Shown one piece after another: positions 1 through 64,000 of a DNA stretch of 64,000 nucleotides. This stretch comes from a virus. Numbering within the stretch: the first letter of the stretch is position 1; each line of letters starts with the position of its first letter. Location: IMG/VR virus record IMGVR_UViG_3300037961_002553, positions 1-64,000 of that record, one strand, 5' to 3'. The notes under the pieces are model-generated. The model worked only from the letters and a program-made list of their open reading frames with translations, did no database searches and was not told where the DNA came from. The position numbers and the translations under genes are program-made.

Positions 1-543
1 CAATTTACCCTTGAACTCCATAAGATACTTCAAAGATTCTCTAATTTCTCTTGCTAACTTGGTAAGAGCATCAATCATCTTAGGGTCAAGGTCATTCCCC
101 AAATCGTTGAACACTTGCTCTAAACGCATATCTAACTTCTGCACATTGTTTGAAAGCAAATCAACTTCATTTACTTCCTTTTTCGCTATCATCATGGCCG
201 CAGATTCTTGGACGATTGGGGCCAAGTGGTGCTTCATGTGGCGTTGCACCTGCGTTTTTGTGGTGTTGAGGGCAGAAGAAACAGCCTCACTTGAGATATT
301 GCCTTCTTTTAACGCTTGTTCGTAGTGTTTCCTCATTGGGTCTGTGCATAAAACACATTGAGGATTTGACGACATTTTGTATTCGCCCATGTGGTTTCTT
401 TGGTGTTGTGCCGCAGTTCCACTTCTCCAATTGTGAATAGTGTCTAATTCGTCGCAAGTCGCCTGTCCTGTTTCAAGAGCCGATTCAAGTTCTTCTCTAT
501 TCGGTGCTTGACAAAGACCGCAACGCTTGCGATTAACTGTCAT
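1..543 (-). CDS. Zinc/HTH protein with two tandem CxxC...H modules; possible small terminase (partial, runs off left edge)
   Basis: The frame is open from an ATG at 543 to the window edge, about 181 codons without a stop. The first ~100 residues hold two similar ~50-residue modules. Each has a CxxC pair (CGLC, CVLC), a helical stretch resembling a helix-turn-helix, and a terminal histidine cluster (HQRNH, HMKHH). A charged, probably coiled-coil helix follows. Its start overlaps the upstream gene's stop as ATGA, so it belongs to the minus-strand late operon. A DNA-binding two-domain protein at this point, with structural genes around it and no terminase elsewhere in the window, fits a small terminase subunit. 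That role is inference; a transcription regulator is the alternative. Confidence 0.6.
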   Translation of the reverse strand, partial: MTVNRKRCGLCQAPNREELESALETGQATCDELDTIHNWRSGTAAQHQRNHMGEYKMSSNPQCVLCTDPMRKHYEQALKEGNISSEAVSSALNTTKTQVQRHMKHHLAPIVQESAAMMIAKKEVNEVDLLSNNVQKLDMRLEQVFNDLGNDLDPKMIDALTKLAREIRESLKYLMEFKGKL

Positions 544-869
544 TTTTTGCGACCCCTAAAGAAAATGTTATATCCTCTTGATAAGTTAAGAACCGCACTA
601 CGATATAACCTAAATTGTTCAGTCCCAACAGTTTCTTTCATCAACTCTAAAGTCATTTCCATAGCATCTAAAATATGAGAGGGAAGCGTATTCTTCTTTT
701 CCTCAATTTTCTTTTTCATGCGCCTATATGTTTTAATATCCTTTCCTATTCTTAATGCAGCGTTTCGCATATTTTGATTAAGGTTATATTCTTCCATTTC
801 TTCAGGAGCATATTTATCTGCCAATCTGCGGGCTTCATCCATATCAATTTTAAGGATGTCTTTCCACAT
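540..869 (-). CDS. Small basic helical protein with N-terminal MWKDIL motif
   Basis: 109 residues, function not recognised. It begins MWKDILKIDMDEA, one of six neighbouring proteins with the same kind of N-terminus. The rest is predicted helical and lysine/arginine-rich, ending in RGRKK, which suggests nucleic-acid or scaffold contact. Four bases separate it from the upstream gene and it overlaps the next by ATGA, so it is co-transcribed with the late genes. A role inside the particle is inferred only from the shared N-terminus. Confidence 0.75.
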   Translation of the reverse strand: MWKDILKIDMDEARRLADKYAPEEMEEYNLNQNMRNAALRIGKDIKTYRRMKKKIEEKKNTLPSHILDAMEMTLELMKETVGTEQFRLYRSAVLNLSRGYNIFFRGRKK

Positions 870-873
870 AAAA

Positions 874-1143
874 TCATCTCCCTCTTCGGGATGGAAGAAT
901 ATTCAATCTTTGTGCTTCTCTACGAAGTTCTTCATAGTTATCCATCATATTATATGGTTTTCCACCAGTAGTGGAAGTTCTAATTGAGCCGCCCTTTCTT
1001 GGTGAATATTGTCTGCATTTTCCTTTTTCATCAATAGTAATCTCATCTCTTCTACAATGCCTGTTATGGTTTGATGCACATGAAACTGCATCACATTTTA
1101 CCATTTCAGTCATATGGTTCCTCATATCTATGTATTTTGACAT
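874..1143 (-). CDS. DUF1540-like cysteine motif protein
   Basis: 89 residues. Near the N-terminus the cysteines are spaced as in DUF1540 proteins (C...C..N...C ... ITID ... C), a small likely metal-binding family of unknown function. The C-terminal half is basic (LPSRRGR). A good Shine-Dalgarno (GGAGAG) precedes the ATG at 1143. It lies between the 390-residue late protein and the MWKDIL-type protein. The family match is from memory of the cysteine pattern. Confidence 0.65.
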   Translation of the reverse strand: MSKYIDMRNHMTEMVKCDAVSCASNHNRHCRRDEITIDEKGKCRQYSPRKGGSIRTSTTGGKPYNMMDNYEELRREAQRLNILPSRRGR

Positions 1144-1144
1144 T

Positions 1145-2317
1145 TTACTCTCTCCACAATAATTGTTGCCACATCTTAGAAATAACCTTTTGGTTAGGCT
1201 TCATTCTAAAACCTCTTCCCTTCGGCTCATCAAATGTTTTAGGGAATGCTTCCTTTGCTGTCTTTCTATAATCAAAGCCAGTCTTTCTATCTTGTTGCCA
1301 CGCTCGGAAACCATTTGGTGCTTTGTTGGTATTCTTTCGCTTTAAGGCTCTATCTACTAAATTGATGATAGGCAAAGCAGTAAGTTTAATTCCAGTAACT
1401 GTTCCAGACAAAGAATCCTTTTTTCCCTCTTCGCCAAGTTTAGCGACCTTTCTTGCTAGGGCTTGTTCCTTAGCATTTGGCTTAATTTTAAAATCTGTTG
1501 CTTTTAATTCAGAGCGAACCTTATTTGTAAGCAATCTCCCGCCAGCATTCCAATAATTAGTATCACGAACAATCTTATTAAAAAATTCTTCAACAGACCG
1601 AATACCATCAATTTCATCATCAAATTGTGGAGGAATACTTCCAATTTCAACTTCCATTTCCATATCGTCTAAATCCTCAACGGCTTGCTTCATAATCCAC
1701 AAAAGACCTCTTGGGTTCGCAAACTTAGTTTTAACTTTTGAAAATAATGCTTGATGGGGAGGATTGCCTCCTTCAAAACCATCAATGTCAATAACATGGG
1801 CTAACCATTCATCAGGAACTTTAGTAACTCCTTTATTTCTTTTAGCATACCATTCTGTCGCATAATGCCCTTGAACAGTTCTTGGTCTTTTCTTTTGACC
1901 TGTTTTGGTTCTTTCAACCTCAGTAAAAAGAATAAATGCGGGGTCTCTCGCTGGCCCTTTTCCGCCAGCATCACTTCCTTCACGATAATAACTTTCTAAT
2001 GTTTTAGCCTGTTCTCTAATAATTTGCTCATGTTCACCATCAAACAAATCATTATCAACAATGGCTTCAATAAATTCAATAAACTCAATTGCTCCTTCAC
2101 CATCACGGCCTTTGTTTCTGCTTCCTGCACGAATATTATTCATCATGTGCGTCTTGAGAAACATATACAAGTTAGGAACATTCTTAACTTGCATAGCATC
2201 TCCTGAAATACCTTGACAAGTCTGCCTCCAAGTGTTAAATTCATTCACGAACTTAAACTCGCTTTGATTGACTTTATTTCCTTTATGGGGCTGAAAGTTC
2301 TTTTTCTTCTTACTCAT
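1145..2317 (-). CDS. Late protein of unknown function, 390 aa
   Basis: 390 residues, family not recognised. The N-terminus is lysine-rich (MSKKKKNF) and lacks the W-motif of its neighbours, but its last residues read MWQQLLWRE, which resembles that motif placed at the C-terminus. The middle is mixed helix/strand with many charged residues and no obvious catalytic motif. It overlaps the upstream protease-like gene by 8 bases, implying coupled translation. The position beside a zincin-like gene and a putative small terminase suggests a head or packaging role. Confidence 0.7.
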   Translation of the reverse strand: MSKKKKNFQPHKGNKVNQSEFKFVNEFNTWRQTCQGISGDAMQVKNVPNLYMFLKTHMMNNIRAGSRNKGRDGEGAIEFIEFIEAIVDNDLFDGEHEQIIREQAKTLESYYREGSDAGGKGPARDPAFILFTEVERTKTGQKKRPRTVQGHYATEWYAKRNKGVTKVPDEWLAHVIDIDGFEGGNPPHQALFSKVKTKFANPRGLLWIMKQAVEDLDDMEMEVEIGSIPPQFDDEIDGIRSVEEFFNKIVRDTNYWNAGGRLLTNKVRSELKATDFKIKPNAKEQALARKVAKLGEEGKKDSLSGTVTGIKLTALPIINLVDRALKRKNTNKAPNGFRAWQQDRKTGFDYRKTAKEAFPKTFDEPKGRGFRMKPNQKVISKMWQQLLWRE

Positions 2318-3152
2318 CCTTCTTCCTCCGCTTCTTTCTACCTCTTACCACCTTATTAAACATAGCGGGGGCAGAACCCGTAGTGATTGCACCCGCCATT
2401 TTAAGTTCATTGTCATCAAATTCAGGCTTTCTGTCTTGTCTTGCAGATAACCATAATTTCTTAAAGAAATTTCTATGCTCTTCACCATATCTCTTTACCC
2501 AAGAAACATAATCACTTGGGTCTATTTCTTTGCTAAAAGTATCATAGGGTTTTTGAGTTCTAGCCGTCACTTCAAGTCTTGCTAGTTTATTCTTAATTTT
2601 ATCTTTAGTTCTGGTATCAACTTTTAAATTATCTGTTATGACTTCAGCAAATGCTACGAATTTCTTTGTCTCTTCAATAGACTCTTTTCCAACTCTGCCT
2701 TTAACTCCTAACATCATTTCTAATGGAGGAGGAATAACTTGTGTTTCAGTAGCAGGATGGTCTAAATATGTTTTTAGCCTGTAAAAAATATTGTCAGGGA
2801 ATTGTCCAGTAAATGCCCCATATTCTTTTGCTGCAGAATCCATAGGTAATTGCTCAAAGCCCATACCAGCATGAGTCGCTTCATGCATAATTGCTCTAAC
2901 AACATATTCCATAATTTCTCTTTCTGTTGGTTCTCTCTTCAACTTATTTTTAAGATAACGGTAAATTGTATGATGGTTGATTCTTATTTCTTCATCAACG
3001 AGTTCTTTTAAGTCAGGACGCTTTCCTTGCATAATCATATCAAATATTTTACTAGTATTGATAGGCTTACCTGATATGGCATAATGCCCAAACCCTTGAG
3101 TGGTTGAATCAAAGTCAATATCTTCCACTTTAAGAATATCAAACCAGCCCAT
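2310..3152 (-). CDS. Zincin-like metalloprotease (HEATH motif) with N-terminal MGWFDIL
   Basis: 280 residues from the ATG at 3152, chosen because AGGAGG lies 7 bases upstream; an upstream extension lacks such a site. HEATH (about residues 90-94) is the HExxH signature of zinc metalloproteases, preceded by a hydrophobic helix (YVVRAIM). A glutamate about 20 residues later (AAKEYG) could be the third ligand. The N-terminus MGWFDILKVED matches the motif of the neighbouring late proteins, so it may be directed to the same place as they are. It could process structural proteins or act on the host surface; the substrate is unknown. Confidence 0.65.
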   Translation of the reverse strand: MGWFDILKVEDIDFDSTTQGFGHYAISGKPINTSKIFDMIMQGKRPDLKELVDEEIRINHHTIYRYLKNKLKREPTEREIMEYVVRAIMHEATHAGMGFEQLPMDSAAKEYGAFTGQFPDNIFYRLKTYLDHPATETQVIPPPLEMMLGVKGRVGKESIEETKKFVAFAEVITDNLKVDTRTKDKIKNKLARLEVTARTQKPYDTFSKEIDPSDYVSWVKRYGEEHRNFFKKLWLSARQDRKPEFDDNELKMAGAITTGSAPAMFNKVVRGRKKRRKKDE

Positions 3153-3154
3153 AA

Positions 3155-3322
3155 TCAATCCTCCTGTCTCATTGGGCAACTTGGGCTAAATGGTGGTGCT
3201 GGCAGACTTAATGGACATTTTTCATATTTAACGACCATTTGCTGACAACGGCGACAATAGCCTGTCTTTTGAACACGGCTCGCCGCATCTCTTTCGTCAA
3301 ACTTGACGATTTCTTTCCACAT
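3155..3322 (-). CDS. Small zinc-ribbon protein with N-terminal MWKEIV motif
   Basis: 55 residues from the ATG at 3322 (GGAAAG upstream). It starts MWKEIVKFDERDA, a member of the shared N-terminal motif set. It then carries CRRC and two more cysteines (C-P-L...C-P-M), a likely zinc-binding knuckle. A longer frame to 3373 exists, but the internal start restores the conserved N-terminus. Function unknown. Confidence 0.65.
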   Translation of the reverse strand: MWKEIVKFDERDAASRVQKTGYCRRCQQMVVKYEKCPLSLPAPPFSPSCPMRQED

Positions 3323-3323
3323 C

Positions 3324-3530
3324 TCAATCTTTCCGAGTAAATGGATTTTTAGACTTAGGCTTCTTTTTAGCATCTTTAGCCGCTTCTTTCATTGACTCGG
3401 TTTTGTTTCCATCACCGTCAATGTCTATGTAATCGGGCTTTGCCGCTTTTAGTTCTTCATCATCGTCAGTCTTTTCAGTCCCACAATGTGCCTTTTCGTC
3501 TTCTTTCCTAATAATGTCTCTCCAACTCAT
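3324..3530 (-). CDS. Small acidic protein with MSWRDII motif and a DxDxDG loop
   Basis: 68 residues. The N-terminus is MSWRDIIRKEDE. The centre has DIDGDGN, the DxDxDG core of an EF-hand-like calcium loop, followed by ESMKEAAKDAKKK. It ends lysine-rich (NPFTRKD). The start ATG overlaps the stop of the upstream 35-codon gene. The DxDxDG loop suggests metal-ion binding; the protein family is not otherwise recognised. Confidence 0.7.
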   Translation of the reverse strand: MSWRDIIRKEDEKAHCGTEKTDDDEELKAAKPDYIDIDGDGNKTESMKEAAKDAKKKPKSKNPFTRKD

Positions 3531-3634
3531 TTCTTCTCACCTGTTATTAAGTCTTTCTTTTGTTTTTCTTCTTCTTTATCTAAACGCTTTGATTCAGCAT
3601 CAAACCATGAATCTAAATAAGTGCATCTTGTCAT
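3527..3634 (-). CDS. 35-residue charged helical protein
   Basis: ATG at 3634 with GGAG 8 bases upstream. The peptide starts MTRCTYLDSWFDAE and continues as a charged helix (KEEEKQKKD). Its stop overlaps the ATG of the next gene, which supports real translation. Function unknown. It contains W and F near the N-terminus but not the MSWK motif. Confidence 0.55.
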   Translation of the reverse strand: MTRCTYLDSWFDAESKRLDKEEEKQKKDLITGEKK

Positions 3635-3644
3635 GTTAATTTCT

Positions 3645-3670
3645 CCAAAAATTTTTGGCGGAATTTTTTT
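3645..3670 (-). promoter_or_regulatory. Repeated AAAAAAATTCCG element upstream of a late gene
   Basis: On the minus strand AAAAAAATTCCG is followed by CC and an AT palindrome (CCAAAAATTTTTGG), just upstream of the 35-codon gene. The same 12-mer followed by CCAAA precedes the gene starting at 4393. Two copies in front of late genes suggest a promoter or regulatory signal. No transcription evidence is available. Confidence 0.35.
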
Positions 3671-3672
3671 TA

Positions 3673-3981
3673 CTAGTAATCTTCAGACCTTTGCACATAG
3701 CCTCTCACAGCAAGTTGATAACGATGTAATAATTTAATCAACTCATCAGGAGAAACATCAATTCGCTTAGAATTTGGGCCAATAATTTCATTGTGAAGTT
3801 TAACTGCTGATTCTAAAATATTAGTTCCTACCCTTTGAAGGTCTTTATGCAAGTCTAGCATTTTTCCAGCAATATCAAACTCAACAAACCTTTCTGCAGA
3901 AAGAGCATTTGAAGTAGTAATCTCCATGTCGTCCTCGTCATCTACAAATCTCATGTTTTTCCTAATCTCATCTTTCCACAT
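3673..3981 (-). CDS. Late protein with N-terminal MWKDEIRK motif
   Basis: 102 residues. It opens MWKDEIRKNMRFVDDEDD, another copy of the shared N-terminal motif, followed by an acidic stretch and then two predicted amphipathic helices (LHKDLQRVGTNILES; LLHRYQLAVRGYV). Family not recognised. It sits 4 bases downstream of the gene starting at 4393. A virion-associated or scaffold role is possible but unsupported beyond context. Confidence 0.7.
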   Translation of the reverse strand: MWKDEIRKNMRFVDDEDDMEITTSNALSAERFVEFDIAGKMLDLHKDLQRVGTNILESAVKLHNEIIGPNSKRIDVSPDELIKLLHRYQLAVRGYVQRSEDY

Positions 3982-3985
3982 AATA

Positions 3986-4393
3986 TCACCTTTTTCTTCT
4001 ATATACGGTTAATGCGCCACCCATATCTAATTCGTTATAGACGGGCATTCCTTTGTAGCGTTCCTCAACATATTGTGGTTTAGCCCTAATATCAGAGAAG
4101 GAAGACCACGCTTCGTCTTTATCCAAATCAAGTTCAGTTTCAAGATTAGGAAGTAATTGGAAGTTTTTGTAAGGAATGATTTTATATTTTCCTGAACTAA
4201 CATATTTATATAAGGCATGGATAGTATGCATATGTGTTATTCTATTTTCAAAAAGAACATATTTAGGCCAACCATCAACATCAAAATTATTCTCAACATC
4301 GGCTATCCCCTCTCTATCAATAGGAACCATTTCAATTCTTTTAGGAGGATTAATCTCCACAGGGTCTTCTTTAAGAATTTCTTTCCAACTCAT
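3986..4393 (-). CDS. Late protein with N-terminal MSWKEILKED motif
   Basis: 135 residues from the ATG at 4393 (AGGTGA upstream); a GTG three codons earlier is also possible. The N-terminus MSWKEILKEDP is the clearest example of the shared motif. The remainder is mixed alpha/beta with no recognised domain and ends YRRKR. It is the first gene of this late-gene run and follows the AAAAAAATTCCG element at 4426-4437, so it may be the promoter-proximal gene. Confidence 0.75.
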   Translation of the reverse strand: MSWKEILKEDPVEINPPKRIEMVPIDREGIADVENNFDVDGWPKYVLFENRITHMHTIHALYKYVSSGKYKIIPYKNFQLLPNLETELDLDKDEAWSSFSDIRAKPQYVEERYKGMPVYNELDMGGALTVYRRKR

Positions 4394-4425
4394 CTTAATC
4401 ACCTAAAAATTCTCAAAATTTGGCT

Positions 4426-4437
4426 CGGAATTTTTTT
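4426..4437 (-). promoter_or_regulatory. Second copy of the AAAAAAATTCCG element
   Basis: Minus-strand AAAAAAATTCCG, identical over 12 bases to the copy at 3659-3670 and likewise followed by CCAAA. It lies about 33 bases upstream of the ATG at 4393, a spacing that could suit an archaeal promoter. The A-rich run could serve as a degenerate TATA box; this is inference. Confidence 0.35.
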
Positions 4438-4586
4438 GCCACTTGCGCCCTCATTTAAATTTTATGAATTGTATTCCCAGGATAAAAACTTCTGCTTCAA
4501 AGTAGTTCATTTAAAGATAATAAGTTTGGCCGCCGTGTAAAAATGTTGTTATAACTAATCGGATTATCATAATTAATTTAATTATT

Positions 4587-4814
4587 TTAATTGCCAAAGT
4601 CTGTTAAACTAGTTTGTTTATCGTATCTATTAATAAAATCATTAATATGGCTTTTAACTGTTTGTAGTTTCTGGCCTATTTCCCCTAGTTTAGTAATATC
4701 GGCTATACTCATATTCTTCATTTGTTTGCGTTTAGCCTTCATTTCAGATAAAATCGCGACAATCTCTTTATTGATACCCTGTAATAGTTCTAATGCCTTA
4801 TCCTCACTAGACAT
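4587..4814 (-). CDS. Small coiled-coil protein
   Basis: 75 residues, nearly all predicted helix with heptad-like hydrophobics (LELLQGINKEIVAILSEMKAKRKQM; KLGEIGQKLQTVKSHINDFI). No cysteines, no membrane segment, no W-motif. It is isolated: an AT-rich 150-base gap separates it from the late operon and the palindrome-bounded region begins just upstream of it. Function unknown. Confidence 0.6.
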   Translation of the reverse strand: MSSEDKALELLQGINKEIVAILSEMKAKRKQMKNMSIADITKLGEIGQKLQTVKSHINDFINRYDKQTSLTDFGN

Positions 4815-4948
4815 CCTGTATCATGTAATGGGAGTAGGCCATACCCTATAATGGTGGCGGTTTTAGCCTTGTTTAATTAAAGTTAATGCTTCAAAGAGGG
4901 GCTTTTAAAGCCTTTCGCTCTAGATGAGAAGAAATAAAAAATTTGAAA

Positions 4949-4961
4949 CAAAGCCATATGG
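4949..4961. repeat. Cassette-boundary palindrome, copy 1 (right arm missing)
   Basis: CAAAG directly abuts CCATATGG (4954-4961). No CTTTG follows within 30 bases, so this is a half element at the left edge of the array. Confidence 0.65.
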
Positions 4962-5148
4962 TTGTAGATTATGAATGCGGGAACGGTTGTTAATAACTAC
5001 CATTTTCATCTATTGTCTTATTTTCATCTTCCTCTACGGTTTGCTATAGAACGCTATTGGTAACTACAAAATGTTTGTTTACAGCCATCTATGATGAATA
5101 ACCATCTAAGTGCAGCAACCCTAAATGATAGTTATTAAAAACATTACA

Positions 5149-5167
5149 ACCATATGGTGATGCTTTG
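5149..5167. repeat. Cassette-boundary palindrome, copy 2 (left arm missing)
   Basis: ACCATATGGT followed by GATG and CTTTG (5163-5167), then CTATAACCCC. No CAAAG upstream. Together with copy 1 it looks like the two halves of one element separated by about 190 bases. Confidence 0.7.
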
Positions 5168-5182
5168 CTATAACCCCCAAGT

Positions 5183-5217
5183 GGGACGGGAAGAATTACC
5201 TCTTTTCTTCCCGCCCC
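5183..5217. other. Stem-loop, 13-base arms
   Basis: GGGACGGGAAGAA (5183-5195) can pair with TTCTTCCCGCCCC (5205-5217) with one mismatch across a 9-base loop. No T-run follows on either strand, so it may be an RNA structure or processing signal rather than a simple terminator for the gene at 5321-5530. Confidence 0.5.
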
Positions 5218-5320
5218 CGTATCTCCCTCTATTCCCTGTTTGTTTGGGTCATAGTGCCATGACGAGAGGCTCATGGCTAACGGGCCGTTTTGGGGTGCTA
5301 CGGACTTCATGCCGCATTGT

Positions 5321-5530
5321 TTAGTCGTATAGGCCAGCCAAAGCCCATTGATATTCTTCTTCCCATTGTCGCTTGTATTCATCAAGGAAATAGGCAAAGA
5401 AGCGACGAGAGGAGAAATTAGGGTTATCTCGCTGGAACATATCGGAAACGGCTTCAACGGTGGCTTGGCTCACATCAAAGACTTCTGCGAGGGTTTCAGC
5501 CATTTTCTTGTAGTGTCGTCGTTGGAACAT
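5321..5530 (-). CDS. Small cassette protein, function unknown
   Basis: 69 residues from the ATG at 5530 (MFQRRHYKKMAETLAEVFD...), helical, with aromatic and charged residues. A longer reading would start inside the boundary palindrome at 5584. The shorter start is preferred because a TATA-like CCTTATATCC and a perfect 15-base palindrome lie between it and the boundary element. It fills the cassette bounded by copies 2 and 3. The family is not recognised. Confidence 0.65.
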   Translation of the reverse strand: MFQRRHYKKMAETLAEVFDVSQATVEAVSDMFQRDNPNFSSRRFFAYFLDEYKRQWEEEYQWALAGLYD

Positions 5531-5536
5531 GATTAA

Positions 5537-5551
5537 CCGCTTGATAAGCGG
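5537..5551. promoter_or_regulatory. Perfect palindrome CCGCTTGATAAGCGG, possible operator
   Basis: 15-base perfect palindrome 7 bases upstream of the ATG at 5530 and immediately downstream of a TATA-like TTATAT on the minus strand. This is where a repressor would block an archaeal promoter. Alternatively a hairpin in the mRNA leader. Confidence 0.4.
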
Positions 5552-5568
5552 ATATAAGGTTTTATTAC

Positions 5569-5599
5569 CAAAGTATGCAACCATATGGTAATTGCTTTG
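5569..5599. repeat. Cassette-boundary palindrome, copy 3
   Basis: CAAAG (5569-5573), ACCATATGGT (5580-5589) and CTTTG (5595-5599). With one more base each side the arms are CCAAAG/CTTTGG. It is 51 bases upstream of the minus-strand start at 5530. Confidence 0.8.
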
Positions 5600-5644
5600 G
5601 TTTTACCTCAAGCAGTTTAGACCCATGCTTAGGGGTGTTTAGAC

Positions 5645-5911
5645 TTAGATTACCTTAGAAGCGGCCCAGACCTCAAGTTTTTGGATTTCTTCAGTTTGTA
5701 GGCCACGGTTAGAAGTCGGGTTAGGGAAACCGTGAATCTCCCGATAGTCGCGCAAACCAAAACGACGGTTCAAGTTATTCTTCGCGTATAGTCGCATTTT
5801 CTGGAATCTGTTGAAGTGTTGGTTAGAGTAGCCCAACCCATTGATTTCGTTCAAACAGAACTCTTCTCCGCTTATCTTGCATACCCCAGTAACTGTCTTT
5901 TCTTTTGACAT
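5645..5911 (-). CDS. Cassette protein, function unknown
   Basis: 88 residues: MSKEKTVTGVCKISGEEFCL then a basic middle (QKMRLYAKNNLNRRFGLRDYREIHG) and a helical tail. Two cysteines 8 apart near the N-terminus are too few for a classical finger. On the minus strand a TATA-like TAATATATTA (5929-5938) sits only about 20 bases before the ATG, so the transcript may be nearly leaderless. The boundary palindrome copy 4 lies 50 bases upstream. Sole gene in its cassette. Confidence 0.65.
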   Translation of the reverse strand: MSKEKTVTGVCKISGEEFCLNEINGLGYSNQHFNRFQKMRLYAKNNLNRRFGLRDYREIHGFPNPTSNRGLQTEEIQKLEVWAASKVI

Positions 5912-5948
5912 GATACTTCTTAAATTAGTAATATATTAGGGTTTTATT

Positions 5949-5978
5949 CAAAGTATCAAACCATATGGTTAGGCTTTG
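5949..5978. repeat. Cassette-boundary palindrome, copy 4
   Basis: CAAAG (5949-5953), CCATATGG (5961-5968), CTTTG (5974-5978). The left flank on the minus strand reads CTTTGAATAAAACCC and the right flank CTTTGCATTAACCCC, so the similarity extends beyond the arms. Confidence 0.8.
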
Positions 5979-6026
5979 CATTAACCCCATATAGGGGCTT
6001 CACAGGGGAAAAAGCCGTGAAGAGTA

Positions 6027-6542
6027 TCATTCCTCCTCGGAAACCTCCATATCTGCTTTCACAGGGGTTGGAACGATTTGTGGCACACCGTCTTTGACGG
6101 CGAGGCCATCCCATCGGTTTTCCTTGATTGCCTTAACCATGTAGGTATGAGCCTTACCACGGAAAGAATCAACCAATTCGCTGAAGGAGCCATAAACCCC
6201 GCCAGTTCGTCCGTGTGGCACGATAACCGACAGAATCAAGTCGTGATACTCAGTAGGGATTGTGGCAATAGCACCTGCCACGGTTTCCTCCACAGTCGCC
6301 AAAACAAGTTCCTGTTCGTCCGAAAGCGTGGATTCTCGCCCTCGTCGTGCCGCAGGAAAACCCTCCATAGTGGAGCCAATTGAACGAATAGCCGTCCAAT
6401 AGGTGCTTCGTAGTTCATCAGTTCCCGCATTATCGCCCAAAGTGAGCGAAAGGAGAACAGCGTTCAAATTGTCGCTTGGTTCCTGTGTTTCGGCCCAAGC
6501 CCGCACTTTGTTTGTGTTCAATGTCCAATTCTTCATCTTCAT
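6027..6542 (-). CDS. Paralogous cassette protein A (family with 7170-7676 and 10259-10732)
   Basis: 171 residues from the ATG at 6542 (AGAGGTGA upstream). Shares long blocks with the protein at 7170-7676: DELRSTYWTAIRSIGS, FPAARRGRES and PHGRTGG, and the C-terminal RWDG. A more distant relative is at 10259-10732 (RRGQKS; SWDGS). The family is not recognised. The arginine-glycine block and tryptophans suggest nucleic-acid or protein contact, which is speculation. Its cassette (copy 4 to copy 5) is almost exactly as long as that of the paralogue. Confidence 0.75.
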   Translation of the reverse strand: MKMKNWTLNTNKVRAWAETQEPSDNLNAVLLSLTLGDNAGTDELRSTYWTAIRSIGSTMEGFPAARRGRESTLSDEQELVLATVEETVAGAIATIPTEYHDLILSVIVPHGRTGGVYGSFSELVDSFRGKAHTYMVKAIKENRWDGLAVKDGVPQIVPTPVKADMEVSEEE

Positions 6543-6636
6543 TTTTTTCACCTCTTTCCTAAAAAAGATACTCCGCGTCGTTTTTCCCCTGTGGAGCAAT
6601 AACCCACGCAGGTTGGCGTATAAGGTTGTTTCTACG

Positions 6637-6669
6637 CAAAGCGATAAACAACCATATGGTGTTGCTTTG
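6637..6669. repeat. Cassette-boundary palindrome, copy 5
   Basis: CAAAG (6637-6641), ACCATATGGT (6651-6660), CTTTG (6665-6669). On the right CTTTG runs directly into TTTATACCC, a TATA-like box 32 bases before the ATG at 6708. It lies between divergent genes. Confidence 0.8.
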
Positions 6670-6707
6670 TTTATACCCTAAACAATACACCAACAAAAGA
6701 ATAGGGC

Positions 6708-6956
6708 ATGAACAACCACCAAGCAACCGCGATTATGAATCTTATTGCAGAAACCTTTCCAAGCCTTATCCCGTGGCTTGAAGGACAATACATGAAAGCC
6801 GTTTTTAAGGATATGACGCTCTATGCCGATGAACCACACGCTATGATTGGATTAGCGGAATTTGCCGCCAGCATTGAGGCTTTTGCTGATGCTATCGCTG
6901 AAGCCTCACTTGAAGAGATGTTTCACCTTATGGCTGATATGATGGGAGGTGCTTGA
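6708..6956 (+). CDS. Small acidic helical cassette protein
   Basis: 82 residues, predicted entirely alpha-helical, with an alanine-rich second half (AEFAASIEAFADAIAEASLEEM) and methionine-rich ends. No recognised domain. A TATA-like TTTATAC is at 6670-6676. First of two plus-strand genes in the cassette between copies 5 and 6; the next gene starts 3 bases after its stop. Confidence 0.65.
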   Translation: MNNHQATAIMNLIAETFPSLIPWLEGQYMKAVFKDMTLYADEPHAMIGLAEFAASIEAFADAIAEASLEEMFHLMADMMGGA

Positions 6957-6958
6957 GT

Positions 6959-7123
6959 ATGAGAATTTCACATTGTCCGACCTGCGGCACAGAATTGGCT
7001 AAGGATGATTTCATGTCCTTCGCTTTCATCTTAGGAGGCAACATTTGCCGCCATTGTCTTGAGGACGACCCTTCGGGGTCAAAAGAACAAAGCATGACCA
7101 TATGGTTGTGCTTTGCCAGTTGA
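6959..7123 (+). CDS. Zinc-ribbon microprotein
   Basis: 54 residues with CPTC and CRHC pairs 21 residues apart, a typical zinc ribbon. It follows the 82-residue gene immediately and is probably co-translated. Unusually, its last codons (SMTIWLCFAS) run through the boundary palindrome copy 6, so the repeat is partly coding here. Confidence 0.65.
   Translation: MRISHCPTCGTELAKDDFMSFAFILGGNICRHCLEDDPSGSKEQSMTIWLCFAS
7088..7115. repeat. Cassette-boundary palindrome, copy 6 (fully symmetric)
   Basis: CAAAG (7088-7092), five bases, CCATATGG (7098-7105), five bases, CTTTG (7111-7115). It lies at the 3' ends of convergent genes, so it cannot be just a promoter element. Confidence 0.85.
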
Positions 7124-7169
7124 AAACGAAACCCCGCCGCTAAGCGGGGCTGCGAGGGGAAAACCCGCA

Positions 7170-7676
7170 TCATTCCTCTTCTTGACCTCCTTCAGCCGAT
7201 TTCACGGCAGGTGGGGTCAATGCTGGGATTTCACCGTTCATGGTTCCATCCCAACGACCTTCTTTGTAGCCCTTAACGAGAGCGTCATAGGCCTTTTTGC
7301 CCATTGACTGAGCAAATGCCATAACATCGTCAAATGCGCCACCAGTTCGCCCATGAGGGAGAATAACGGTGGTAATGAGGTCAGGGTTAGTAATGCCCGC
7401 AAAGGCAGTAATAACCGCATTCTTCACAGAAGTAGCATTTAGGTCTACTTCTTCGGGCAAAGACGATTCTCGGCCTCGGCGGGCGGCTGGGAAATCATCA
7501 TAAGGACTCCCAATTGAGCGAATAGCCGTCCAGTAAGTAGACCGCAATTCATCGCTATCCGTTGCATTTCCAAGTGTAATAGACAAAGAAATGGCTTGAC
7601 CCACTTCTCCCCTATCTTCACGCTCAAGCCACGCTTGAACGGCATTTGTGTTCTTAATCCAGTTATCTTGCTTCAT
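7170..7676 (-). CDS. Paralogous cassette protein B
   Basis: 168 residues from the ATG at 7676 (GGAGGAATTGATT upstream). Strongly similar to the protein at 6027-6542: NTNAVQAW, DELRSTYWTAIRSIGS, FPAARRGRESSL, PHGRTGG, GRWDG, with an acidic tail (GGQEEE). The leader before both genes also shares GCTCC...GGGGAAAA. Its cassette (copies 6 to 7) is 692 bases against 691 for the paralogue, pointing to duplication of a whole cassette. Function unknown. Confidence 0.75.
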   Translation of the reverse strand: MKQDNWIKNTNAVQAWLEREDRGEVGQAISLSITLGNATDSDELRSTYWTAIRSIGSPYDDFPAARRGRESSLPEEVDLNATSVKNAVITAFAGITNPDLITTVILPHGRTGGAFDDVMAFAQSMGKKAYDALVKGYKEGRWDGTMNGEIPALTPPAVKSAEGGQEEE

Positions 7677-7774
7677 AATCAATTCCTCCAAAAAGGTTTG
7701 ATGCGTCCGTTTTCCCCTCGGAGCAACCAACGGCGACCATAGGCGACTATGGTTGCTTTTTCATTAAACACTCG

Positions 7775-7807
7775 CAAAGCGAAAAGCAACCATATGGTAG
7801 GACTTTG
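7775..7807. repeat. Cassette-boundary palindrome, copy 7
   Basis: CAAAG (7775-7779), CCATATGG (7790-7797), CTTTG (7803-7807). Between divergent genes; 49 bases before the plus-strand start at 7846. Confidence 0.8.
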
Positions 7808-7845
7808 GAAGTAGCCAAGCATAACCACCAATCAAGAGGATAACC

Positions 7846-8139
7846 ATGCAAAGCGTGTTCGTCGTCCAAACCAATGAAATGCCTCTCTCCCGAAATCCCG
7901 ATTGGAAAACTCAACTCCAATTCGGAATCTTCCGCCGTCGTGAAGATGCCGAGAAAACCATGTTCAATGTCATGGCTCGCAAAATGCGAGACGGAATTGA
8001 TGAGATTCGTGAAATGACCTCCACCAAGCGAGGCAAGGGCAAAGCCGCCTACAATGCCAAAGTCTACGAAATCACCGAGGAAATCCCACGCTCAATTCGT
8101 GTTCACGAAATCCGTGTTTTGCCTGTCAGGGGTTTCTGA
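7846..8139 (+). CDS. Cassette protein, function unknown
   Basis: 97 residues, mixed alpha/beta: N-terminal strand (SVFVVQTNEMP), helix with RRREDAEKTMFNVMARKMRDG, then KVYEITEE and a final strand IRVHEIRVLPV. The length and pattern suggest a small compact domain. Not recognised. The ATG lies 49 bases from the palindrome, the same spacing as for the gene at 6708, and GAGGAT precedes it. Confidence 0.65.
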   Translation: MQSVFVVQTNEMPLSRNPDWKTQLQFGIFRRREDAEKTMFNVMARKMRDGIDEIREMTSTKRGKGKAAYNAKVYEITEEIPRSIRVHEIRVLPVRGF

Positions 8140-8174
8140 CCTTGACGGGGGCTTCGGCCCCCTCTTGGCTAAAA

Positions 8175-8205
8175 CAAAGTATTACCATATGGTATTGTTT
8201 CTTTG
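8175..8205. repeat. Cassette-boundary palindrome, copy 8
   Basis: CAAAG (8175-8179), ACCATATGGT (8184-8193), CTTTG (8201-8205), then TTATAAATACCC, a TATA-like continuation towards the gene at 8287. Confidence 0.8.
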
Positions 8206-8286
8206 TTATAAATACCCTCCAAAATTCAAATCTTGAGGTTTAGGATTTAAATCAATAAGTTAGGAGCATACCCACTTAGGAAGAAC

Positions 8287-8421
8287 ATGAAAGAAGCATA
8301 CGAAGAAGTCAAGTGGTGGTATGAATTCGCTATGGGCCTAATGGAAGTCTGTCAAAAGAATTACCTCCATGCGGAGGTGCAAGAGGTGTTAAGTCGCCTT
8401 TGCGGGAGTGAGGAAGAATGA
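8287..8421 (+). CDS. 44-residue helical protein
   Basis: Short plus-strand frame MKEAYEEVKWWYEFAMGL... ending CGSEEE. Preceded by a TATA-like TTATAAATA at 8205-8213. Amphipathic with two cysteines. Sole candidate gene in the cassette between copies 8 and 9. Short, so moderately supported. Confidence 0.5.
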   Translation: MKEAYEEVKWWYEFAMGLMEVCQKNYLHAEVQEVLSRLCGSEEE

Positions 8422-8478
8422 AAAGATGACCGATAACCCCTTCAAATACCCATTATATGGGAGCGTTGGGGTGAATAA

Positions 8479-8512
8479 CAAAGCATTACCATATGGTTGT
8501 TGTTATGCTTTG
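8479..8512. repeat. Cassette-boundary palindrome, copy 9
   Basis: CAAAG (8479-8483), ACCATATGGT (8488-8497), CTTTG (8508-8512). Confidence 0.8.
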
Positions 8513-8610
8513 CACTAATCAAATAACCATAAGTGAAACGCCGCCTACTCCATGCATATGAGACTCACTCCGATACTTTGTTTCTTCATCAAGAATTGGC
8601 GCGCCAATAA

Positions 8611-8784
8611 ATGATTACTTGTTGCTTTCTCGCCTTACTGCTCTGTGTTTCGGCTTTGTTTCACTATGGTTTTATGGCCACTAATAGCCATAGGAATGTG
8701 AAAGGGTGGGATGAAGAATTGGGTATCTCCAAGACTGGAGCGATTGGGTCGCTCTCACTAATTGGTGCTCCTTTGGTTTCTTAA
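8611..8784 (+). CDS. Possible small membrane protein
   Basis: 57 residues with a hydrophobic N-terminus (CCFLALLLCVSALF) and a milder hydrophobic C-terminus (IGSLSLIGAPLV). This could be one membrane anchor or a signal peptide. No clear Shine-Dalgarno. It is the only plausible gene in the cassette between copies 9 and 10, hence listed with low confidence. Confidence 0.35.
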   Translation: MITCCFLALLLCVSALFHYGFMATNSHRNVKGWDEELGISKTGAIGSLSLIGAPLVS

Positions 8785-9021
8785 GAGCCAGTCTGCTGAT
8801 TTTACGAACATGGTTAGTAGCCATGCGCCTTTTGAGCCTTAATCGCTTTCACAGGGAACAAATAATCTATGCTACTCAGCCGTCATATCTGCTATGTGTC
8901 CCACTACAGGAAAAATCACACCTTACCCCCACCAACAAGGGTATTCGGTCAATCCCCTCCGAGGGGAGCGACCCCCCGAAGCAATAGAACCGAGCGATTA
9001 TCGCTTATGGTTCTCCATGTG
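8785..9021. other. Non-coding part of a cassette
   Basis: No supported gene. It contains short inverted repeats such as CCGAGCGATTATCGC and a CCCCTCCGAGGGG stem near 8960, and is proline-codon-rich when read forward. It may be remnant sequence or structured RNA. Confidence 0.3.
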
Positions 9022-9054
9022 CAAAGCAATATAGAACCATATGGTTTTACTTTG
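9022..9054. repeat. Cassette-boundary palindrome, copy 10
   Basis: CAAAG (9022-9026), ACCATATGGT (9036-9045), CTTTG (9050-9054), then GTAAAACCCC. Located at the 3' side of the minus-strand gene at 9092-9454. Confidence 0.8.
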
Positions 9055-9091
9055 GTAAAACCCCTCAGCAATTGCTTCACAGGGGGGATAA

Positions 9092-9454
9092 TCACCATTC
9101 ATCCCTTGGGTTGAAATAAGTGTGCCTTCCCCTATCATCGGAGACAAAAGAGCCGCCCCAACCCATTTCATATGAGCGAGTTCGCATTTCGGCGTTGTCC
9201 TCGTCAATTCGGGCTTGAATGTCCTTGTCGGTATAATGGAACGGTTTGTGCTCTGCTGCGTATTCCTTCCAAATTGGGAGAATCTCGTCCAAGTCGTCCT
9301 TTTCCATCATTTCGGAAGAAACATCGGCCTTCTCCCAAAAGGTTTCATAGATGGTATCTTCGCAGAAGAAATACCTAACTCCTTCCATGTCCCTCACCCA
9401 TCGGTTTTCATCGTCTGTTTTCTCAGTCAGCCATTTGTAAAAAGATTTTGCCAT
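9092..9454 (-). CDS. Acidic cassette protein, function unknown
   Basis: 120 residues, rich in D/E and aromatic residues: MAKSFYKWLTEKTDDENRW, then VRYFFCEDTIYETFWEKA and a C-terminal GWGGSFVSDDRGRHTYF. GGAGGT precedes the ATG. The acidic, aromatic profile is reminiscent of DNA-mimic or inhibitor proteins of viruses, but no family is recognised. Single gene between copies 10 and 11. Confidence 0.65.
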   Translation of the reverse strand: MAKSFYKWLTEKTDDENRWVRDMEGVRYFFCEDTIYETFWEKADVSSEMMEKDDLDEILPIWKEYAAEHKPFHYTDKDIQARIDEDNAEMRTRSYEMGWGGSFVSDDRGRHTYFNPRDEW

Positions 9455-9509
9455 TTTTCAACCTCCAGCGAAAAATTGACGGTAGCGGGCGATTAAGGTA
9501 TTATTTATT

Positions 9510-9531
9510 CAAAGTAAATAATACCATATGG
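9510..9531. repeat. Cassette-boundary palindrome, copy 11 (right arm degenerate)
   Basis: CAAAG (9510-9514) and CCATATGG (9524-9531). The right side reads TTTG without the C. Last copy, closing the array. The minus-strand flank CTTTGAATAAATAATACC resembles the other copies. Confidence 0.7.
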
Positions 9532-9639
9532 TTTGAATAAATCAAAGAGCGCAGAATGTTCTTATTTAGCCATATTCAAACACGCTGAAACGGGGAGGAT
9601 TTTCAGCCCCCAAAAATCCGTCAAATTTGACAGGGTGTT

Positions 9640-10010
9640 TCTCAACTGTGGTTATATTAATTCGTATTCATATTCTAATATTCAATATTAGTATTATAGT
9701 AAAATAAATCGGTTGTCTCATGGTTGGGAGGGGATGAGACGAGACAACACACGGAAGAATCATCAAGGTTATGCAACATAAGTAAAAATATATTTCTATT
9801 ATCTCATTATCTCATCATCTCATCATCATCATCACTACTACTACACACAACCCCTTATTTTCTTAGGGGTATGGAGAGAGAAAGATTCCCCTTTTGTGAT
9901 GAGACGAGACGAGACAACTATTTTTTGCGTGTTTCCACAAGGTTCTAGGGGGTTGTGTTGCATAACCCCATCGTCTCAAGATGAGACAACAGGCGAGACA
10001 GTCTCATGCA
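9640..10010. other. Repeat-dense non-coding region, candidate replication origin
   Basis: No gene. An AT-rich segment (9654-9708) is followed by GTTGTCTCAT (9712-9721), ATGAGACGAGACAAC (9734-9748), an ATGAG/CTCAT-rich tract (9795-9835), tandem GAGAC units ending GAGACAAC (9901-9918), and a cluster of GTCTC, ATGAGACAAC and GTCTCAT (9973-10007). Longer inverted repeats are GGTTATGCAACA (9767-9778) with TGTTGCATAACC (9956-9967), and ACACAACCCC (9845-9854) with GGGGTTGTGT (9949-9958). Iteron-like boxes beside an AT-rich stretch, at the junction with the replication genes, fit an origin. A complex regulatory region is the alternative. Confidence 0.45.
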
Positions 10011-10193
10011 CATGGCAATCAAAGTTATTTCAATGGGCAAACTATTGTTGAAAATAAAATCTATTTGATTCAACAAACGGATTAATTTATCATTTAAGTT
10101 AAAATGTAAAAGTGAAAAAGGGCCGTAGAAACTAGGGGTGCTTGTGAAAAAGTTAGTGATTCCCTCAAGGGAGGTGCATTCGGAGGCATTTCT

Positions 10194-10210
10194 GGACTCC
10201 TTTATATACC
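10194..10210 (+). promoter_or_regulatory. TATA promoter, GGACTCCTTTATATACC
   Basis: TTTATATA at 10201-10208 lies about 51 bases before the ATG at 10259. The same GGACTCCTTTATATAC string precedes the ubiquitin-like gene at 18904. The sequence is a good archaeal TATA box with a conserved upstream block that may be the BRE or an activator site. Confidence 0.65.
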
Positions 10211-10258
10211 GAAAGGCAACTGTTGAAAATACCCCGCAAAGGGGAAGGAGAGATATAC

Positions 10259-10732
10259 ATGGATGATACCACATGGGAAAGCCTCAAAATTGAGGTGAAC
10301 GAATACCTTGAAGCCGACACCACGCTTGATGCAGGATTGCGTCAAGTCGTTGAATTGAACCTGCAAATCGGGACGAACAACCCCGATGAGCGAACTGCCG
10401 CCGAAGGTGCGCTTAAAGCACTTTTGAAGGGCCGTGATGGAACCCCGTTCCGCCGAGGCCAAAAGAGCGCAGTTCCAGCCGCAGTTCGTGTTTCAATTGA
10501 CCGAATCTGTGGAGTTGTTGAAGAAGCCGCAATTGGCTACTACAACCACGATGCAGTTATTGGTGCAATTACCATGAAGCACATCAAATCTGGTGGCGGT
10601 GCTTACGATGGCGCAGAAGATTACGCTTCTGCCGTTGTGAAGAGAACCCGAAACAACCTTGGCAAGATGTTCAAGGACGGTTCTTGGGATGGTAGCGTTG
10701 ATTCCCTTTTAGGCGAATCAAGCGACCTTTGA
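10259..10732 (+). CDS. Third, divergent member of the cassette paralogue family
   Basis: 157 residues from the ATG at 10259 (GGAGAG upstream). It aligns loosely with the proteins at 6027 and 7170: a ...RRGQKSA block where they have RRGRES, a GG(A/V)YD block after a conserved strand, and SWDGS near the end where they have RWDG. It has its own TATA box and its own terminator, so it is probably transcribed alone and strongly. Function unknown. Confidence 0.75.
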   Translation: MDDTTWESLKIEVNEYLEADTTLDAGLRQVVELNLQIGTNNPDERTAAEGALKALLKGRDGTPFRRGQKSAVPAAVRVSIDRICGVVEEAAIGYYNHDAVIGAITMKHIKSGGGAYDGAEDYASAVVKRTRNNLGKMFKDGSWDGSVDSLLGESSDL

Positions 10733-10781
10733 AGTTAATTCTTCAAACCCGCACAATTCCAGTTCTCTGAACTGAACAACG

Positions 10782-10819
10782 GGGAATAGGGAGCCAAGGC
10801 TCCTTATTCTCCCTTTTTT
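10782..10819 (+). terminator. Stem-loop plus T-run terminator
   Basis: GGGAATAGGGAGCC pairs with GGCTCCTTATTCTCCC, followed by TTTTTT (10814-10819). It ends the single-gene unit at 10259-10732. Confidence 0.75.
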
Positions 10820-10825
10820 CCACAA

Positions 10826-10876
10826 GGGGAAAGAGAGGGGCTGAGAGGGGCTTTCGGGCCTCACCTCTCTTTCCCC
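10826..10876. other. Long perfect hairpin, 13-base arms
   Basis: GGGGAAAGAGAGG (10826-10838) is exactly complementary to CCTCTCTTTCCCC (10864-10876), with a purine-rich 25-base loop containing GAGAGGGGC. It lies just upstream of the gene at 10893. Could be an RNA stability element or a second terminator; no T-run follows. Confidence 0.55.
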
Positions 10877-10892
10877 GCCTTTGGGTGGTTAA

Positions 10893-11150
10893 ATGCGATT
10901 AGTAGAAGAAGTCTTTGTTAAGGCTAAAGAGGATTTAATTTGTCAATCCTGCGGTGTTGATATACCGAAGGATAGCAACCATCTTCTTGAGTCTTATGTT
11001 CATCATGGCGTTATTTCAACTAGTCATTACTGTTTAAACCCAAAGTGCAATCCACCAAATAATGTTCGTTTGAAGTTATTTTGGGGAACAATAGCCATAG
11101 GCGTTTCTCTGTGGCTAATTTACTTTTTCTATCAAAACGCAGGGTTTTAA
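10893..11150 (+). CDS. Zinc-ribbon protein with C-terminal membrane anchor
   Basis: 85 residues. CQSC (about residue 17-20) and C-LNPKC near residue 50 could bind zinc. The C-terminus is a hydrophobic segment (LFWGTIAIGVSLWLIYFFY) predicted to span the membrane, followed by QNAGF. A tail-anchored zinc-ribbon protein; target unknown. It precedes the tRNA pair. Confidence 0.65.
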   Translation: MRLVEEVFVKAKEDLICQSCGVDIPKDSNHLLESYVHHGVISTSHYCLNPKCNPPNNVRLKLFWGTIAIGVSLWLIYFFYQNAGF

Positions 11151-11291
11151 GTCTATTCGCTTAGGCGACCCGTGGCGGCGTGGCATATACGCCCTCGGCA
11201 GGTGGGGGTATGCTTGAACAGTCGCCAAGCGACTTCATTTCACTTTTACAATTTGAAATGGTGTGGCTTTTCTTCTGTTTGAGTAATTCAC

Positions 11292-11376
11292 GCTGAGATG
11301 GCTGAGTTTGGTTAAAAGCGCAGGGCTTAAACTCCTGTCCGTATATGGTTCGCAGGTTCAAATCCTGCTCTCAGCA
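11292..11376 (+). tRNA. tRNA-Leu (TAA)
   Basis: Acceptor arms GCTGAGA/TCTCAGC, anticodon stem CAGGG/TCCTG with loop CTTAAAC (anticodon TAA), a long variable arm as in class II tRNAs, T-arm GCAGG-TTCAAAT-CCTGC, discriminator A. CCA is not encoded. It would read UUA/UUG codons. Confidence 0.9.
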
Positions 11377-11385
11377 TCTTTTCAC

Positions 11386-11460
11386 GGAACGGTAGCACAG
11401 TCTGGTTAGTGCGCCAGTCTCATAAACTGGTGGTCGCAAGTTCAAATCTTGCCCGTTCCA
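11386..11460 (+). tRNA. tRNA-Met (CAT), or tRNA-Ile2 with modified C34
   Basis: Acceptor GGAACGG/CCGTTCC, anticodon arm CCAGT-CTCATAA-ACTGG (anticodon CAT), T-arm GCAAG-TTCAAAT-CTTGC, no encoded CCA. The first pair G-C excludes a typical archaeal initiator (A-U). Elongator Met or agmatidine-modified Ile2 cannot be told apart by eye. Confidence 0.88.
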
Positions 11461-11468
11461 TTTTACAT

Positions 11469-11530
11469 GGGGAAGGTTGAACAGGGGGCTAAAGAGTAAT
11501 GACCGAGCAATCGGTTTTGTTCCCTTCCCC
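11469..11530 (+). ncRNA. Structured element after the tRNA pair, candidate small RNA
   Basis: An outer stem GGGGAAGG (11469-11476) with CCTTCCCC (11523-11530) is extended by GAACA/TGTTC, and an inner hairpin ACCGA-GCAA-TCGGT lies at about 11501-11514. It could be a small RNA, a processing signal for the tRNA transcript, or a leader for the helicase gene. Confidence 0.4.
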
Positions 11531-11561
11531 GCCTATTCCACATTTTTAAGAGGTAATAAAA

Positions 11562-12989
11562 ATGAAACATACAAATGAACAAATCGCAATCTTTGATTGC
11601 ATAGAAAACACAGAAGACCACCTAATTATTAATGCAGGTGCAGGAACAGGGAAAACGACAACGATTGTTGAAGCAGCAAATCGTATCAATGGACAGAAAG
11701 CCGCATTCTTGGCTTTCAATAAGTCTATTGCTACTGAATTAGCAGAAAGACTTCCAACCGATGTGGAAGCGAAAACCTTCCACGCTTTCGGATTCGCTGC
11801 GATTCGTGCGGCTGGTGTTAAAACAAAGGTGAACAATTTTAAGGTCAATAACATTATTAAAGACCTTCATGGTGCTGATTTTTATGTCGCTCCACTAAAG
11901 AAACTTGTTTCTCTCGTTAAGGGAAGTATGGTTGATGGAACCGACAAAAAGGCAATTAACCAACTGATTGATGAATACAATATCAACTTCAATTCTGACC
12001 GTGAAGAACGAATTGCAGTAGAATCAATACCTGCAATTCTCACGATGTGCCGAACACAGACTCATATCATTGATTTTGATGACATGATTTGGATGCCCAT
12101 TGTTAATGGCTATCCTTTCCCAAAATATGATGTTTTGTTTGTTGATGAAGCACAGGATTTTAACGAAGTGCAACGAGAAATGATTTCTTTGTGCGTCAAT
12201 GGTGGCCGTTGTATTATTGTCGGTGATAAAAACCAAGCAATTTACGGTTTCCGTGGTGCTGATTCAAACTCAATTGCCATGTTCCGACAACGACTTCTCA
12301 AGGGTGAGAGAAAAATCAGCGAATTTCCTCTCTCAATTACTTGGCGTTGTCCTAAATCGGTTGTTCGTGAGGCCAACCGATATGTGCGTGAGTTTAATGC
12401 TCCTGATTTTGCCGAAGAAGGCACAGTTATTGTAGATGCTCCGTTCAATCCACAACGAAATGATATGGTTCTTTGCCGATACAATGCTCCTTTGGTGTCT
12501 GCTTTCTATGATTTGATTTCACAGGGCAAATCGGCTTATGTTCTTGGTCGTGATATGACGAAGGGTTTAATTACCGCCGTTCAAAAGATTTCTAAGAACA
12601 ACCACATGGGCGTTGAAGAGTTCACGCAGTTATTCCAAAAAGACTTTGCTTACAACTATCAACGACTTCTTGACCAAAACAAAGAGAATCAAGCGATGGC
12701 TCTTGAAGATAAGCGTGATTGTATTATGATTTTCGTCAAGAAAGCAACGACTGTTGGTGGAATCATTGAAGAGATTAAGCGTGTCTTTGATGGAAATGAT
12801 GAAGGTGAAATCATGCTTTCAACTGTTCACAAGGCTAAAGGTCTTGAAGCAGACAATGTTTATATTCTCGCAACTGAGCGAATGCCTCATCCATACGGTA
12901 GTTTGGAAGAGAACAACATTTGCTATGTAGCGATTACACGGGCCAAAAAGAATTTGTTCTATTGTGGCCCAAAACCAGGAAAAATTTGA
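11562..12989 (+). CDS. UvrD/Rep-like superfamily 1 DNA helicase
   Basis: 475 residues, shorter than cellular UvrD (~720). Motifs in order: Walker A GAGTGKTT (26-33), DEAQ (about 193), GDKNQAIYGFRGA (about 220-232, motif III), TWRCPKS (about 260, motif IV), TVHKAKGLE (about 422-430, motif V) and YVAITRAKK (about 455-463, motif VI). This is a complete set for an ATP-dependent 3'-5' helicase acting in repair, recombination or fork restart. AGAGGT precedes the ATG. First large gene of the plus-strand early block. Confidence 0.93.
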   Translation: MKHTNEQIAIFDCIENTEDHLIINAGAGTGKTTTIVEAANRINGQKAAFLAFNKSIATELAERLPTDVEAKTFHAFGFAAIRAAGVKTKVNNFKVNNIIKDLHGADFYVAPLKKLVSLVKGSMVDGTDKKAINQLIDEYNINFNSDREERIAVESIPAILTMCRTQTHIIDFDDMIWMPIVNGYPFPKYDVLFVDEAQDFNEVQREMISLCVNGGRCIIVGDKNQAIYGFRGADSNSIAMFRQRLLKGERKISEFPLSITWRCPKSVVREANRYVREFNAPDFAEEGTVIVDAPFNPQRNDMVLCRYNAPLVSAFYDLISQGKSAYVLGRDMTKGLITAVQKISKNNHMGVEEFTQLFQKDFAYNYQRLLDQNKENQAMALEDKRDCIMIFVKKATTVGGIIEEIKRVFDGNDEGEIMLSTVHKAKGLEADNVYILATERMPHPYGSLEENNICYVAITRAKKNLFYCGPKPGKI

Positions 12990-12998
12990 GGTGAAAAA

Positions 12999-13214
12999 AT
13001 GAAATATGCAGAATTTATGAAAATTACAGATAAGTGGTCGGACAACGACATAGTTTGTTTCTTGATGGAATATCCATTGTGGAACGAAATGGTTATGCGT
13101 TTTATTATGCATAAGTGGCGTGATGATTGCCCCATTGAATATGAAGAGATTGAATGGTATGCTAATGACAACAATATCATGGAATACACGGATTTGCCAG
13201 AGGTGGAAGAATGA
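12999..13214 (+). CDS. Small acidic protein
   Basis: 71 residues, aromatic and acidic, ending PEVEE. Starts after GGTGAAAAA, 10 bases from the helicase stop, and overlaps the next gene by ATGA. No motif recognised. Confidence 0.65.
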   Translation: MKYAEFMKITDKWSDNDIVCFLMEYPLWNEMVMRFIMHKWRDDCPIEYEEIEWYANDNNIMEYTDLPEVEE

Positions 13215-13405
13215 TTACACGAATGCATTGTCGCCATGTTGATTATGAATTGACCGCAGAAGATTTGGAATTGAACGAAATTTACAACATCATCCATCAA
13301 CACTTTGTTTGTTTGGATTGTGGTGCAATTGGTGAACGAACATACCGTATTCCTAATAAAATCACTTGGAACGGTAATCAAGACACCTTGCCTTTGGAGG
13401 AATAA
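13211..13405 (+). CDS. Small zinc-ribbon protein
   Basis: 64 residues with C..H near the N-terminus (MHCRHVDYEL) and CLDC in the middle (HQHFVCLDCGAIGERTYRI), a one-finger zinc ribbon. Ends in LEE because the downstream ribosome-binding site is read as Glu codons. Confidence 0.65.
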   Translation: MITRMHCRHVDYELTAEDLELNEIYNIIHQHFVCLDCGAIGERTYRIPNKITWNGNQDTLPLEE

Positions 13406-13407
13406 AT

Positions 13408-14712
13408 ATGGAATCAATCGTAGCAAAGCGAGAACTCGGTAATGGCCGATGGGATAAAGCCCTAAAGCGCAAAATGGTTGAATTGTCTGTTGCTGATAAC
13501 TATGATGAAGCAAAAGAAGAATGGATTGCTACTGGTGAAGTTTGGTGGGCAGGAAACGAAGAAGTTCCTGATTGGGTCGCTAATTCACAAATGGGACAAG
13601 GCAAATGTCTTTGTGGACATATTGTAGTTTATCACTTTCAAATCACCAACACCGAAAATGGCGTTGTTGAATGCGTTGGTAGCGACCATATCAATACATA
13701 TCTTATTATGCGAGCAATTGCAGAAGATGAGGGCATTTCAATTAATGCTATCACCGATGAGAAGATTCAAGAATGGATTGATGTGCGAACTAAATCAATG
13801 AAAGCAGAAGCGTGGTGGAAAGCCAACGGTGCTGGATTTGAAATGATGTTTGATTCTGTCAAGGAAATGGATTTGTTCTTCAATGTTCGTGATACCAACA
13901 AAACCTTTTATGACTCTGAGATTCAAGCATATTCAACTGAAAAGCATATCCGTAAGCGAGCCGAAGGTCAATTTGGTAGTCCTGAATATAAGATGGCTTC
14001 TATTGTTTGGCGTTGGAATCACCCAGATAATCCAAAGGCTCAAATCAATACGACAGGCTATCCGAATGATAACTTGATGAAGGATTTGTCTTTGTTCTAT
14101 GTGATGCAAGCCCAGTATCTTCCACAATTCAATAAAGCAAAGAAAGCGCGTGAAGAACGAATCTTTGAAATTGCAGAAAGAAAGCGACGAGCAGAAGAAC
14201 GAATGGAACGGGAACGAATTGCCCGTGAAGAACGAGAAGCCGAGCGTTTGCGTATTTACAATCTTCCTGAAAATGTTGAGAAGCGTCGTCTTCAAGCAAT
14301 TGAAGAAGAAAAGCGTTTAGCGTCGTTGGCTGAAGCCCGACGACTTGCAGCAATTGAAGATGAAAAGCGTCGTAAAGCAAGAGCCATTCAAAGACAAATG
14401 GAGCAAGAAGACACTCTTCGGAATAATAATTCCGAGTTTGAGAATATGTGTGGCTACTATGGTATTCCAGTATTTGATGAATCTTATGCAGGTAATGATT
14501 GGGAACGGGAGTTTTTGTCAAGTGTTAAGGAACAAATGTTGTCGGGCAAATCAATGTCCGATAGGCAACTTAGCACCATGAAAAGGATTCTAACCCAAGA
14601 GCCAGCAACATCAAAGCAAATTAACTACTTGATTAGCCTTGGCTTTGAAGGTCAAACTGATAATTTATCAAAAATGCAAGCAAGCAAGTTAATTAGTGAA
14701 TATATTCAATAG
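13408..14712 (+). CDS. Zinc-containing protein with arginine-rich coiled coil and small C-terminal helical domain
   Basis: 434 residues. The N-terminal part has CLCGH...IxNxxNG...VGSDHI (about 71-94), a pattern seen in phage proteins with a small zinc-ribbon-like module. Residues ~235-335 form a long E/R-rich coiled coil. The last ~45 residues (EPATSKQINYLISLGF...) match a short module often found at the ends of phage and plasmid DNA-metabolism proteins. Likely nucleic-acid binding; exact role unknown. Confidence 0.7.
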   Translation: MESIVAKRELGNGRWDKALKRKMVELSVADNYDEAKEEWIATGEVWWAGNEEVPDWVANSQMGQGKCLCGHIVVYHFQITNTENGVVECVGSDHINTYLIMRAIAEDEGISINAITDEKIQEWIDVRTKSMKAEAWWKANGAGFEMMFDSVKEMDLFFNVRDTNKTFYDSEIQAYSTEKHIRKRAEGQFGSPEYKMASIVWRWNHPDNPKAQINTTGYPNDNLMKDLSLFYVMQAQYLPQFNKAKKAREERIFEIAERKRRAEERMERERIAREEREAERLRIYNLPENVEKRRLQAIEEEKRLASLAEARRLAAIEDEKRRKARAIQRQMEQEDTLRNNNSEFENMCGYYGIPVFDESYAGNDWEREFLSSVKEQMLSGKSMSDRQLSTMKRILTQEPATSKQINYLISLGFEGQTDNLSKMQASKLISEYIQ

Positions 14713-14858
14713 GCGGATTCGTGTAATCAGGTGAGGCTCGCTTTGTGCCTTGTTGTTGTTTCGCCGCCATTGATACCGCAGGTTTAAAAGTAAAAATCAT
14801 CACAAGGTTCGGCATCTTTTAGATGGTTTTCCTGCACCCACTCACGGGTTTTTCCAGT

Positions 14859-14914
14859 AAAAACGACAATCTTTACCTCACGGAATAGTAGTGTTGCATT
14901 CTATGAGTCGTTTT
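14859..14914 (+). ncRNA. Possible structured RNA in a 220-base gap
   Basis: The gap 14713-14934 holds no gene. AAAACGAC (14860-14867) can pair with GTCGTTTT (14907-14914), enclosing a second GAAT/ATTC pairing. The left part has GGCGG (14712-14716) and CCGCC (14764-14768). May be a small RNA or leader; not a tRNA. Confidence 0.3.
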
Positions 14915-14934
14915 CCCACACTTGAGGTGTTAAT

Positions 14935-15198
14935 ATGATTAATTGGATTAAGAAATACTTTGTTGTTGAACAGAAAACAACACACACTAAAAAGTGCAAC
15001 ATATGTTATCTAAGAGCAGATTATCATATGTTGGTTCAATTCCAAAGAATTAATCTAGAAAATGTAGATAATAAAATACTAATACAAATTTGCGAGAGTT
15101 GTTATAATGAAATTAATGAGAGATATAATCCCGACTCACAACCACCGCCTATACAAAAAGGAGTTTTTGTTGCGGAGTTGTTGGGCAGAAGAGAATAG
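14935..15198 (+). CDS. Zinc-finger protein, possibly extended by frameshifting
   Basis: 87 residues with CNIC (about 22-25) and CESC (about 55-58), a zinc-ribbon pair, ending AELLGRRE. The +1 frame continues past the stop as NRKRIFKELRSLGMPPYQAFQISIK to 15289 and looks protein-like, so the gene may be frameshifted, either programmed or by mutation. AGGTG precedes the ATG. Confidence 0.6.
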   Translation: MINWIKKYFVVEQKTTHTKKCNICYLRADYHMLVQFQRINLENVDNKILIQICESCYNEINERYNPDSQPPPIQKGVFVAELLGRRE

Positions 15199-15281
15199 AA
15201 AAAGAATATTTAAAGAACTAAGGAGTTTAGGAATGCCTCCGTATCAAGCATTCCAAATATCAATAAAAAGGATGTATGAAA

Positions 15282-15449
15282 ATGAATAAAGAAATTAAGA
15301 ACAAAATGTGGTCGCTACTTGATTATGCGACCTCTACCTTGAAGCACTACGAAAACGAAAATACCCATTGGAAAACTACTCTTTCTTTGGCTCGTTTTGA
15401 AGCACAAGAATTGCTAGAATTGACAAAATCTCTGGATGAGGAGGAATGA
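15282..15449 (+). CDS. Small helical protein
   Basis: 55 residues (MNKEIKNKMWSLLDYATSTL... SLDEEE), amphipathic helix. Ends in EEE where the GAGGAGG ribosome site of the next gene overlaps its coding sequence. Function unknown. Confidence 0.55.
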   Translation: MNKEIKNKMWSLLDYATSTLKHYENENTHWKTTLSLARFEAQELLELTKSLDEEE

Positions 15450-15451
15450 AT

Positions 15452-15682
15452 ATGGATAGTTTTATTACGATTAAATACGGCAACACCCTTTACAATGATG
15501 GGACAATTAGCAAGACAACCATTTACAATTTTAATACTGTGGAGGCTTTCCGAACATCATGGGCAAATCGTAGCCAATTGTCAAATGCAGACTATCAAGC
15601 AAATGTTAAGGAATTGACCATTCAATGCCGAGAGTTTGTTGATGCTACTGAATACCTTAACTCTCTGGGTGAAGAAGAATGA
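15452..15682 (+). CDS. Small alpha/beta protein
   Basis: 76 residues from the ATG at 15452 (GAGGAGG nine bases upstream); an ATG at 15446 is too close to that site. Starts MDSFITIKYGNTLYNDG, a beta hairpin, then a helix with RTSWANRSQL and ends GEEE. Not recognised. Confidence 0.6.
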   Translation: MDSFITIKYGNTLYNDGTISKTTIYNFNTVEAFRTSWANRSQLSNADYQANVKELTIQCREFVDATEYLNSLGEEE

Positions 15683-15819
15683 ATCACGATGAAAGAATTG
15701 GAAACGGAGTCATGACAATGACTGTGGCTGAAATGGCCGCACTACCAACTGTTGAATTGGTTGGATTGATTTTGAATCTTCGGTTCAAACTGCGAGCATT
15801 TATGGGTGAACAACAATGA
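15679..15819 (+). CDS. 46-residue protein with hydrophobic helix
   Basis: MNHDERIGNGVMTMTV then AALPTVELVGLILNLRFKLRAF, a helix ending in basic residues. ATGA overlaps at both ends place it in the operon. Could be a membrane-associated peptide or a degenerate helical domain. Confidence 0.5.
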   Translation: MNHDERIGNGVMTMTVAEMAALPTVELVGLILNLRFKLRAFMGEQQ

Positions 15820-15932
15820 ATGAAGTTATTTGTTTTCATTGCTCTAAACTTTTGGGCGTAAGTATTGATGTTGCGGAACAAGTTATTTTTTGTCTTGAAT
15901 GTAAAAACATATGCGAGAAGGTGATGATTTGA
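15816..15932 (+). CDS. 38-residue zinc-ribbon microprotein
   Basis: CFHC and CLEC pairs, 20 residues apart, plus NIC near the end, make a minimal zinc ribbon. ATGA overlap with the preceding gene; its 3' end overlaps the start of the next. Confidence 0.55.
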   Translation: MNEVICFHCSKLLGVSIDVAEQVIFCLECKNICEKVMI

Positions 15933-16582
15933 ATATCTTTGCACTATCACGAAATCCTGTTGAAGCGGCTCAACAAATGATTGATAAGCATATTATCAAA
16001 ATGCCGACTGAAACCTGTCAAATGTTGCATACTAACATTCTTTATATGCAATATGTCAAAGAACACGGTGAAGAACCTCAATTGAAAGACCTTAAGGCTT
16101 TTCACCTCGCCACCGAGTCAAAATTAATGAAGCCAGCCATGCTCAACCACCCCTCAACCATTTGGGCGAGGCAAACTTATGCTAATTGGAACTGGCTTTA
16201 TGAACATGGCTTGGCTCTTTGTGATGAATATACTTATCGCTACGAGAAAAAGCATGGGACTCTACAAAGAATCCTTGATTGTGTTCCTTACTTTGATGTG
16301 GTGTTTGAACACCCTTTTCAAAAGAAGCGACTACAACCTGTTTCAATTGCTATGGACGACCAGTATCGGATTTCTAATCCAATGGATATTCCTAACTGGG
16401 ATTTTGTGATTGAATCATATCGCCACTATTACCTTGAGGGCAAGTGGCGTATTGCTGAATGGCGTAAGAACCGCCGACCTGAATGGTTTCCAGCAAACCA
16501 CTACGCAAAGAAATATAATGTAGGTGTTCGTGCTTACAATGCTCGTAAGCCACGATACCCACAACAACTGATGGAGGAATAA
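15929..16582 (+). CDS. Conserved phage-type protein with DKH, QML and NHP motifs
   Basis: 217 residues from a TTG at 15929 (GGTGAT upstream), or 223 from an ATG at 15911. Conserved-looking blocks: NIFALSRNPVEAAQQMIDKH, KMPTETCQML, NHPSTIWARQ, WLYEHGLALCDEYTYRYEKKHG. This pattern matches a family I recall as widespread in tailed phages, without an established function. The ordered H, D, C and W residues suggest an enzyme. Ends QLMEE before a GGAGGAATAAATATG junction. Confidence 0.7.
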   Translation: MNIFALSRNPVEAAQQMIDKHIIKMPTETCQMLHTNILYMQYVKEHGEEPQLKDLKAFHLATESKLMKPAMLNHPSTIWARQTYANWNWLYEHGLALCDEYTYRYEKKHGTLQRILDCVPYFDVVFEHPFQKKRLQPVSIAMDDQYRISNPMDIPNWDFVIESYRHYYLEGKWRIAEWRKNRRPEWFPANHYAKKYNVGVRAYNARKPRYPQQLMEE

Positions 16583-16584
16583 AT

Positions 16585-16824
16585 ATGGTGGACTTAAATG
16601 AAGAAATGATTGAAGAAATATACGCAATACTTAAGGATGGTTGTAGTCAAACTGAATCTTGGTCTATTGAGAATAGAGTTAATGTGTATAGGCTACATTT
16701 TATCAAGATGTATATTGATAAAATGATTTATGGGACTTCTAATAAAGAAGTAGAGAATATGTTTGCAGAATGGAATATCCCCAGACTGATTAATAAAGAA
16801 AAACCAGACGGATGGGAGGAATGA
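16585..16824 (+). CDS. Small protein, function unknown
   Basis: 79 residues, acidic N-terminal helix (DLNEEMIEEIYAIL), ends DGWEE. Starts at the conserved GGAGGAATAAATATG junction. No motif recognised. Confidence 0.65.
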   Translation: MVDLNEEMIEEIYAILKDGCSQTESWSIENRVNVYRLHFIKMYIDKMIYGTSNKEVENMFAEWNIPRLINKEKPDGWEE

Positions 16825-16826
16825 CA

Positions 16827-17078
16827 ATGTATAGTGAGATTGAAATGACAATGCTTGAGTCTCTCAAGAAAGAATTTGGAGAGACTTACGAAGCATTAGA
16901 AGAAGTAATCGTGATGGATAAATTGCGAATTGCTCAAGAATTGTATAACAAAACAGTTGATGATTATCGTGGAAACCAATCAGCCAAAAACTACAATATG
17001 CTGGTGGTTGCTATGATTTGTCTCCAATATTGGGGGCAAAAGAAAGTCAAACTGTTTTCTCTTACGGAGGACTTTTGA
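16827..17078 (+). CDS. Small helical protein
   Basis: 83 residues from the ATG at 16827, chosen because GGGAGG lies ten bases upstream. Predicted helical (EIEMTMLESLKKEFGETYEALEEVIV). Not recognised. Confidence 0.6.
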   Translation: MYSEIEMTMLESLKKEFGETYEALEEVIVMDKLRIAQELYNKTVDDYRGNQSAKNYNMLVVAMICLQYWGQKKVKLFSLTEDF

Positions 17079-17189
17079 ATGTGTGGAGCAATTTCAGTTC
17101 CATGCAAAACAGAAGGTTGTGAACGCTTCACAAAAGAAGAGTATTGTTCACAATGTAAAACAAATATGAATCATTTAACAGGTGTTTAA
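17079..17189 (+). CDS. 36-residue A20-like zinc microprotein
   Basis: MCGAISVPCKTEGCERF...YCSQCK gives C-x5-C-x4-C and YCxxC. The GCERFTKEEYCSQC spacing recalls the C-terminal half of an A20-type finger. That resemblance is weak and based on spacing only. GGAGGA precedes it. Confidence 0.5.
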   Translation: MCGAISVPCKTEGCERFTKEEYCSQCKTNMNHLTGV

Positions 17190-17190
17190 A

Positions 17191-17493
17191 ATGGAATGTA
17201 AAAAATGTGAAGGAAAGGGATGGTATAAAGTCCCAAATCATCGTCTTGAAATTATGGAGAATGTTGAATGTATGGATTGTTTAGCACATGAACACTTCAA
17301 AGACCACTTGAAAGACGAATTATCTCGCTTGTTAATCAACACAAGTCCACAAAAACTGGCACAAATTGTAGCACAGTTAGTCGTTAATTCGGTGGATAGA
17401 AACGAGAATGACGACATTCAGCGCATTGAGGGCATCATTCATACGAAGAATGTCTTGAATGCGCTCACGCTTGCAGAAGCGTATTCACAGTAG
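17191..17493 (+). CDS. DnaJ-type zinc-knuckle protein
   Basis: 100 residues from the ATG at 17191. CKKCEGKGW is half of a DnaJ cysteine-rich repeat (CxxCxGxG), paired with CMDC at about residue 29-32. A helical domain with LLINTSPQKLAQIVAQLVV follows. Probably a zinc-binding adaptor; immediately followed by tRNA-Arg. Confidence 0.65.
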   Translation: MECKKCEGKGWYKVPNHRLEIMENVECMDCLAHEHFKDHLKDELSRLLINTSPQKLAQIVAQLVVNSVDRNENDDIQRIEGIIHTKNVLNALTLAEAYSQ

Positions 17494-17506
17494 GAATGGT
17501 TCACAT

Positions 17507-17579
17507 GGGCGTATGGTGTAATAGGATAGCATTTTGGCCTTCTAAGCCGAAGATTCGGGTTCAAATCCTGATACGCCCG
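17507..17579 (+). tRNA. tRNA-Arg (TCT)
   Basis: Acceptor GGGCGTA/TACGCCC, anticodon arm TTGGC-CTTCTAA-GCCGA (anticodon TCT), T-arm TCGGG-TTCAAAT-CCTGA, discriminator G, no encoded CCA. It reads AGA/AGG, which are common in this genome. Confidence 0.9.
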
Positions 17580-17633
17580 CCATTCCTTCTGTATGACCAA
17601 CTTTTCGGTTGCGAGTCGCCCAAAATTGCGTTC

Positions 17634-17644
17634 TTTATATACAC
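17634..17644 (+). promoter_or_regulatory. TATA box TTTATATACAC
   Basis: TTTATATA after the tRNA-Arg gene and 60 bases before the ATG at 17694. Likely restarts transcription downstream of the tRNA. Confidence 0.55.
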
Positions 17645-17693
17645 TCATGGGAACTCGTTTCACCCGAACTAATATGAATAAAGAGGAAGAAAT

Positions 17694-18065
17694 ATGCACA
17701 CAGAACAAGAAACAATACAAACCGTGTTGCTCAATGTAATGTTGAACAATGACGGTGCAACAACAGAAGAATTAAAAAATGCTTTAATTCATGCTGGTTT
17801 GATTAAGCCAACAACGAATACTATGGACAACACAATTAGAGCAGGAATGATTGCATTACAAAGGCGATTTGCTAAGCAATTTAATATTGTATTGCATACA
17901 ATTAGTCCCCATATCAAACAAAGAAAATACATTCCTTTTGAGAAGGCTAAGCAATTTTGCATAGATAATCTTTTGGAAGAGATGTATGATGAGGACGGAA
18001 ACCATGTTGGATATTATTTCCAACACCCAATAGCACTAAGTAAAGAGAGGATTGATTTAATATGA
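17694..18065 (+). CDS. Possible winged-helix protein
   Basis: 123 residues. The N-terminal ~45 residues (TVLLNVMLNNDGATTEELKNALIHAGL) look like the first helices of a winged helix. The rest is basic with a beta-rich end (VGYYFQHPIAL). Own TATA box upstream. ATGA overlap with the next gene. Confidence 0.6.
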   Translation: MHTEQETIQTVLLNVMLNNDGATTEELKNALIHAGLIKPTTNTMDNTIRAGMIALQRRFAKQFNIVLHTISPHIKQRKYIPFEKAKQFCIDNLLEEMYDEDGNHVGYYFQHPIALSKERIDLI

Positions 18066-18310
18066 CCCCAAGAATACCAAATGTAGAATTTAGAATAATT
18101 GACGCAGAAGATATGCCACCAATGGTTATATCACAGAATGAAAAGGATGAACCAAAGGTAGTGATTAACACTTATCACCGACTTTGGTTAAGTCTTAACC
18201 GACGATTGATTGCTGGCATCATTGATGCTTTGCCTGAAAAACTAGATATGATTTTGACTTCATATCTTAAGGAACAGCGAAACTTTGAAAAAATGGATAG
18301 GGAGGAATAA
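18062..18310 (+). CDS. Small protein, function unknown
   Basis: 82 residues: beta-rich start (NVEFRIIDAEDMPPMVI), then helix with LWLSLNRRLIAGIIDALPEKLD, ends DREE at a GGAGGAATAAATATG junction. Not recognised. Confidence 0.6.
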   Translation: MTPRIPNVEFRIIDAEDMPPMVISQNEKDEPKVVINTYHRLWLSLNRRLIAGIIDALPEKLDMILTSYLKEQRNFEKMDREE

Positions 18311-18312
18311 AT

Positions 18313-18738
18313 ATGGCTAATGGAATACAAAAGGAATGCATAATGTGTAAAGCAACATTTGTTACGAGAACAATTTCTTCTGCTTCTTGGCAGAAACATT
18401 GTGAAGAGTGTCAAATCACAAGAAAGAGAGAACAACACATTCACCGAACTCAATCAAGGATTGAGAACCTTGAAGAATCTCTTCGCTCAGAAATGAAAAC
18501 TTTGAGCCATAAAGTGTCAGATATTGATATTCTAATCTCAGCAGAGATTAGTAATGCCTTATCCAAACTTACAGATAATGATTTGTATGAGGCTTTGATG
18601 GCTTCCATGCAAAAACAAATTGATGCATTTATGTCTCAGATTGAGGCAGATAACAAAAAGTTTAGAGAAAAGATGCAAAGGCAATTGCTCACCATGAACA
18701 ACAAATTAGTAAAAATTATGCAGGAGATGGAAGAATGA
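18313..18738 (+). CDS. Zinc ribbon plus coiled-coil protein
   Basis: 141 residues. CIMC (about 9-12) and CEEC (about 29-32) form an N-terminal zinc ribbon. Residues ~45-141 are a long coiled coil interrupted near LIS...SKLTDNDLY. Ends QEMEE. Likely an oligomeric adaptor or DNA-binding protein. Confidence 0.65.
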   Translation: MANGIQKECIMCKATFVTRTISSASWQKHCEECQITRKREQHIHRTQSRIENLEESLRSEMKTLSHKVSDIDILISAEISNALSKLTDNDLYEALMASMQKQIDAFMSQIEADNKKFREKMQRQLLTMNNKLVKIMQEMEE

Positions 18739-18848
18739 TTAAAACATTGGCAAAGATTGCATTTTGGGGAACAGTCGGCGTAGCAACGGGTGTTGTGGGT
18801 ATTGGCTTACTTGCCGCCCTTGACGATGCAGATTACCCTTTGGAGTAG
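18735..18848 (+). CDS. 37-residue single-span membrane protein
   Basis: MIKTLAKIAFWGTVGVATGVVGIGLLAALDDADYPLE: a basic start, about 20 hydrophobic residues rich in glycine, then an acidic end. ATGA overlap with the gene before. It could be a holin-like or other small membrane peptide; not provable from sequence. Confidence 0.6.
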   Translation: MIKTLAKIAFWGTVGVATGVVGIGLLAALDDADYPLE

Positions 18849-18850
18849 GT

Positions 18851-18866
18851 GGACTCCTTTATATAC
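18851..18866 (+). promoter_or_regulatory. TATA promoter of the ubiquitin-like gene
   Basis: GGACTCCTTTATATAC, identical over 16 bases to the promoter at 10194-10209. It begins right after the stop of the membrane peptide gene and lies ~40 bases before the ATG at 18904. Confidence 0.65.
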
Positions 18867-18903
18867 TTTGGAAGAGTAGAGAAAACACAACGGAGATGAT
18901 AAT

Positions 18904-19110
18904 ATGATTAAGTTGAGAATTATGAACGAAACGGGACACACAGAAGTTGTCCTTGCAGAAAGCGAAGTTATTGACCAAATTGACCAGCACCCGACCCATT
19001 GGGTGTTTATTGACGGTGAAATGGTTGCTAGAGAATCTATCGGGGAAATTAACTGGGACACCGTTCAATCGGTGGATTTGACCCCCGCTATTGTTGGAGG
19101 AAGTTATTGA
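18904..19110 (+). CDS. Ubiquitin-like (beta-grasp) protein with C-terminal GG-SY
   Basis: 68 residues. The C-terminal half WVFIDGEMVARESIGE...VQSVDLTPAIVGG follows the pattern of ubiquitin from its 'IFAGK' strand to the terminal 'RLRGG': strand, turn with G, I at the short helix, then a final strand ending in Gly-Gly. Here GG is followed by only SY, as in ubiquitin-like precursors that need trimming. The N-terminus (MIKLRIMNETGHTEVVLAES) fits the first beta hairpin, though the helix between is short. The same genome encodes an E1-like protein (24299-24856) and a JAMM protein (25899-26483). It has its own promoter and terminator. A sulfur-carrier role (ThiS/MoaD/SAMP-like) is as likely as protein conjugation. 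Confidence 0.6.
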   Translation: MIKLRIMNETGHTEVVLAESEVIDQIDQHPTHWVFIDGEMVARESIGEINWDTVQSVDLTPAIVGGSY

Positions 19111-19145
19111 GATTAATTTCTCTTAACTCTTCCAAACCACCATTC

Positions 19146-19190
19146 GGGGGTAGCGTAGGATTTAATCCATCCTGCGCTATCCCCTTTTTT
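19146..19190 (+). terminator. Terminator of the ubiquitin-like gene
   Basis: GGGGGTAGCGTAGGAT pairs with ATCCTGCGCTATCCCC (with G-T pairs) followed by TTTTTT (19185-19190). It makes the 68-codon gene a single-gene unit. Confidence 0.75.
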
Positions 19191-19195
19191 GGGTG

Positions 19196-19576
19196 ATGAC
19201 ACCCGATTTGATAAATTTTATCAACCAAAATGGATTAAAAATAATGCTAGACCTCAAAGGATGGACTTATTCCTCCGCTATTGAGATAAATGGTTTAGCA
19301 GTAGTCAAACCCGACTTTTACCCACCCCGCCATGTCCTCGCTATGGGCAAGAGGGGCTACATTTATTGCGACGGGCAGACTCGGATAGATTACGCAGGGC
19401 AAGTGTTTTCATCAACAGATGAATTACTCAATACCTGCGGAGAAGAAGCAATTCTTCATTTTAAGGACTGGGTATTCCTTGAAGAAAAAGAATGGGTGAT
19501 AACCGATGGTAGTCGTTGGTTAGCCTCATTCTCAAATCTTTCAGAATTACCTAAAAGAAGTAAATATAGGTGTTAA
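19196..19576 (+). CDS. Protein of unknown function, 126 aa
   Basis: Starts MTPDLINFINQNG at 19196; an ATG at 19244 (MLDLKGWTYSS) is possible and would leave a perfect palindrome (19208-19224) in the promoter. Beta-rich with a helix near TDELLNTCGEEAILHF and a basic end (KRSKYRC). Family not recognised. Runs up to the RNR gene and is probably in one transcript with it. Confidence 0.6.
   Translation: MTPDLINFINQNGLKIMLDLKGWTYSSAIEINGLAVVKPDFYPPRHVLAMGKRGYIYCDGQTRIDYAGQVFSSTDELLNTCGEEAILHFKDWVFLEEKEWVITDGSRWLASFSNLSELPKRSKYRC
19208..19224. promoter_or_regulatory. Perfect 17-base palindrome TTGATAAATTTTATCAA
   Basis: Perfect inverted repeat just after the upstream terminator. It would be an operator or promoter element if translation of the next gene starts at 19244. 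Otherwise it encodes LINFI by chance. Confidence 0.35.
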
Positions 19577-19578
19577 AT

Positions 19579-21444
19579 ATGACTCAAGCCCCAAACAAAA
19601 AGATTTTATCAGATATTACTGTTCACATGAAATATGCAAAATACAACCCAGAATTACTCCGAAGAGAATCGTGGGATGAAATTGTTGAAAGAAATATGCA
19701 AATGCACATCAAAACCTATCCTCAATTAGAAGAGGATATTCGTGATGTTTATACTCACTTTGTCAAAACCAAGAAAGTTTTGCCTTCCATGCGCTCAATG
19801 CAATTTGGTGGTAAGCCAATTGAGATTAGCCCAAACCGTGTCTATAATTGTGCTTATATGCCAATTGATACTCACATCGCTTTTAGCGAGGCCATGTTTC
19901 TTTTGTTAGGAGGAACAGGTGTTGGATATTCTGTTCAGCGACACCATGTAGAATTAATGTCTGCAATTCAGCATCCTAATCCAAATCGCCAACGACGATA
20001 TTTAGTAAATGATTCTATTGAAGGTTGGGCTGATGCAGTAAAGATTCTAATGGAATGTTATACGGGTGTTAGAACATCTACGCCTACATTTGATTATTCA
20101 GACATTAGACCAAAAGGTTCTCTTTTGAAAACTTCTGGTGGAAAAGCGCCAGGCCCACAACCATTGAGAGAATGTCTCGTTAAAATTGAAGGTATGCTTC
20201 AAAACATTCCTAATGGTTCTATGTTGAAACCAATTCAAGCACACGATATTATGTGTCATATTGCCGATGCTGTTCTTAGTGGTGGTATTCGTCGTGCGGC
20301 TATGATTAGTTTATTTTCAGCAGACGACCATGAAATGATTGCTTGTAAATCTGGTAATTGGTGGGAAAACAATCCCCAAAGAGGCAGAGCAAACAATTCA
20401 GCAGTTCTTTTGAGACACCGAGTAACAAAAGAATTCTTTATGGATTTGTGGAACAGAATCAAAGCATCTGGTTCTGGAGAACCTGGAATTTATTTCAATA
20501 ATGATAAAGACTGGGGAACAAATCCCTGTTGTGAAATTGCACTCCGACCATATCAATTCTGCAATCTAACTGAGGTTAATGCTTCAGATATTACAGACCA
20601 AGCAGATTTAGAGTCAAGAGTTTCTGCCGCCGCTTTCCTCGGAACACTTCAAGCAGGATATACTGATTTCCACTATCTTCGTGAAGTTTGGCGTAAAGCA
20701 ACAGAAAAGGATGCTTTGCTCGGTGTTTCCATGACAGGTATTGCTTCAAATGTTGTTGAACATTTGGATTTAGAAATGGCCGCTTACGAAGTTAAGAAGG
20801 AGAATGAGCGTGTTGCCAAAGAAATCGGTATTAATCCAGCATCAAGAACAACCTGTGTTAAACCTGCTGGAACAACTTCTCTTGTGTTAGGCACTTCTTC
20901 GGGGATTCATGCTTATCACGATGAGTATTACATTCGCCGTTTGCGTGTTGGTAAGAATGAAGCAATCTATGGTTATCTCGCAAATAATCATCCCGAATTG
21001 GTTGAGGATGAGTTCTTCAACCCGCACGAACAAGCAGTTATTTCAGTTCCTCAAAAAGCACCCGAAGGTGCAATTACACGCCACGAATCGGTATTTGATT
21101 TGTTAGAGCGAGTCAAAAACTTTAGTATTCGTTGGGTTCGTGCAGGGCATAATGATGGACTGAATACCCACAATGTTTCCGCCACAATTTCTATTAAAGA
21201 AGATGAATGGGAAACAGTAGCCGATTGGATGTGGTTAAACCGACATTACTATAATGGTCTGTCTGTTCTCCCGTATGACGGAGGCACATATACTCAAGCA
21301 CCTTTTGAAACCTGTGATAAAGAAACCTATGATAAATTGACCGAAACACTTCAAGATGTTGATTTAACAATGGTTCAAGAATTACAAGATGATACAGACC
21401 TTTCGGGCGAATTAGCCTGTGCTGGTGGTGCTTGCGAAATCTAA
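19579..21444 (+). CDS. nrdJ: Class II (adenosylcobalamin-dependent) ribonucleotide reductase
   Basis: 621 residues from the ATG at 19579 (AGGTG upstream). It reduces ribonucleotides to deoxyribonucleotides for viral DNA synthesis. Seen: PSMRSMQFGG and NCAYMP (first redox cysteine ~88), LLLGGTGVGYSV, NPCCEIAL (second redox cysteine and following block, ~314-320), FCNLTEV, KPAGTTSLVLG, and a C-terminal CAGGAC redox pair. The layout matches the monomeric class II triphosphate reductases of Lactobacillus and cyanophages, at the short end of their length. No small subunit or activase is nearby, consistent with class II. Confidence 0.93.
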   Translation: MTQAPNKKILSDITVHMKYAKYNPELLRRESWDEIVERNMQMHIKTYPQLEEDIRDVYTHFVKTKKVLPSMRSMQFGGKPIEISPNRVYNCAYMPIDTHIAFSEAMFLLLGGTGVGYSVQRHHVELMSAIQHPNPNRQRRYLVNDSIEGWADAVKILMECYTGVRTSTPTFDYSDIRPKGSLLKTSGGKAPGPQPLRECLVKIEGMLQNIPNGSMLKPIQAHDIMCHIADAVLSGGIRRAAMISLFSADDHEMIACKSGNWWENNPQRGRANNSAVLLRHRVTKEFFMDLWNRIKASGSGEPGIYFNNDKDWGTNPCCEIALRPYQFCNLTEVNASDITDQADLESRVSAAAFLGTLQAGYTDFHYLREVWRKATEKDALLGVSMTGIASNVVEHLDLEMAAYEVKKENERVAKEIGINPASRTTCVKPAGTTSLVLGTSSGIHAYHDEYYIRRLRVGKNEAIYGYLANNHPELVEDEFFNPHEQAVISVPQKAPEGAITRHESVFDLLERVKNFSIRWVRAGHNDGLNTHNVSATISIKEDEWETVADWMWLNRHYYNGLSVLPYDGGTYTQAPFETCDKETYDKLTETLQDVDLTMVQELQDDTDLSGELACAGGACEI

Positions 21445-21453
21445 GGTGATTAA

Positions 21454-21828
21454 ATGAAACTCTCCAAAATTTCTAATTTTGAAGAGTATTTAGATGTAAT
21501 AACAATAATGGCTAGAGATTTATCGGATGAATCTTTACATAGAATAGGTATGGCAATCAATGTCTGTGATTCTTACATGGATGAGCAGGAAAAAATATAT
21601 AGGCTAAATACCACTCTCAAAAAATGTCTGTGGGAATATGAAGAAGCAATCAACATGGGCTTTCACAAATTCATAATCAAACAGACAGGTAAAATTAAAG
21701 AATTGCTTAACTACCACCACTATAATTGTGAAGGAGAATCATGCGATGTTTGTAATATATTGAAAGAAACTAAAATAAAAATGGTGATTAATAATGAAAG
21801 AGAAGAACCCGCAATATATTCTCAATAA
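21454..21828 (+). CDS. Helical protein with C-terminal cysteines
   Basis: 124 residues, mostly helical (FEEYLDVITIMARDLSDESLHRIG). A C-terminal CEGESCDVC could bind a metal. Nine bases after RNR (AGGTGATTAA). The end overlaps the next microprotein gene in another frame. Function unknown. Confidence 0.6.
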   Translation: MKLSKISNFEEYLDVITIMARDLSDESLHRIGMAINVCDSYMDEQEKIYRLNTTLKKCLWEYEEAINMGFHKFIIKQTGKIKELLNYHHYNCEGESCDVCNILKETKIKMVINNEREEPAIYSQ

Positions 21829-21955
21829 GAGAAGCAACAAACAAATAGCCACACGCTGTCGTGTATGTGGCGGCAACCTTATGGTTGCCCATGAAATCAA
21901 GAACGAAATTCATGACAAATGTGATAATGATGATAAAAATGTATATATGATGTGA
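21794..21955 (+). CDS. 53-residue zinc-ribbon microprotein
   Basis: MKEKNPQYILNKRSNKQ then CRVCGGNLMVAHE...H..KC: CxxC with downstream H and C, a small zinc knuckle. Overlaps the end of the previous gene by 35 bases. Confidence 0.5.
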   Translation: MKEKNPQYILNKRSNKQIATRCRVCGGNLMVAHEIKNEIHDKCDNDDKNVYMM

Positions 21956-21959
21956 TACA

Positions 21960-23117
21960 ATGAAACTAAGAATTAAAAAACCAGATGATAGTAATGATTA
22001 TTTTGAAACGAACATTACTTGTGCTACCTATAATTTTAGAGAAGTTATGACGGTTAGTTATCTGCGAAGTGCTAAAGACCCAATTCAAGCAGGATTGGAA
22101 GCCTTTTGGAAAGATATTATTTCTCCTAGAAAATCAAGGAGAACCTATTATAATGGCTTTGGATATAACTTTCATCATATTGTTTTTATTGAAGGTTGTC
22201 CTATCGTTCTTTCAAGAGAAGGCATTCGTTATCAACTGAATGGTAAATCATACAGCCTTGCGACTATTTGTTCTGCTTTAGCAAGAATTACTTACAAATC
22301 ATGTTTTGAGAAGAAGCCAGACGCTTTATTGTCTGCTTTGTATGCTACACTTAATTTACCAGAGAATGTCAAATATTGTATTGAAAATCGTGCGCCATTT
22401 CATTTCTTCCAAGACTTTGAGAAGCAAGATGTTCGTTTGAATGTCGTTCAAATTGATGATAAGATGCTCGCTATGGAAATCAGCGATGGTGTTTGGGGTG
22501 AAATAACTCCGAAGCAACTTGACTCTTACTGTAATTTCTATGTTCATGGTAAGCGAAGAGGCTCATGGAAGTATCTTTCTCCTAAATCCCTATATACTAG
22601 GTTGATGGGTCGTGAACCAACGGAGGCTGAATTGAAAGTGATGGTCGCCTTTTTGATGCAGAACAGAATGCAAGACATTGTGGATGCAAGAGCATTAGAA
22701 TTAGTGGCTGATATGTTGGTTCAACACAAAGGCCGACTATCTGCTGAATATGACAATGATGGGGTTCTAACAAATCTCTTCGTTAGAGGTAAAGATTATG
22801 ATTGGCAATTGACAAATAATCGCTATAAGTCTGGTATTCAAATGGTTTCAACCTATGTCTGGCAACCAGTCTTAGAAGTCATTAGAGATGAAGATGATGT
22901 TAAAATCATCAAGGAAAAGAAAATGTCCGAACCAGATTGGCGTGGCCCAATTTGTATTGATAATATGGCTGATGGCTCTCCATTAGGCGACCAATTCGCC
23001 GCAAGAGCGTTAGCCCTTCTTAACGACTCCTTTACAATAACAATAGTGAATACGATTAAGCGGTATCTTGCCGCCGAACCAAATGAATATAGGATTGATA
23101 ATGATGATTTGCGATGA
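21960..23117 (+). CDS. Protein of unknown function, 385 aa
   Basis: 385 residues, no recognised domain. Beta-rich N-terminal third (FHHIVFIEGCPIVLSREGIRY), a central helical region (LMGREPTEAELKVMVAFLMQNRMQDIVDARALELVADML) and a C-terminal WRGPICIDN...GDQFAARALALL block. Located between RNR and TFB and overlapping the TFB start. Its position, beside TFB and near the modifier genes, suggests an early role in transcription or replication control, but this is not established. Confidence 0.65.
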   Translation: MKLRIKKPDDSNDYFETNITCATYNFREVMTVSYLRSAKDPIQAGLEAFWKDIISPRKSRRTYYNGFGYNFHHIVFIEGCPIVLSREGIRYQLNGKSYSLATICSALARITYKSCFEKKPDALLSALYATLNLPENVKYCIENRAPFHFFQDFEKQDVRLNVVQIDDKMLAMEISDGVWGEITPKQLDSYCNFYVHGKRRGSWKYLSPKSLYTRLMGREPTEAELKVMVAFLMQNRMQDIVDARALELVADMLVQHKGRLSAEYDNDGVLTNLFVRGKDYDWQLTNNRYKSGIQMVSTYVWQPVLEVIRDEDDVKIIKEKKMSEPDWRGPICIDNMADGSPLGDQFAARALALLNDSFTITIVNTIKRYLAAEPNEYRIDNDDLR

Positions 23118-23961
23118 ATGTGGTAGCAACAATAACTCATTTGATGAGATACAAGGCGAAAGAATTTGTAATGACTGTGGGCTTATCTTAGTCCAAGAGA
23201 TGTTTGAAGAAACCGTTCACATTTTAGATACGGGCGGGAACCTCAAACATTCTGCTGATAAAGGCAGATTAGGTTCTGTTATTACAGGTAAAGGTTCTTA
23301 CAAGTTTAATAAGTTCGGTAAGAATAGCGTAATTCCTCAGCATATTCAAAATGCTCTAATGCATTGTAATATGATTTTGGCTCATGTTGCTCCTAATTTG
23401 GGATTGAATGAGCGTGTTGAGAAACTGTATCTTGATTTACATAGTAAGGGCGTATTCGGAAGAAGTCAAATTGAAGCAAGAGCAACAGCAGTTGTCTTTT
23501 ATGCTTTGAGAGAGAATGGAACGCCACATACCTTTGCAGAAGTTTCTGCTGAATTTGATGCTAACTTAAAATCAGTTAAGAGATTAGTTAGAAAGATTAA
23601 CCAAGTCTTTAGAAACAAAGCAGGTTATAGTCCTGTTAATCCACAGTATCTTTTAGAGAAAACTCTCAATGATATTACCGATGATTTGGTGTTTAGGAGA
23701 CAAACTATCAAGGTGTTGGAGTTCTTTGAAACAAAGGTAGCGCAAAATACCTTCAACAAGGGAAGGTCATATTATGCTTCTATTATTTGGATTTCAGCAA
23801 ACATGAATGTGAACACATTGATAACTCAAAATCTAATCACAAAGAAAACGGGGTTCTCTCGTTTCAATATTAGACGACAAACAAAAGCAATTCTATCTAT
23901 GATTGGTTTAGAACTAGCCAGTCAAGTAAAAGGAAAACAATTAAGCGAACTAGGTGAATAA
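23101..23961 (+). CDS. tfb: Transcription initiation factor B (TFIIB homologue)
   Basis: 286 residues. An N-terminal zinc ribbon uses C4, C7, C23 and C26 (CDEC...CNDCG). A linker with a GRLGSVITGKG-like B-finger follows, then two cyclin-like repeats (about 75-165 and 180-280). The protein recruits RNA polymerase to TATA-bound TBP. A virus-encoded TFB can redirect host polymerase to viral promoters. It is the clearest evidence for an archaeal host. The start overlaps the end of the 385-residue gene. Confidence 0.9.
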   Translation: MMICDECGSNNNSFDEIQGERICNDCGLILVQEMFEETVHILDTGGNLKHSADKGRLGSVITGKGSYKFNKFGKNSVIPQHIQNALMHCNMILAHVAPNLGLNERVEKLYLDLHSKGVFGRSQIEARATAVVFYALRENGTPHTFAEVSAEFDANLKSVKRLVRKINQVFRNKAGYSPVNPQYLLEKTLNDITDDLVFRRQTIKVLEFFETKVAQNTFNKGRSYYASIIWISANMNVNTLITQNLITKKTGFSRFNIRRQTKAILSMIGLELASQVKGKQLSELGE

Positions 23962-23962
23962 T

Positions 23963-24286
23963 ATGTTTGAAAAGGAATGGAATAAAATAGCAAAGAAAGT
24001 ATATAAGAACGCAGTTAATCATGGGTTTTGGAAAGAAACCCCGAATGATGGTGAACGCATGGCTTTGATTCATGCTGAAATTAGTGAAGCACTTGAGGCT
24101 TTGCGTGATGGAAACCCGTCATCTTCAAAGATTATTGAGTTCAGTAATCTTGAAGAAGAATTAGCCGATGCAGTAATTCGTATTATGGATTATGCTTTCG
24201 GCAAAGATTTAGATATTGCAGGAGCAATTCTAGCAAAAATGGAATATAATGAAAGCCGTGAATTCATGCATGGTAAAACATTTTAA
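23963..24286 (+). CDS. mazG: MazG-like nucleotide pyrophosphohydrolase
   Basis: 107 residues from the ATG at 23963 (AGGTGA upstream). Contains the MazG helix pattern: LIHAEISEALEALRDG (ExxE) and LEEELADAVIRIMD (EExxD), with metal-binding E and D residues. Such enzymes hydrolyse NTPs/dNTPs, limit non-canonical nucleotides or (p)ppGpp, and are common in marine phages. Confidence 0.85.
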   Translation: MFEKEWNKIAKKVYKNAVNHGFWKETPNDGERMALIHAEISEALEALRDGNPSSSKIIEFSNLEEELADAVIRIMDYAFGKDLDIAGAILAKMEYNESREFMHGKTF

Positions 24287-24298
24287 GGAGGAATAAAT

Positions 24299-24856
24299 AT
24301 GAGAAAAGTATTAGTAATTGGAGCAGGCGGAATTGGAAGTTTTCTAATTCCTACATTAGATAAAGTTGGTCTTTACCGCATTCATGTGGCTGACCCCGAT
24401 GGTGTAGAAACAAAGAATCTACCTTATCAAAACTTTAAGAAAGGCCATGTTGGGCAGAATAAGGCTCAAGTAATGATGGATTCCTACGAATCTGTTAGTT
24501 CTTTCAGTAAATACCCAATTTTAACGGCAAAACAAATGGAGGGCTATGACCTTGTGATTTGTTGCGTTGATAACTTGGGCGTGAGGCGAACCTTATACAA
24601 CACAACCCTTAAATGGCTTGACTTACGAGCGCAAGGCAGAAATGCCGCCCTTGTGTCGCATAAGGCCGACCCGAAGATGTATGATATGCTCTTAGCAGGT
24701 GAAGAAGGTTCATTCAGTTGTCAAGGGGATTCTTGGGATGGAACAAATAGTAATGTTCATTTTATGCAGGTCGCAATTGCAGGATTAGGCGCACAATGGA
24801 TTCAAAGATACTTCAATGATGAAGAAGTGAGAGATTATATGGTGGTGAATGTATGA
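24299..24856 (+). CDS. E1-like / ThiF-family adenylating protein
   Basis: 185 residues, a minimal E1 adenylation fold. GAGGIG (8-13) binds ATP. D32 and D34 (ADPDGVE) with N40, Q44 and K55 follow the D-x-D...N...Q...K pattern, then VICCVDN (about 86-92). The usual R in NLxRQ is replaced (NLPYQ), seen in some phage-type ThiF proteins; C141 in SFSCQG is a candidate thioester cysteine. No CxxC zinc pair, so it is shorter than MoeB. Expected to adenylate the C-terminal Gly of a ubiquitin-like protein, here probably 18904-19110. Starts at a GGAGGAATAAATATG junction. Confidence 0.82.
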   Translation: MRKVLVIGAGGIGSFLIPTLDKVGLYRIHVADPDGVETKNLPYQNFKKGHVGQNKAQVMMDSYESVSSFSKYPILTAKQMEGYDLVICCVDNLGVRRTLYNTTLKWLDLRAQGRNAALVSHKADPKMYDMLLAGEEGSFSCQGDSWDGTNSNVHFMQVAIAGLGAQWIQRYFNDEEVRDYMVVNV

Positions 24857-25896
24857 GCAAAAAAAGAAATTTTTGGACGGATGAACAGTTAGCGTTCCTT
24901 GTTGTTTGCAGAACGAAGAAGCAATCATGGGAGCAGATTGCTAACTCTATGCAAGAGAAGTTCGGCTTTTGGAGAAGTCCCGCTAACATTGGCTCAAAAT
25001 ACCGTAGTCTATTTGATGGCGACCATGCCAAAGAATATACGCCCCAACAATCAAAATTCATTATTGATTGCTATTTGAATCACTTCCAGACAAAAGTGAT
25101 TCTTGATGGTTATTTTGAACAGTTTGGTCAAAACATCAAGGAATCAGATATTGATGATGTCGTCAAAAAGCATCTAGCGACAGAAAAGAAAGTAGATGCT
25201 GAAATCAAAACAATAAAAACAAAAATTAAGGAGAGAAAAAATATGAAGAGAAACGCATGGACAAAAGAAGAAGATGAGCAATTGCTTGCTTGTGGTTCTT
25301 GGAAAGAAGCGATGGAATTGCAGAATGGTCGTTCAAGGACGGCTAAGAACAACCGTTGGGCTTTGCTACAAAAGCGAAGAAAAGAACAAAAGAAAGGCGC
25401 AAAGCGTGGACGAATGACAAAGGCTGAATTAGAAATGATTCGCAATTGTAAAACTGTTGAAGAAGCATTGGCATTGAATTTGCGAAAGCCCGAAACAATT
25501 ATTCGGCAATTTACTACTTTCAATTCAAAGAAGAAAGAAGTTGTGCTTGCTGTTGAGCCTAAGCCAAAGAAGGAGCGTAAGCAATATGCCCCTCGTTGGA
25601 CGAAAGAAGAGGATTATGACCTAATCTTGAACTTTTACGAACTTTCAATTGACGAAGCCCGAAACCGATTTAATCGGTCATACGGGGCTATCGCAACCCG
25701 CTTAGAAAAGTTGGTTGATAGCACAAAGCCTGAGCATATCTCTATGCTTATGGAGGCTTCTAAGGAAATCAAGAGTCGCAAGAAGGCACAGAACCCAACG
25801 CCCAAAAAGAGCCGCAGAACGCTACGGAAGGAGCGAAAGAAGGCTAAGAAAGAGGCTAAGTTGAAGGCCAAGTTGCAGAAAATCCGAGGTGAATAA
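24853..25896 (+). CDS. Myb/SANT-like multi-HTH protein
   Basis: 347 residues with several tryptophan-containing helical repeats: NFWTDEQLAFLVVCRTKKQSW (residues ~5-45), NAWTKEEDEQLLACGSW (~133-150) and PRWTKEEDYDLILNF (~235-250), each like a Myb/SANT repeat, plus lysine-rich linkers and a very basic C-terminus. A DNA- or chromatin-binding role is likely. ATGA overlap with the E1-like gene, and the JAMM gene follows 2 bases after, so the three are translated together. It may be the substrate, adaptor or an unrelated neighbour. Confidence 0.75.
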   Translation: MSKKRNFWTDEQLAFLVVCRTKKQSWEQIANSMQEKFGFWRSPANIGSKYRSLFDGDHAKEYTPQQSKFIIDCYLNHFQTKVILDGYFEQFGQNIKESDIDDVVKKHLATEKKVDAEIKTIKTKIKERKNMKRNAWTKEEDEQLLACGSWKEAMELQNGRSRTAKNNRWALLQKRRKEQKKGAKRGRMTKAELEMIRNCKTVEEALALNLRKPETIIRQFTTFNSKKKEVVLAVEPKPKKERKQYAPRWTKEEDYDLILNFYELSIDEARNRFNRSYGAIATRLEKLVDSTKPEHISMLMEASKEIKSRKKAQNPTPKKSRRTLRKERKKAKKEAKLKAKLQKIRGE

Positions 25897-25898
25897 AC

Positions 25899-26483
25899 AT
25901 GGGAAGAATTAAAGATAAAATGATTAAAGACGGTGATGACGACGATGATGATGGTTATGACCATTATGAGATTGAACAAGCAGAATTGGAGTATTTTCGT
26001 CAAAAAGCAATTGATGACATTAAGGCTCACTATGAGATTCTTTTGAACGAACAGTTGCGTTCTTGCGTTGGCCCAAGAGAAAAACTAGAAGGTGTTGCTA
26101 TGCATTCTTTAGCATTTCATGACACTATTTGGCAAGCATCTACGGAAACTCTTCCTAATCTTGAAGTGCAGGTTGTAATTGATGGAAAGAACAATTGTTT
26201 CGTTTCAACGGGAAGTCCGGGTTTTGTTGATTTCTTTGAGCCTCCAATTGGTATGACTCTTCCTATTCGTTGTTGGATTCATACTCATCCATTTGGTGCT
26301 GCTTATTTTAGTGGAACTGATATTCGGACTGTTTCTATCTGGGAACCAAATATGGAATGTGCATATGTTCTTGGTGGAACTGGGCATTATGGTTTTTGGG
26401 AGAGTCGCTTTGAACCTAAGCAATTAGGAATCTATGTGAACAATGAAGAACATGAAATCCAAACATGGGGTGAAGAAGAATGA
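25899..26483 (+). CDS. JAMM/MPN-domain metallopeptidase
   Basis: 194 residues. Residues 128-141 read H-T-H-P...S-G-T-D, an exact JAMM motif HxHx7SxxD (H128, H130, S138, D141), which coordinates the catalytic zinc in deubiquitinases such as Rpn11 and archaeal JAMM1. An acidic tract (DGDDDDDDG) and a helix precede the domain. Likely job: remove or mature the ubiquitin-like protein (cut after GG). It follows the E1-like and Myb-like genes. Confidence 0.85.
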   Translation: MGRIKDKMIKDGDDDDDDGYDHYEIEQAELEYFRQKAIDDIKAHYEILLNEQLRSCVGPREKLEGVAMHSLAFHDTIWQASTETLPNLEVQVVIDGKNNCFVSTGSPGFVDFFEPPIGMTLPIRCWIHTHPFGAAYFSGTDIRTVSIWEPNMECAYVLGGTGHYGFWESRFEPKQLGIYVNNEEHEIQTWGEEE

Positions 26484-26767
26484 GTAAGAGAATTAAAAGC
26501 GGTTTAAGCACCGCCGCAAAATATCCAGATAGACCGATGAGAGAAGCCGAAAAAATTTCTTTGAAGAAAAGAGCCGAGCGACACACAAATGCTCATCCTA
26601 ATGATAAGAACACGCTAAAGGAAAACAAAGGTGTTCAATGGGCAAAGTCAAGAAAGACTGAGCGAGATAAGAAATTGAAGCAGTTTTACAAAACTCATGT
26701 TTATACTTGGGTTTCCGAAAACCGCCGAGCATGGGTCGCTATTCCTCCAATGGAGGAAGAAGAATGA
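26480..26767 (+). CDS. Basic protein, function unknown
   Basis: 95 residues, strongly basic (KSGLSTAAKYPDRPMREAEK; KSRKTERDKKLKQFYK), ending PPMEEEE, whose codons contain the ribosome site for GroES. Nucleic-acid binding likely. ATGA overlap with the JAMM gene. Confidence 0.6.
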   Translation: MSKRIKSGLSTAAKYPDRPMREAEKISLKKRAERHTNAHPNDKNTLKENKGVQWAKSRKTERDKKLKQFYKTHVYTWVSENRRAWVAIPPMEEEE

Positions 26768-26982
26768 AGGCTTTGGGCAATTATGCAGTAATTAAACTGG
26801 AAAATTCAGTATCTGCATCAGGTATTCAGGTTAAAATTGATAGCACAGGTATTGTGCATTCTTGTCCCTCAATGCCCGAAGTGGAAGGTAAATTGGTTCT
26901 ATTTGACGATAGACACCGTTTCGTGACTCACGAAGATATGATAGTTGTTTCTGTTGAACATTTATTGGGAGTGATTGAATGA
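26764..26982 (+). CDS. groES: GroES-like co-chaperonin
   Basis: 72 residues, slightly shorter than GroES (~95). The pattern ALGNYAVIKLENSVSASGIQV...GIVHSCP...GKLVLFDDRHRF...MIVVSVEHLLGVIE follows the cpn10 order: N-terminal strand, shortened mobile loop, glycine before V, 'V.F' strand and final ILGVIE. The gene overlaps the chaperonin start. It is expected to cap the chaperonin below. Confidence 0.75.
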   Translation: MKALGNYAVIKLENSVSASGIQVKIDSTGIVHSCPSMPEVEGKLVLFDDRHRFVTHEDMIVVSVEHLLGVIE

Positions 26983-28502
26983 TTTTGAATGGAGAAGAAG
27001 TAAAACAAAAGTTGCTACAAGGCATTAACTTGGTTGCTGATACAGTTAAACCAACATTAGGGCCACAAGCAAAAACTGTGATTTTACAGGGTAATCCTCC
27101 TGTTGTGATTAACGACGGAGTGACGATTACAAAATATATTTCCCATGACGACCCTTATGTTCAAATGGGAGTTCAATTAGTTCAAAATCTAGCAAGTAAA
27201 GCCCAAGAAGGTTCAGGCGACGGAACCACTACTGCTTGCATTCTTGCACAGGCTTTTTGTAATGAATTAATGAAGAATGAAGAACACATGACTACACATG
27301 ACTTTAATCTTCTAATGGAATCTCTTCGTGAGCAAACCATTAGTTTCTTAGATAGTATCTCTATGACTGTTGATGATATGGATATTTTCAATGTTGCTAC
27401 GATTGCCGCAAACAACGATGCTTCTTTGGGTTCTTTAATCAAAGAAGCATTTAATACGGTTGGTCGTGATGGTGTGATTACTGTTGAAGAATCTAATGAT
27501 TATCAAACTCAATTGATTCTTCGTGAAGGTATGGAAATCCAAGAAGGTTATTTGAGCCATCTTATGTGCAATACGGAAAGTGGAAAGGTAGAGTTTAATA
27601 ACCCTGTTGTTTTCATGTCAAATATGAGCCTCCGTCATTTCAAGGACATTATGCCTCTGCTTGAATATTCAGCGAGTCAAAGCCGACCTCTTTTGATTAT
27701 GTGCAAAGGTATGGATGGTTCAGCACTTAACAATTTGATTATGAATCTAATCAATAAGACTGTTGAATGTGCAGTAGTTATGGCTCCTAATTTCGGAGAT
27801 GCTCAAATTGATGAGTTGTCGGATATTCAGTCTTTAATTGGTGGTAAAGTCTTTGTTGAAGAAAGCAAGGACGATTCTAAACTCTTTACTGAAACTGATT
27901 TGGGAACCTGTTCTAAAGTCATTATCACAAAAGAAACCACGACCTTTATTGGCGGAGAAGGCAATACCGAAGATAGAATCAAAGCCCTGAAAGAACAGGC
28001 ACTTGATTTGAAAGGGCATGACTTGGCTCGGATTAAATCAAGAGTAGCCCGCCTCAAGGGTGGAATTGCTACTATCAAGGTTGGTGCTTCTTCATCAATT
28101 GAAATGCGAGAAAAGAAAGAACGACTTGATGATGCACTTCACGCAACAAAAGCCGCCTTAGAAGAAGGTATTGTTGTTGGTGGTGGTGTTCCATTTATTC
28201 GTCTTGCTTATGCCATTGAAGCACCCGAATGGTTTAGAAAGTCTGTTGTAAAACCTTATCGTGTTTTGATGGATAACGCAAACTACACCGAACAAACAAG
28301 AGTTGTGGGTTTTGAAATTGAAAAGACAATTGATGGAACAAATCCTAACTGGGGATTCAATGCCGTTTCATGTCAGCATGAAGATTTGTTTAAGGCGGGA
28401 GTCTTTGACCCTGTGAAGGTTTCTAAGAACAGTTTCTTAGCAGCATTGTCAATTGCTCAGTTGTTTTATTCAACAGATGTAGCAGTATTAGTGGAGGAAT
28501 AA
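26979..28502 (+). CDS. groEL: Group I chaperonin (GroEL)
   Basis: 507 residues. Hallmarks: TLGPQAKTVIL, DGVTITK, GDGTTTACIL (ATP binding, ~75-85), and RLKGGIATIKVG followed by a block with EKKERLDDALHATKAALEEGIVVGGG, which is group I GroEL rather than archaeal thermosome. No GGM tail. It folds viral or capsid proteins in an ATP cycle with GroES. The group I type in an otherwise archaeal replication set suggests acquisition from bacteria or from a host that carries GroEL. Confidence 0.93.
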   Translation: MILNGEEVKQKLLQGINLVADTVKPTLGPQAKTVILQGNPPVVINDGVTITKYISHDDPYVQMGVQLVQNLASKAQEGSGDGTTTACILAQAFCNELMKNEEHMTTHDFNLLMESLREQTISFLDSISMTVDDMDIFNVATIAANNDASLGSLIKEAFNTVGRDGVITVEESNDYQTQLILREGMEIQEGYLSHLMCNTESGKVEFNNPVVFMSNMSLRHFKDIMPLLEYSASQSRPLLIMCKGMDGSALNNLIMNLINKTVECAVVMAPNFGDAQIDELSDIQSLIGGKVFVEESKDDSKLFTETDLGTCSKVIITKETTTFIGGEGNTEDRIKALKEQALDLKGHDLARIKSRVARLKGGIATIKVGASSSIEMREKKERLDDALHATKAALEEGIVVGGGVPFIRLAYAIEAPEWFRKSVVKPYRVLMDNANYTEQTRVVGFEIEKTIDGTNPNWGFNAVSCQHEDLFKAGVFDPVKVSKNSFLAALSIAQLFYSTDVAVLVEE

Positions 28503-28504
28503 AT

Positions 28505-28612
28505 ATGGATAAAGAGATTGTAAGAATGACTACCGTTTATTCGGATGGGACTATGTGTATTCTCATTAAAGAAGATGATGGTCGTTTGAGAGTTGAATGG
28601 AGGGAACGCTGA
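28505..28612 (+). CDS. 35-residue protein
   Basis: MDKEIVRMTTVYSDG...KEDDGRLRVEWRER, a beta-hairpin-like peptide. Start at a GGAGGAATAAATATG junction, ATGA-type overlap with the next. Unknown. Confidence 0.5.
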   Translation: MDKEIVRMTTVYSDGTMCILIKEDDGRLRVEWRER

Positions 28613-28728
28613 TGGAATGCCCTAATTGTAAAAGAAGCATTATGCCCTATTTTGGTGGGTATCATATGCGAAGATATGGTATGTGTCAAGATTGTTGGGA
28701 AGTAAAACTCAAGGAGACTAAGAAATGA
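28612..28728 (+). CDS. 38-residue zinc-ribbon microprotein
   Basis: CPNC and CQDC pairs, 24 residues apart, with MPYFGGYHMRRYG between. A minimal zinc ribbon, overlapped by its neighbours on both sides (TGATG, ATGA). Confidence 0.55.
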   Translation: MECPNCKRSIMPYFGGYHMRRYGMCQDCWEVKLKETKK

Positions 28729-29123
28729 AAGAGAAAGCAATTACTGTTGTTTTACCTGCGCCACATAAGCAAAGGATAAAATGCCCTATCTGTGAAGGAA
28801 ACAAATGTAAAGTCTGCAATATGTCTGGGGAACTAGGTATTAATGTAGCACCAAAAATTCCGATTCAAAGGGCGCATATCATCAAATATGTTGCTGAAAA
28901 TATGCACGAAGTAGCAAAGGAAATTACTCGCAAATATGGTTTAGTGCCTGAAATTAATACGGCTGAAGTGATAGAAGTAAATGGAGGACAATTTGAAGTT
29001 GTTCAGATTTCTAGTCTTGGCGGTGTTTGTTGGGTTGTGAATCGCTTGGATGATTTAGATACTCCAAGATATTTTACATCAAAACAGGAACTTGACAAGT
29101 TTAAACAGGGGTGGATGAATTGA
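28725..29123 (+). CDS. Protein with DnaJ-like CxxC knuckle
   Basis: 132 residues. N-terminal CPICEGNKCKVCNMSG is a compact CxxC..CxxC knuckle as in DnaJ. A helical stretch (MHEVAKEITRKYGLVP) follows, then a beta-rich C-terminal half (FEVVQISSLGGVCWVVNRLDD). Function unknown. Confidence 0.6.
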   Translation: MKEKAITVVLPAPHKQRIKCPICEGNKCKVCNMSGELGINVAPKIPIQRAHIIKYVAENMHEVAKEITRKYGLVPEINTAEVIEVNGGQFEVVQISSLGGVCWVVNRLDDLDTPRYFTSKQELDKFKQGWMN

Positions 29124-29332
29124 CAGATGAATTGGAAGTTAAAGGAACCATAGTCCGTAATGCTGAACTGGACTGTAAAATAAAGCGTGGTGTCTATTGG
29201 AATATAGAGGTCGTGGATATTCGTTGGTATCGTAATGACAAACCAACGAATAAAGGCATTCGTTTGAATGTTGATGAAGCAAAATTGTTATTACAAATTT
29301 TAAGGAGAGAATTAGATGAAGAGAGTAAGTGA
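29120..29332 (+). CDS. PC4-like transcription coactivator / ssDNA-binding protein
   Basis: 70 residues from the TTG at 29120 (GGGGTGG at a proper distance; an ATG at 29111 is too close). The block YWNIEVVDIRWYRNDKPTNKGIRLNVDEAKLLLQIL follows the PC4/YdbC pattern 'vDIRxWyx...pTxKGIxLxxxxxxxL'. PC4 proteins bind single-stranded DNA as dimers and act in transcription and repair. With TFB this gives two transcription factors. Confidence 0.65.
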   Translation: MTDELEVKGTIVRNAELDCKIKRGVYWNIEVVDIRWYRNDKPTNKGIRLNVDEAKLLLQILRRELDEESK

Positions 29333-29579
29333 TGTTCAATCAAAGAAAAGCCTACGGGCGGCAAATGAAGAAAGACAATACGGACATAACGCTGTTCCTC
29401 GTTTTGGAACTTGTGCTGGAAAGATTATTGATTTGTTTGCCATTTATGTTGAAGAATGTATGACTGTTCCACCTAAAGGCGGAAGAGGTTGTCGTGTTCA
29501 AAAAGAACACATTGATTTGTGTTTTGGTAAGTTTTATCAAGCGATGAGAGAATTTATGGATGGTGAAAAGAATGAATAG
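29316..29579 (+). CDS. Small basic protein
   Basis: 87 residues: KRVSDVQSKKSLRAANEERQYG then a helical core with FGTCAGKIIDLFAIYVEECM and KGGRGCRVQKEH. AAGGAG precedes the ATG. Not recognised. Confidence 0.6.
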   Translation: MKRVSDVQSKKSLRAANEERQYGHNAVPRFGTCAGKIIDLFAIYVEECMTVPPKGGRGCRVQKEHIDLCFGKFYQAMREFMDGEKNE

Positions 29580-29937
29580 ATATAATGAATTATTAGACTG
29601 GCTACAAAACGAACACAACGAAGTGTTTAATCAATGGGCGCAAATAGAAGAAGTAATGCGTCTTGAGGAAGAACAAAAATTAGCAGAAGAACATTCTAGA
29701 AATAATAGAATGTTTGATTACTGTATTTCTATGTATAAGAAAACATTTCCAAATACTTCACCAAGCATTTTAAATGCTATTGATATGATTAATGATTCAG
29801 TAGGTTTGGAATATTCATATAAAATGGACGCTATTCGTGCTTTGTTGCGTAATGATAGCGGAGTAATCTTTAGAGGTAGTGGTAATCTTTGGGGTAAATG
29901 GAAGCGTGAGTTTAAGGCATTGGAGGAAGAAGAATGA
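29572..29937 (+). CDS. Helical protein, function unknown
   Basis: 121 residues from the ATG at 29572 (GGTGAAAAG). Helical, acidic first half (EEVMRLEEEQKLAEEH), later RNDSGVIFRGSGNLWGKW. Ends EEE. Not recognised. Confidence 0.55.
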   Translation: MNRYNELLDWLQNEHNEVFNQWAQIEEVMRLEEEQKLAEEHSRNNRMFDYCISMYKKTFPNTSPSILNAIDMINDSVGLEYSYKMDAIRALLRNDSGVIFRGSGNLWGKWKREFKALEEEE

Positions 29938-30287
29938 ATAAACTATATTTGATTACAACCAACAATAAGAAGTTTGATGCTTGGTCTAAGCAATTGAAGA
30001 AACAATTGAAGGGTATTGCTCTTGAGGCTTTTAGTGCAGGATATAATGAAGTGGTGAATGGAAATTATTTGGCAAGAGCCTCTTTTGTTTGCTACTGGGA
30101 AATTCATGCAAACGATTCCTTAGCAAGATTAGCACCAGCAATTACTCAAGCATCATTGATTCATATGTTGCATAGATTCATGGATGCAGGAATGCACGAA
30201 GAAGTGAGGATTGTTGAGCAATTAATGATGAATTTCTTGCGACTCCTTCAAAGACTAGAAGGAGAGGAAAACAATGAAGAAGAGTGA
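29934..30287 (+). CDS. Helical protein, function unknown
   Basis: 117 residues, all-helical (KQLKKQLKGIALEAFSAGYNEVV; MLHRFMDAGMHEEVRIVEQLMM), ends NNEEE. ATGA overlap with the gene before; its end overlaps the next start. Not recognised. Confidence 0.55.
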   Translation: MNKLYLITTNNKKFDAWSKQLKKQLKGIALEAFSAGYNEVVNGNYLARASFVCYWEIHANDSLARLAPAITQASLIHMLHRFMDAGMHEEVRIVEQLMMNFLRLLQRLEGEENNEEE

Positions 30288-30516
30288 TTGGGTCTATCTA
30301 GCAAATGCTATGTGGACTTATTCGGAGAAGAATGAAGGAAGAATCAGTAGCCTTCTAAAACAACTGATTAGAGAAATAAATAACAATAAGGAGATGATTG
30401 AAAATGACATGGGAAAATATGAGCAGAATGCTACAAGCGACAGACCAATTGACACCGACTCAGCAGATAAGTCGGATTTCACGGGACTTGGAAACATTCA
30501 CGACGGAGAAGAGTAA
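30274..30516 (+). CDS. Small protein overlapping the DNA ligase start
   Basis: 80 residues, helical first half (WVYLANAMWTYSEKNEG; LLKQLIREINNNKEM), then a polar tail (NATSDRPIDTDSADKS). It overlaps the ligase gene by 113 bases in another frame, which is unusually long for this genome, so either its end or the ligase start could differ. Preceded by AAGGAGAGG. Confidence 0.5.
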   Translation: MKKSDWVYLANAMWTYSEKNEGRISSLLKQLIREINNNKEMIENDMGKYEQNATSDRPIDTDSADKSDFTGLGNIHDGEE

Positions 30517-31945
30517 TCCTTCTTTGGTTTTGCAGATTCTTGACAAAGATAAACTGGAAGCGAATAGCCTTGGTTTAGCAAAGGCAAAGAAATGGATGGC
30601 TAAAATCTTTGATGTTTTTGATGATGAGATTGATGGATTGATGTATGCTCACGATGATTTGGGCGAAGCAATTTATCACCTTGACCCATCAGCAGAAAAG
30701 CAACGAAACTTTTCTGTTCAGTATGTTCATCGCATTTTGAACATGAACTGCGGAAAGATTGATTCTAATGAATTTTCTATTCTTGAAGAATCAATTTTGG
30801 CTATGTCTGCAAATGCACGACGCTGGTTCATTCGCTATATGTTAAGAACACCACGAAACGGAATCAATGAAGGAACGGTTGCGAAGATTATTGCCAAGCA
30901 CTACAATAAGAAGCAAGCAGATGTAAAGAAACATTTGAACTTCAATTCAATTGAAACAGTTGTTTCTCATTATGTTGCAGGTTCTAATCCTCCATGCAAT
31001 CTAACATATGGAAAGTTCGTTAAACCAATGCTTGCGAAAGAAGTTCCGATGAATAAGTGGCCGACTAACTTTGTTGTTGATTACAAATACGATGGAAACC
31101 GTTATCAAATTCACATTGATGGAGATAAGACTATGATTTTCAATCGTAAAGGTAAAATCGTAACTCAGCAATTCCCCGATGTTGTTGAATTGGTTCAAGA
31201 ATATGATGTTGAAAATGCGATTCTTGATGGTGAAATCTATCCTATCTTGGAAAATGGCGCACCTGCACCTCATAAGCAAATGGGAACAAGGGTTCATTCA
31301 AAGAATGTTCAAGAGGCTATGGAAAGGGTCAAGGTTGAATGGGTCATTTTTGATTGTCTCATGTTGAACAACGAAACAGTCATGGATTTGTCATACACGG
31401 AACGCTTGGAGAAGATGAAAGACTTGCCGAATCAAGCACACCGAATCACCGAGGGCGACATTATGGCCTTTTACCATGAAGCAATCAACGAAGGGTTTGA
31501 AGGAATCATCGTTAAGGATGCAAGCCAACCTTATCAATCAGGAAAACGCTCCGTTTTCTGGGCTAAATACAAACCTCCGCAGATTAATCTTGATGTTGTT
31601 ATCCTCTCCGCAAAATACGGGGAAGGTAAGCGGTCAAATGTTTTCGGCACTTACGAATTAGGCGTGAGGGCTAATAATGGTTATCACAGCGTCGGATGGT
31701 GTGGAACAGGCTTCTCGGATAGCGATTTAATCAACCTCACCAACACGCTACGGCGTAATGTTGAATCCTTTGACAACGGGCGATTCTTTGTTTCGCCTGT
31801 TGTTGTTCTTGAAGTTAAGGCTGATTTGGTTAGCCGTGATGAAAAAGGAAACTTGGGTCTAAGGTTCCCAAGATGTGTCCGTATTCGTGATGATAAATTT
31901 GTTGCGGATATTAATACCTTGAATGATGTGGAGAGATTAGAATGA
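30404..31945 (+). CDS. lig: ATP-dependent DNA ligase
   Basis: 513 residues. N-terminal helical DNA-binding domain (1-200), then adenylation domain: motif I KYDGNR (228-233, K adenylated), AILDGEI (motif III), FDCLML, EGIIVKD (about 366-373, motif IV), AKYKPP (about 386-391, motif V), and an OB domain with GTYELGVR. Typical archaeal/eukaryal ligase I-type length (~550-600), slightly short. Seals nicks in viral DNA. AAGGAG lies ten bases before the ATG. Confidence 0.92.
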   Translation: MTWENMSRMLQATDQLTPTQQISRISRDLETFTTEKSNPSLVLQILDKDKLEANSLGLAKAKKWMAKIFDVFDDEIDGLMYAHDDLGEAIYHLDPSAEKQRNFSVQYVHRILNMNCGKIDSNEFSILEESILAMSANARRWFIRYMLRTPRNGINEGTVAKIIAKHYNKKQADVKKHLNFNSIETVVSHYVAGSNPPCNLTYGKFVKPMLAKEVPMNKWPTNFVVDYKYDGNRYQIHIDGDKTMIFNRKGKIVTQQFPDVVELVQEYDVENAILDGEIYPILENGAPAPHKQMGTRVHSKNVQEAMERVKVEWVIFDCLMLNNETVMDLSYTERLEKMKDLPNQAHRITEGDIMAFYHEAINEGFEGIIVKDASQPYQSGKRSVFWAKYKPPQINLDVVILSAKYGEGKRSNVFGTYELGVRANNGYHSVGWCGTGFSDSDLINLTNTLRRNVESFDNGRFFVSPVVVLEVKADLVSRDEKGNLGLRFPRCVRIRDDKFVADINTLNDVERLE

Positions 31946-32316
31946 AAGAAGAATCAGCAATATGGAATACAAAATACTTTGCAGACCAACATGGGCGTTG
32001 CAGGAAGATTTCCAAAATGAGCATGAATCAAACAAATGCAGCAATTAGAACTTCATTTACGAGAATGAAAACTTCTATGCTACATTTAGAGAGACTCTAT
32101 CAACGGAGATATGTTTTGAAGCAAGCATTAGGAGAAGAAGATTACATGGTGAGAAACCACAAGCAAAAGATTATTCAAAATCTTGGTTTGAAATCGGAAC
32201 TTGAGAAGAACGAACATATGCAACAGATTCTTCTAACTGCTTTGAGTTTCATTGAAAGTGGAAAAGACATTTCTTTGATTAAGGCTATTCTTGAACAAGC
32301 GAGGGATGATGAATGA
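31942..32316 (+). CDS. Coiled-coil protein
   Basis: 124 residues, basic and helical (RMKTSMLHLERLYQRRYVLKQALG; LEKNEHMQQILLTALSF), ends ARDDE. ATGA overlaps with both ligase and histone-fold genes, so translated between them. Unknown. Confidence 0.6.
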   Translation: MKEESAIWNTKYFADQHGRCRKISKMSMNQTNAAIRTSFTRMKTSMLHLERLYQRRYVLKQALGEEDYMVRNHKQKIIQNLGLKSELEKNEHMQQILLTALSFIESGKDISLIKAILEQARDDE

Positions 32317-32756
32317 TACAACAAGGAGAAATGACAATTATTGATGCGATTACTTACAGGTGTTTGAAAATTGATGATGATGGCTATGCTCATCTAAAAA
32401 ACATCTTGCATGAACAAGGCCGACCTAAGTTAGTTTTACAGAAGTATTGTCCTTACATTAAGGATAATCAAATCATTGTTCCTGAAAAGCCTGCTTATAA
32501 GAAACCAAAACCTACCACCAAAATTAATGTAACTCAGTTAATTAAAGAAACAACTGACCTTCAAGTTTCAAATGAGGCAAAGTATTTCATTACTCAATGG
32601 GTTGAAACAGCGATTGCCAACCTTATTAGCAACGCAGAAGAAAACGCAATTGACAGGGGAGAGTCTCGCTTAACTGCGGCTCATTTCTTTTGGCTTGAAA
32701 CAAATACTGCACCTAATGGTTATTGGCCGTCAAATACAGAATATATGCAGGACTGA
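32313..32756 (+). CDS. Protein with C-terminal histone-fold domain
   Basis: 147 residues. From about residue 72 to 130 the pattern matches an archaeal histone: short helix VTQLIKETTD, turn LQVS, long helix NEAKYFITQWVETAIANLI...ENAIDRG, turn ESRLTA, last helix AHFFWL. This parallels HMfB (RIIKNAG / RVSDDA... / GRKTIKAEDI). The N-terminal ~70 residues are a separate small domain with a proline/lysine linker (PEKPAYKKPKPTTK). Expected to dimerise and bind or wrap DNA, or act as a TAF-like partner. Next to ligase and clamp loader. Confidence 0.6.
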   Translation: MIQQGEMTIIDAITYRCLKIDDDGYAHLKNILHEQGRPKLVLQKYCPYIKDNQIIVPEKPAYKKPKPTTKINVTQLIKETTDLQVSNEAKYFITQWVETAIANLISNAEENAIDRGESRLTAAHFFWLETNTAPNGYWPSNTEYMQD

Positions 32757-32761
32757 TACTC

Positions 32762-33157
32762 ATGTATAGTAAAGATATGTTAATTGGTATCATGCTAACT
32801 GCTGGTAAGTTGGATTTTAATATTGAAAGAGCAAGTGATTCTCAAATCGGTTATCGTGTGAGAGTGAAAATTATCCTTCGTGCTGAAGAATCATTTCTTA
32901 GGGCTGTTGAAAGAACACTTCTTCAACATGAAATCACTTCTTCTTACAAAGAAAAAGAGTCAAAGACAAGACCGAAGCCTATTCTAAAGATTGGTGGAAT
33001 CAAAAATCTGTATAAATTGACAGAATTAGTTCCTGTATTACCTGATGCAAAGGGAGAATGGGGAACATTTAGAGAACTCGTAGAATTAATTTCAGAGAAT
33101 AAACATAGAACATCAAGTGGACTTGATAGAATATTTGAATTGAAAGGGGTCATTTAA
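32762..33157 (+). CDS. LAGLIDADG-like protein, probably inactive
   Basis: 131 residues. The start LIGIMLTAGKLDFNI resembles a LAGLIDADG helix with altered acidic residues, followed by the usual strands (YRVRVKIILRAEESFLRAVERTL; KPILKIGGIKNLYKLTELV) and a helix with LVELISENKHRTSSGLDRI. The catalytic Asp is not clear, so it may be a domesticated DNA-binding relative of homing endonucleases. It is not inside another gene. Confidence 0.5.
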   Translation: MYSKDMLIGIMLTAGKLDFNIERASDSQIGYRVRVKIILRAEESFLRAVERTLLQHEITSSYKEKESKTRPKPILKIGGIKNLYKLTELVPVLPDAKGEWGTFRELVELISENKHRTSSGLDRIFELKGVI

Positions 33158-34011
33158 TGGGACTAACAAATAGAAATAATGATAATAGAACAATTCTACT
33201 AACAGGCAAAACTGGAACTGGAAAATCAACAAAGGCACTTACATTCGTAAATGACCCAATCGTTCTATATGCAAACGACATTGATTTTGATGTAGGTTCG
33301 TTTCCTGTGGAGAACGGAATCGTTATTGAAGATGTGCATTACAAGCCCGATAAGTCAGCGATTTTGCACATCATACGCAATTATCGTGGTCAAGTAGTAT
33401 TGACTTCTATTAACCAAAAGTCTGTTCCCAAAGAAATTAAGGATATGTGTAAAATTAAAAGAGCAGGTTCTCATAATTTTCTTGAGGAAGAAATCAAAGC
33501 AATCGCTCCAAATAGCGAAACTCCTTTCTCTTTAGATAGAGATACTTATTCCATCGTGAATGGTTTTCTTAAGGAGAGAAATAGAGATTTGGTTGCTGAA
33601 ATTTTACTGTTTAACAAACCATCAGATACACAGATTTTATCGTGGTTGTCTGAAAATATGCACCCTAATAGATTAATTTTTGTTGATGGGAGAGTTAAGC
33701 GAAGATGGAGCCAAAGATACTTTTATGAGATGCTTGCCTATTCTCATACAGGTTCTTTTGTGGGACAATTGAATATGCCAAAAAGAAGAGCATATTCACA
33801 AATACCAAAACTAGCAAGAAGGCTTGGAGTTAAGAACCAAAGACTTCTTCCTGCTTTGTTGAAAGATGAAGCGTTTAAGGAACAGGCAAAAAAGAAACTT
33901 AATAATGCCGAATGCCGATTGCTTAAAATCGGTGAGAAGCGGCGAAGAAAGAAAACTACACCTATTGTAATAACACAAACATCATTAGGTGATTTTATGA
34001 AGGAGGGATAA
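33157..34011 (+). CDS. AAA+ ATPase with PIP-box-like tail, possible clamp-loader large subunit
   Basis: 284 residues. Walker A GKTGTGKST (about 17-25), Walker-B-like IVIEDVH, sensor-1-like VVLTSINQ, a helical C-terminal half and a basic linker (KRRRKKTT). Near the end QTSLGDFM (274-281) resembles a PIP box (QxxLxxFF). Archaeal RFC large subunits also have a C-terminal PIP box and this gene is two genes upstream of the RFC small subunit. Shorter than cellular RfcL (~480), so this is a divergent or analogous subunit. Confidence 0.6.
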   Translation: MGLTNRNNDNRTILLTGKTGTGKSTKALTFVNDPIVLYANDIDFDVGSFPVENGIVIEDVHYKPDKSAILHIIRNYRGQVVLTSINQKSVPKEIKDMCKIKRAGSHNFLEEEIKAIAPNSETPFSLDRDTYSIVNGFLKERNRDLVAEILLFNKPSDTQILSWLSENMHPNRLIFVDGRVKRRWSQRYFYEMLAYSHTGSFVGQLNMPKRRAYSQIPKLARRLGVKNQRLLPALLKDEAFKEQAKKKLNNAECRLLKIGEKRRRKKTTPIVITQTSLGDFMKEG

Positions 34012-34013
34012 AT

Positions 34014-34241
34014 ATGGGAACTCATGGATTTAGTATGGCTAAAGAAGAAATAATTAAATTGATTAAGAAAGAGGGGCCAATGCCCACCGAAGAAATCAAG
34101 GTGAAAATTGAAAATATTCCTAGACTTAAAAATACTAGAATAACCTCAAATCGTATTGGTCAGCATTTGCGTAGGATGCCCTTCATTGTTCATGGTGAAC
34201 AACCAAATGGAACAAAAATATACGCACTAATGGAGGAATAA
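34014..34241 (+). CDS. Winged-helix DNA-binding protein
   Basis: 75 residues: KEEIIKLIKKEGPMPTEEIKVKIE, RITSNRIGQHLRRMPFIVHGEQ and a wing ending GTKIYALMEE. Classical small wHTH. A related small protein is encoded at 40005-40214 inside the split polymerase. Junction AGGAGGGATAAATATG. Confidence 0.65.
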   Translation: MGTHGFSMAKEEIIKLIKKEGPMPTEEIKVKIENIPRLKNTRITSNRIGQHLRRMPFIVHGEQPNGTKIYALMEE

Positions 34242-34243
34242 AA

Positions 34244-35152
34244 ATGTTATGGACAGAAAAATATAGACCTAAAAATTTAAATGAAGTAATTGGACAAGAA
34301 CACTTTGTATCTGATGCAAGAGGTTGGGTTGAAGAAAACAATATGCCTAATATCTTATTATACGGAAATCCTGGAAATGGTAAAACAGGCGCAGGATTAG
34401 TGATTGGAAGAGAAATCTTGGGTGATTCTTTTCAAGATAATTTTGTTGAAGTGAATGCATCTGATGATAGGCGATTAGAAAATGTGAGAACTACGATTAA
34501 GAATATCGCACAAAGCGGAACAATCGGGGATGCACCATTTAGAATCGTATTATTAGATGAAATGGATGGTATGACCACCGATGCCCAAAACGCACTAAAG
34601 CGAATCATGGAACGATATGCAAGCAATATTCGTTTTATTATTACCTGCAACGACAGAAATAAGATTATTTTTGCATTACAAAGTCGGTGTGCAAATTATC
34701 ATTTTAAGCCACTCTCTAATGAGGCTGTCTTGGAAGTATTGACTTCAATTCTCAAGGCTGAAGAAATAACCCGATTCTCCCAAGATGAATTGGACTCCTT
34801 TATATATGCTATGAATGGTGATATGCGGAGGGCGATTACGGAACTCCAAGCGGCAAAAGCAAGCAATTCCACCCTCAAAACGCAAATTGATGCAGGATTG
34901 AATGAATACAAAAAATTGTTAATGAAAATTGTTAATAAAGATAACTTCGCATTAAGCACAATACACGATTTCTTACACAACGGATTTACTATCCGTGAAA
35001 TCTGTATCGGCTTACACGATGCAGTTATTCAAACTGAATTAGAAAGTAATGTCAAATTCAAAATTTTAAGAACCATAGGAGAAAGCGAATGGCGTTCAAC
35101 CACTATGACTCCAAAGGTTTTAGCATCTTGGCTAGTTAGCCAACTATCATAG
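34244..35152 (+). CDS. rfcS: Replication factor C small subunit (clamp loader)
   Basis: 302 residues. WTEKYRPKNLNEVIGQ (N-terminal RFC box), Walker A GNPGNGKT (about 41-48), NASDDR, Walker B LLDEMDGM (about 104-111), ITCND sensor 1, SRC motif QSRCANYHF (about 147-155), C-terminal helical collar. Loads the sliding clamp with the large subunit. Length is near cellular RfcS (~320). Confidence 0.95.
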   Translation: MLWTEKYRPKNLNEVIGQEHFVSDARGWVEENNMPNILLYGNPGNGKTGAGLVIGREILGDSFQDNFVEVNASDDRRLENVRTTIKNIAQSGTIGDAPFRIVLLDEMDGMTTDAQNALKRIMERYASNIRFIITCNDRNKIIFALQSRCANYHFKPLSNEAVLEVLTSILKAEEITRFSQDELDSFIYAMNGDMRRAITELQAAKASNSTLKTQIDAGLNEYKKLLMKIVNKDNFALSTIHDFLHNGFTIREICIGLHDAVIQTELESNVKFKILRTIGESEWRSTTMTPKVLASWLVSQLS

Positions 35153-35192
35153 AATTGAACAAAGAAAAAAAATAAATATGGAAGTGAAAAAC

Positions 35193-36413
35193 ATGGACGA
35201 AAACATGAAAGCAGAAATTGAAAAGGGCGCACAGGCTATCGGCTTGAGCGTTGAAGAAGCGAAGAACAAGTTTGAAGAGATTTGTTCCGAAAACAACATT
35301 GAAACCACAAACCCTATCGCAAAGGGTCTTTGGCGAAACTTTGTTGCGAATGTAAAGCGAACACAGAATAATGATGGTGGTGAACAGAAAGACAACGATT
35401 CTTTCTACAAAGCAGCCTTTGGTTTCTTTGTATCGTTAGATGCTCCAAGAGATATGATGGCTTGGAACAGAATGAAGGCAAAAGAAGAGTTTATGCGTGA
35501 TGCTGACAACGCTCTTGAACAGGGTATTGTGGCTATTGCTTCACAGAACGCTCTTGGAAAGTGGGTTGTTTCCCGCTATCACAACGGAGAATACAACGAA
35601 AAGACCATTTCAACTCTCCCTTCGGGTGCAGAAGAAACAGAAGATGGTCGTTTCTTTATCCCATTGGATAATACCGCCACTTACATGAATGGTGGTAAAA
35701 ACAACAATTACGGTAAGCCTCTTCCCGCAGAACAAATGCGACGAAGTGGCGTTTTCTTTGGTTCTGTCGGAACGGGAGAAATGAAACCGTATTACTTCTC
35801 TTACAAAAATCAAGGCGGAGTGGACTTTGCACCAAATACTTTTGAGTGGGTGCATTTCCTTTGTGTCGCTAATGACAATGGGACGGACATTTACGGTGCT
35901 AAGGACTTGACTTTCAACAGTCTTTCCCTTAACTCTGAAATGAATCCCGATAATGAACTTTATCGTGATATGTCCACCTTTGACTTTGAGGATTGCTTGC
36001 GAGAAAACTTTGCATCGCATCTTGTTCCTCTTGTTGATATGGATAAGGCCCACATTGAACGCCAAGCACTTCCTTCAAAGGAACGCTATGTCATTACAGA
36101 CGGAACGGTGTGCAATATGAACATGACTCCAACAAAGAACGGAAACAGAATCATCAATCTAACTGACTTGAATGCAGAAATGGATTATGATTCTAACGAA
36201 TCTGGTATTACTACTTGCTGGATTCCTGAGCATTTGACGCTTGACTTTGGTATTGGTTCTTCTGTCGTTGTTATTGGCCGAACAAGCCAAAGAACAACTG
36301 ATGAAGGTGTTGAACCAACAACAATCAATGTTGCTGGTCTTTACTGCACAGTTCGTCATGGTTCAGCCGTTGAGGTTTCTGTTCCCGTTGAAGAGGACTT
36401 TGACTGGTTTTGA
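35193..36413 (+). CDS. Probable replicative single-stranded DNA-binding protein
   Basis: 406 residues from the ATG at 35193 (GGAAGTGA upstream); an ATG at 35178 is an alternative. The sequence is beta-rich in its C-terminal half (LDFGIGSSVVVIGRTSQRTT...INVAGLYCTVRHGSAVEVSV) as for OB folds and ends EEDFDWF, an acidic tail with terminal aromatics like those of SSB and gp32-type proteins. Located between clamp loader and clamp. No family is recognised with certainty. Confidence 0.5.
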   Translation: MDENMKAEIEKGAQAIGLSVEEAKNKFEEICSENNIETTNPIAKGLWRNFVANVKRTQNNDGGEQKDNDSFYKAAFGFFVSLDAPRDMMAWNRMKAKEEFMRDADNALEQGIVAIASQNALGKWVVSRYHNGEYNEKTISTLPSGAEETEDGRFFIPLDNTATYMNGGKNNNYGKPLPAEQMRRSGVFFGSVGTGEMKPYYFSYKNQGGVDFAPNTFEWVHFLCVANDNGTDIYGAKDLTFNSLSLNSEMNPDNELYRDMSTFDFEDCLRENFASHLVPLVDMDKAHIERQALPSKERYVITDGTVCNMNMTPTKNGNRIINLTDLNAEMDYDSNESGITTCWIPEHLTLDFGIGSSVVVIGRTSQRTTDEGVEPTTINVAGLYCTVRHGSAVEVSVPVEEDFDWF

Positions 36414-36471
36414 GTAAAACCATCCATTGTGTAGTCGTTGGCGTTAATGACGGCCATAGAGGTGCGAAGCC

Positions 36472-36489
36472 TTTCCCTTTGGAGGGAAA
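36472..36489 (+). promoter_or_regulatory. Hairpin enclosing a ribosome-binding site
   Basis: TTTCCC (36472-36477) pairs with GGGAAA (36484-36489), placing the GGAGGG ribosome site of the gene at 36493 in the loop and stem. This could tune translation, for example by a protein that binds the hairpin. Confidence 0.35.
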
Positions 36490-36492
36490 AAC

Positions 36493-36744
36493 ATGGATGA
36501 TATAAAGAACGAAAGATTTTTAATTAAAGAAACAAGTTATCTCGTTGATTTGAAAGATGTAGATTTTATTACTTGGAGCGAAAATGAAAGAGACTTAGGT
36601 AAGTATTTGGCTAAGTTGCACATTGGTTCTAAGGAAACAAGATATATGTGCCAATCAGCAGAAGATTTGAAAACTTTACTTCAAACTTGGTCGGAAGTTA
36701 AAGGAGAAAAATTAGACCTTGATGTAGATGAATTAACATGGTGA
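36493..36744 (+). CDS. Small acidic protein
   Basis: 83 residues, beta-alpha pattern (RFLIKETSYLVDLKDVDFITW; KLHIGSKETRYMC), C-terminus acidic (DLDVDELTW). Unknown. Between the SSB-like and Sak4-like genes. Confidence 0.6.
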   Translation: MDDIKNERFLIKETSYLVDLKDVDFITWSENERDLGKYLAKLHIGSKETRYMCQSAEDLKTLLQTWSEVKGEKLDLDVDELTW

Positions 36745-36748
36745 TAAC

Positions 36749-37570
36749 ATGGGATTAACTAGTAATACAAATAAGAAAGCAGTAGAAGAAGGAATGTCTC
36801 AAAATGCAAGAGTTATTGCATTTAAAGAGAAATTAGCAAAGCAGACAGAAGGAAGAAAAGCACGAAGCAACCGCCTTATTTGCGGCATTTGGGGAGAACC
36901 CAAGACTGTTAAAAGCGGTTTGGCTCTTGACTTTCCAGAGAAACAGATTTATGTTCTTGATTGGGACGATGGTTGCGAACCAACTTGGCGACAAAACCAT
37001 GAAATGACTGATAGGATTACTCTTTGGAATCCTGAAGTGCGAAACAAAAACGGTGAATTGGATATTCAAAAGTCGGAAGCAAATTCCGAAGACTTTGTTT
37101 TGTTTGTGAAATCAAAGATTGAAGAGGGCGAAGATGTTCTTTTTGTTTTTGATGGAATTGATAAGTGGCTTGATTGTTGCACATTAAATGTGACTGGCTC
37201 TTCAAAAATCGGAAAGCCGCAGAAGATGAAATTTGAATGGGGTAAGAGAAACGCTCCTTTCTATTCTCTTTTGATGATGTGTAAGAATCTTAACTGCGAC
37301 CAAATCTACATTACACACGCTAAGGCTGATTATGGTGCAACTGGAGAAGTTATTGGTTCTAAACCAAACTGGCACAATTGGGGTGATTACCTGTATCAAA
37401 TTATTACGACGAGAAGGACACGCAAAAAGAATGATGTTGTTTATAAGGCTGAATTACTCAGCAGTAAAACCAACACCGAATTAGTGGGTAAATCTTGGGA
37501 AACATTGACTGTTGGTAGTGGAAAGGTTTCTTGGGAAGGTATGCCTGAATTGCGTGAGGGATTGATTTGA
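36749..37570 (+). CDS. RecA-like phage ATPase (Sak4/AAA_24 type)
   Basis: 273 residues. Walker A GEPKTVKSG (about 49-57, GxxxxxKS form), Walker B LFVFDGID (about 131-138), then ITHAKADYG and a C-terminal beta region. This is the RecA-core 'Sak4-like' family of phage annealing/recombination ATPases. It would act with SSB in recombination-dependent replication or repair. It ends overlapping the TTG of the sliding-clamp gene. Confidence 0.75.
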   Translation: MGLTSNTNKKAVEEGMSQNARVIAFKEKLAKQTEGRKARSNRLICGIWGEPKTVKSGLALDFPEKQIYVLDWDDGCEPTWRQNHEMTDRITLWNPEVRNKNGELDIQKSEANSEDFVLFVKSKIEEGEDVLFVFDGIDKWLDCCTLNVTGSSKIGKPQKMKFEWGKRNAPFYSLLMMCKNLNCDQIYITHAKADYGATGEVIGSKPNWHNWGDYLYQIITTRRTRKKNDVVYKAELLSSKTNTELVGKSWETLTVGSGKVSWEGMPELREGLI

Positions 37571-38334
37571 AGTTCACAATTGATAGTGATACCCTAAAGA
37601 AAGCACTAGAAAGCGTTCAAGTGAGAGGCAAAGGAACAACGAATAGTGGGTTTGGCTCAACCAATTTCGGCACTTATGCTTATTTGGTGGCTGATACTGC
37701 TTCTATTGAAATTTGGAATGGAAACGCTACCTTTTGTGTTAAAATTAGCCTTGATGCTACTGTTGAAGAACAGGGTAGGGTTTGTTTTGATAGCGCAACG
37801 GTTATTCCCTATTTGAAAAATTTTGGTGGAGAAGATATTACTTTTTCCGTTGGTGATTTTATTGTCATCAATTGCGGAACAAAGAAGGCTTCTATTCCTT
37901 TGGTAGTCAATCACCCGAATGCTGATGCTATCGCAAGAATCCAAAATATGTTGAATCCAGTTTCATACGAGATTCAGCCGCAGACTCTTTTTAACTTTGG
38001 TAAATCTAAGTTTGAAGGAGCATTTACTCTTACACAACGGCAATTACAGGATGCAATTAAAGCCTGTGAATTAGTCAAAAGTGGAGTGTATAAGTTTGAT
38101 TTCAATAATGGTTTGTTGAATGTTTCAACCCGCCAAAATGTTACGAACAAATACGAAGAAACAATAACTCCTGTTTTTACTACGGGAGAACCTGCTACGG
38201 TGGAGTTTAGTTCGCCAATCTATGCTTTTTTTGAGAAAAACCAGATTTTGAACTTTTATGTAAAAGATGATTTTCCTCTTTTAGTAGTAGCGACTGATAG
38301 AATACTGTTGAAAGCACCACATATTTCGGGGTGA
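37567..38334 (+). CDS. pcn: Sliding clamp (PCNA-like)
   Basis: 255 residues, starting with TTG at 37567 (overlap with the previous stop). Two-domain beta pattern typical of PCNA: MKFTIDSDTLKKAL, then domain 2 from FTLTQRQLQDAIKACE, with FNNGLLNVSTRQ and the C-terminal FPLLVVATDRILLKAPHISG. Divergent in sequence but right length (~250). Expected binding partner of the PIP-like tails in the polymerase C-half and the AAA+ protein. Confidence 0.78.
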   Translation: MKFTIDSDTLKKALESVQVRGKGTTNSGFGSTNFGTYAYLVADTASIEIWNGNATFCVKISLDATVEEQGRVCFDSATVIPYLKNFGGEDITFSVGDFIVINCGTKKASIPLVVNHPNADAIARIQNMLNPVSYEIQPQTLFNFGKSKFEGAFTLTQRQLQDAIKACELVKSGVYKFDFNNGLLNVSTRQNVTNKYEETITPVFTTGEPATVEFSSPIYAFFEKNQILNFYVKDDFPLLVVATDRILLKAPHISG

Positions 38335-38340
38335 ATAATA

Positions 38341-40008
38341 ATGATAATTAGTAGAATGAATGATGGAAATAGAATATATAAATCTTGGAGAGAAAACGGA
38401 GAAAAGAAACATGAGATTGTTCCCTTTAGACCTTATTTCTATGTTAAGGAAGATAGTGCAGAACCATTTGAATATAGACCTTCTAAATATATTAGTCGGG
38501 AGTTTGAGTATATTCGTGGCGATTGGGTTAATCTTAACAACGAGCCGTTGAAGAAGGTAATCGTTGAGACTTCTCACGATATGCGAAAAGCAAAGGATAT
38601 GTTCGGTGAAACCTATGAAGCCGATGTTCCTTTTCACTTTCGGTATTGTGTTGATGAGTTAGATGAAATGCCCGAATATAAAATGCGTAAATGGTATTGG
38701 GATATGGAATGGCAACAAGGTGGCGATTATCACGACCAATTGACTACAATTGTTGTTTATGATAACTACGATGAGAAATACTATCAATGGTCGTGGTTCC
38801 CTGAAGATGAATGGATTCCGAACAAACAACTTCAAGCAACCGATAATTATGAAACATATTTTTCTTTTTCAGAAAGAACAATGATTGAGTCTTTTATGAA
38901 CGCTATGATTGTAAAAGACCCCGATATGTTAATTGCTTGGTTTGGTCATTTTGCTGATTTACCAAAGTTATTTGAACGAGCGTGTGCGGTGGGTCTTGAC
39001 CCTCGCATTATTTCACCAACGGCAACAGTCAAGGGAGTTAAGTCTGTAAAAGACGGCTATGAGTTCAAATATTCGGAGAAAGGTTTTTCTCCAATTGAAC
39101 AACCTATTGGTGGGCGAATTACACTTTCTTTGGACTTAGCATTTGAAAGACAATGGAATGATTCTCAAAGAGGAACATTACCCTCGCTTTCTCTTGATTA
39201 TATCGGTGAAACAGTTCTTGATAAAAAGAAGTTGGTATCGGAAAAGTTTCCAGACACCAATGAATTTTATCGCAGGGCTTGGTTAGAAGATACACAAACA
39301 TACCTCAAATATGCTTTGAGAGATGTTGAATTGATGGTTGAGATTGACGAAACTAATTTTTGTAGTGAAGCAATTCTTTCTCTTCAACGATTACTGAAAG
39401 CACCATTTGATGCTTGTTTTTATGCAAGTCATATGGGTTCTATCTACTTTATGCGAAACGCTTGGTGGAAAGCACCAACGGGTAGTAAAGTGGATAAAAG
39501 AGAAGAATATGAAGGGGCTATGATTTACGACCCATTAAGTGAAGGAACAAACGGATTACATTTAAATGTAGCCGCCTTTGATTTTGCTGGTCTATACCCT
39601 TCAATGATGATTGCTCGCAATATCAGTTGGGAAACTAAATCAGTAGAGCCGACTGAATTTGCAGTTAATATTCTTACTCCGAGAGACTTTAGCGAAACAA
39701 AACATGAGCAGATGCTCTATTACAAAACGGATAAACTCGGCTTACTACCAAGAGCCGTCCTTGAATTGAAGGAGTTGCGAAATGAATATAAACGACTGAT
39801 GCGAGAGGCAAGAGAAACGGACAATGGCGAGTATGCGAAGTGGTATAACAATCAAATGGCAGTTAAGCGTCTAATGGCTTCTTTTTATGGCATTGTTGCC
39901 TTTCAAGGATTTGGTTGGGCTGATGTTGATTTGGCGGCATCTATTACTGCAAGTGCAAGAGAAGCAATTAGATTAGCGGCGTTTGCTGCAAAGGAGATGG
40001 AAGCATGA
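38341..40008 (+). CDS. polB1: DNA polymerase family B, N-terminal part (split gene)
   Basis: 555 residues: N-terminal domain, 3'-5' exonuclease (YWDMEW, ~119-124, Exo I; AWFGHFADLPK, Exo II; YALRD, Exo III), palm motif A DFAGLYPSMM (~412-421), motif B KRLMASFYG (~509-517). It ends just after motif B, in the fingers/palm, without motif C. Motif C and the thumb are encoded 0.7 kb downstream at 40722-41615. All exonuclease residues appear present. No intein-like sequence at the break. Together the parts give 852 residues, normal for PolB. Confidence 0.92.
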   Translation: MIISRMNDGNRIYKSWRENGEKKHEIVPFRPYFYVKEDSAEPFEYRPSKYISREFEYIRGDWVNLNNEPLKKVIVETSHDMRKAKDMFGETYEADVPFHFRYCVDELDEMPEYKMRKWYWDMEWQQGGDYHDQLTTIVVYDNYDEKYYQWSWFPEDEWIPNKQLQATDNYETYFSFSERTMIESFMNAMIVKDPDMLIAWFGHFADLPKLFERACAVGLDPRIISPTATVKGVKSVKDGYEFKYSEKGFSPIEQPIGGRITLSLDLAFERQWNDSQRGTLPSLSLDYIGETVLDKKKLVSEKFPDTNEFYRRAWLEDTQTYLKYALRDVELMVEIDETNFCSEAILSLQRLLKAPFDACFYASHMGSIYFMRNAWWKAPTGSKVDKREEYEGAMIYDPLSEGTNGLHLNVAAFDFAGLYPSMMIARNISWETKSVEPTEFAVNILTPRDFSETKHEQMLYYKTDKLGLLPRAVLELKELRNEYKRLMREARETDNGEYAKWYNNQMAVKRLMASFYGIVAFQGFGWADVDLAASITASAREAIRLAAFAAKEMEA

Positions 40009-40214
40009 ACAGTTTTTGTAAAAATTGGATTAATCAAGAAATACCTAATATGCCAGATGGATTTACTGCATCACAAATGCACAGCAGGCTATCTAATTTG
40101 GGCAAAACTTTAAAATATCTTGAAAATACGACTTGTATTGGGGTTTATCTCAAAAGACACAAAGCCTTAACTATGAATGATTCATCGGGAATTAGAACCT
40201 ATTGGAGGAAATAA
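40005..40214 (+). CDS. Small winged-helix-like protein within the split polymerase
   Basis: 69 residues. DGFTASQMHSRLSNLGKTLKYLENTTCIGVYLKRHKAL resembles the helices of a wHTH, similar in layout to the protein at 34014-34241. ATGA overlap with the polymerase N-part. Likely DNA binding. Confidence 0.6.
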   Translation: MNSFCKNWINQEIPNMPDGFTASQMHSRLSNLGKTLKYLENTTCIGVYLKRHKALTMNDSSGIRTYWRK

Positions 40215-40216
40215 AT

Positions 40217-40390
40217 ATGAAAACAAAATATATTACAGTTAAACTATCATATGATAGTGAAGAAACTTATGAAATTACAATGCAAGAAGTCAAAGAGATT
40301 TTTCAAATGATGAATAACCTCAAGCGGAACGCCATCATTGTAGATATTGAACAAGGTGTGAATGAAAATGATGATGGACAGGACGAATGA
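40217..40390 (+). CDS. Small protein within the split polymerase
   Basis: 57 residues from the ATG at 40217 (GGAGGAAATAAAT upstream). A beta strand and helix (KYITVKLSYDSEETYEITMQEVKEIF), acidic tail (NENDDGQDE). Unknown. Confidence 0.55.
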   Translation: MKTKYITVKLSYDSEETYEITMQEVKEIFQMMNNLKRNAIIVDIEQGVNENDDGQDE

Positions 40391-40409
40391 ATTATTGGAG
40401 GAATTATTG

Positions 40410-40499
40410 ATGATGATTAACAGAAGCAACAAAATTCTAATGATGGTCAATGTGGTTAATATTGCGACAATCATTACATTACTGGTGGTGGTATTATGA
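40410..40499 (+). CDS. 29-residue hydrophobic peptide
   Basis: MMINRSNKILMMVNVVNIATIITLLVVVL: basic start then one membrane span. GGAGGAATTATTG precedes it; its stop overlaps the next ATG, which supports translation. Too short to classify. Confidence 0.45.
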   Translation: MMINRSNKILMMVNVVNIATIITLLVVVL

Positions 40500-40717
40500 C
40501 CGATGATAGAGTATATTTAGAAACACTAAAAGAAATTAAAAACATGAAAGAACAAATGCATAAAGAAATTTCTAGAATGAAGGCGGAAATGGATATTATG
40601 TATATTGAATTACAAAGAGCAAAACAAGAAATTGGTGCTATTCGTGAAATACAAGAAGAAGTAGCAAAATTAGCAGGTGTTCCTGTTGGAATGCTATTTA
40701 CAAATTACCGAGCGTGA
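40496..40717 (+). CDS. Coiled-coil protein within the split polymerase
   Basis: 73 residues, one long helix with heptads (LKEIKNMKEQMHKEISRMKAEMDI), ending AGVPVGMLFTNYRA. Last of the four small genes between the polymerase parts; its stop is 4 bases before the TTG of the C-part. Confidence 0.6.
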   Translation: MTDDRVYLETLKEIKNMKEQMHKEISRMKAEMDIMYIELQRAKQEIGAIREIQEEVAKLAGVPVGMLFTNYRA

Positions 40718-40721
40718 TAAC

Positions 40722-41615
40722 TTGAAAGTAGTTTATGGACATACAGATTCTATCTATGTGCAGATAGATTCGGTGGAGCAAGCACAAAAATCAATTAAAG
40801 AGATTGAGGCAAAAGTGCGAGAACATTTTCCTAATGTGATGGGATTAGATAATCATCCCGTTGTTCTTGAATTTGAAAAGTATTATTCAGCATTGGGTGT
40901 TGGAACAACCAAAAACAGAAACGCAGGATTAGTGTCTTGGGAAGATGGAGAATGGTTAGAAAAACCAAAGTTCAGTATGACTGGATTTACGGCGAAGCGT
41001 GTTAGCGAAACAAAATTAGCGAAAGAAGTGCAAACAAATGCTCTCAAAATGTGGGTAGAACAAAAGACCTATCCTGAAATTACCAAGTATTTGTATGAAA
41101 CATTTAAATCTGTGAATGAAGGGGATATTCCAATCTCTTCCATTATCAAAAGAAGCCGTCTAAGGCAAAACCGTTTCACAGTAAAATGCCCCGAATGCAA
41201 GACACAATATCATTTGCGTGATTGTATTCATCTAAAGCATAAAGTTTGTGAAAAGTGCGCTACACCAACGAAGCAATTTACCACTCTTGAAGGAAAGAAG
41301 CCGACGATTGGTTCGGGTATTGCTGGTGTTTTGTATGCTTGGGAAAAGAAAAAGGCTAATTTTGATGACTCTTATCTCTTCTTAAAAGTAAAGAGAGTAA
41401 ATGATTTCTATACGCATCCTTTAACGCAAGAAAGGCGAGAAGTGGAATACTTATCAGGCATAACCTACGAGGATTTCAAGGGTTGTAGTCCCGATTGGGG
41501 CTTCTATTCGCAACAGGTTATCAAGAAGGCGGAACCCATTTTCAAGGCTATGGGATGGGACACAACGGCCATACGCACAGGAAAAATACAGTCAAGCCTT
41601 GACGAATGGTGGTGA
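40722..41615 (+). CDS. polB2: DNA polymerase family B, C-terminal part with PIP box
   Basis: 297 residues from the TTG at 40722. It opens directly with motif C, VYGHTDSIYV (4-13), where the first Asp of DTDS is His while the second, catalytic Asp (D9) is kept. Palm/thumb sequence with TTKNRN follows, then CPEC...CEKC zinc insert (~155-182), and the last eight residues QSSLDEWW (290-297) form a PIP box for the sliding clamp. It must assemble with the N-part to work. Confidence 0.88.
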   Translation: MKVVYGHTDSIYVQIDSVEQAQKSIKEIEAKVREHFPNVMGLDNHPVVLEFEKYYSALGVGTTKNRNAGLVSWEDGEWLEKPKFSMTGFTAKRVSETKLAKEVQTNALKMWVEQKTYPEITKYLYETFKSVNEGDIPISSIIKRSRLRQNRFTVKCPECKTQYHLRDCIHLKHKVCEKCATPTKQFTTLEGKKPTIGSGIAGVLYAWEKKKANFDDSYLFLKVKRVNDFYTHPLTQERREVEYLSGITYEDFKGCSPDWGFYSQQVIKKAEPIFKAMGWDTTAIRTGKIQSSLDEWW

Positions 41616-41620
41616 AAAAC

Positions 41621-42532
41621 ATGAACACAGATGAAAAATATGAAGCAAGAATTAACTCAATGAGGCCATTTACTTACGATTGGCAACCAGAAAATTATGA
41701 CGACCCATCAAAGCCAATTTTGAAGATTAGTAAATCTTCTTTAGTAAATTCTTTTGGTTGGTGCAATAAGAAATACGAATTTGCTTATATTCAGCGACTA
41801 CCAGCAGACCAAACAGAAGCGATGAGAAAGGGAACTATTCTACATAATCACCGTGAAGAATTTTTTGATGTCTTTGATATTAAGAAAGCAGAATCTATGA
41901 ATAACTCAGAAGTGCTTGAATATTGCACATCTTTAATGCCTGTTGATGATTATTTTGATGTTTCATTAACAGTAGCGGCATTTGAAGCACAGCGATTCAT
42001 TGAAGCAAGAAGTGAAGGAAGAGTTGATGAGTATTTGCCAGTCATTAATGAGCGAATGTTTGATTGCGAAATTACTGTTCCTCAAAATGTAAGTAAGAAA
42101 TATCCCCTACAACGAGATTATGTAGTGAGACTTCAAGGTATTATTGACCGTGTGTTTATTGAGAACGGCAAACTAATTCCCTTTGAATACAAGACTGGGG
42201 GCTGGAAAGAAGGTAAAGAATCTTCTATGCGCCAAGAAATGGCCTTTTATCAATTGATGATTGAAAATGCACCCGAAGAAGTGCTTGAAAAACATGGTTT
42301 GACAAAAGACATGGAAGTGAGCCATTGGGGTTGGTATTATCCCGTCGCTAACCATATTACCGTTGAACCTGTTAAGAAGCGTTCAATGACTGCTCTTTGG
42401 GATAATATTGCTAAGTTAATCTACACTTATGAACAAGGAGAATTTCCGACTAGTTTTTGGAGAAACACTTGTTCTCAGTATTGTTCCTATTATGGTATTT
42501 GTCCTGCGGCACAAGAGGATGCTTGGTTATGA
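41621..42532 (+). CDS. Cas4/RecB-type PD-(D/E)XK nuclease with Fe-S cysteines
   Basis: 303 residues from the ATG at 41621 (GGTGAAAAAC upstream). LHNHREE gives the histidine near the N-terminus, GIIDRVF...IPFEYKTG the D and ExK catalytic residues. One early cysteine (FGWC) plus C-terminal CSQYCSYYGIC (about 283-293) make the four ligands of an iron-sulfur cluster as in Cas4 and AddB. A 5' or 3' exonuclease for end processing in recombination is likely. Confidence 0.82.
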   Translation: MNTDEKYEARINSMRPFTYDWQPENYDDPSKPILKISKSSLVNSFGWCNKKYEFAYIQRLPADQTEAMRKGTILHNHREEFFDVFDIKKAESMNNSEVLEYCTSLMPVDDYFDVSLTVAAFEAQRFIEARSEGRVDEYLPVINERMFDCEITVPQNVSKKYPLQRDYVVRLQGIIDRVFIENGKLIPFEYKTGGWKEGKESSMRQEMAFYQLMIENAPEEVLEKHGLTKDMEVSHWGWYYPVANHITVEPVKKRSMTALWDNIAKLIYTYEQGEFPTSFWRNTCSQYCSYYGICPAAQEDAWL

Positions 42533-42550
42533 TAAAAGGAGGTGAAAAAA

Positions 42551-42757
42551 ATGGTTGATTTAAAGAAAACAAGAGAAAATTTTAAGAGAGACACTAGAAG
42601 AGCGTATAGAATGAGACAGGCTACTATGGAAAAAATAGGAGTCAATTCTTATGAAGATTTTTTGATTGAGGAACTCATCAAAAAACATTATAAGCAGTTC
42701 TCGCACATTGATTACGAAAAATTATTGGAGAGTCTTTTAGATGAAAGAATTAATTGA
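42551..42757 (+). CDS. Small basic protein with very strong ribosome site
   Basis: 68 residues, basic (KKTRENFKRDTRRAYRMRQATMEK) then helical with KHYKQF. Preceded by AAAGGAGGTGA, the strongest Shine-Dalgarno in the window, so probably highly translated. Unknown function, DNA-binding plausible. Confidence 0.6.
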   Translation: MVDLKKTRENFKRDTRRAYRMRQATMEKIGVNSYEDFLIEELIKKHYKQFSHIDYEKLLESLLDERIN

Positions 42758-43112
42758 AAAGAAAGTGCTTGGTAGAAATTGGACATTCAACGAGATTTCT
42801 AATCTCAATGATACAGTAGCCAATCTATCGCAAGACATTTACTCAGAGATGACTCTTATTGAGAAATTTAAACTGGTTCAAGATTTAAGAATCAAAGAGG
42901 ATTATGTAGGGGCCTATTTTGAAGATGTGCTTAAATTAACAGTAATGACAGTCTTAAACGGCGAAATTGCTATGACAATCAAACAATTGCTCAATGGAGC
43001 AACAATTAATTTTGGAGGTAATACAAATGAAATTTCCGAGGGAAGTATGGGCGGGAAGCCACATCAAGAACGCACCACAAATGAAAAGAAAAGTCGTCTT
43101 AGCGAGGAATGA
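42741..43112 (+). CDS. Helical protein overlapping the primase start
   Basis: 123 residues, helical (LNDTVANLSQDIYSEMTLIEKFKLVQDL). Its last ~28 codons overlap the primase gene in another frame and read as a polar, low-structure tail. Could help pairing with primase, but there is no motif. Confidence 0.55.
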   Translation: MKELIEKKVLGRNWTFNEISNLNDTVANLSQDIYSEMTLIEKFKLVQDLRIKEDYVGAYFEDVLKLTVMTVLNGEIAMTIKQLLNGATINFGGNTNEISEGSMGGKPHQERTTNEKKSRLSEE

Positions 43113-44067
43113 TTATGCTAACTTTATTAATGCTCAAAATAACAGGACAAATGTCTACACTACGGTCTATGATTTTGAACATTTCTCAGAGAAAGCAAAA
43201 GTAGAATCTTCTGTAATTATTGATAGAATCTTTCTTGATTTTGATGCACACGAAGATGAATTAGATTTGGCTTGGAGGGATGTTAAAGTGGTAATGCAAT
43301 TAGTTCATGAAAGAGATTATTTGCATACGCTTTTCTTTTCGGGCCGTGGCTTTCATCTATTTTTGTTTGGTAAGAAAACAAATAATATGAGAAATGTTCA
43401 AACTCTTTTCCGAGAGATTAAAGCATATCTCTCATCAAAAGTTGGTAGCAAAAATACACTTGATGATAGGGTAGGACAAACAACAAGATTACGCCGTATT
43501 CCTAATACTGTAAATATGTCATCTTCTGACGAAAATGGCAAACCCTATTATTGCATACCCTTGACACGATTTGACCTTATGTGTGAACTTGAAGATATTC
43601 TTGAGATTGCCAAAGAGCCTCGCCTTATCCCCTTCCAAAAGGATGGAAAAAACGAGGTTGTGTTTCCCGATGCACCCCCCATTGAGGCGATAGAGGGCGA
43701 GGTTTCCGTTCCCGATACGGTAGGAAAACTTCCAATGTTGCCCTGTTTGCATAATGCGGTAATGACGGAGAATCCTTCGCATATGGCGAGAGCATACCTT
43801 GTTTCTTGGTATCGTGATTTGCTTTCGGGCTATCGTGATTTATCTTCGGGACAAGAGAAAATGAAAGTGCTGGACTTAGTGGTTGAAGAACTTGAAAGAG
43901 TATTTTCTGAATCTGATTCGGTATGGCTTGATTGGGATAAAAACGAAACTAGAAAACACGCAAGATTTACAGTATTCAATAACTACAATACGCCTCATTG
44001 TGATAAATTGATTAGTGATGGCTTTTGTGTTGGAAAATGTTGGAGGTATCATAATGCTAGTAATTGA
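43027..44067 (+). CDS. priS: Archaeo-eukaryotic primase, small-subunit type
   Basis: 346 residues from the ATG at 43027 (GGAGGTAATACAA upstream). FLDFDAHED (catalytic Asp pair, ~71-73), FFSGRGFHLFLFG (SGRGxH motif, ~103-111) and RLRRIPNT are AEP primase hallmarks. The C-terminus has HCDKLISDGFCVGKCW, a cysteine motif like that of the large-subunit or zinc-stalk region, possibly replacing PriL. Makes primers for the PolB. Confidence 0.85.
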   Translation: MKFPREVWAGSHIKNAPQMKRKVVLARNDYANFINAQNNRTNVYTTVYDFEHFSEKAKVESSVIIDRIFLDFDAHEDELDLAWRDVKVVMQLVHERDYLHTLFFSGRGFHLFLFGKKTNNMRNVQTLFREIKAYLSSKVGSKNTLDDRVGQTTRLRRIPNTVNMSSSDENGKPYYCIPLTRFDLMCELEDILEIAKEPRLIPFQKDGKNEVVFPDAPPIEAIEGEVSVPDTVGKLPMLPCLHNAVMTENPSHMARAYLVSWYRDLLSGYRDLSSGQEKMKVLDLVVEELERVFSESDSVWLDWDKNETRKHARFTVFNNYNTPHCDKLISDGFCVGKCWRYHNASN

Positions 44068-44743
44068 TTCAAGAGAGAAGTCCAAATTAGCCAAATTGGT
44101 TATGCAGAAAGCAAAGGGCTTAAATATACAATACGAACAGCGTTGGATTGAGATAGGCGACTACATCTACGACGATGTTTGTTTTGAAGCAAAATCAACA
44201 ACAGATTTTTTAGGTTCAGTAATGACAAAAAGATTATGGACGCAAATTGACAACATGGATAGACACTATAAAACAAATGTAGTGATTATTCATGGTAGTC
44301 TTGATGAAGCAATTATGAATGTGATTGAAAACTCGGAAAGCAAAATGCCCATCGGAACAAGAAGCATTATGCTTAACAATAAATTTCTTGGTGCAATTGG
44401 TAGATTGATTCTTGATACAGATGTAAAACCAGTATGGGTTGAGACAGAAGAAGAAGCCGCTTTGATTATTACAGCAGTAAGCAAAATGAAACCAATGACA
44501 AGAGATGTGATTGCCCCGCAAGTATTCAAGAGACTAACTACTGACGATTTGCGACTAGATTTGTTGTCCAGTATTAAAGGCGTATCAATTAAGAAAGCAA
44601 AAGAATTAATAAAACAATTTGGCTCTATTATGGAAATAGGTGAGTGTTCGGAATACGAATTACAAGCCATTGAAGGAATCGGAGAAACCTTAGCCAAAAG
44701 AATACTCTCCACATTAAACTCGGAAGAGAAGGTGAAAATATGA
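44054..44743 (+). CDS. ERCC4/XPF-family structure-specific nuclease with HhH
   Basis: 229 residues from the ATG at 44054. ERCC4 nuclease domain: LVIDSREK (2-9), EIGDY, FEAKSTTDF (variant of ERKxxxD with R replaced by A). The C-terminus has tandem helix-hairpin-helix (LLSSIKGVSIKKAKELIKQFG; LQAIEGIGETLAKRIL). Size is like the nuclease half of archaeal Hef or short XPF, without helicase. Would cut branched DNA. The altered ERK arginine could lower activity. Confidence 0.85.
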   Translation: MLVIDSREKSKLAKLVMQKAKGLNIQYEQRWIEIGDYIYDDVCFEAKSTTDFLGSVMTKRLWTQIDNMDRHYKTNVVIIHGSLDEAIMNVIENSESKMPIGTRSIMLNNKFLGAIGRLILDTDVKPVWVETEEEAALIITAVSKMKPMTRDVIAPQVFKRLTTDDLRLDLLSSIKGVSIKKAKELIKQFGSIMEIGECSEYELQAIEGIGETLAKRILSTLNSEEKVKI

Positions 44744-46203
44744 ATGAAGAATATAATGAAGAAGAATATATGGAAGCACTTGAAACAAACGCAGGTGTTT
44801 TCAGCGAAGCCTTGCCCAAAGTCGTTAGAGACTTTCAATCATCAGCAGTTGAGGTATCACACTACAATGATATTCCTGCTGGTATTTGTTTCTTTAACAT
44901 TCTTGGTCAAGTGGTAAAAGATTTTATTACAATTCCTAATGGAAGAAACCATGAAGATACCCGAATCCATTTCTGTTGGGTTCAAACAAGCGGAACTGGT
45001 AAATCTACTATGTGGAACTTTGTTGGGCCAGTTGCGGAAAAAACATTTGGTATGATTAATTCTGCAAACAACCACCCTCCGTTTGTTCGTAATAACTTAC
45101 CAATGAATCGTATTTTCAACACATTCGGAGTAACTGATTATACCGATTCTGTTCTTATTGGCGGTTATGATAAAGAAGTGGACGATGATGGAGAAATTGA
45201 ATATCAAAGAAGGCCAGGCGTTTTAGAAGGTAATGGCCTTGCTCATTGGGATGAATTTGAATATTCAGGTATCTTCAAACAAAGCCAACACAAAGAAAAT
45301 TCTATTGTTTATCTCAATACTTTGATGAACTCATTAGCAGGTGAGTCTTGGATTATTTCTAAGGCTTTGACTTCCTTTGGTGGCATGATTATGGAATGTT
45401 TCTGTGAGCGTTCAGTATTGGCTATGACTTATCCACCAAACAACCTTAACGATGTGATGGCGGAAAAGGGTGTTCTTCAAAGAATGCTTTTGTATGTTTG
45501 GGAAGTGCCTGAGTTTATTCAACACAAAATGCGTCTTGAACAAATTGACAAAGCAGGAACGGTTGAAGAAGTCAATCAACCTATTGATAAATATGCGAAT
45601 GCTTTGTATAAAATTTATGAATTAACCCGTGAAAGGTTTAACCAAGTGGGAGGCGACCCTCTTAAAACCATGAAATATACTCAAGACTTTAATCAAGTTC
45701 TAAGACTTGAATATGAAAGTATGCGTATGTATCTTCAAAACACCCGACCCGATGTTGCTAAAATTGCGGGTAATTTTACCACCCGTTTGATGAAGATTCT
45801 GTATAAAATGTCTGTTCTTTGTAGTGTCGCATCTGCGCCTTCAATTAAAGATAAAGACCAACAATTCGTAGTTACTGGGCATAATGTCCGTCAAGCGGCA
45901 ACAATCGTCCGACAATGTTATATGACATTGGTTGATTGGCTAGAGCGAAGCCTGAGGGCGAAGCGCAAGAGCATAGCCGAGAACTCGCTTGAGTCGGTGT
46001 TTATGGACATTTACAACAAAATGAAGAAAGACGATGATGGTTTCGTCAATAAGACTACTCTCTTAACGGAAGTCCGAACAAAGGCTAAAAAATCAAGAGC
46101 GCAAGTGTATAGGCACTTTGATGTTATTAGACATAAGTTTGAAGAACAAAAAGGGCCAAGCAACAGGACTTACATTAAGTTGATAAGGAGTGATGAAGAA
46201 TGA
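44740..46203 (+). CDS. Replicative helicase (P-loop, DUF3987-like)
   Basis: 487 residues. Walker A TSGTGKST (about 83-90), Walker-B-like HWDEFEYSG (about 169-177), NTLMNSLAGE, SVLAMTYPPN (sensor-like), and a C-terminal winged helix (VNKTTLLTEVRTKAKKSRAQVYRHFDVIRHKF). The overall architecture resembles the hexameric primase-associated helicases of phages (DUF3987 type) and replaces an MCM here. Follows primase and nuclease genes. Confidence 0.65.
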   Translation: MNEEYNEEEYMEALETNAGVFSEALPKVVRDFQSSAVEVSHYNDIPAGICFFNILGQVVKDFITIPNGRNHEDTRIHFCWVQTSGTGKSTMWNFVGPVAEKTFGMINSANNHPPFVRNNLPMNRIFNTFGVTDYTDSVLIGGYDKEVDDDGEIEYQRRPGVLEGNGLAHWDEFEYSGIFKQSQHKENSIVYLNTLMNSLAGESWIISKALTSFGGMIMECFCERSVLAMTYPPNNLNDVMAEKGVLQRMLLYVWEVPEFIQHKMRLEQIDKAGTVEEVNQPIDKYANALYKIYELTRERFNQVGGDPLKTMKYTQDFNQVLRLEYESMRMYLQNTRPDVAKIAGNFTTRLMKILYKMSVLCSVASAPSIKDKDQQFVVTGHNVRQAATIVRQCYMTLVDWLERSLRAKRKSIAENSLESVFMDIYNKMKKDDDGFVNKTTLLTEVRTKAKKSRAQVYRHFDVIRHKFEEQKGPSNRTYIKLIRSDEE

Positions 46204-46427
46204 AGTGGGAAAACACATACCTAGTGTTTCAAGTTGAAAAAGGGCCAAAAGTGATTATTGATACTCTAAACACTTATGGCGATGATGGATGGGAATGTTG
46301 TTCGCAATTAATTGTTGCGAATAAGCAAATCGTCTGCTTTTTAAAGCGACGAACCGACATTGACGAGGAACCAAAGGTGAACAAGGAAGAAGAAAAGATT
46401 AGCAAACTTTGGTCTAACGGTGAATGA
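46200..46427 (+). CDS. DUF4177-like protein
   Basis: 75 residues. KWENTYLVF...IIDTLNTYGDDGWECCSQL...VCFLKRR follows DUF4177 (tyr-rich strand, LN-x-GxxGWE, final strand KR). Family function unknown. Charged tail (EEPKVNKEEEKISK). Confidence 0.65.
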   Translation: MKWENTYLVFQVEKGPKVIIDTLNTYGDDGWECCSQLIVANKQIVCFLKRRTDIDEEPKVNKEEEKISKLWSNGE

Positions 46428-46428
46428 T

Positions 46429-47022
46429 ATGTCTGTATTGGCTATTGATTTAGAAACCAAAAATATGTCGTATGACATTGGTGGTTTCGGTAATACCCAT
46501 ATGTTTCAGGTTTCAACCGTAGCAACATGGGATGGAAACAACGGAACTGTTTATGTTGATGAACCCGTTGAATCCTTTGCTAAATCAGGCCATACCATTA
46601 AGCCTCTGTCCGAACTTAAATATGATTTAGATAATCATTTTCAAAAGGGAGGATTATTGTTGGGACACAACATTAAGGCTTTTGATTTGCCTGTTCTTAG
46701 AGATGCGATGGACATTTATTGTATCAATAAGTATCTAAAAGAAGAACAATTTATTGACACTTCAAGAATCCTTCTGAAAGAACATGGTGAGAGATTTCAA
46801 TTGAAAAATCTCGTTAAATGCACCATGAATGATGCAAAATTAATGGAAAGTGCTGATGCACCTAAATTATGGAAGATGGGTCAATTTGATGATGTGGTTG
46901 AGTATTGTATGAAAGATACTCAATTAGTCTATGACCTTTGGAAGTATGGGCAAGATAATGGTATTGTTAAGGCTTTTTCCTTAGAACAAGGAGAACATAA
47001 AGAATTAGAGGTGATGTGGTAA
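46429..47022 (+). CDS. DnaQ-like 3'-5' exonuclease
   Basis: 197 residues from the ATG at 46429 (GGTGAATGAT). LAIDLETKN (Exo I, DxE), LLGHNIKAFDLPVL (Exo II) and EYCMKDTQLVYDL (Exo III, D) of the RNase H-fold exonuclease family. Could proofread, process primers or degrade host DNA/RNA. The polymerase already has its own exonuclease domain, so a separate role is likely. Confidence 0.85.
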   Translation: MSVLAIDLETKNMSYDIGGFGNTHMFQVSTVATWDGNNGTVYVDEPVESFAKSGHTIKPLSELKYDLDNHFQKGGLLLGHNIKAFDLPVLRDAMDIYCINKYLKEEQFIDTSRILLKEHGERFQLKNLVKCTMNDAKLMESADAPKLWKMGQFDDVVEYCMKDTQLVYDLWKYGQDNGIVKAFSLEQGEHKELEVMW

Positions 47023-47168
47023 TGACGACATGGGAATGGATTGGTTTATTCTTTTTCATCAGCATTCTAATGCTTCTGTTCTTTGCCGCTTTCGGTGGGA
47101 CAAATATCACCGATGAAAGCGTTGAAGAATACATGAAGCGGCTGATGGGCGAAGATAGCCAAAAGTGA
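47022..47168 (+). CDS. 48-residue membrane protein
   Basis: MTTWEWIGLFFFISILMLLFFAAFG is one membrane span, then an acidic helix (ITDESVEEYMKRLMGED). TAATG overlap with the exonuclease gene. Possible holin or membrane anchor. Confidence 0.6.
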   Translation: MTTWEWIGLFFFISILMLLFFAAFGGTNITDESVEEYMKRLMGEDSQK

Positions 47169-47172
47169 TGAT

Positions 47173-47316
47173 ATGGGATTAAAGCAAGAATGTTTCTACT
47201 GTAAAGAAAAAACAGTAGCAAGACGATTACTTGGCTTTTATGTCGGTTCTACTGAACAGACAAAATTATGGGAATGCCGAGCCTGTAATGCCATTTGGTC
47301 GGAAAAAACAAAGTGA
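47173..47316 (+). CDS. 47-residue zinc-ribbon microprotein
   Basis: CFYC and CRAC pairs 29 residues apart. Last gene of the plus-strand block, directly before the terminator. Confidence 0.6.
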   Translation: MGLKQECFYCKEKTVARRLLGFYVGSTEQTKLWECRACNAIWSEKTK

Positions 47317-47348
47317 GGGGGAGCGTATGCTCCCTCTCCTTTTTTTTT
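47317..47348 (+). terminator. Terminator of the early/replication block
   Basis: GGGGGAGC (47317-47324), loop GTAT, GCTCCCTC (47329-47336), followed by nine T (47340-47348). It closes the long plus-strand transcription block at the convergent junction with the late genes. Confidence 0.85.
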
Positions 47349-47445
47349 GGTTTTCCGACTTTTGTGAATTTTTTAAAAATTCATTAGGCCGTAATTTTTG
47401 TTTGGCTAAATGAGAACATTTCTTCTTTTTAGAAAAGGCGACCCC

Positions 47446-47483
47446 TTGCATTCAAAGGCTACCTGCCGAAGAATTGAATGCAA
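47446..47483 (-). terminator. Inverted repeat downstream of the late operon, possible terminator
   Basis: TTGCATTCAA (47446-47455) and TTGAATGCAA (47474-47483), a perfect 10-base inverted repeat with an 18-base loop, 34 bases past the stop of the minus-strand fibre gene. A TTTT and A/T-rich tract follows on the minus strand. Confidence 0.45.
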
Positions 47484-47516
47484 CGCAAAAGTTGGTATTA
47501 TTCGGCTAAAACCTCA

Positions 47517-49058
47517 TCAATTGAGTTGCATAAGCATCCATCTATCAGCATCAATACAGGTAATATCGTAAATTTTACCTGCTGTTAAGGTATAAGGCAA
47601 AGAAAGAGTGGCCCCTGTTGGGTCTTCTATTGCATCATCTGTTCCTGTTCTATCCAAAGTTAGAGCAGAACCCGCAACAGAAGCAATAAGTCTGTATGTT
47701 CTCCCAATATCCGTTGCTTCTGCATCTGGTAGATTTATCGTCAAATCATTTGGAGGAACCCCTGAAGGGGCTTTAGCGATAATAATGTCATCAGTAGCCA
47801 ATGGACTATAATTCACAACAGGGGGAGGGCCAATCGCCGCACCGACTACTTCGGTAATGTTCCTAATATAGCCCTTACTTCTAATTTCTTGGCTAACTTC
47901 TAAATGCCCAGTAATGCTTGCAATTCTATTTGCTTCTGCACCATCTGTTCCAGCATCTAATTCAAGAATCTTTTGATTGCCATTTGAGTCTCCTGCGGCA
48001 TAAAGTTGTAAATTGTCTCCTGCGTTATAAACCTGAATTTGGCCTGGCCCTGAGCCATAACCAGTTTGAATTGTATTTACATATAATCTAGAATCAATTA
48101 AAACTGCGCCTGTTCCTTTAGTTTCAATTTCAAGACCAACATTGGTATCGTCGCCTGTCGCTAAAATTTGAGGTCTATTTCCTGTGGCGGCATTTGTAAT
48201 TTCCACATAATTGACAGCACTTGCGGTTTCTTGGAAAATTAATTGCTCATTTCCGTTGCTGTCCCGAATACCATGAGCGTCATCAAAATCAATATTATGA
48301 CTATTGGTATCAAGGTTTCCTCCCAATTGTGGAGTAGTATCTTCAACCGTGTTTGCTATTGAAGCAGGTAAGGCCGCTAATGCTGCTTTTGTGTTTGAAT
48401 GGGTATAAGTTAAAACATATCCGTCTTGACCCGAACCAACCGTTTGGTCGCCATCAATTGCTAATGTTCCTAATTTAACATCACCTGTTCCGTGTGGGGT
48501 CAAATTAATATCAGCATTTGAATTAGTCGTGGCAATATCAACACTATCTGCATCGGAAGTAATTGTTCCCATTTCAGTATATCCTGAATTATTATAGCCA
48601 AGGCTTAGAGAGTTTTCAGTTTTATTTACCGTGAGATATTGAATACCCACATTCGCAGTTCCGTTATGAGTAATAACTGCAATAATAGTATCTCCTGCCG
48701 TATATTGAGCAACCTTATCAGCCGCAGTAGGGTTTCTTATGGTTAAAACTGGAGAAGAAGCACTACTAGCAATTAATAAATGATAACCATTTGTATATGT
48801 TGAACTCAATGTTAAATTAGCAACTGCCGAAACCGCTACTCTTTTACCATCACGGAAAATAACGCCAGCACCAACATCAATTTGTGTTGCGCTATCAATC
48901 GTGATGTCAAAACCGCTAATTGCATAGTTCTGACCTAAACCATCAGATAACGCTTTAATTATTCCTGTATGGGGAAAATCTACACCATCTTCAATTTGAT
49001 TAGGCGTTCCATGTGTGCTTTGTCCATAAAAGTTCGGATTACTTACCATATTACTCAA
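47517..49058 (-). CDS. Tail fibre protein
   Basis: 513 residues, low in cysteine and rich in T, N, G, A. An N-terminal part with IISSS-like repeats (GVIFRDGKRVAVSAVANLTL) is followed by a shaft with DINLTPHGTGDVKLG and DTNSHNIDFDDAHGI repeats typical of fibre and spike shafts, and a C-terminal beta domain (YTLTAGKIYDITCIDADRW). Likely a receptor-binding fibre. Last gene of the late operon; overlaps its neighbour by 8 bases. Confidence 0.75.
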   Translation of the reverse strand: MSNMVSNPNFYGQSTHGTPNQIEDGVDFPHTGIIKALSDGLGQNYAISGFDITIDSATQIDVGAGVIFRDGKRVAVSAVANLTLSSTYTNGYHLLIASSASSPVLTIRNPTAADKVAQYTAGDTIIAVITHNGTANVGIQYLTVNKTENSLSLGYNNSGYTEMGTITSDADSVDIATTNSNADINLTPHGTGDVKLGTLAIDGDQTVGSGQDGYVLTYTHSNTKAALAALPASIANTVEDTTPQLGGNLDTNSHNIDFDDAHGIRDSNGNEQLIFQETASAVNYVEITNAATGNRPQILATGDDTNVGLEIETKGTGAVLIDSRLYVNTIQTGYGSGPGQIQVYNAGDNLQLYAAGDSNGNQKILELDAGTDGAEANRIASITGHLEVSQEIRSKGYIRNITEVVGAAIGPPPVVNYSPLATDDIIIAKAPSGVPPNDLTINLPDAEATDIGRTYRLIASVAGSALTLDRTGTDDAIEDPTGATLSLPYTLTAGKIYDITCIDADRWMLMQLN

Positions 49059-49389
49059 CCTCCAACAAAATAAACAGTTCTAATGTTTCTGTTGTGGAAA
49101 ATGGGCCAACTCCTTCAAAATTGGTTCTATATACTAAATCGCTTCCGTTAAATAAACCGACTTCACGGATAACTTGACCTTGAATAGCACTACCCGCTAC
49201 TGATACCTTTACCTCAATAACATTTAATGTGGAATTTGTAATTGTTAATGTTGTAGAAGCAGATAATGGAACATCTAAATCCGTAGCGGTTGGGCTAGTA
49301 GAGTTTCCACCAAGACCAATTTTTGCTGTATCAAAGAGATTATCTTTGATATGAGTAGCAATTAATGTTTTTAATTCATCTGTAATCAT
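49051..49389 (-). CDS. Small tail/fibre-associated protein
   Basis: 112 residues, beta-rich (STTLTITNSTLNVIEVKVSVAGSAI; REVGLFNGSDLVYRTNF). Resembles the short proteins between hub and fibre in tailed phages, where they attach the fibre. ATGA-type overlaps with both neighbours. Confidence 0.65.
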   Translation of the reverse strand: MITDELKTLIATHIKDNLFDTAKIGLGGNSTSPTATDLDVPLSASTTLTITNSTLNVIEVKVSVAGSAIQGQVIREVGLFNGSDLVYRTNFEGVGPFSTTETLELFILLEVE

Positions 49390-52300
49390 GCTAAATCTTC
49401 CTCCACTAAATCAGTAATTGTGATTGCTCCACCTGTAAATCCTAAAGCAGTAGTAAATCCTAACGCTGTTCCAAAACCGAGAGTCCGACCTGCGCCTCCC
49501 GCACTTCTCTTCCGAACCAACAATTTAAGTTCTTTGGTGTTCAAGGTGTTTAAGAAATTGTAAGAAATCTCATTTGATTGTAAATTAGCACTTCTTAATG
49601 CTGCTTTTGTTTCTTTACTTGAAATCAGCAGTTCTGAGAAAACATCGGAAAGGTCTTTACTATAACGGCCAAGTTGTAATTTAATAAAACCAGTAAGTTG
49701 ATGTTCCATCTCTAATACAATATATTCATTCATTTCAATGTTTTCTCTTGGAATAGAAACATTTACAATATCCCCGACTCGTAGTTGATTTATTCCTTTA
49801 TTTTGCATAGTAAAAGATAATTTTTGATTAAGACGAGAATGAATCATCAAAAGTTTAGTAGCCCTTTTATCTACTTCTTCTTGAGTAAGTAGTGTATTAT
49901 CTACCACTTCTAATGTTTTTCTGCCTCTCTTGTTAATTGAACGCAAATCTTTACGAGTAGTCTTATGAGAACTACCATAAACAATAATTTCATTAAAGAA
50001 ATCAAAAAGCGTTGAAACCTTTTCAAATTCAGAAATCAAAAATTCTCCACTATCATCAATTAAAATATCTGTTCGTAGTGAATCCTCATCCTCTGGGAAA
50101 ATTTTGAATGTATTGTTTTCTTCAACGAGTTTCATACCCTTTCTATCAAGAACATATCTTATTGCAGAATACAAATCTACTCCTTGATAATTCGGTGCTA
50201 AATACATTGGCGTATCTGTTGAAGTTGTTATAAATTCAATTCCTTCTTGTTCAAGTAATTCATTGATTAAATCTTCACCTTCAAGACCTATACTTACTGT
50301 TGAGCCAATACAGGCTCTTGTCGGGTCAATTTTTAAATCTTCCACAGTCTCAAAAGTAAAAGTTTCCGAAAGGCTTACTACTCCATCCATTTTTGATAGT
50401 TCACCAAAATTTAAAATTGTTTGGGTTTCTCCAGTAAATTCAATTCCAGATTTAACCCCTAAAGAAGTTGAGATTTTATTTTCACCATCAGACATAAAAA
50501 TACTATATTCATTTTGCGGCAACGCTTCTAAAAAGTTTTTTGATTTTCTCATTACCAAATAGTCTTCACTAGTGCTTTGTTTATCAGGGTCAATGGCTAC
50601 ATACATTGATAAAAATGCTTCTCTTCTTGGGCCAGTTTTATCTGGTGTTGCTGGTGGCCCTCCACTTTTTGTTTTTCCTTCAACCCCTTCAACAATATCA
50701 ATATCTTGTTGAACATTATACATTTTATCTTCTCCTGACATTTTCGTATATTTAGAAGATAAAGTATTCAAAGAAATTTCTTTTGGTGAAAATTCATAAA
50801 AGGTTGTTTCATTTGGTTTAAGGATACGATATGCTTCTTCATCAGTTAAGGTTTTATCAAGAATTAAATTATGTTTTCTTGTCCCACTATTAGCCACAGT
50901 ATGAGAAATAACATAAATTAAATCATCAGGGATAACTCCCTCCATGTTTCTTGAAGAAGTTGTATTTTCATCACCCGTAGCAACATCTTCTTGTAAAATA
51001 GTGTCTTTTCCTGCTTCGGAAACTAAATAGCAGCCTGTTAAATCTACAAAGTCTATCCAACCAAGACTTTCATTATATACATTTAACGAGTAGCGATAAA
51101 GAGTTCCATTAGAAGATGTTATTTCTTGATGGGTTTCATCCGAACCATCTCCATCAAAGTCAAACTCATGTTCACTTGCATCATACCATAATCTAGGTTT
51201 TAATCCAAATTTAATGCCTGTGGCTTCATATGGGCCGCTTCCTGAAGAAGTTACGGTATTAACTGTTTTATCAGGATATTTATAACGAAAGTTTCTACTA
51301 TTGCTTGCCAAAACAACTAAATCAGTAAAATTAGTCCCATCATCAAAATTATTTATGTTTCCAGTAGTTAAAGGAATAGTCACTCCCTTTTCAACTGGAT
51401 ATTTTTGAGCATCTTCAATATCGTAAGTATCTAACACAACAGAAATATTATGTTTATGTATATTTCCTATTCCTGCAAAAGTCATATAAAAAGCCCTAGA
51501 TGGCATAATTCTTAAAGTAGAGGTTAAGGCAGGAGCCGCATTTGGATATTTAAATCGTATTGGTGCAACAATTCTATCACTAGCACCTAGATTCAAAACA
51601 GTAGATGAGTTATTTGAATGCCAACTATTTGAAGAGTCGGACTGGTAATTTTGAGTTACTATTGCTCCTTTTAAAATATGTGCTCTATCTTGAGATATAA
51701 ATGTGTTTTTATCCTTTGTGCCTTCTATATAAATAATATCATTTCTACTTCGTTGATAAACAGTTCCTACCGTAAATGTTCCATCATCATTTAAAAGAGC
51801 CGCACTTCCTAAAGTAATTGTTTTTGTTCCGCTATTATAACTACTAACTGTTCCAATTAACTTATAGTTTGCATCATAGAGAACATCTGTTCCTGTTGGT
51901 GGATTTGAACTTTCTACAGTATCTAAAATTAAAGTGGTAGTTGAAGCGGCTAATGAATTTGTAATTGATGTAGAACTTAAAGTCCCAACAGCAGAAAAGG
52001 TATATCCATCAAACTGACCAGCACTTAAATAATTAGCGTCCTTTACTGTTTCTTTTTCAGGATTAAATAAGTTATAATGAATATCAAAACAGAGTTCTGT
52101 TAATCTCATTATACCTACTCTTTTTAAAGAAGATATGTCAGTATTTTCAGCAATAGAAATTGTTTGATAAGAATTATCTGTAAGTAAAATCTGATTTCCT
52201 GATGAAGTTTCGGTATATTCTAAAACGCTATCTTTGACATTTTTATTTTCTAACAAAAATAAATTATATTTTGATAAAGTTTTATTACCATCCATAAGAC

Positions 52301-55300
52301 TATCTTTTCTTAGAGAAGAATAAGGTAATAAATCACCAGTAATGTATAAAAATAAAGTAGAAGCAGATGTAACTTTTTGGTCTAAGGATGCTATCAAGTT
52401 TTCAAGTTGATAAACATTAGTGTCAAATTCATCAGTATATTTAGTATCATCACTAACATTTCTTCTTACTCTTGAAAGACCATTAAAAATAGAACCATAT
52501 GCACTACCGAAACCTCGCATATCAAAGTCCATATGAATATCATCACCTGTTCCTGTTTTATCATAAGAACTTAAGTTATTAGATGAAATATTAGGAGAAA
52601 ACTTATAATTAATAGTATTATGTTTTATATTTGAACTATTAACATGAGTTTCTCTAAAAGGATATGTAATTTTAGATGGAGTAAAAGTTAATTGATTAAA
52701 ATTACCTTTTGATTTAGAGATTGATTTATAGTAAGGCTGTCCATATTTTTTGTTAGTATCTGTATTGCTTCCGTAAATATTTTCAACATTTAAAGGAACT
52801 GCGCCACTTGATGTTAATTTACTATGAGGATGAATTAATATTTTTCCTCCCCACAAATGTTCTCCATTTATCAAAAATAAATCATGTGTATCTTTGCTTA
52901 CAGAATAAATTTTATGTCCAGCAGTTGTAGTAAAGTCTCTATCTAAATATAATAAATTACTCTGGTCAGCAGTCCCTCTTTGCATTCTTTTTGTTCTAAC
53001 AAATCCAGCAAAAGAAGCGGTGCTTGCACTTGCACCAATAAATACTGGGTCATTTCGGTCTAAATTTTTAATTCCATCATCTGTGGCTTCAATAATGTTT
53101 GGTCTTGTGCTATTGATATTTGCACCTGTATGTTCAATAGTTGCTCTTTCTGTTAAAGAATACCCCTCAGAGTTTCCAAAATTAGGTATTTTTTTACCTA
53201 AAGTAATAGGAACATATGGGGCTAATTCTATTACGGTTGTGTTATCTTTCTTTGAAGTTGAAACCACTTCAAAATCAATTAGTGTATTTACAGTATCAAA
53301 GGTTGATTCTCCTGCGCTCCCGTGTTCGTCTTTTAATTTTGATTGAAAGGCAAAGTCATTTGAAATAGATGACGGTTTATGAATTGCATATCCAATTGCA
53401 CCAACACTTGTATTTGCACTACTTGAAACTAAAGAGTCGCTTTCAGCACCGCTTGACATTGTGATTTGGTTTCCTGCTGTAAAAATTAATCCTTTATTAG
53501 CGGCTCCTGTAAGAGAAGAGGGTTTGTTTGTAGCAAGGTGGGATGAACCAAGTGCCTTTGAGAGAATATAATTTTTCTCGGTATCAATGTAAATTTTTTC
53601 TGAATTGGCTTCTGTTAATGCTGCAGTAAAATTGATTGTTAATGGGTCGCCAGAAGTAGAAGTAATTTCTCCTATATATCCATTAACCGTGAAAATTTTA
53701 TCGCCTGTTGTTGGAACAATATCAAAGTCCGATACTGCAATCCCTGTTGCTTTTGTTGTATCTCCTAAAGCGATTGAGAGTGTAGTAGAATCAATCTGTG
53801 ATAATTTATTATACGGGCTATTGCTAGAATAAATAATATCTTCAGTAAACAAAGTATTTAAATTCACAACAGGAGAGAGTAATTTACTAAACTTATCTCT
53901 TCCCTGAATTTCCATAATTGTTTGCCCATTTTCCTTTTTATTCTCAATATTTTCAATTTCACCATTAAATCTTTCAATAAAAATTTGATATTGTCCTTTA
54001 GCAAAACTCAATGGGTTAGTATGGTATGAATCGGTATCAAACGATAGCGTAATCATTCCTTTCGTATTATCACAAGCGGTAATTGTAGCAAACCTTTCAT
54101 TGTGGTTTAATGATGTAAAAGCAACATACATCTTGCTAAACCTGCCATTTAATAGTGAAATATCAAGCATAAGTGTTCCGTCAGTTGCGTTATATGCTCG
54201 CCTGTGAAGCACATCTCCGCTTGTTGGGGTCGTGGACTGTGCGGTAAAAGAAGCGTCGTTCTCCGTTCTTACATAGGGGTGTGTGGACGACTGGAAGGTT
54301 ATCTCTTGGGTTGTTCCAGACAGGCTTCCAAAGGATTGAACAATTAAAATGTTATTTCCTAACTTGACCTCATCTCCTGCATTTAGAACAGTATTTAAAT
54401 TATACTCAGTATTGAAAGAAAATACTGCATTAGAAGTCTTTGAACTATATGTTGCGGCTAAAGCGAAAAACTCGTTCATATCACCACGATGAATGTTATG
54501 TCGCACACGATATGCGTCAAACTCTTTCACTTTTCTTGGCATAATTCTGCCGTTATCAATGACAGAGGTTTCTGCAAATCCACCCTTTCCATCAATTGAT
54601 TCTGTGTTTGTGTGGTCATATACATTGTAAAGAAGATTAGATTTTGTTGGTGAAAAATCGTAATGTAAATATCTTTTTGGCCCAGTATATGTGGGAGAAT
54701 TGATTTCATCATCGCCCATTCTTCTTGCATTTGGGTATGCCCCTTGATAACTTGAATAAGATAAAGAAACAGTTCCTCCTTCGTTTTTAGTGGTGCTTCC
54801 TCCACCACCAACATCTAAATCTCTTAATTTATCTGTTAATGTGACTCTATGAGTAAATCTACTATAATCAATAACTACTTTACCAAAGTCTTGAACAGTC
54901 CTAAATGTAATAGCATTTGTTGTATCAAAGGTATGAGAAGTGGTGGATATGCTGGCGTGTTTTTGCATAGCATAATATTTGGTATTGTGGTCTAATTCAT
55001 TGTTCTTATCAAGCAATCCATTAAAGAAATAAAACAAAGGTCTAGCACATGAAAGTTTATCTTCTAAAGTAAGGCTTGAAGTATTGTTTAGAATACCAGC
55101 AGAGAACGCAAGAATATTATTGTTGGTTATTGCGTGTCCCTTGAAAATCATAAACTTCGTATCTTTAGGAATTTCATTTCCTAACTTTGGTTCAAACTCA
55201 AAAGCATCTCCCGCAGAATCTTCTGCTAAAATTTCTGTAATTCTAGCAAAATGATGGCGAGTATCTGTGTCCGAATATACTAAAACAAAGTAATAGTGAG

Positions 55301-55553
55301 TAGCAAAGGCGGCGGGATTAAATTGTATTCCATCTGTTGTGAGGGCATCATAGCACTTAATTCTAAACCCTTTGGTTGTATTTAGATTAGAATATTGAGT
55401 AGTTCCTGTAAAGACTTCTGTTGTAAAAGTGTTTGCTCCATCAGCAGCGATAGCCGTAAAAATACGCTCATCATTATTTATGGAGGTGTCTTTAAATAAA
55501 GGGTTTGTTGGAGCATCATCTTTATCTCCTGCTGGATTCAAGTCAAAACTCAT
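49386..55553 (-). CDS. Very large tail hub / tip protein
   Basis: 2055 residues, the largest gene. Most of it is long, repetitive beta-sheet sequence rich in S, T, N, D, as in tail-tip and central fibre proteins. About residues 1720-2000 resemble a baseplate-hub/tail-tip attachment core: SAIRYVLDRKGMKLVEENNTF, SEFEKVSTLFDFFNEIIVYG, KRATKLLMIHSRLNQKLSFTM and RVGDIVNVSIP, i.e. the pattern of gp27/J-type hubs. The C-terminus ends in hydrophobic GFGTALGFTTALGF repeats. Likely the tail tip with adhesive arms. Confidence 0.7.
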   Translation of the reverse strand: MSFDLNPAGDKDDAPTNPLFKDTSINNDERIFTAIAADGANTFTTEVFTGTTQYSNLNTTKGFRIKCYDALTTDGIQFNPAAFATHYYFVLVYSDTDTRHHFARITEILAEDSAGDAFEFEPKLGNEIPKDTKFMIFKGHAITNNNILAFSAGILNNTSSLTLEDKLSCARPLFYFFNGLLDKNNELDHNTKYYAMQKHASISTTSHTFDTTNAITFRTVQDFGKVVIDYSRFTHRVTLTDKLRDLDVGGGGSTTKNEGGTVSLSYSSYQGAYPNARRMGDDEINSPTYTGPKRYLHYDFSPTKSNLLYNVYDHTNTESIDGKGGFAETSVIDNGRIMPRKVKEFDAYRVRHNIHRGDMNEFFALAATYSSKTSNAVFSFNTEYNLNTVLNAGDEVKLGNNILIVQSFGSLSGTTQEITFQSSTHPYVRTENDASFTAQSTTPTSGDVLHRRAYNATDGTLMLDISLLNGRFSKMYVAFTSLNHNERFATITACDNTKGMITLSFDTDSYHTNPLSFAKGQYQIFIERFNGEIENIENKKENGQTIMEIQGRDKFSKLLSPVVNLNTLFTEDIIYSSNSPYNKLSQIDSTTLSIALGDTTKATGIAVSDFDIVPTTGDKIFTVNGYIGEITSTSGDPLTINFTAALTEANSEKIYIDTEKNYILSKALGSSHLATNKPSSLTGAANKGLIFTAGNQITMSSGAESDSLVSSSANTSVGAIGYAIHKPSSISNDFAFQSKLKDEHGSAGESTFDTVNTLIDFEVVSTSKKDNTTVIELAPYVPITLGKKIPNFGNSEGYSLTERATIEHTGANINSTRPNIIEATDDGIKNLDRNDPVFIGASASTASFAGFVRTKRMQRGTADQSNLLYLDRDFTTTAGHKIYSVSKDTHDLFLINGEHLWGGKILIHPHSKLTSSGAVPLNVENIYGSNTDTNKKYGQPYYKSISKSKGNFNQLTFTPSKITYPFRETHVNSSNIKHNTINYKFSPNISSNNLSSYDKTGTGDDIHMDFDMRGFGSAYGSIFNGLSRVRRNVSDDTKYTDEFDTNVYQLENLIASLDQKVTSASTLFLYITGDLLPYSSLRKDSLMDGNKTLSKYNLFLLENKNVKDSVLEYTETSSGNQILLTDNSYQTISIAENTDISSLKRVGIMRLTELCFDIHYNLFNPEKETVKDANYLSAGQFDGYTFSAVGTLSSTSITNSLAASTTTLILDTVESSNPPTGTDVLYDANYKLIGTVSSYNSGTKTITLGSAALLNDDGTFTVGTVYQRSRNDIIYIEGTKDKNTFISQDRAHILKGAIVTQNYQSDSSNSWHSNNSSTVLNLGASDRIVAPIRFKYPNAAPALTSTLRIMPSRAFYMTFAGIGNIHKHNISVVLDTYDIEDAQKYPVEKGVTIPLTTGNINNFDDGTNFTDLVVLASNSRNFRYKYPDKTVNTVTSSGSGPYEATGIKFGLKPRLWYDASEHEFDFDGDGSDETHQEITSSNGTLYRYSLNVYNESLGWIDFVDLTGCYLVSEAGKDTILQEDVATGDENTTSSRNMEGVIPDDLIYVISHTVANSGTRKHNLILDKTLTDEEAYRILKPNETTFYEFSPKEISLNTLSSKYTKMSGEDKMYNVQQDIDIVEGVEGKTKSGGPPATPDKTGPRREAFLSMYVAIDPDKQSTSEDYLVMRKSKNFLEALPQNEYSIFMSDGENKISTSLGVKSGIEFTGETQTILNFGELSKMDGVVSLSETFTFETVEDLKIDPTRACIGSTVSIGLEGEDLINELLEQEGIEFITTSTDTPMYLAPNYQGVDLYSAIRYVLDRKGMKLVEENNTFKIFPEDEDSLRTDILIDDSGEFLISEFEKVSTLFDFFNEIIVYGSSHKTTRKDLRSINKRGRKTLEVVDNTLLTQEEVDKRATKLLMIHSRLNQKLSFTMQNKGINQLRVGDIVNVSIPRENIEMNEYIVLEMEHQLTGFIKLQLGRYSKDLSDVFSELLISSKETKAALRSANLQSNEISYNFLNTLNTKELKLLVRKRSAGGAGRTLGFGTALGFTTALGFTGGAITITDLVEEDLA

Positions 55554-56713
55554 TCATCCACCTCCTCAAATCGTAAATATAAAACAGTATTATTTAGATT
55601 AGGCATTAGATTATTAACTGCGCTAAATTCAGTTTTTCTAATATTCATTATACTTAACTCATGCAATTCTCCCATGAATTGATTATTGGTAGTGGCTGAA
55701 TTAGCCCCTGTTGCACCTCCACCATTCGCCCCAATATAGAAATCCTCTCCTTCCATTGTAAAAGAATCTGTTTGAGTATGGGTTCCTGTTTTGACTATTC
55801 TTCCATTTAAGAAGACTAGCACTTCTTTATTTTCATTATCCCATGAGCAAGCAACATGATAAGTATTATTTATGTAAGAAGGTTCAAAGAAATCGTCATG
55901 TATAAATATTTCACTACCCGAAGAAACAGAAACAGAAGGGTCTAATTTTAAAGTGAGTGCGCTAGATGTAGCAGAATCAACAATACCAAAGGAAGTAAAA
56001 GTAAAACCATCTCTAATAAATACTTCTTTTCCATCAAAAACATATTGATTTGCATTAGATAAATTAGCAGCCTTACTTGAAAAGGCACTTGTAGTAGAAC
56101 CAATTGATTTATACTTTACTTTTCCATCTTCTTCAAAGCCCTTTTCCACAAAAGAATCATATTGACTCCCAAGATTCGGAGCAATCACCGCATCGCTTGT
56201 AAAGTATTCCATTGATGCAGTTCCTAATTTAATTCCAACTTTAATTTTGTATCTTGCTGGATTATTCTCATTGTGTAAAGTATCATTCACTAAACTCACT
56301 TGAAAATTTGTGCTGTGAAAAATTCTCATTTCGTGTGTAATTCTGCTGGCTCTTGGTAAATATAATTCACTTTCAAAATTATTTTGTTCAGTAGCAGTAA
56401 AAACTGCTTGACTTAATCCAGGCATTATTTTCTTATTGTTTGCATTAAAAGAATGCCCACTACCGATAGAAGTTTGTGTTATATTATCGGGTTTAGTGAT
56501 AGAACCAGCCGTTCTGTAAGTCCCATAGCCATTAATCTCATAAGGAGTTAAAACGCACTCAAATGTAAAATTGTTGTCTAAATCCCAAAGACCGTAGGGA
56601 ATACCTGTTCCTGTTGAAGCAACATTATCTGTATAGTCTAAAGTCAAAAAACCATTACACATAATCGGAAAAACAAGCGAGCGTTGTTTTCCTGTGAAAA
56701 TAGCATATGACAT
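55550..56713 (-). CDS. LamG/concanavalin-like tail protein
   Basis: 387 residues. The C-terminal half, NNTYHVACSWDNENKEVLVFLNGR...FYIGANGGG...FMGELHELSIMN, matches laminin-G/concanavalin jelly-roll domains that bind glycans. The N-terminal half is also beta-rich. Probably a carbohydrate-binding tail component, possibly host recognition. ATGA overlap with the hub gene. Confidence 0.7.
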   Translation of the reverse strand: MSYAIFTGKQRSLVFPIMCNGFLTLDYTDNVASTGTGIPYGLWDLDNNFTFECVLTPYEINGYGTYRTAGSITKPDNITQTSIGSGHSFNANNKKIMPGLSQAVFTATEQNNFESELYLPRASRITHEMRIFHSTNFQVSLVNDTLHNENNPARYKIKVGIKLGTASMEYFTSDAVIAPNLGSQYDSFVEKGFEEDGKVKYKSIGSTTSAFSSKAANLSNANQYVFDGKEVFIRDGFTFTSFGIVDSATSSALTLKLDPSVSVSSGSEIFIHDDFFEPSYINNTYHVACSWDNENKEVLVFLNGRIVKTGTHTQTDSFTMEGEDFYIGANGGGATGANSATTNNQFMGELHELSIMNIRKTEFSAVNNLMPNLNNTVLYLRFEEVDE

Positions 56714-56722
56714 AATAAAACC

Positions 56723-57340
56723 TCAAGGAAGAACGGTAGCAACGGCAAACTCCATAGAAAAGGAAATATCAACAGATTCTCCTGTCATTTCATAAGAAAA
56801 ATTTTGAACAAATCCCGAAAGACCTGAAGAAGTTGAGGAAGTAGGAAATGGTTTAGCCAAAACAACATTTGTGTTATCTTTTTCTAAAGAACCACCTCTT
56901 GAAGCAAAGGTTAAAGGAATGTTTCTTTCAGCAACCTGTGAGTAGTTTTCATCCACCTTTGAAGGAATCAAAATGACTAATTCATTAATTGCTTGATAAG
57001 AAGCCAGACCTGTTGAATCAACACCAGACGCAATCATTTGAGCCAATTCTTGAGGAGTAAAATCAAGAGAAGTGGGGGTGCTTCCTGTTTTTGTGTGTGT
57101 TCTTTGAATGGCGGTTTCAGTAATAAATCCACTTAAACTAATTCTTTTGTTTGACATTCCTAAATCTAATGCGACTGTTGAAGATTCTCCTGTGGCTAAT
57201 CCACTTAAAGGAATAGGGATTGCAGGAATTGTTTTATCAACAGAAACACTTACAGTATTTACTCTAAGAGGTATGGTATCAATAGAAGCACTACTTCCTG
57301 AATGGTTTTGCAGTTTCAAATAAACGAAATAGTCTGTCAT
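56723..57340 (-). CDS. Tail protein between tape measure and hub
   Basis: 205 residues from the ATG at 57340 (GTGATACAA). Beta-rich: RVNTVSVSVDKTIPAIPIPLSG, RISLSGFITETAI, FSYEMTGESVDISFSMEF. Position directly after the tape measure is that of distal-tail (Dit) proteins in siphoviruses. The sequence is not recognised. Confidence 0.6.
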   Translation of the reverse strand: MTDYFVYLKLQNHSGSSASIDTIPLRVNTVSVSVDKTIPAIPIPLSGLATGESSTVALDLGMSNKRISLSGFITETAIQRTHTKTGSTPTSLDFTPQELAQMIASGVDSTGLASYQAINELVILIPSKVDENYSQVAERNIPLTFASRGGSLEKDNTNVVLAKPFPTSSTSSGLSGFVQNFSYEMTGESVDISFSMEFAVATVLP

Positions 57341-57345
57341 TTGTA

Positions 57346-59115
57346 TCACCTAAATGTGCTAGAAGAAGTGCTTCTGTTAATCTTTGAATTAATCATTCGT
57401 CCGATTTCATCGGCCATTCTTCTCATCTCTGCCTTTGAAGTGTCCTTTGCATTAATAGTAATATTGAAATTATTTACTGTTCCGCCAGCCCTTCCTCTTG
57501 AATTGCTATTTGAATGGACTCTTGAACCTGCTGGTAATGAAACTAACTCTGGGCCTTTTTCACCAACAAGTTGCATTCCTCCTGTAATTAGACCACCAGA
57601 AGCAAATCCTAATTTATCCTTCACACCACCAAAGAACTTCTTAACTTTCTTTCCTGATGGCAAAACTTCTTTTAATTTACCCCATATCCATTTAAGACCA
57701 GTAAAGATAACTATGATTCCAAGAGCAGTTAAAGCCGCAGGTAGCCCAACAAAGAAAGCAATAGCAGCGACTACGCCAAGAGCAATTTTGCCGATGTTTT
57801 TCTTAAAGAAGTCAAAGTCTGTAAATACCTTGTAAAAGAACTCGCCTATTCCTACAATGAAATTCATTACCACTTGAATTGCGAAATCAAATAATGCAAG
57901 AACACCCGCATACACAACGCCAATAACTACTTGAAGCACACCTAAAGCAATATCAAGAATACCCTCAATCATCATCATTAAGTCGCCATTAATAAGTCCC
58001 GTAAAGACCGTCTTAACTCCCTCAAAGATATTTCCAAATCCTGCAAGAACTAGTCCTAAATTTTCTTTAAATGTATCAAACGCAGATTTTATCGCAGGCC
58101 AAATTGTTTTTCTTATGAGGACTATAACAAGAGCAATACCAGTTAAATACATTAATCCAGTAACCAAGAATTGCATAACTGGTGTTTTAATTAGTTTGAT
58201 AAATTGGTCTGCTATTGTTTTTCCTCTTTCTTTCATGCTCATAACATAAAAATTAGATGCTGCATCTAAAAATTTCTTCTCCAATCTTAGTGTTTTTACC
58301 TTTGCTTTTAAAAACATCAATTCTAAGAATGCTCTTGCTTTTTCTACTCTTAATGGAACGCCCGCTAAAGCATCTTTTGTTTTTGTAAATGCAGTTGTGT
58401 TTTTAGCAACAAAACTCCTAAGACCAGCAAGTTCTTTCTTTTTAGCACTATCAACCTTATTTCCTTGTGCATCTGTCCCATGCATCAAATAATCGGGTAA
58501 AGACTCTAATTCTGATATTCTAGCCCTTGCTTTTGAAACATCTCTTCCACCCGTTCCAAATATTTTTGAAGGAGAAACTCTTTTTGCTGCCCTACCAATC
58601 GTAGTAAAAATATTATTTGCTTCTCCTTCTTCGGGCGCACCCATTTTTAAATTTCTAGTAACTGAGCCTAATGTTCTAAACCCAGTTGATAATTTATTTA
58701 CTAATCTAAACATTCCAGGAGGTAAAAACCCATACATGATTTTTCTAGCATTAGCCGCTTCTAAACCAAAAATCTTGACCTGTTCACTTGCAGAAGATAA
58801 AGCAACATCAAAGAACTCAAAGATATTTCCGCCAGCCTCTTTGAATGCTTCTCTTGAAGCCTTACTAAAAATCTCAAAAGCCTTACCCTGTTTATTTAAT
58901 GCTGCGGTTGCATCAGTTAATGCTCTTGTTCTCCTTTCAAAACGAATATCTAGTTCATTTTCTGCTCTTACCTGTTCCTTAACAACCTTAGTTACTTTTT
59001 CAGTTTTTTTCTTAAAATCATCAAAAGTCGTGCCTAATTTGAACATATTTTTTTGCATAACCTCTAGGCTTTGGTTATACCCACCCATTAATTCTGCTAA
59101 TGTTCCTCTAGCCAT
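57346..59115 (-). CDS. Tape measure protein
   Basis: 589 residues. N-terminal coiled coil (LEVMQKNMFKLGTTFDDFKKKTEKV...), middle helices, then several membrane-like segments (LVTGLMYLTGIALVIVLI; VLQVVIGVVYAGVLALF; IALGVVAAIAFFVGLPAAL) and a C-terminal SGGLITGGMQLVGEKGPELV motif, typical of tape-measure ends. Short for the class, predicting a short tail tube of roughly 90 nm using ~1.5 angstrom per residue. Follows the chaperone frameshift pair. Confidence 0.85.
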   Translation of the reverse strand: MARGTLAELMGGYNQSLEVMQKNMFKLGTTFDDFKKKTEKVTKVVKEQVRAENELDIRFERRTRALTDATAALNKQGKAFEIFSKASREAFKEAGGNIFEFFDVALSSASEQVKIFGLEAANARKIMYGFLPPGMFRLVNKLSTGFRTLGSVTRNLKMGAPEEGEANNIFTTIGRAAKRVSPSKIFGTGGRDVSKARARISELESLPDYLMHGTDAQGNKVDSAKKKELAGLRSFVAKNTTAFTKTKDALAGVPLRVEKARAFLELMFLKAKVKTLRLEKKFLDAASNFYVMSMKERGKTIADQFIKLIKTPVMQFLVTGLMYLTGIALVIVLIRKTIWPAIKSAFDTFKENLGLVLAGFGNIFEGVKTVFTGLINGDLMMMIEGILDIALGVLQVVIGVVYAGVLALFDFAIQVVMNFIVGIGEFFYKVFTDFDFFKKNIGKIALGVVAAIAFFVGLPAALTALGIIVIFTGLKWIWGKLKEVLPSGKKVKKFFGGVKDKLGFASGGLITGGMQLVGEKGPELVSLPAGSRVHSNSNSRGRAGGTVNNFNITINAKDTSKAEMRRMADEIGRMINSKINRSTSSSTFR

Positions 59116-59119
59116 TTAA

Positions 59120-59344
59120 TCACCTAAGATTATTCATGGAACTTTTCGTTGCTTTGTCCATTTCTTCTGCTTTGATTTTCTCCGCTTCTGCATGGACTAT
59201 CAATAAATCCTTAACTAAATTAACAGGCATTTGGTATATTTCTAATGGGCTTATTCCAAGTGCTTGAGATAAAGAATAAACAACAGTAAGAGACACAATT
59301 TCAGGGTCAGCAACCTGTCCCTTCAAAGCGGCTCTTACTCTTCT
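59120..59344 (-). CDS. Tail assembly chaperone, second part (T), read by -1 frameshift
   Basis: The frame is open from the slip site at 59344 to the stop at 59120, 74 residues, starting RRVRAALKGQVADPEI. It has no convincing start of its own (only a TTG). Fused to the gene at 59335-59712 it gives about 197 residues, as in lambda gpG-gpT, which recruit tail tube and tape measure. The fusion is expected in minor amount. Confidence 0.7.
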   Translation of the reverse strand, partial: RRVRAALKGQVADPEIVSLTVVYSLSQALGISPLEIYQMPVNLVKDLLIVHAEAEKIKAEEMDKATKSSMNNLR

Positions 59345-59712
59345 TTTTTTCCTTCATCATCCTCCAACGCCGTAAATGGATTTGGCAGGACTTCTTTTAA
59401 TTGATTCCCAATATAGGGTGTGAGTCGTAAAATGTCAATTGCGGAAAGACTTGGTTCAGTCTTTACCACAAAGTTTTCAACCATGAATTTAAACATAGCA
59501 TTCAAATCAATGTCCATGTCTTGACGCTTTGCATCAATCTTCATCATACTGTTCATGGCTTTGTCCACCTCAAGCCATGTGGGTTCTTTGACCCACACTT
59601 TGAGGTATTCATCGCTTTCGGGTGCTACACGAATATAGTGTAGTTTTGGCTCGGTTAGTGCAAATAGCACACTTTTATCTGATACAATCTTTCTGTTCAA
59701 CATATTATCCAC
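59335..59712 (-). CDS. Tail assembly chaperone, first part (G)
   Basis: 125 residues, acidic and lysine-rich C-terminus (DDEGKKEE), with helical MNSMMKIDAKRQDMDIDLNAMFKF. Length and position between tail tube and tape measure match gpG-type chaperones. Its last codons include the A-run slip site. Confidence 0.75.
   Translation of the reverse strand: MDNMLNRKIVSDKSVLFALTEPKLHYIRVAPESDEYLKVWVKEPTWLEVDKAMNSMMKIDAKRQDMDIDLNAMFKFMVENFVVKTEPSLSAIDILRLTPYIGNQLKEVLPNPFTALEDDEGKKEE
59344..59350 (-). other. Programmed -1 frameshift site A AAA AAA
   Basis: Minus strand GGAAAAAAAGAAG near the G stop; codons GGA AAA AAA give the heptamer A AAA AAA. The T frame is exactly -1 relative to G and overlaps it up to here. 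Confidence 0.7.
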
Positions 59713-59752
59713 CTTTTATACCAACAAACAAACAAACGGTGTTGGTGGAATA

Positions 59753-59857
59753 TCATTCTTTTAACTTAGATTTTGGCTTAGTAGTTTCCTTTTTGGGTTT
59801 CTTTTTTACTTTAGATTCTTCAACCCTTTTAAGGTTCTTTTGGAATTTAGAAGGCAT
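59753..59857 (-). CDS. 34-residue lysine-rich protein
   Basis: MPSKFQKNLKRVEESKVKKKPKKETTKPKSKLKE from an ATG at 59857 (GGGTGA upstream). Extremely basic, between tail tube and chaperone genes. Possibly a DNA-binding or virion peptide. Confidence 0.5.
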   Translation of the reverse strand: MPSKFQKNLKRVEESKVKKKPKKETTKPKSKLKE

Positions 59858-59863
59858 TTAAAA

Positions 59864-61444
59864 TCACCCTTGAAGCATCCAATGAGTTAAAACTGTGCAT
59901 AGAGATAATTCTCTTGGCATAACTGTTGCTTCAACAACAAGCGGCCCTTTATCATCAGGAATTGGGAAATTGTTTGCACTAAGATAGTATTTGCTAAAGT
60001 TTAGAACTATTTCTTCTCCTGTTGATTTTTTGAAAGTAAGTTCAATGGTATTGCTAGTATCTTCTGTATTATTTACTAATTCTTGATATAATCTGTCATC
60101 TGTTACATGACCCGTAAATGAAATTTCATAACTTCTTTGTGCAGGAATAGCCTCTTGGATAGATTTACTACCTACTCCAAAGAATCTTCGGTCTTGTAAA
60201 TTATTATTCATGGTAATAGTCAAAGTATTAATCTTTAAGAAAGAATGCCCAAAGCACTTAAAAGTTCCATCTGAAAAGAAGAAAGGCTCTCTAAATTCGT
60301 CAACAGAATTAAAATTAAAGAAAGAGGTTTCATCTTCAACGCCTCTTCTTGCTCTATATTCTTCATCTGTTTCTAAAGCATGGACATTTCTAGTATTAGC
60401 ACTAATTGACATCTTAAGTTCTTCATTTTCGTTTGCGGTCAAGGTTAAAGTATTGACACGACAGCCTCTTGCGATTTTAACAAAATTGAATGATTCTAAG
60501 GTTTCAGTTGAATCAGTATCATAAATATTGGTTGAACCAGCAGGGTCGGTTAATTTGCTGATGGTTTGTTCCATAGCAAACGAAGGCAGTAAATCGTGTT
60601 CTTGTTCCGCAAAAGTATATTTAATACCTTGCCGAATTTCACCTGAATTTAAAGAAGAAGCAGTAACTCTATCAATGTTTCCTGCAACATCTTGAGCAGG
60701 ATTTACATAAGGAGTCATAACGGTTCCAACAGACCTAAAGAAAATTGGCCCAGTTTCTTCTACATCGTTATAATTAATATATATTTCATTTGCTCCACCT
60801 GCATTAGCAGCATTAGCAGCACTATTACCAGATAGAGGAGTTTCGCTAAATGTGCCACCTGAAACATTACCAATATCAACATTTGTGCATTTTCCTAAGA
60901 AATAATACAACCAAGCACCATGATTTGCTACAATGCTCAAATCAGCCGCACCTGCGGTTTCAATTCCTTTGTATTGATAAGTAAAGTTTCTTGAACCACC
61001 AAGAGATAAATTCGTTTGTTTCATTTCTACTTCGGTAGTAGGGAAAGTAATGCTTTCTGTAATTCCTAGCCATGTATCAGCAAGAAGAGTCTTTTTTGCA
61101 CCAACGGCAGGAGCAGGACATGGTGCGCCATAACTATCAATAACGAAGTAATCTCCGCTACTTATCGTTGTTGAAGGAGTAAAAGTAATTGTGTTAGCAG
61201 TATTCCCAGTAATTCTGTGAGTAGAGACATAAGCATTTCCACCAGTATATTTCTTAAAAACACAACCAACATATAAATTATTGATTAATTTAAAATCAGT
61301 TCCAAATTCTGTTCCTGATGCTGTGCTTGCTGTAACGGTAGTCAATGTTCCACTAGTCTCCGTAATTGGAAAATAAATATCCAATTCTGGAATTTTCGTA
61401 ATACTTGCTCCGCTTCCTAAAAATATATCTGTATTTACTGCCAT
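59864..61444 (-). CDS. Major tail tube protein
   Basis: 526 residues, mostly beta. N-terminal strands (LDIYFPITETSGTLTTVTAS), alanine/glycine linkers, and a C-terminal tube-like domain (INTLTITMNNNLQDRRFFGV, RSYEISFTGHVTDDRLYQEL, TFKKSTGEEIVLNFSKYYL, PLVVEATVMPRELSL) matching the repeating hairpins of siphovirus tube proteins. Larger than usual (~200-300), so it may carry an extra decoration domain. Position before the chaperones supports the call. Confidence 0.75.
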   Translation of the reverse strand: MAVNTDIFLGSGASITKIPELDIYFPITETSGTLTTVTASTASGTEFGTDFKLINNLYVGCVFKKYTGGNAYVSTHRITGNTANTITFTPSTTISSGDYFVIDSYGAPCPAPAVGAKKTLLADTWLGITESITFPTTEVEMKQTNLSLGGSRNFTYQYKGIETAGAADLSIVANHGAWLYYFLGKCTNVDIGNVSGGTFSETPLSGNSAANAANAGGANEIYINYNDVEETGPIFFRSVGTVMTPYVNPAQDVAGNIDRVTASSLNSGEIRQGIKYTFAEQEHDLLPSFAMEQTISKLTDPAGSTNIYDTDSTETLESFNFVKIARGCRVNTLTLTANENEELKMSISANTRNVHALETDEEYRARRGVEDETSFFNFNSVDEFREPFFFSDGTFKCFGHSFLKINTLTITMNNNLQDRRFFGVGSKSIQEAIPAQRSYEISFTGHVTDDRLYQELVNNTEDTSNTIELTFKKSTGEEIVLNFSKYYLSANNFPIPDDKGPLVVEATVMPRELSLCTVLTHWMLQG

Positions 61445-61474
61445 GCTAAACTCCCCCTTTTCCTAACAAACTTA

Positions 61475-61987
61475 CTAGGGAATACTTAATGCAAATCTTT
61501 TCGCTTCTAATGATACTTTATATCCGAACAAACGCTTGGCTCTATCATTTGATTCGCTTCTTGAACCAACAAATAATTGATTAAATCTTGAACCATCACT
61601 TGCAGTATAACCTTTCCGTTTGCTCTCAAGAACCCTACGCAGTATCAAGTATATAGCCCTTAGCCTATCTTTTCCGTGTGAGGCATCTGCCCCGCCTCGC
61701 TCATCGTGCAAAACACGAATATGAAGAGTAAATGAATATGTTTCATTTCTTACATCATAATGAATTGTTGGATATTCTATGTTTTGTGAATCTTCAAAAA
61801 CAACAATTGTTGCAGGTGTTCGACTCAAATCTACACGAACACCCTTATTTGCAGACAATGTTCTAATGTCAATAAAATCAGGAGTAACCGCATGAGAAGC
61901 ATCAATCTCTCCTGCACTAACAAGAGCAGTAGCATTAGATGACCAATTGTTTGATAGCAAATCTAAGAGAAGAGAGACTTCATCCAT
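61475..61987 (-). CDS. Tail terminator / completion protein
   Basis: 170 residues, alpha/beta: RVDLSRTPATIVVFEDSQNIEYPTIHYDVRN, YSFTLHIRVLHDE, AIYLILRRVLESKR. Lies immediately before the tube gene where tail terminators (gpU-type) occur, with a similar length. Inference from order and fold pattern. Confidence 0.6.
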   Translation of the reverse strand: MDEVSLLLDLLSNNWSSNATALVSAGEIDASHAVTPDFIDIRTLSANKGVRVDLSRTPATIVVFEDSQNIEYPTIHYDVRNETYSFTLHIRVLHDERGGADASHGKDRLRAIYLILRRVLESKRKGYTASDGSRFNQLFVGSRSESNDRAKRLFGYKVSLEAKRFALSIP

Positions 61988-62178
61988 CCTTCAACCTCCT
62001 TATTTATTTGCTGCTCAATTTGTTTTTGATATTCTTCTAAAGCAAACTTCATAACTTCATCATCACTAAAGCCAATATCAATTCCTAATACTTCAGATGC
62101 TTCTTTCATAGCCAATTGTCTTTCTTTTTGGATTTGAAGCAATTCATTAAATTTAGACAAATCCATTTTAATTGCCAT
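61963..62178 (-). CDS. Small head-tail joining protein
   Basis: 71 residues, helical: FNELLQIQKERQLAMKEASEVLGI, EVMKFALEEYQKQIEQQINKEVEGW. Overlaps the terminator gene by 25 bases. Probably a head completion or minor tail component. Confidence 0.55.
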   Translation of the reverse strand: MAIKMDLSKFNELLQIQKERQLAMKEASEVLGIDIGFSDDEVMKFALEEYQKQIEQQINKEVEGWMKSLFS

Positions 62179-62183
62179 AAAAA

Positions 62184-63494
62184 TCAGTCCAAGAAATAAA
62201 CTAAATCGCCTTTGCCTTTCAAAATATCCATCGCTTCTTTACGAAGTATATCATATTTTTCTTTAGTAGAAATATTACCACCCGATTCTGTAATTAGAAT
62301 ACTTTGGTCATCATGCCGTATAATTTCAGATGCTGCTAATTTTGTTGTTGCTTCGTGAATAGCAGAAGGAACTCGATTATCTCCAGCAATATATGAAACA
62401 ATAACTGAATTGTTTCTATGATAAGGATAATCTTTCAAAAAGAAAATACGGCCTTCTTCATTAATTGTCCAATAGTCGCCAAGTCTTCTTAAATCTTCTT
62501 TGTCTGTAAATGCGTCTAATGTGCAAACAGTTGGTATTTCACTAGTAGTAGTAAATGTCAAATTTCCTGAAAATGCGCCTCCTGTTGTAGCATGAGTTAA
62601 AACAACAGTAGTTGAATCAGTAATAGAAGCAATTGTAGCCGCAGAAGGAACATTAGCACTTCTTTCACCACTTATTGTCATCCCTACTGCTAATTTACTA
62701 GAATCAGCAACGGTGAGATTAACTGAGTTATTACCCGAAGTAGCCTGTTTTATGGTAGCCTTGAGAACACAATCAGCCCCATCATCGCCCGAAAGTAGGG
62801 ATGAGAAGAGGATTTGCTTGCCATTTGACTTGGCCTTTGCCGCATAGAAAAAGTCTGAAATGGATAAATTAGATTGAGTGAGGCTTTTTGGAGCAGTTGC
62901 ACCAGTAAATTGCGACATTGAAGGAAATGATTCATTTACCAAAGAGATGATTTCTTCATTGGTTGTTTTGATACCAAAGGTATTATTGAACTCATCGTTT
63001 GCTAAATCAGTCAAATCATTTTCTGCAAGCATCTCAAAAGACACACCGCTATTCGGTAATTGAAGAATAATAGAATTTAAATCTCTAAAGTTATCAAGCA
63101 AAGTTATTTTTGCTTGAGCCGATGCAATTTCAATATACTGGCTGCCTTGCCACAAAAGCAAGGAAACAATCTTTCTTACTTTCATTTTGGCTAATTGCAC
63201 AAAACCAACATGACCACCGTAATATGCCTTGTGTGGCAAGTGAGAAAATTCAAAGTTATGATACTCGTCCTTCGTGATAATTGGACGGTATGAACGCTTT
63301 ACCTTGTCATCAATGATTCCTTCAACCCTTTTGATGATTGAACCGACTTGAGCCAATGTGGGGTATGTTGATGCTGAAAAGGCAGGAACTTGGAGTAAAT
63401 TAGCAACCTCAGTAGCATTTGTATAAAAACCCCGACCTTGAGAGTAATCGGGATTAATTTCTGTAAAATCGCTTGGCGAGATTGTTGTTCCCAT
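62184..63494 (-). CDS. Head-tail connector (adaptor) protein
   Basis: 436 residues from the ATG at 63494; a TTG at 63506 is possible. The start MGTTISPSDFTEINPDY and LLQVPAFSASTYPTLAQVGSIIKRVEGIIDDKVKRSYRP resembles phage adaptor (gp6/gp15-like) helices. A beta-rich insert with TTVVLTHATTGGAFSGNLTF follows. The C-terminus is helical (AIHEATTKLAASEIIRHDDQSIL). Position directly before tail terminators agrees with a connector. Confidence 0.65.
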   Translation of the reverse strand: MGTTISPSDFTEINPDYSQGRGFYTNATEVANLLQVPAFSASTYPTLAQVGSIIKRVEGIIDDKVKRSYRPIITKDEYHNFEFSHLPHKAYYGGHVGFVQLAKMKVRKIVSLLLWQGSQYIEIASAQAKITLLDNFRDLNSIILQLPNSGVSFEMLAENDLTDLANDEFNNTFGIKTTNEEIISLVNESFPSMSQFTGATAPKSLTQSNLSISDFFYAAKAKSNGKQILFSSLLSGDDGADCVLKATIKQATSGNNSVNLTVADSSKLAVGMTISGERSANVPSAATIASITDSTTVVLTHATTGGAFSGNLTFTTTSEIPTVCTLDAFTDKEDLRRLGDYWTINEEGRIFFLKDYPYHRNNSVIVSYIAGDNRVPSAIHEATTKLAASEIIRHDDQSILITESGGNISTKEKYDILRKEAMDILKGKGDLVYFLD

Positions 63495-63495
63495 T

Positions 63496-64000
63496 TTAGA
63501 CACCAATCATTCTCTTTAATTTCCTTACATTCTTTTTGAGTTTATTTGAGTAAGCAACCATGCTTCTGTTTTGCCTTGAACGAGAACCGCTTAGGTTATA
63601 TTCACCATGCTTAGTCGCTTCAAATGTTAATTCAACATAGGCTTGTTTAAAAGCATCTTCAAGGTCTGCGGCACGAACAGTTTCGGCCTTTACCTCTTCT
63701 TCACCAAATTCAGCAGAATCTTTTGTGCTTTTGACTCCACTTTCATCGACCTCATAATATCTAATTTCAGACTTATAGTTTTCTTTTTCTTCTTTTGGTA
63801 ATTTAGCATATTCTTCTTCAGAAATAAAAATTGGGTTTCCATCCTCATCTTTTTCTGTTTTATGACTAAATGCTCTTTTAGATTGTTCATCAATCATAGA
63901 TTGAGTTAATGGCTTTCCTTCTTTTCCTGTTTCTACATCCATTACCCGTAAATCTTCTGCCGATTCGGTAGCAAATTCTCTATATGTTGGCGCAGTTTTC
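63496..64000 (-). CDS. C-terminal part of a head/morphogenesis protein (5' end outside)
   Basis: The frame is open from the right edge (KTAPTYREFATESAEDLRVMDVE...) to a stop at 63496, so the start is beyond the window; an internal ATG at 63942 would give 148 residues. Acidic, with a basic helical end (SKRAF... NKLKKNVRKLKRMIGV) and RSRQNRSMVAYSNKL. First gene of the visible tail half of the late operon; unrecognised, possibly a scaffold or head-protein tail. Confidence 0.6.
   Translation of the reverse strand, partial: KTAPTYREFATESAEDLRVMDVETGKEGKPLTQSMIDEQSKRAFSHKTEKDEDGNPIFISEEEYAKLPKEEKENYKSEIRYYEVDESGVKSTKDSAEFGEEEVKAETVRAADLEDAFKQAYVELTFEATKHGEYNLSGSRSRQNRSMVAYSNKLKKNVRKLKRMIGV

What the first reader, a model, noticed from the sequence alone, without database searches (positions are those of the whole stretch)
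4949..9531. Array of gene cassettes bounded by eleven copies of one palindromic element
The core ACCATATGGT with CAAAG and CTTTG arms 5-10 bases away appears at 4949, 5149, 5569, 5949, 6637, 7088, 7775, 8175, 8479, 9022 and 9510, and I saw no CCATATGG elsewhere in the window. Each interval holds one or two short genes, on either strand, and copies sit at promoter ends as well as at convergent 3' ends. The element is symmetric, so a recombinase or homologous exchange could insert or invert cassettes. It recalls integron attC arrays or the intergenic stem-loops thought to drive gene exchange in some phages, in a different sequence context. No known integrase gene is in the window.
Basis: partly seen in the sequence, partly recalled or inferred. 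Interest (0 to 1): 0.88.

Follow-up and report, generated by a model that had tools for sequence, protein, structure and literature searches.

The report
Shuffling gene-cassette array in archaeal viruses
A marine virus of archaea, and nearly all its relatives, carries one row of small gene cassettes joined by an identical 10-base palindrome, and cassettes have been added, lost, moved and flipped exactly at that palindrome although no known integrase is present, so it looks like an unreported virus version of a gene-swapping platform.

Summary
In detail: 11 CCATATGG cores (10 exact ACCATATGGT) lie in 4949-9532 and nowhere else in the window. Each half-element is a stem-loop, GGT-stem-CTTTG-stem-ACC read outward from the core. 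Stem sequences vary but covary, while the 10-bp core is almost invariant. The window is a magrovirus-like genome. In a search made without using the element, 43 of 51 related loci carry one such array at the same place, between the structural and replication modules. The exchange interpretation is supported at base level. Homologous cassettes stop matching exactly at the outer edge of the core. Against a relative about 90% identical in the flanks, one window cassette is absent and the next is inverted between the same neighbours; in another pair a cassette has moved to a new slot. Among shared gene families, orientation differs in 27.5% of comparisons in the array against 0-0.8% in the flanks. 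Cassettes tend to carry TATA-like motifs at gene starts and GC hairpins at gene ends. No tyrosine, serine or Y1 recombinase was found, so the enzyme is unknown; I favour annealing at the palindrome by viral recombination machinery, and a new recombinase is not excluded. It works like integron or PeSL shuffling but is a member of neither.

The parts
4949..4985 (.). Element 1 (core GCCATATGGT at 4953-4962), array end next to the structural module; CAAAG on the left, no CTTTG arm on the right
4963..5148 (.). Noncoding unit, about 190 nt, beginning GGTTGTA and ending TACAACC; homologous units at the same end in relatives (96% identical in L250)
5149..5175 (.). Element 2 (core 5149-5158; right hairpin GGTGATGCTTTGCTATAACC)
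5321..5530 (-). Cassette gene, family f12 (ORF could start as early as 5584)
5565..5612 (.). Element 3 (core 5580-5589)
5645..5911 (-). Cassette gene, family f90, 88 aa
5935..5990 (.). Element 4 (core 5960-5969)
6027..6542 (-). Cassette gene, family f0 (multi-copy all-helical family, function unknown)
6622..6680 (.). Element 5 (core 6651-6660; left stem GGTTGTTT/AAACAACC)
6708..6956 (+). Cassette gene, family f47
6956..7123 (+). Cassette gene, family f211 (zinc-finger-like, weak Pfam match); its ORF runs through the next core
7073..7133 (.). Element 6 (core 7097-7106)
7170..7676 (-). Cassette gene, second f0 paralogue; 96% identical cassette in L250
7760..7820 (.). Element 7 (core 7789-7798; left stem 10 bp GGTTGCTTTT/AAAAGCAACC)
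7789..8193 (.). Cassette unit 6, core to core; absent from relative L250 while both neighbouring cassettes are present
7846..8139 (+). Gene of cassette unit 6, family f290, 97 aa
8160..8225 (.). Element 8 (core 8184-8193)
8184..8497 (.). Cassette unit 7, core to core; present in L250 in inverted orientation
8287..8421 (+). Short ORF (44 aa) of cassette unit 7
8465..8530 (.). Element 9 (core 8488-8497)
8611..8784 (+). Short ORF of cassette unit 8
9010..9065 (.). Element 10 (core 9036-9045; right stem GGTTTTA/TAAAACC)
9092..9454 (-). Cassette gene, family f50, 120 aa
9492..9550 (.). Element 11 (core 9523-9532; left stem 11 bp GGTATTATTTA/TAAATAATACC; right half has TCAAAG instead of CTTTG), array end next to the replication module
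10259..10732 (+). f0 paralogue just outside the array, first gene on the replication side

Best explanation
An array of exchangeable cassettes in magrovirus-like (Poseidoniales-virus) genomes. SHOWN: each unit between two cores holds one or two short genes or a noncoding unit, and its ends are stem-loops (GGT-stem-CTTTG-stem-ACC outward from the core). Units have been gained, lost, moved and inverted as wholes, with breakpoints at the 10-bp core. SUGGESTED: TATA-like motifs follow the hairpin at gene-start ends and GC hairpins at gene-stop ends, so many cassettes look like self-contained transcription units that could work in any slot and either orientation. INFERRED: because the core is palindromic and nearly invariant, any cassette end can anneal with any other in either direction; the viral replication and recombination enzymes (PolB, ERCC4 and PD-(D/E)XK nucleases, ATP-dependent ligase) join broken or displaced ends there, perhaps at breaks promoted by the hairpins. 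Selection then fixes useful sets of accessory genes. My estimates: cassette exchange at the core 0.9; base-paired hairpin ends 0.85; annealing by viral machinery rather than a dedicated recombinase about 0.5.
For: Specificity and spread; search made without the element: 43/51 loci with at least 3 cores. Hairpins: own stems of 5 or more bp in 40.6% against 8.7% when swapped; Watson-Crick excess at stem positions 4-9; covariation score 0.301 against 0.123 +/- 0.012 shuffled, and lower for every slid version. Core strictly kept: of elements with both arms, 336 have an exact core, 9 have one mismatch, none has two or three. Breakpoints at the core. Clean gain or loss, inversion and transposition of single cassettes. 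Orientation control: 108/393 inverted in the array against 0/2227 and 14/1746 in the flanks. Cassette ends: TATA-like 43% against 8%, GC hairpin 9% against 40%. No integrase, resolvase or Y1 transposase found; nucleases and ligase present.
Against: Inversion is rare among recently diverged cassettes (13 of 361 homologous pairs), and some families keep one orientation (f47 8/0, f33 0/9, f50 0/7), so orientation is not free. Cassette bodies are also replaced or diverge inside conserved ends, so not all exchange is at the core. Ten base pairs is short for ordinary homologous recombination. All records are metagenome assemblies; ongoing exchange was not observed. A conserved core can attract alignment ends, although in the pairs of at least 85% identity almost none ends in the 40 bp before it.
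Confidence: 0.72

Rival explanations
1. Dedicated site-specific system: an unrecognised viral or host recombinase or endonuclease acts on the palindromic core or on the folded hairpin ends, as an integrase does on integron attC sites.
For: Homology ends exactly at the core edge; the core is nearly invariant while stems vary freely; hairpin pairing with more tolerance of G-T than A-C in the outward strand on both gene sides (modest). The f0 family is nearly universal, multi-copy, lies in and beside the array and has no known fold.
Against: No tyrosine, serine or Y1 recombinase in 25 records; no candidate shown to bind or cut the core; f0 has no recognisable catalytic motif.
Confidence: 0.3
2. 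The element is a regulatory punctuation mark (bidirectional insulator, terminator or promoter module); shuffling is a passive by-product of repeated sequence, as proposed for T4 PeSLs.
For: TATA-like and GC-hairpin motifs abut the hairpins according to gene end; element between nearly every transcription unit in all geometries; ends more conserved than gene bodies.
Against: Does not by itself explain why the 10-bp core is nearly invariant and cassettes break exactly there, nor noncoding intervals as short as 25-50 bp between cores. Compatible with, not exclusive of, the best explanation.
Confidence: 0.35
3. The repeats are replication-origin or packaging sites at the strand switch, with unrelated genes between them.
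For: The array lies where gene direction and GC skew switch and occurs once per genome.
Against: The sites define cassette boundaries and travel with cassettes; spacing follows gene length; copy number ranges from 3 to over 20.
Confidence: 0.07
4. Assembly artefact or chance.
For: All related records are metagenomic; one contig (184,733 bp) is a join of two genomes.
Against: The repeated identity is only about 10 bp, so it should not collapse in assembly; hundreds of distinct elements; same locus in genomes from many samples; control flanks show almost no inversion.
Confidence: 0.03

Closest known systems
Integron gene-cassette arrays (attC sites, IntI)
   Same: Tandem array of short, mostly unknown genes, one or two per cassette; recombination site with variable stem sequence and conserved structure; cassette gain, loss and reordering
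   Different: No tyrosine recombinase found; site is a perfect 10-bp palindrome between two stem-loops, so cassettes occur in both orientations; cassettes appear to carry their own promoter-like ends; found in archaeal viruses
PeSL (promoter-early stem-loop) elements of T4-like phages (cited in PMC4503421 and PMC3950731; original papers not held)
   Same: Repeated intergenic motif combining promoter, stem-loop and terminator features; linked to modular shuffling in a hyperplastic region without an integrase
   Different: Here the element is symmetric, sits at all gene geometries, has a nearly invariant palindromic core at which cassettes break exactly, and two hairpins with mutually complementary loop motifs (CAAAG/CTTTG)
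HGTV-1 (Halogranum tailed virus 1) TATA plus inverted-repeat motif (PMC3950731; KC292026)
   Same: Archaeal tailed virus; repeated intergenic hairpin with TATA boxes before small genes; shuffling suggested
   Different: In the region I read the motif is one TATA-hairpin-TATA promoter per gene, genes run in one direction, and the sequence is unrelated; ACCATATGGT occurs once in 90 kb
dif/pdif modules of Acinetobacter plasmids (PMC6449649, PMC13141974)
   Same: Gene modules bounded by repeated sites and extensively shuffled; the recombinase is not encoded in the module
   Different: pdif sites are XerC/XerD sites in bacteria; this core is a 10-bp palindrome with hairpins and shows no Xer-like layout

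Membership tests
Integron | IntI-type tyrosine recombinase next to the array | tested here: not met
   PF00589 absent from 25 array-bearing records; control rings in 14/14 genomes
Integron | attC sites folding on one strand with R and L boxes | tested here: not met
   Each half forms its own hairpin around a symmetric core
Integron | Cassettes exchanged at the repeated site | tested here: met
PeSL-type shuffling element | Stem-loop with adjoining promoter and terminator features, repeated between small genes | tested here: met
   (motif level; no transcription data)
PeSL-type shuffling element | T4-like early promoter sequence and T4-like phage context | tested here: not met
   Archaeal virus gene set with TFIIB, PolB, thermosome; archaeal TATA-like motif
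dif/pdif modules | 28-bp XerC/XerD sites | tested here: not met
   Only the 10-bp core and CAAAG/CTTTG are fixed; stems and spacers vary
IS200/IS605 (Y1) transposition | Y1 HUH transposase | tested here: not met
   PF01797 absent from 25 records
Order Magrovirales (Poseidoniales viruses) | PolB replisome, ERCC4 nuclease, DNA ligase; replication and structural modules in opposite directions | tested here: met
   searches compared with PMC12999244 and PMC10160649
Order Magrovirales (Poseidoniales viruses) | Phylogenetic placement of hallmark genes in a named family | not tested
   The annotated phage collection gave no match to the terminase-like marker

The most novel reading that the evidence does not exclude
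A virus-borne cassette-capture platform, the integron analogue of archaeal viruses: a previously unknown recombinase (viral or host) acts on hairpin-tipped cassette ends at an invariant palindromic core, letting viruses that infect the same Poseidoniales host trade accessory genes and small RNAs in either orientation.
Probability: 0.3. Interest if true: 0.95.

Novelty: new variant of a known kind. Interest (0 to 1): 0.83.

Why it matters
Magroviruses are abundant viruses of surface-ocean archaea, known so far only from metagenomes. One 5-kb locus per genome concentrates gene turnover, and its boundaries can be read to the base. This gives a catalogue of accessory genes (likely host-interaction or anti-defence genes, inferred), a precise test bed for how lytic viruses exchange genes without an integrase, and possibly a new recombinase. 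I found no description of the element in the papers available here.

Tried and rejected
Pairing of the left arm with the right arm of one element (one large palindrome): rejected, own pairs no better than swapped. Host origin of the element: a scan of 84,980 genomes gave one clustered hit (L221, a MAG contig labelled Altibacter, probably a misbinned virus contig) and 18 singletons, about the 15-20 I estimate by chance. RNA versus DNA hairpin decided by wobble pairs: in the outward strand G-T is less depleted than A-C (0.82 against 0.59 of expectation) on both gene sides, which does not follow gene sense; suggestive only. Function of f0: AlphaFold model all-helical (pLDDT 85.8, pTM 0.57), no PDB match, one unnamed viral match. 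Consensus structure of the 190-nt terminal unit: no supported structure from RNAalifold. Pfam and PHROGs on cassette proteins: only weak sub-threshold matches. Named relatives in the phage collection: none by the terminase-like marker.
Full report
OBSERVATION. The window holds ten exact ACCATATGGT and one further CCATATGG, all between 4949 and 9532, none elsewhere; 0.01 are expected by chance. The record is a 68,571-bp IMG/VR virus contig and has no further copy. Its gene content (PolB, RFC-like clamp loader, TFIIB-like protein, thermosome, UvrD helicase, ERCC4 nuclease, PD-(D/E)XK nuclease, ATP-dependent ligase) and its two opposed modules match published descriptions of magroviruses, viruses of Poseidoniales archaea (PMC12999244, PMC10160649). 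The array lies between the leftward structural-side genes and the rightward replication genes, where GC skew changes sign.

SPREAD. All 46 records examined carry the core; in the 15 records read in full at that stage it forms one cluster of roughly 2 to 5 kb per genome of about 95 kb, apart from scattered single 8-mers. The exception is a 184,733-bp contig that is two different genomes joined, each with its own array. To avoid circularity I searched with a terminase-small-subunit-like protein instead: of 51 loci with at least 7 kb on the array side, 43 have three or more cores, mostly 3.5 to 9.8 kb away. A scan of 84,980 prokaryote genomes found one clustered hit (a MAG contig labelled Altibacter, probably a misbinned virus contig) and 18 singletons, about chance.

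ANATOMY. Whole-element symmetry holds only at motif level: the outer left and right arms of one element are not more complementary than swapped ones. Instead each half is a stem-loop: reading outward from the core, GGT-stem-CTTTG-stem-ACC. Own stems of five or more pairs occur in 40.6% of halves against 8.7% after swapping. With a foot chosen without regard to pairing, Watson-Crick pairs exceed expectation at stem positions 4 to 9 (390 against 193 at position 4; 292 against 137 at position 5). An independent count on 120 distinct halves gives covariation 0.301 against 0.123 +/- 0.012 in shuffles, and lower values for all slid registers. The loops CAAAG and CTTTG of the two halves are complementary, so they could kiss; that is not tested. 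In contrast to the stems the core hardly varies: among elements with both arms, 336 have the exact core, 9 have one mismatch and none has two or three.

CASSETTE ENDS. Elements sit between codirectional (223), divergent (78) and convergent (45) genes. Half-elements at gene starts are followed at the hairpin foot by TATA-like sequence in 43% of cases against 8% at gene ends; half-elements at gene ends are followed by a GC-rich hairpin in 40% against 9%. This suggests many cassettes carry promoter and terminator with them (motif evidence only).

EXCHANGE. Between homologous cassettes with different neighbours, alignment ends cluster at the core, and among alignments of at least 85% identity the commonest end is exactly the outer edge of the 10-bp core, with almost none in the 40 bp before it. 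The best cases are at base level. WIN against L250 (contig IMGVR_UViG_3300030060_003910; flanks about 90% identical): the cassettes are collinear, but window unit 7789-8184 is absent from L250, and unit 8184-8488 is present inverted, with both hairpin ends almost identical and the outer neighbours conserved. L245 against L246: one cassette of about 360 bp sits in a different slot while its neighbours are 96% identical. Over 89 oriented genomes and 506 units, 32 genome pairs share at least three units: 142 shared, 13 out of order, 3 inverted, 227 private. The control is strong: for gene families shared as single copies by 608 genome pairs, orientation differs in 108 of 393 comparisons inside the array, in 0 of 2227 on the structural side and in 14 of 1746 on the replication side, and the shared fraction of genes is 0.098 against 0.245 and 0.353. 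These pairs are not independent, so the proportions are descriptive.

LIMITS. Inversion is the rarer event among recent homologues (13 of 361 pairs), and several families keep one orientation. Gene bodies also diverge or are replaced inside conserved ends (WIN and L250 unit 1), so exchange inside cassettes may occur too. The out-of-order fraction of single-copy families is not higher in the array than in the flanks (0.076 against 0.068 and 0.089), because few families are shared; the evidence for movement is the unit-level comparison. The wobble-pair asymmetry does not decide whether DNA or RNA folds. Everything rests on metagenome assemblies, although a 10-bp repeat is too short to mislead assembly by itself.

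MECHANISM. No tyrosine or serine recombinase or Y1 transposase was found in 25 array-bearing records, with positive controls. The virus does encode nucleases, ligase and polymerase. I therefore favour joining by annealing at the palindromic core during recombination-dependent replication; the palindrome explains why both orientations are possible. A new recombinase remains open. The f0 family is the most constant companion (90 of 109 regions, up to several copies), but its predicted all-helical fold matches no solved structure, so its role is unknown.

COMPARISON. The system works like integron cassette arrays, T4 PeSL shuffling and Acinetobacter dif modules. It fails the defining features of integrons (integrase, attC layout), T4 PeSLs (promoter type and context) and dif modules (Xer sites). 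HGTV-1, another archaeal tailed virus, has a TATA-hairpin promoter motif likened to PeSLs (PMC3950731); in the region I read it is one-directional and unrelated in sequence. I found no report of the present element in the papers held, but key papers on Poseidoniales viruses and on PeSLs are not held.

Noticed in passing
window 4963-5148 and first units of about 20 relatives (G017, L248, L250, L263, G013): A conserved noncoding unit of about 190-225 nt at the structural end of the array, with CTATAGAACGC and TTACGCAACT motifs and ends GGTTGTA/TACAACC; possibly a small RNA or an origin-like site. Structure not resolved.
   Followed up: partly
G022 (IMGVR_UViG_3300030333_003061), about 41250-45400: Twenty-one cores, most 115-310 bp apart with no ORF between; many intervals fold more stably than simple shuffles (z down to -4.8), as if many cassettes were noncoding RNAs.
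   Followed up: partly
G024, G041, L025, L021, L039, L112 short units of 80-130 bp: Units with a 5' hairpin, a GGAGG-like site and tiny ORFs for acidic peptides such as MFFDDDE, MFDCDD and MYDDED, with the start codon inside a second stem.
   Followed up: no
window 40008-40677: The B-family DNA polymerase is split into two ORFs (38341-40008 and 40677-41615) with about 670 bp between; a mobile intron, an intein remnant or a sequencing fault is possible.
   Followed up: no
window 9700-10010: Just outside the replication-side end of the array: many GAGACGAGACAAC-type repeats and a TCATCATCATCA run; possible operator or origin repeats.
   Followed up: no
IMGVR_UViG_3300021958_000021 (184,733 bp): The contig is a join of two different related virus genomes (matching stretches mostly 72-93% identical), each with its own array.
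   Followed up: partly
L221 (NZTP01000027.1, MAG named Altibacter): A contig of a bacterial MAG carries five two-armed elements of this array; probably a misbinned archaeal-virus contig.
   Followed up: no
window 6027-6542, 7170-7676, 10259-10732: Protein family f0, present in 90 of 109 regions and often in 2-4 copies, has conserved W, HG(K/R)(S/T)GG and WDG motifs and no recognised fold.
   Followed up: partly
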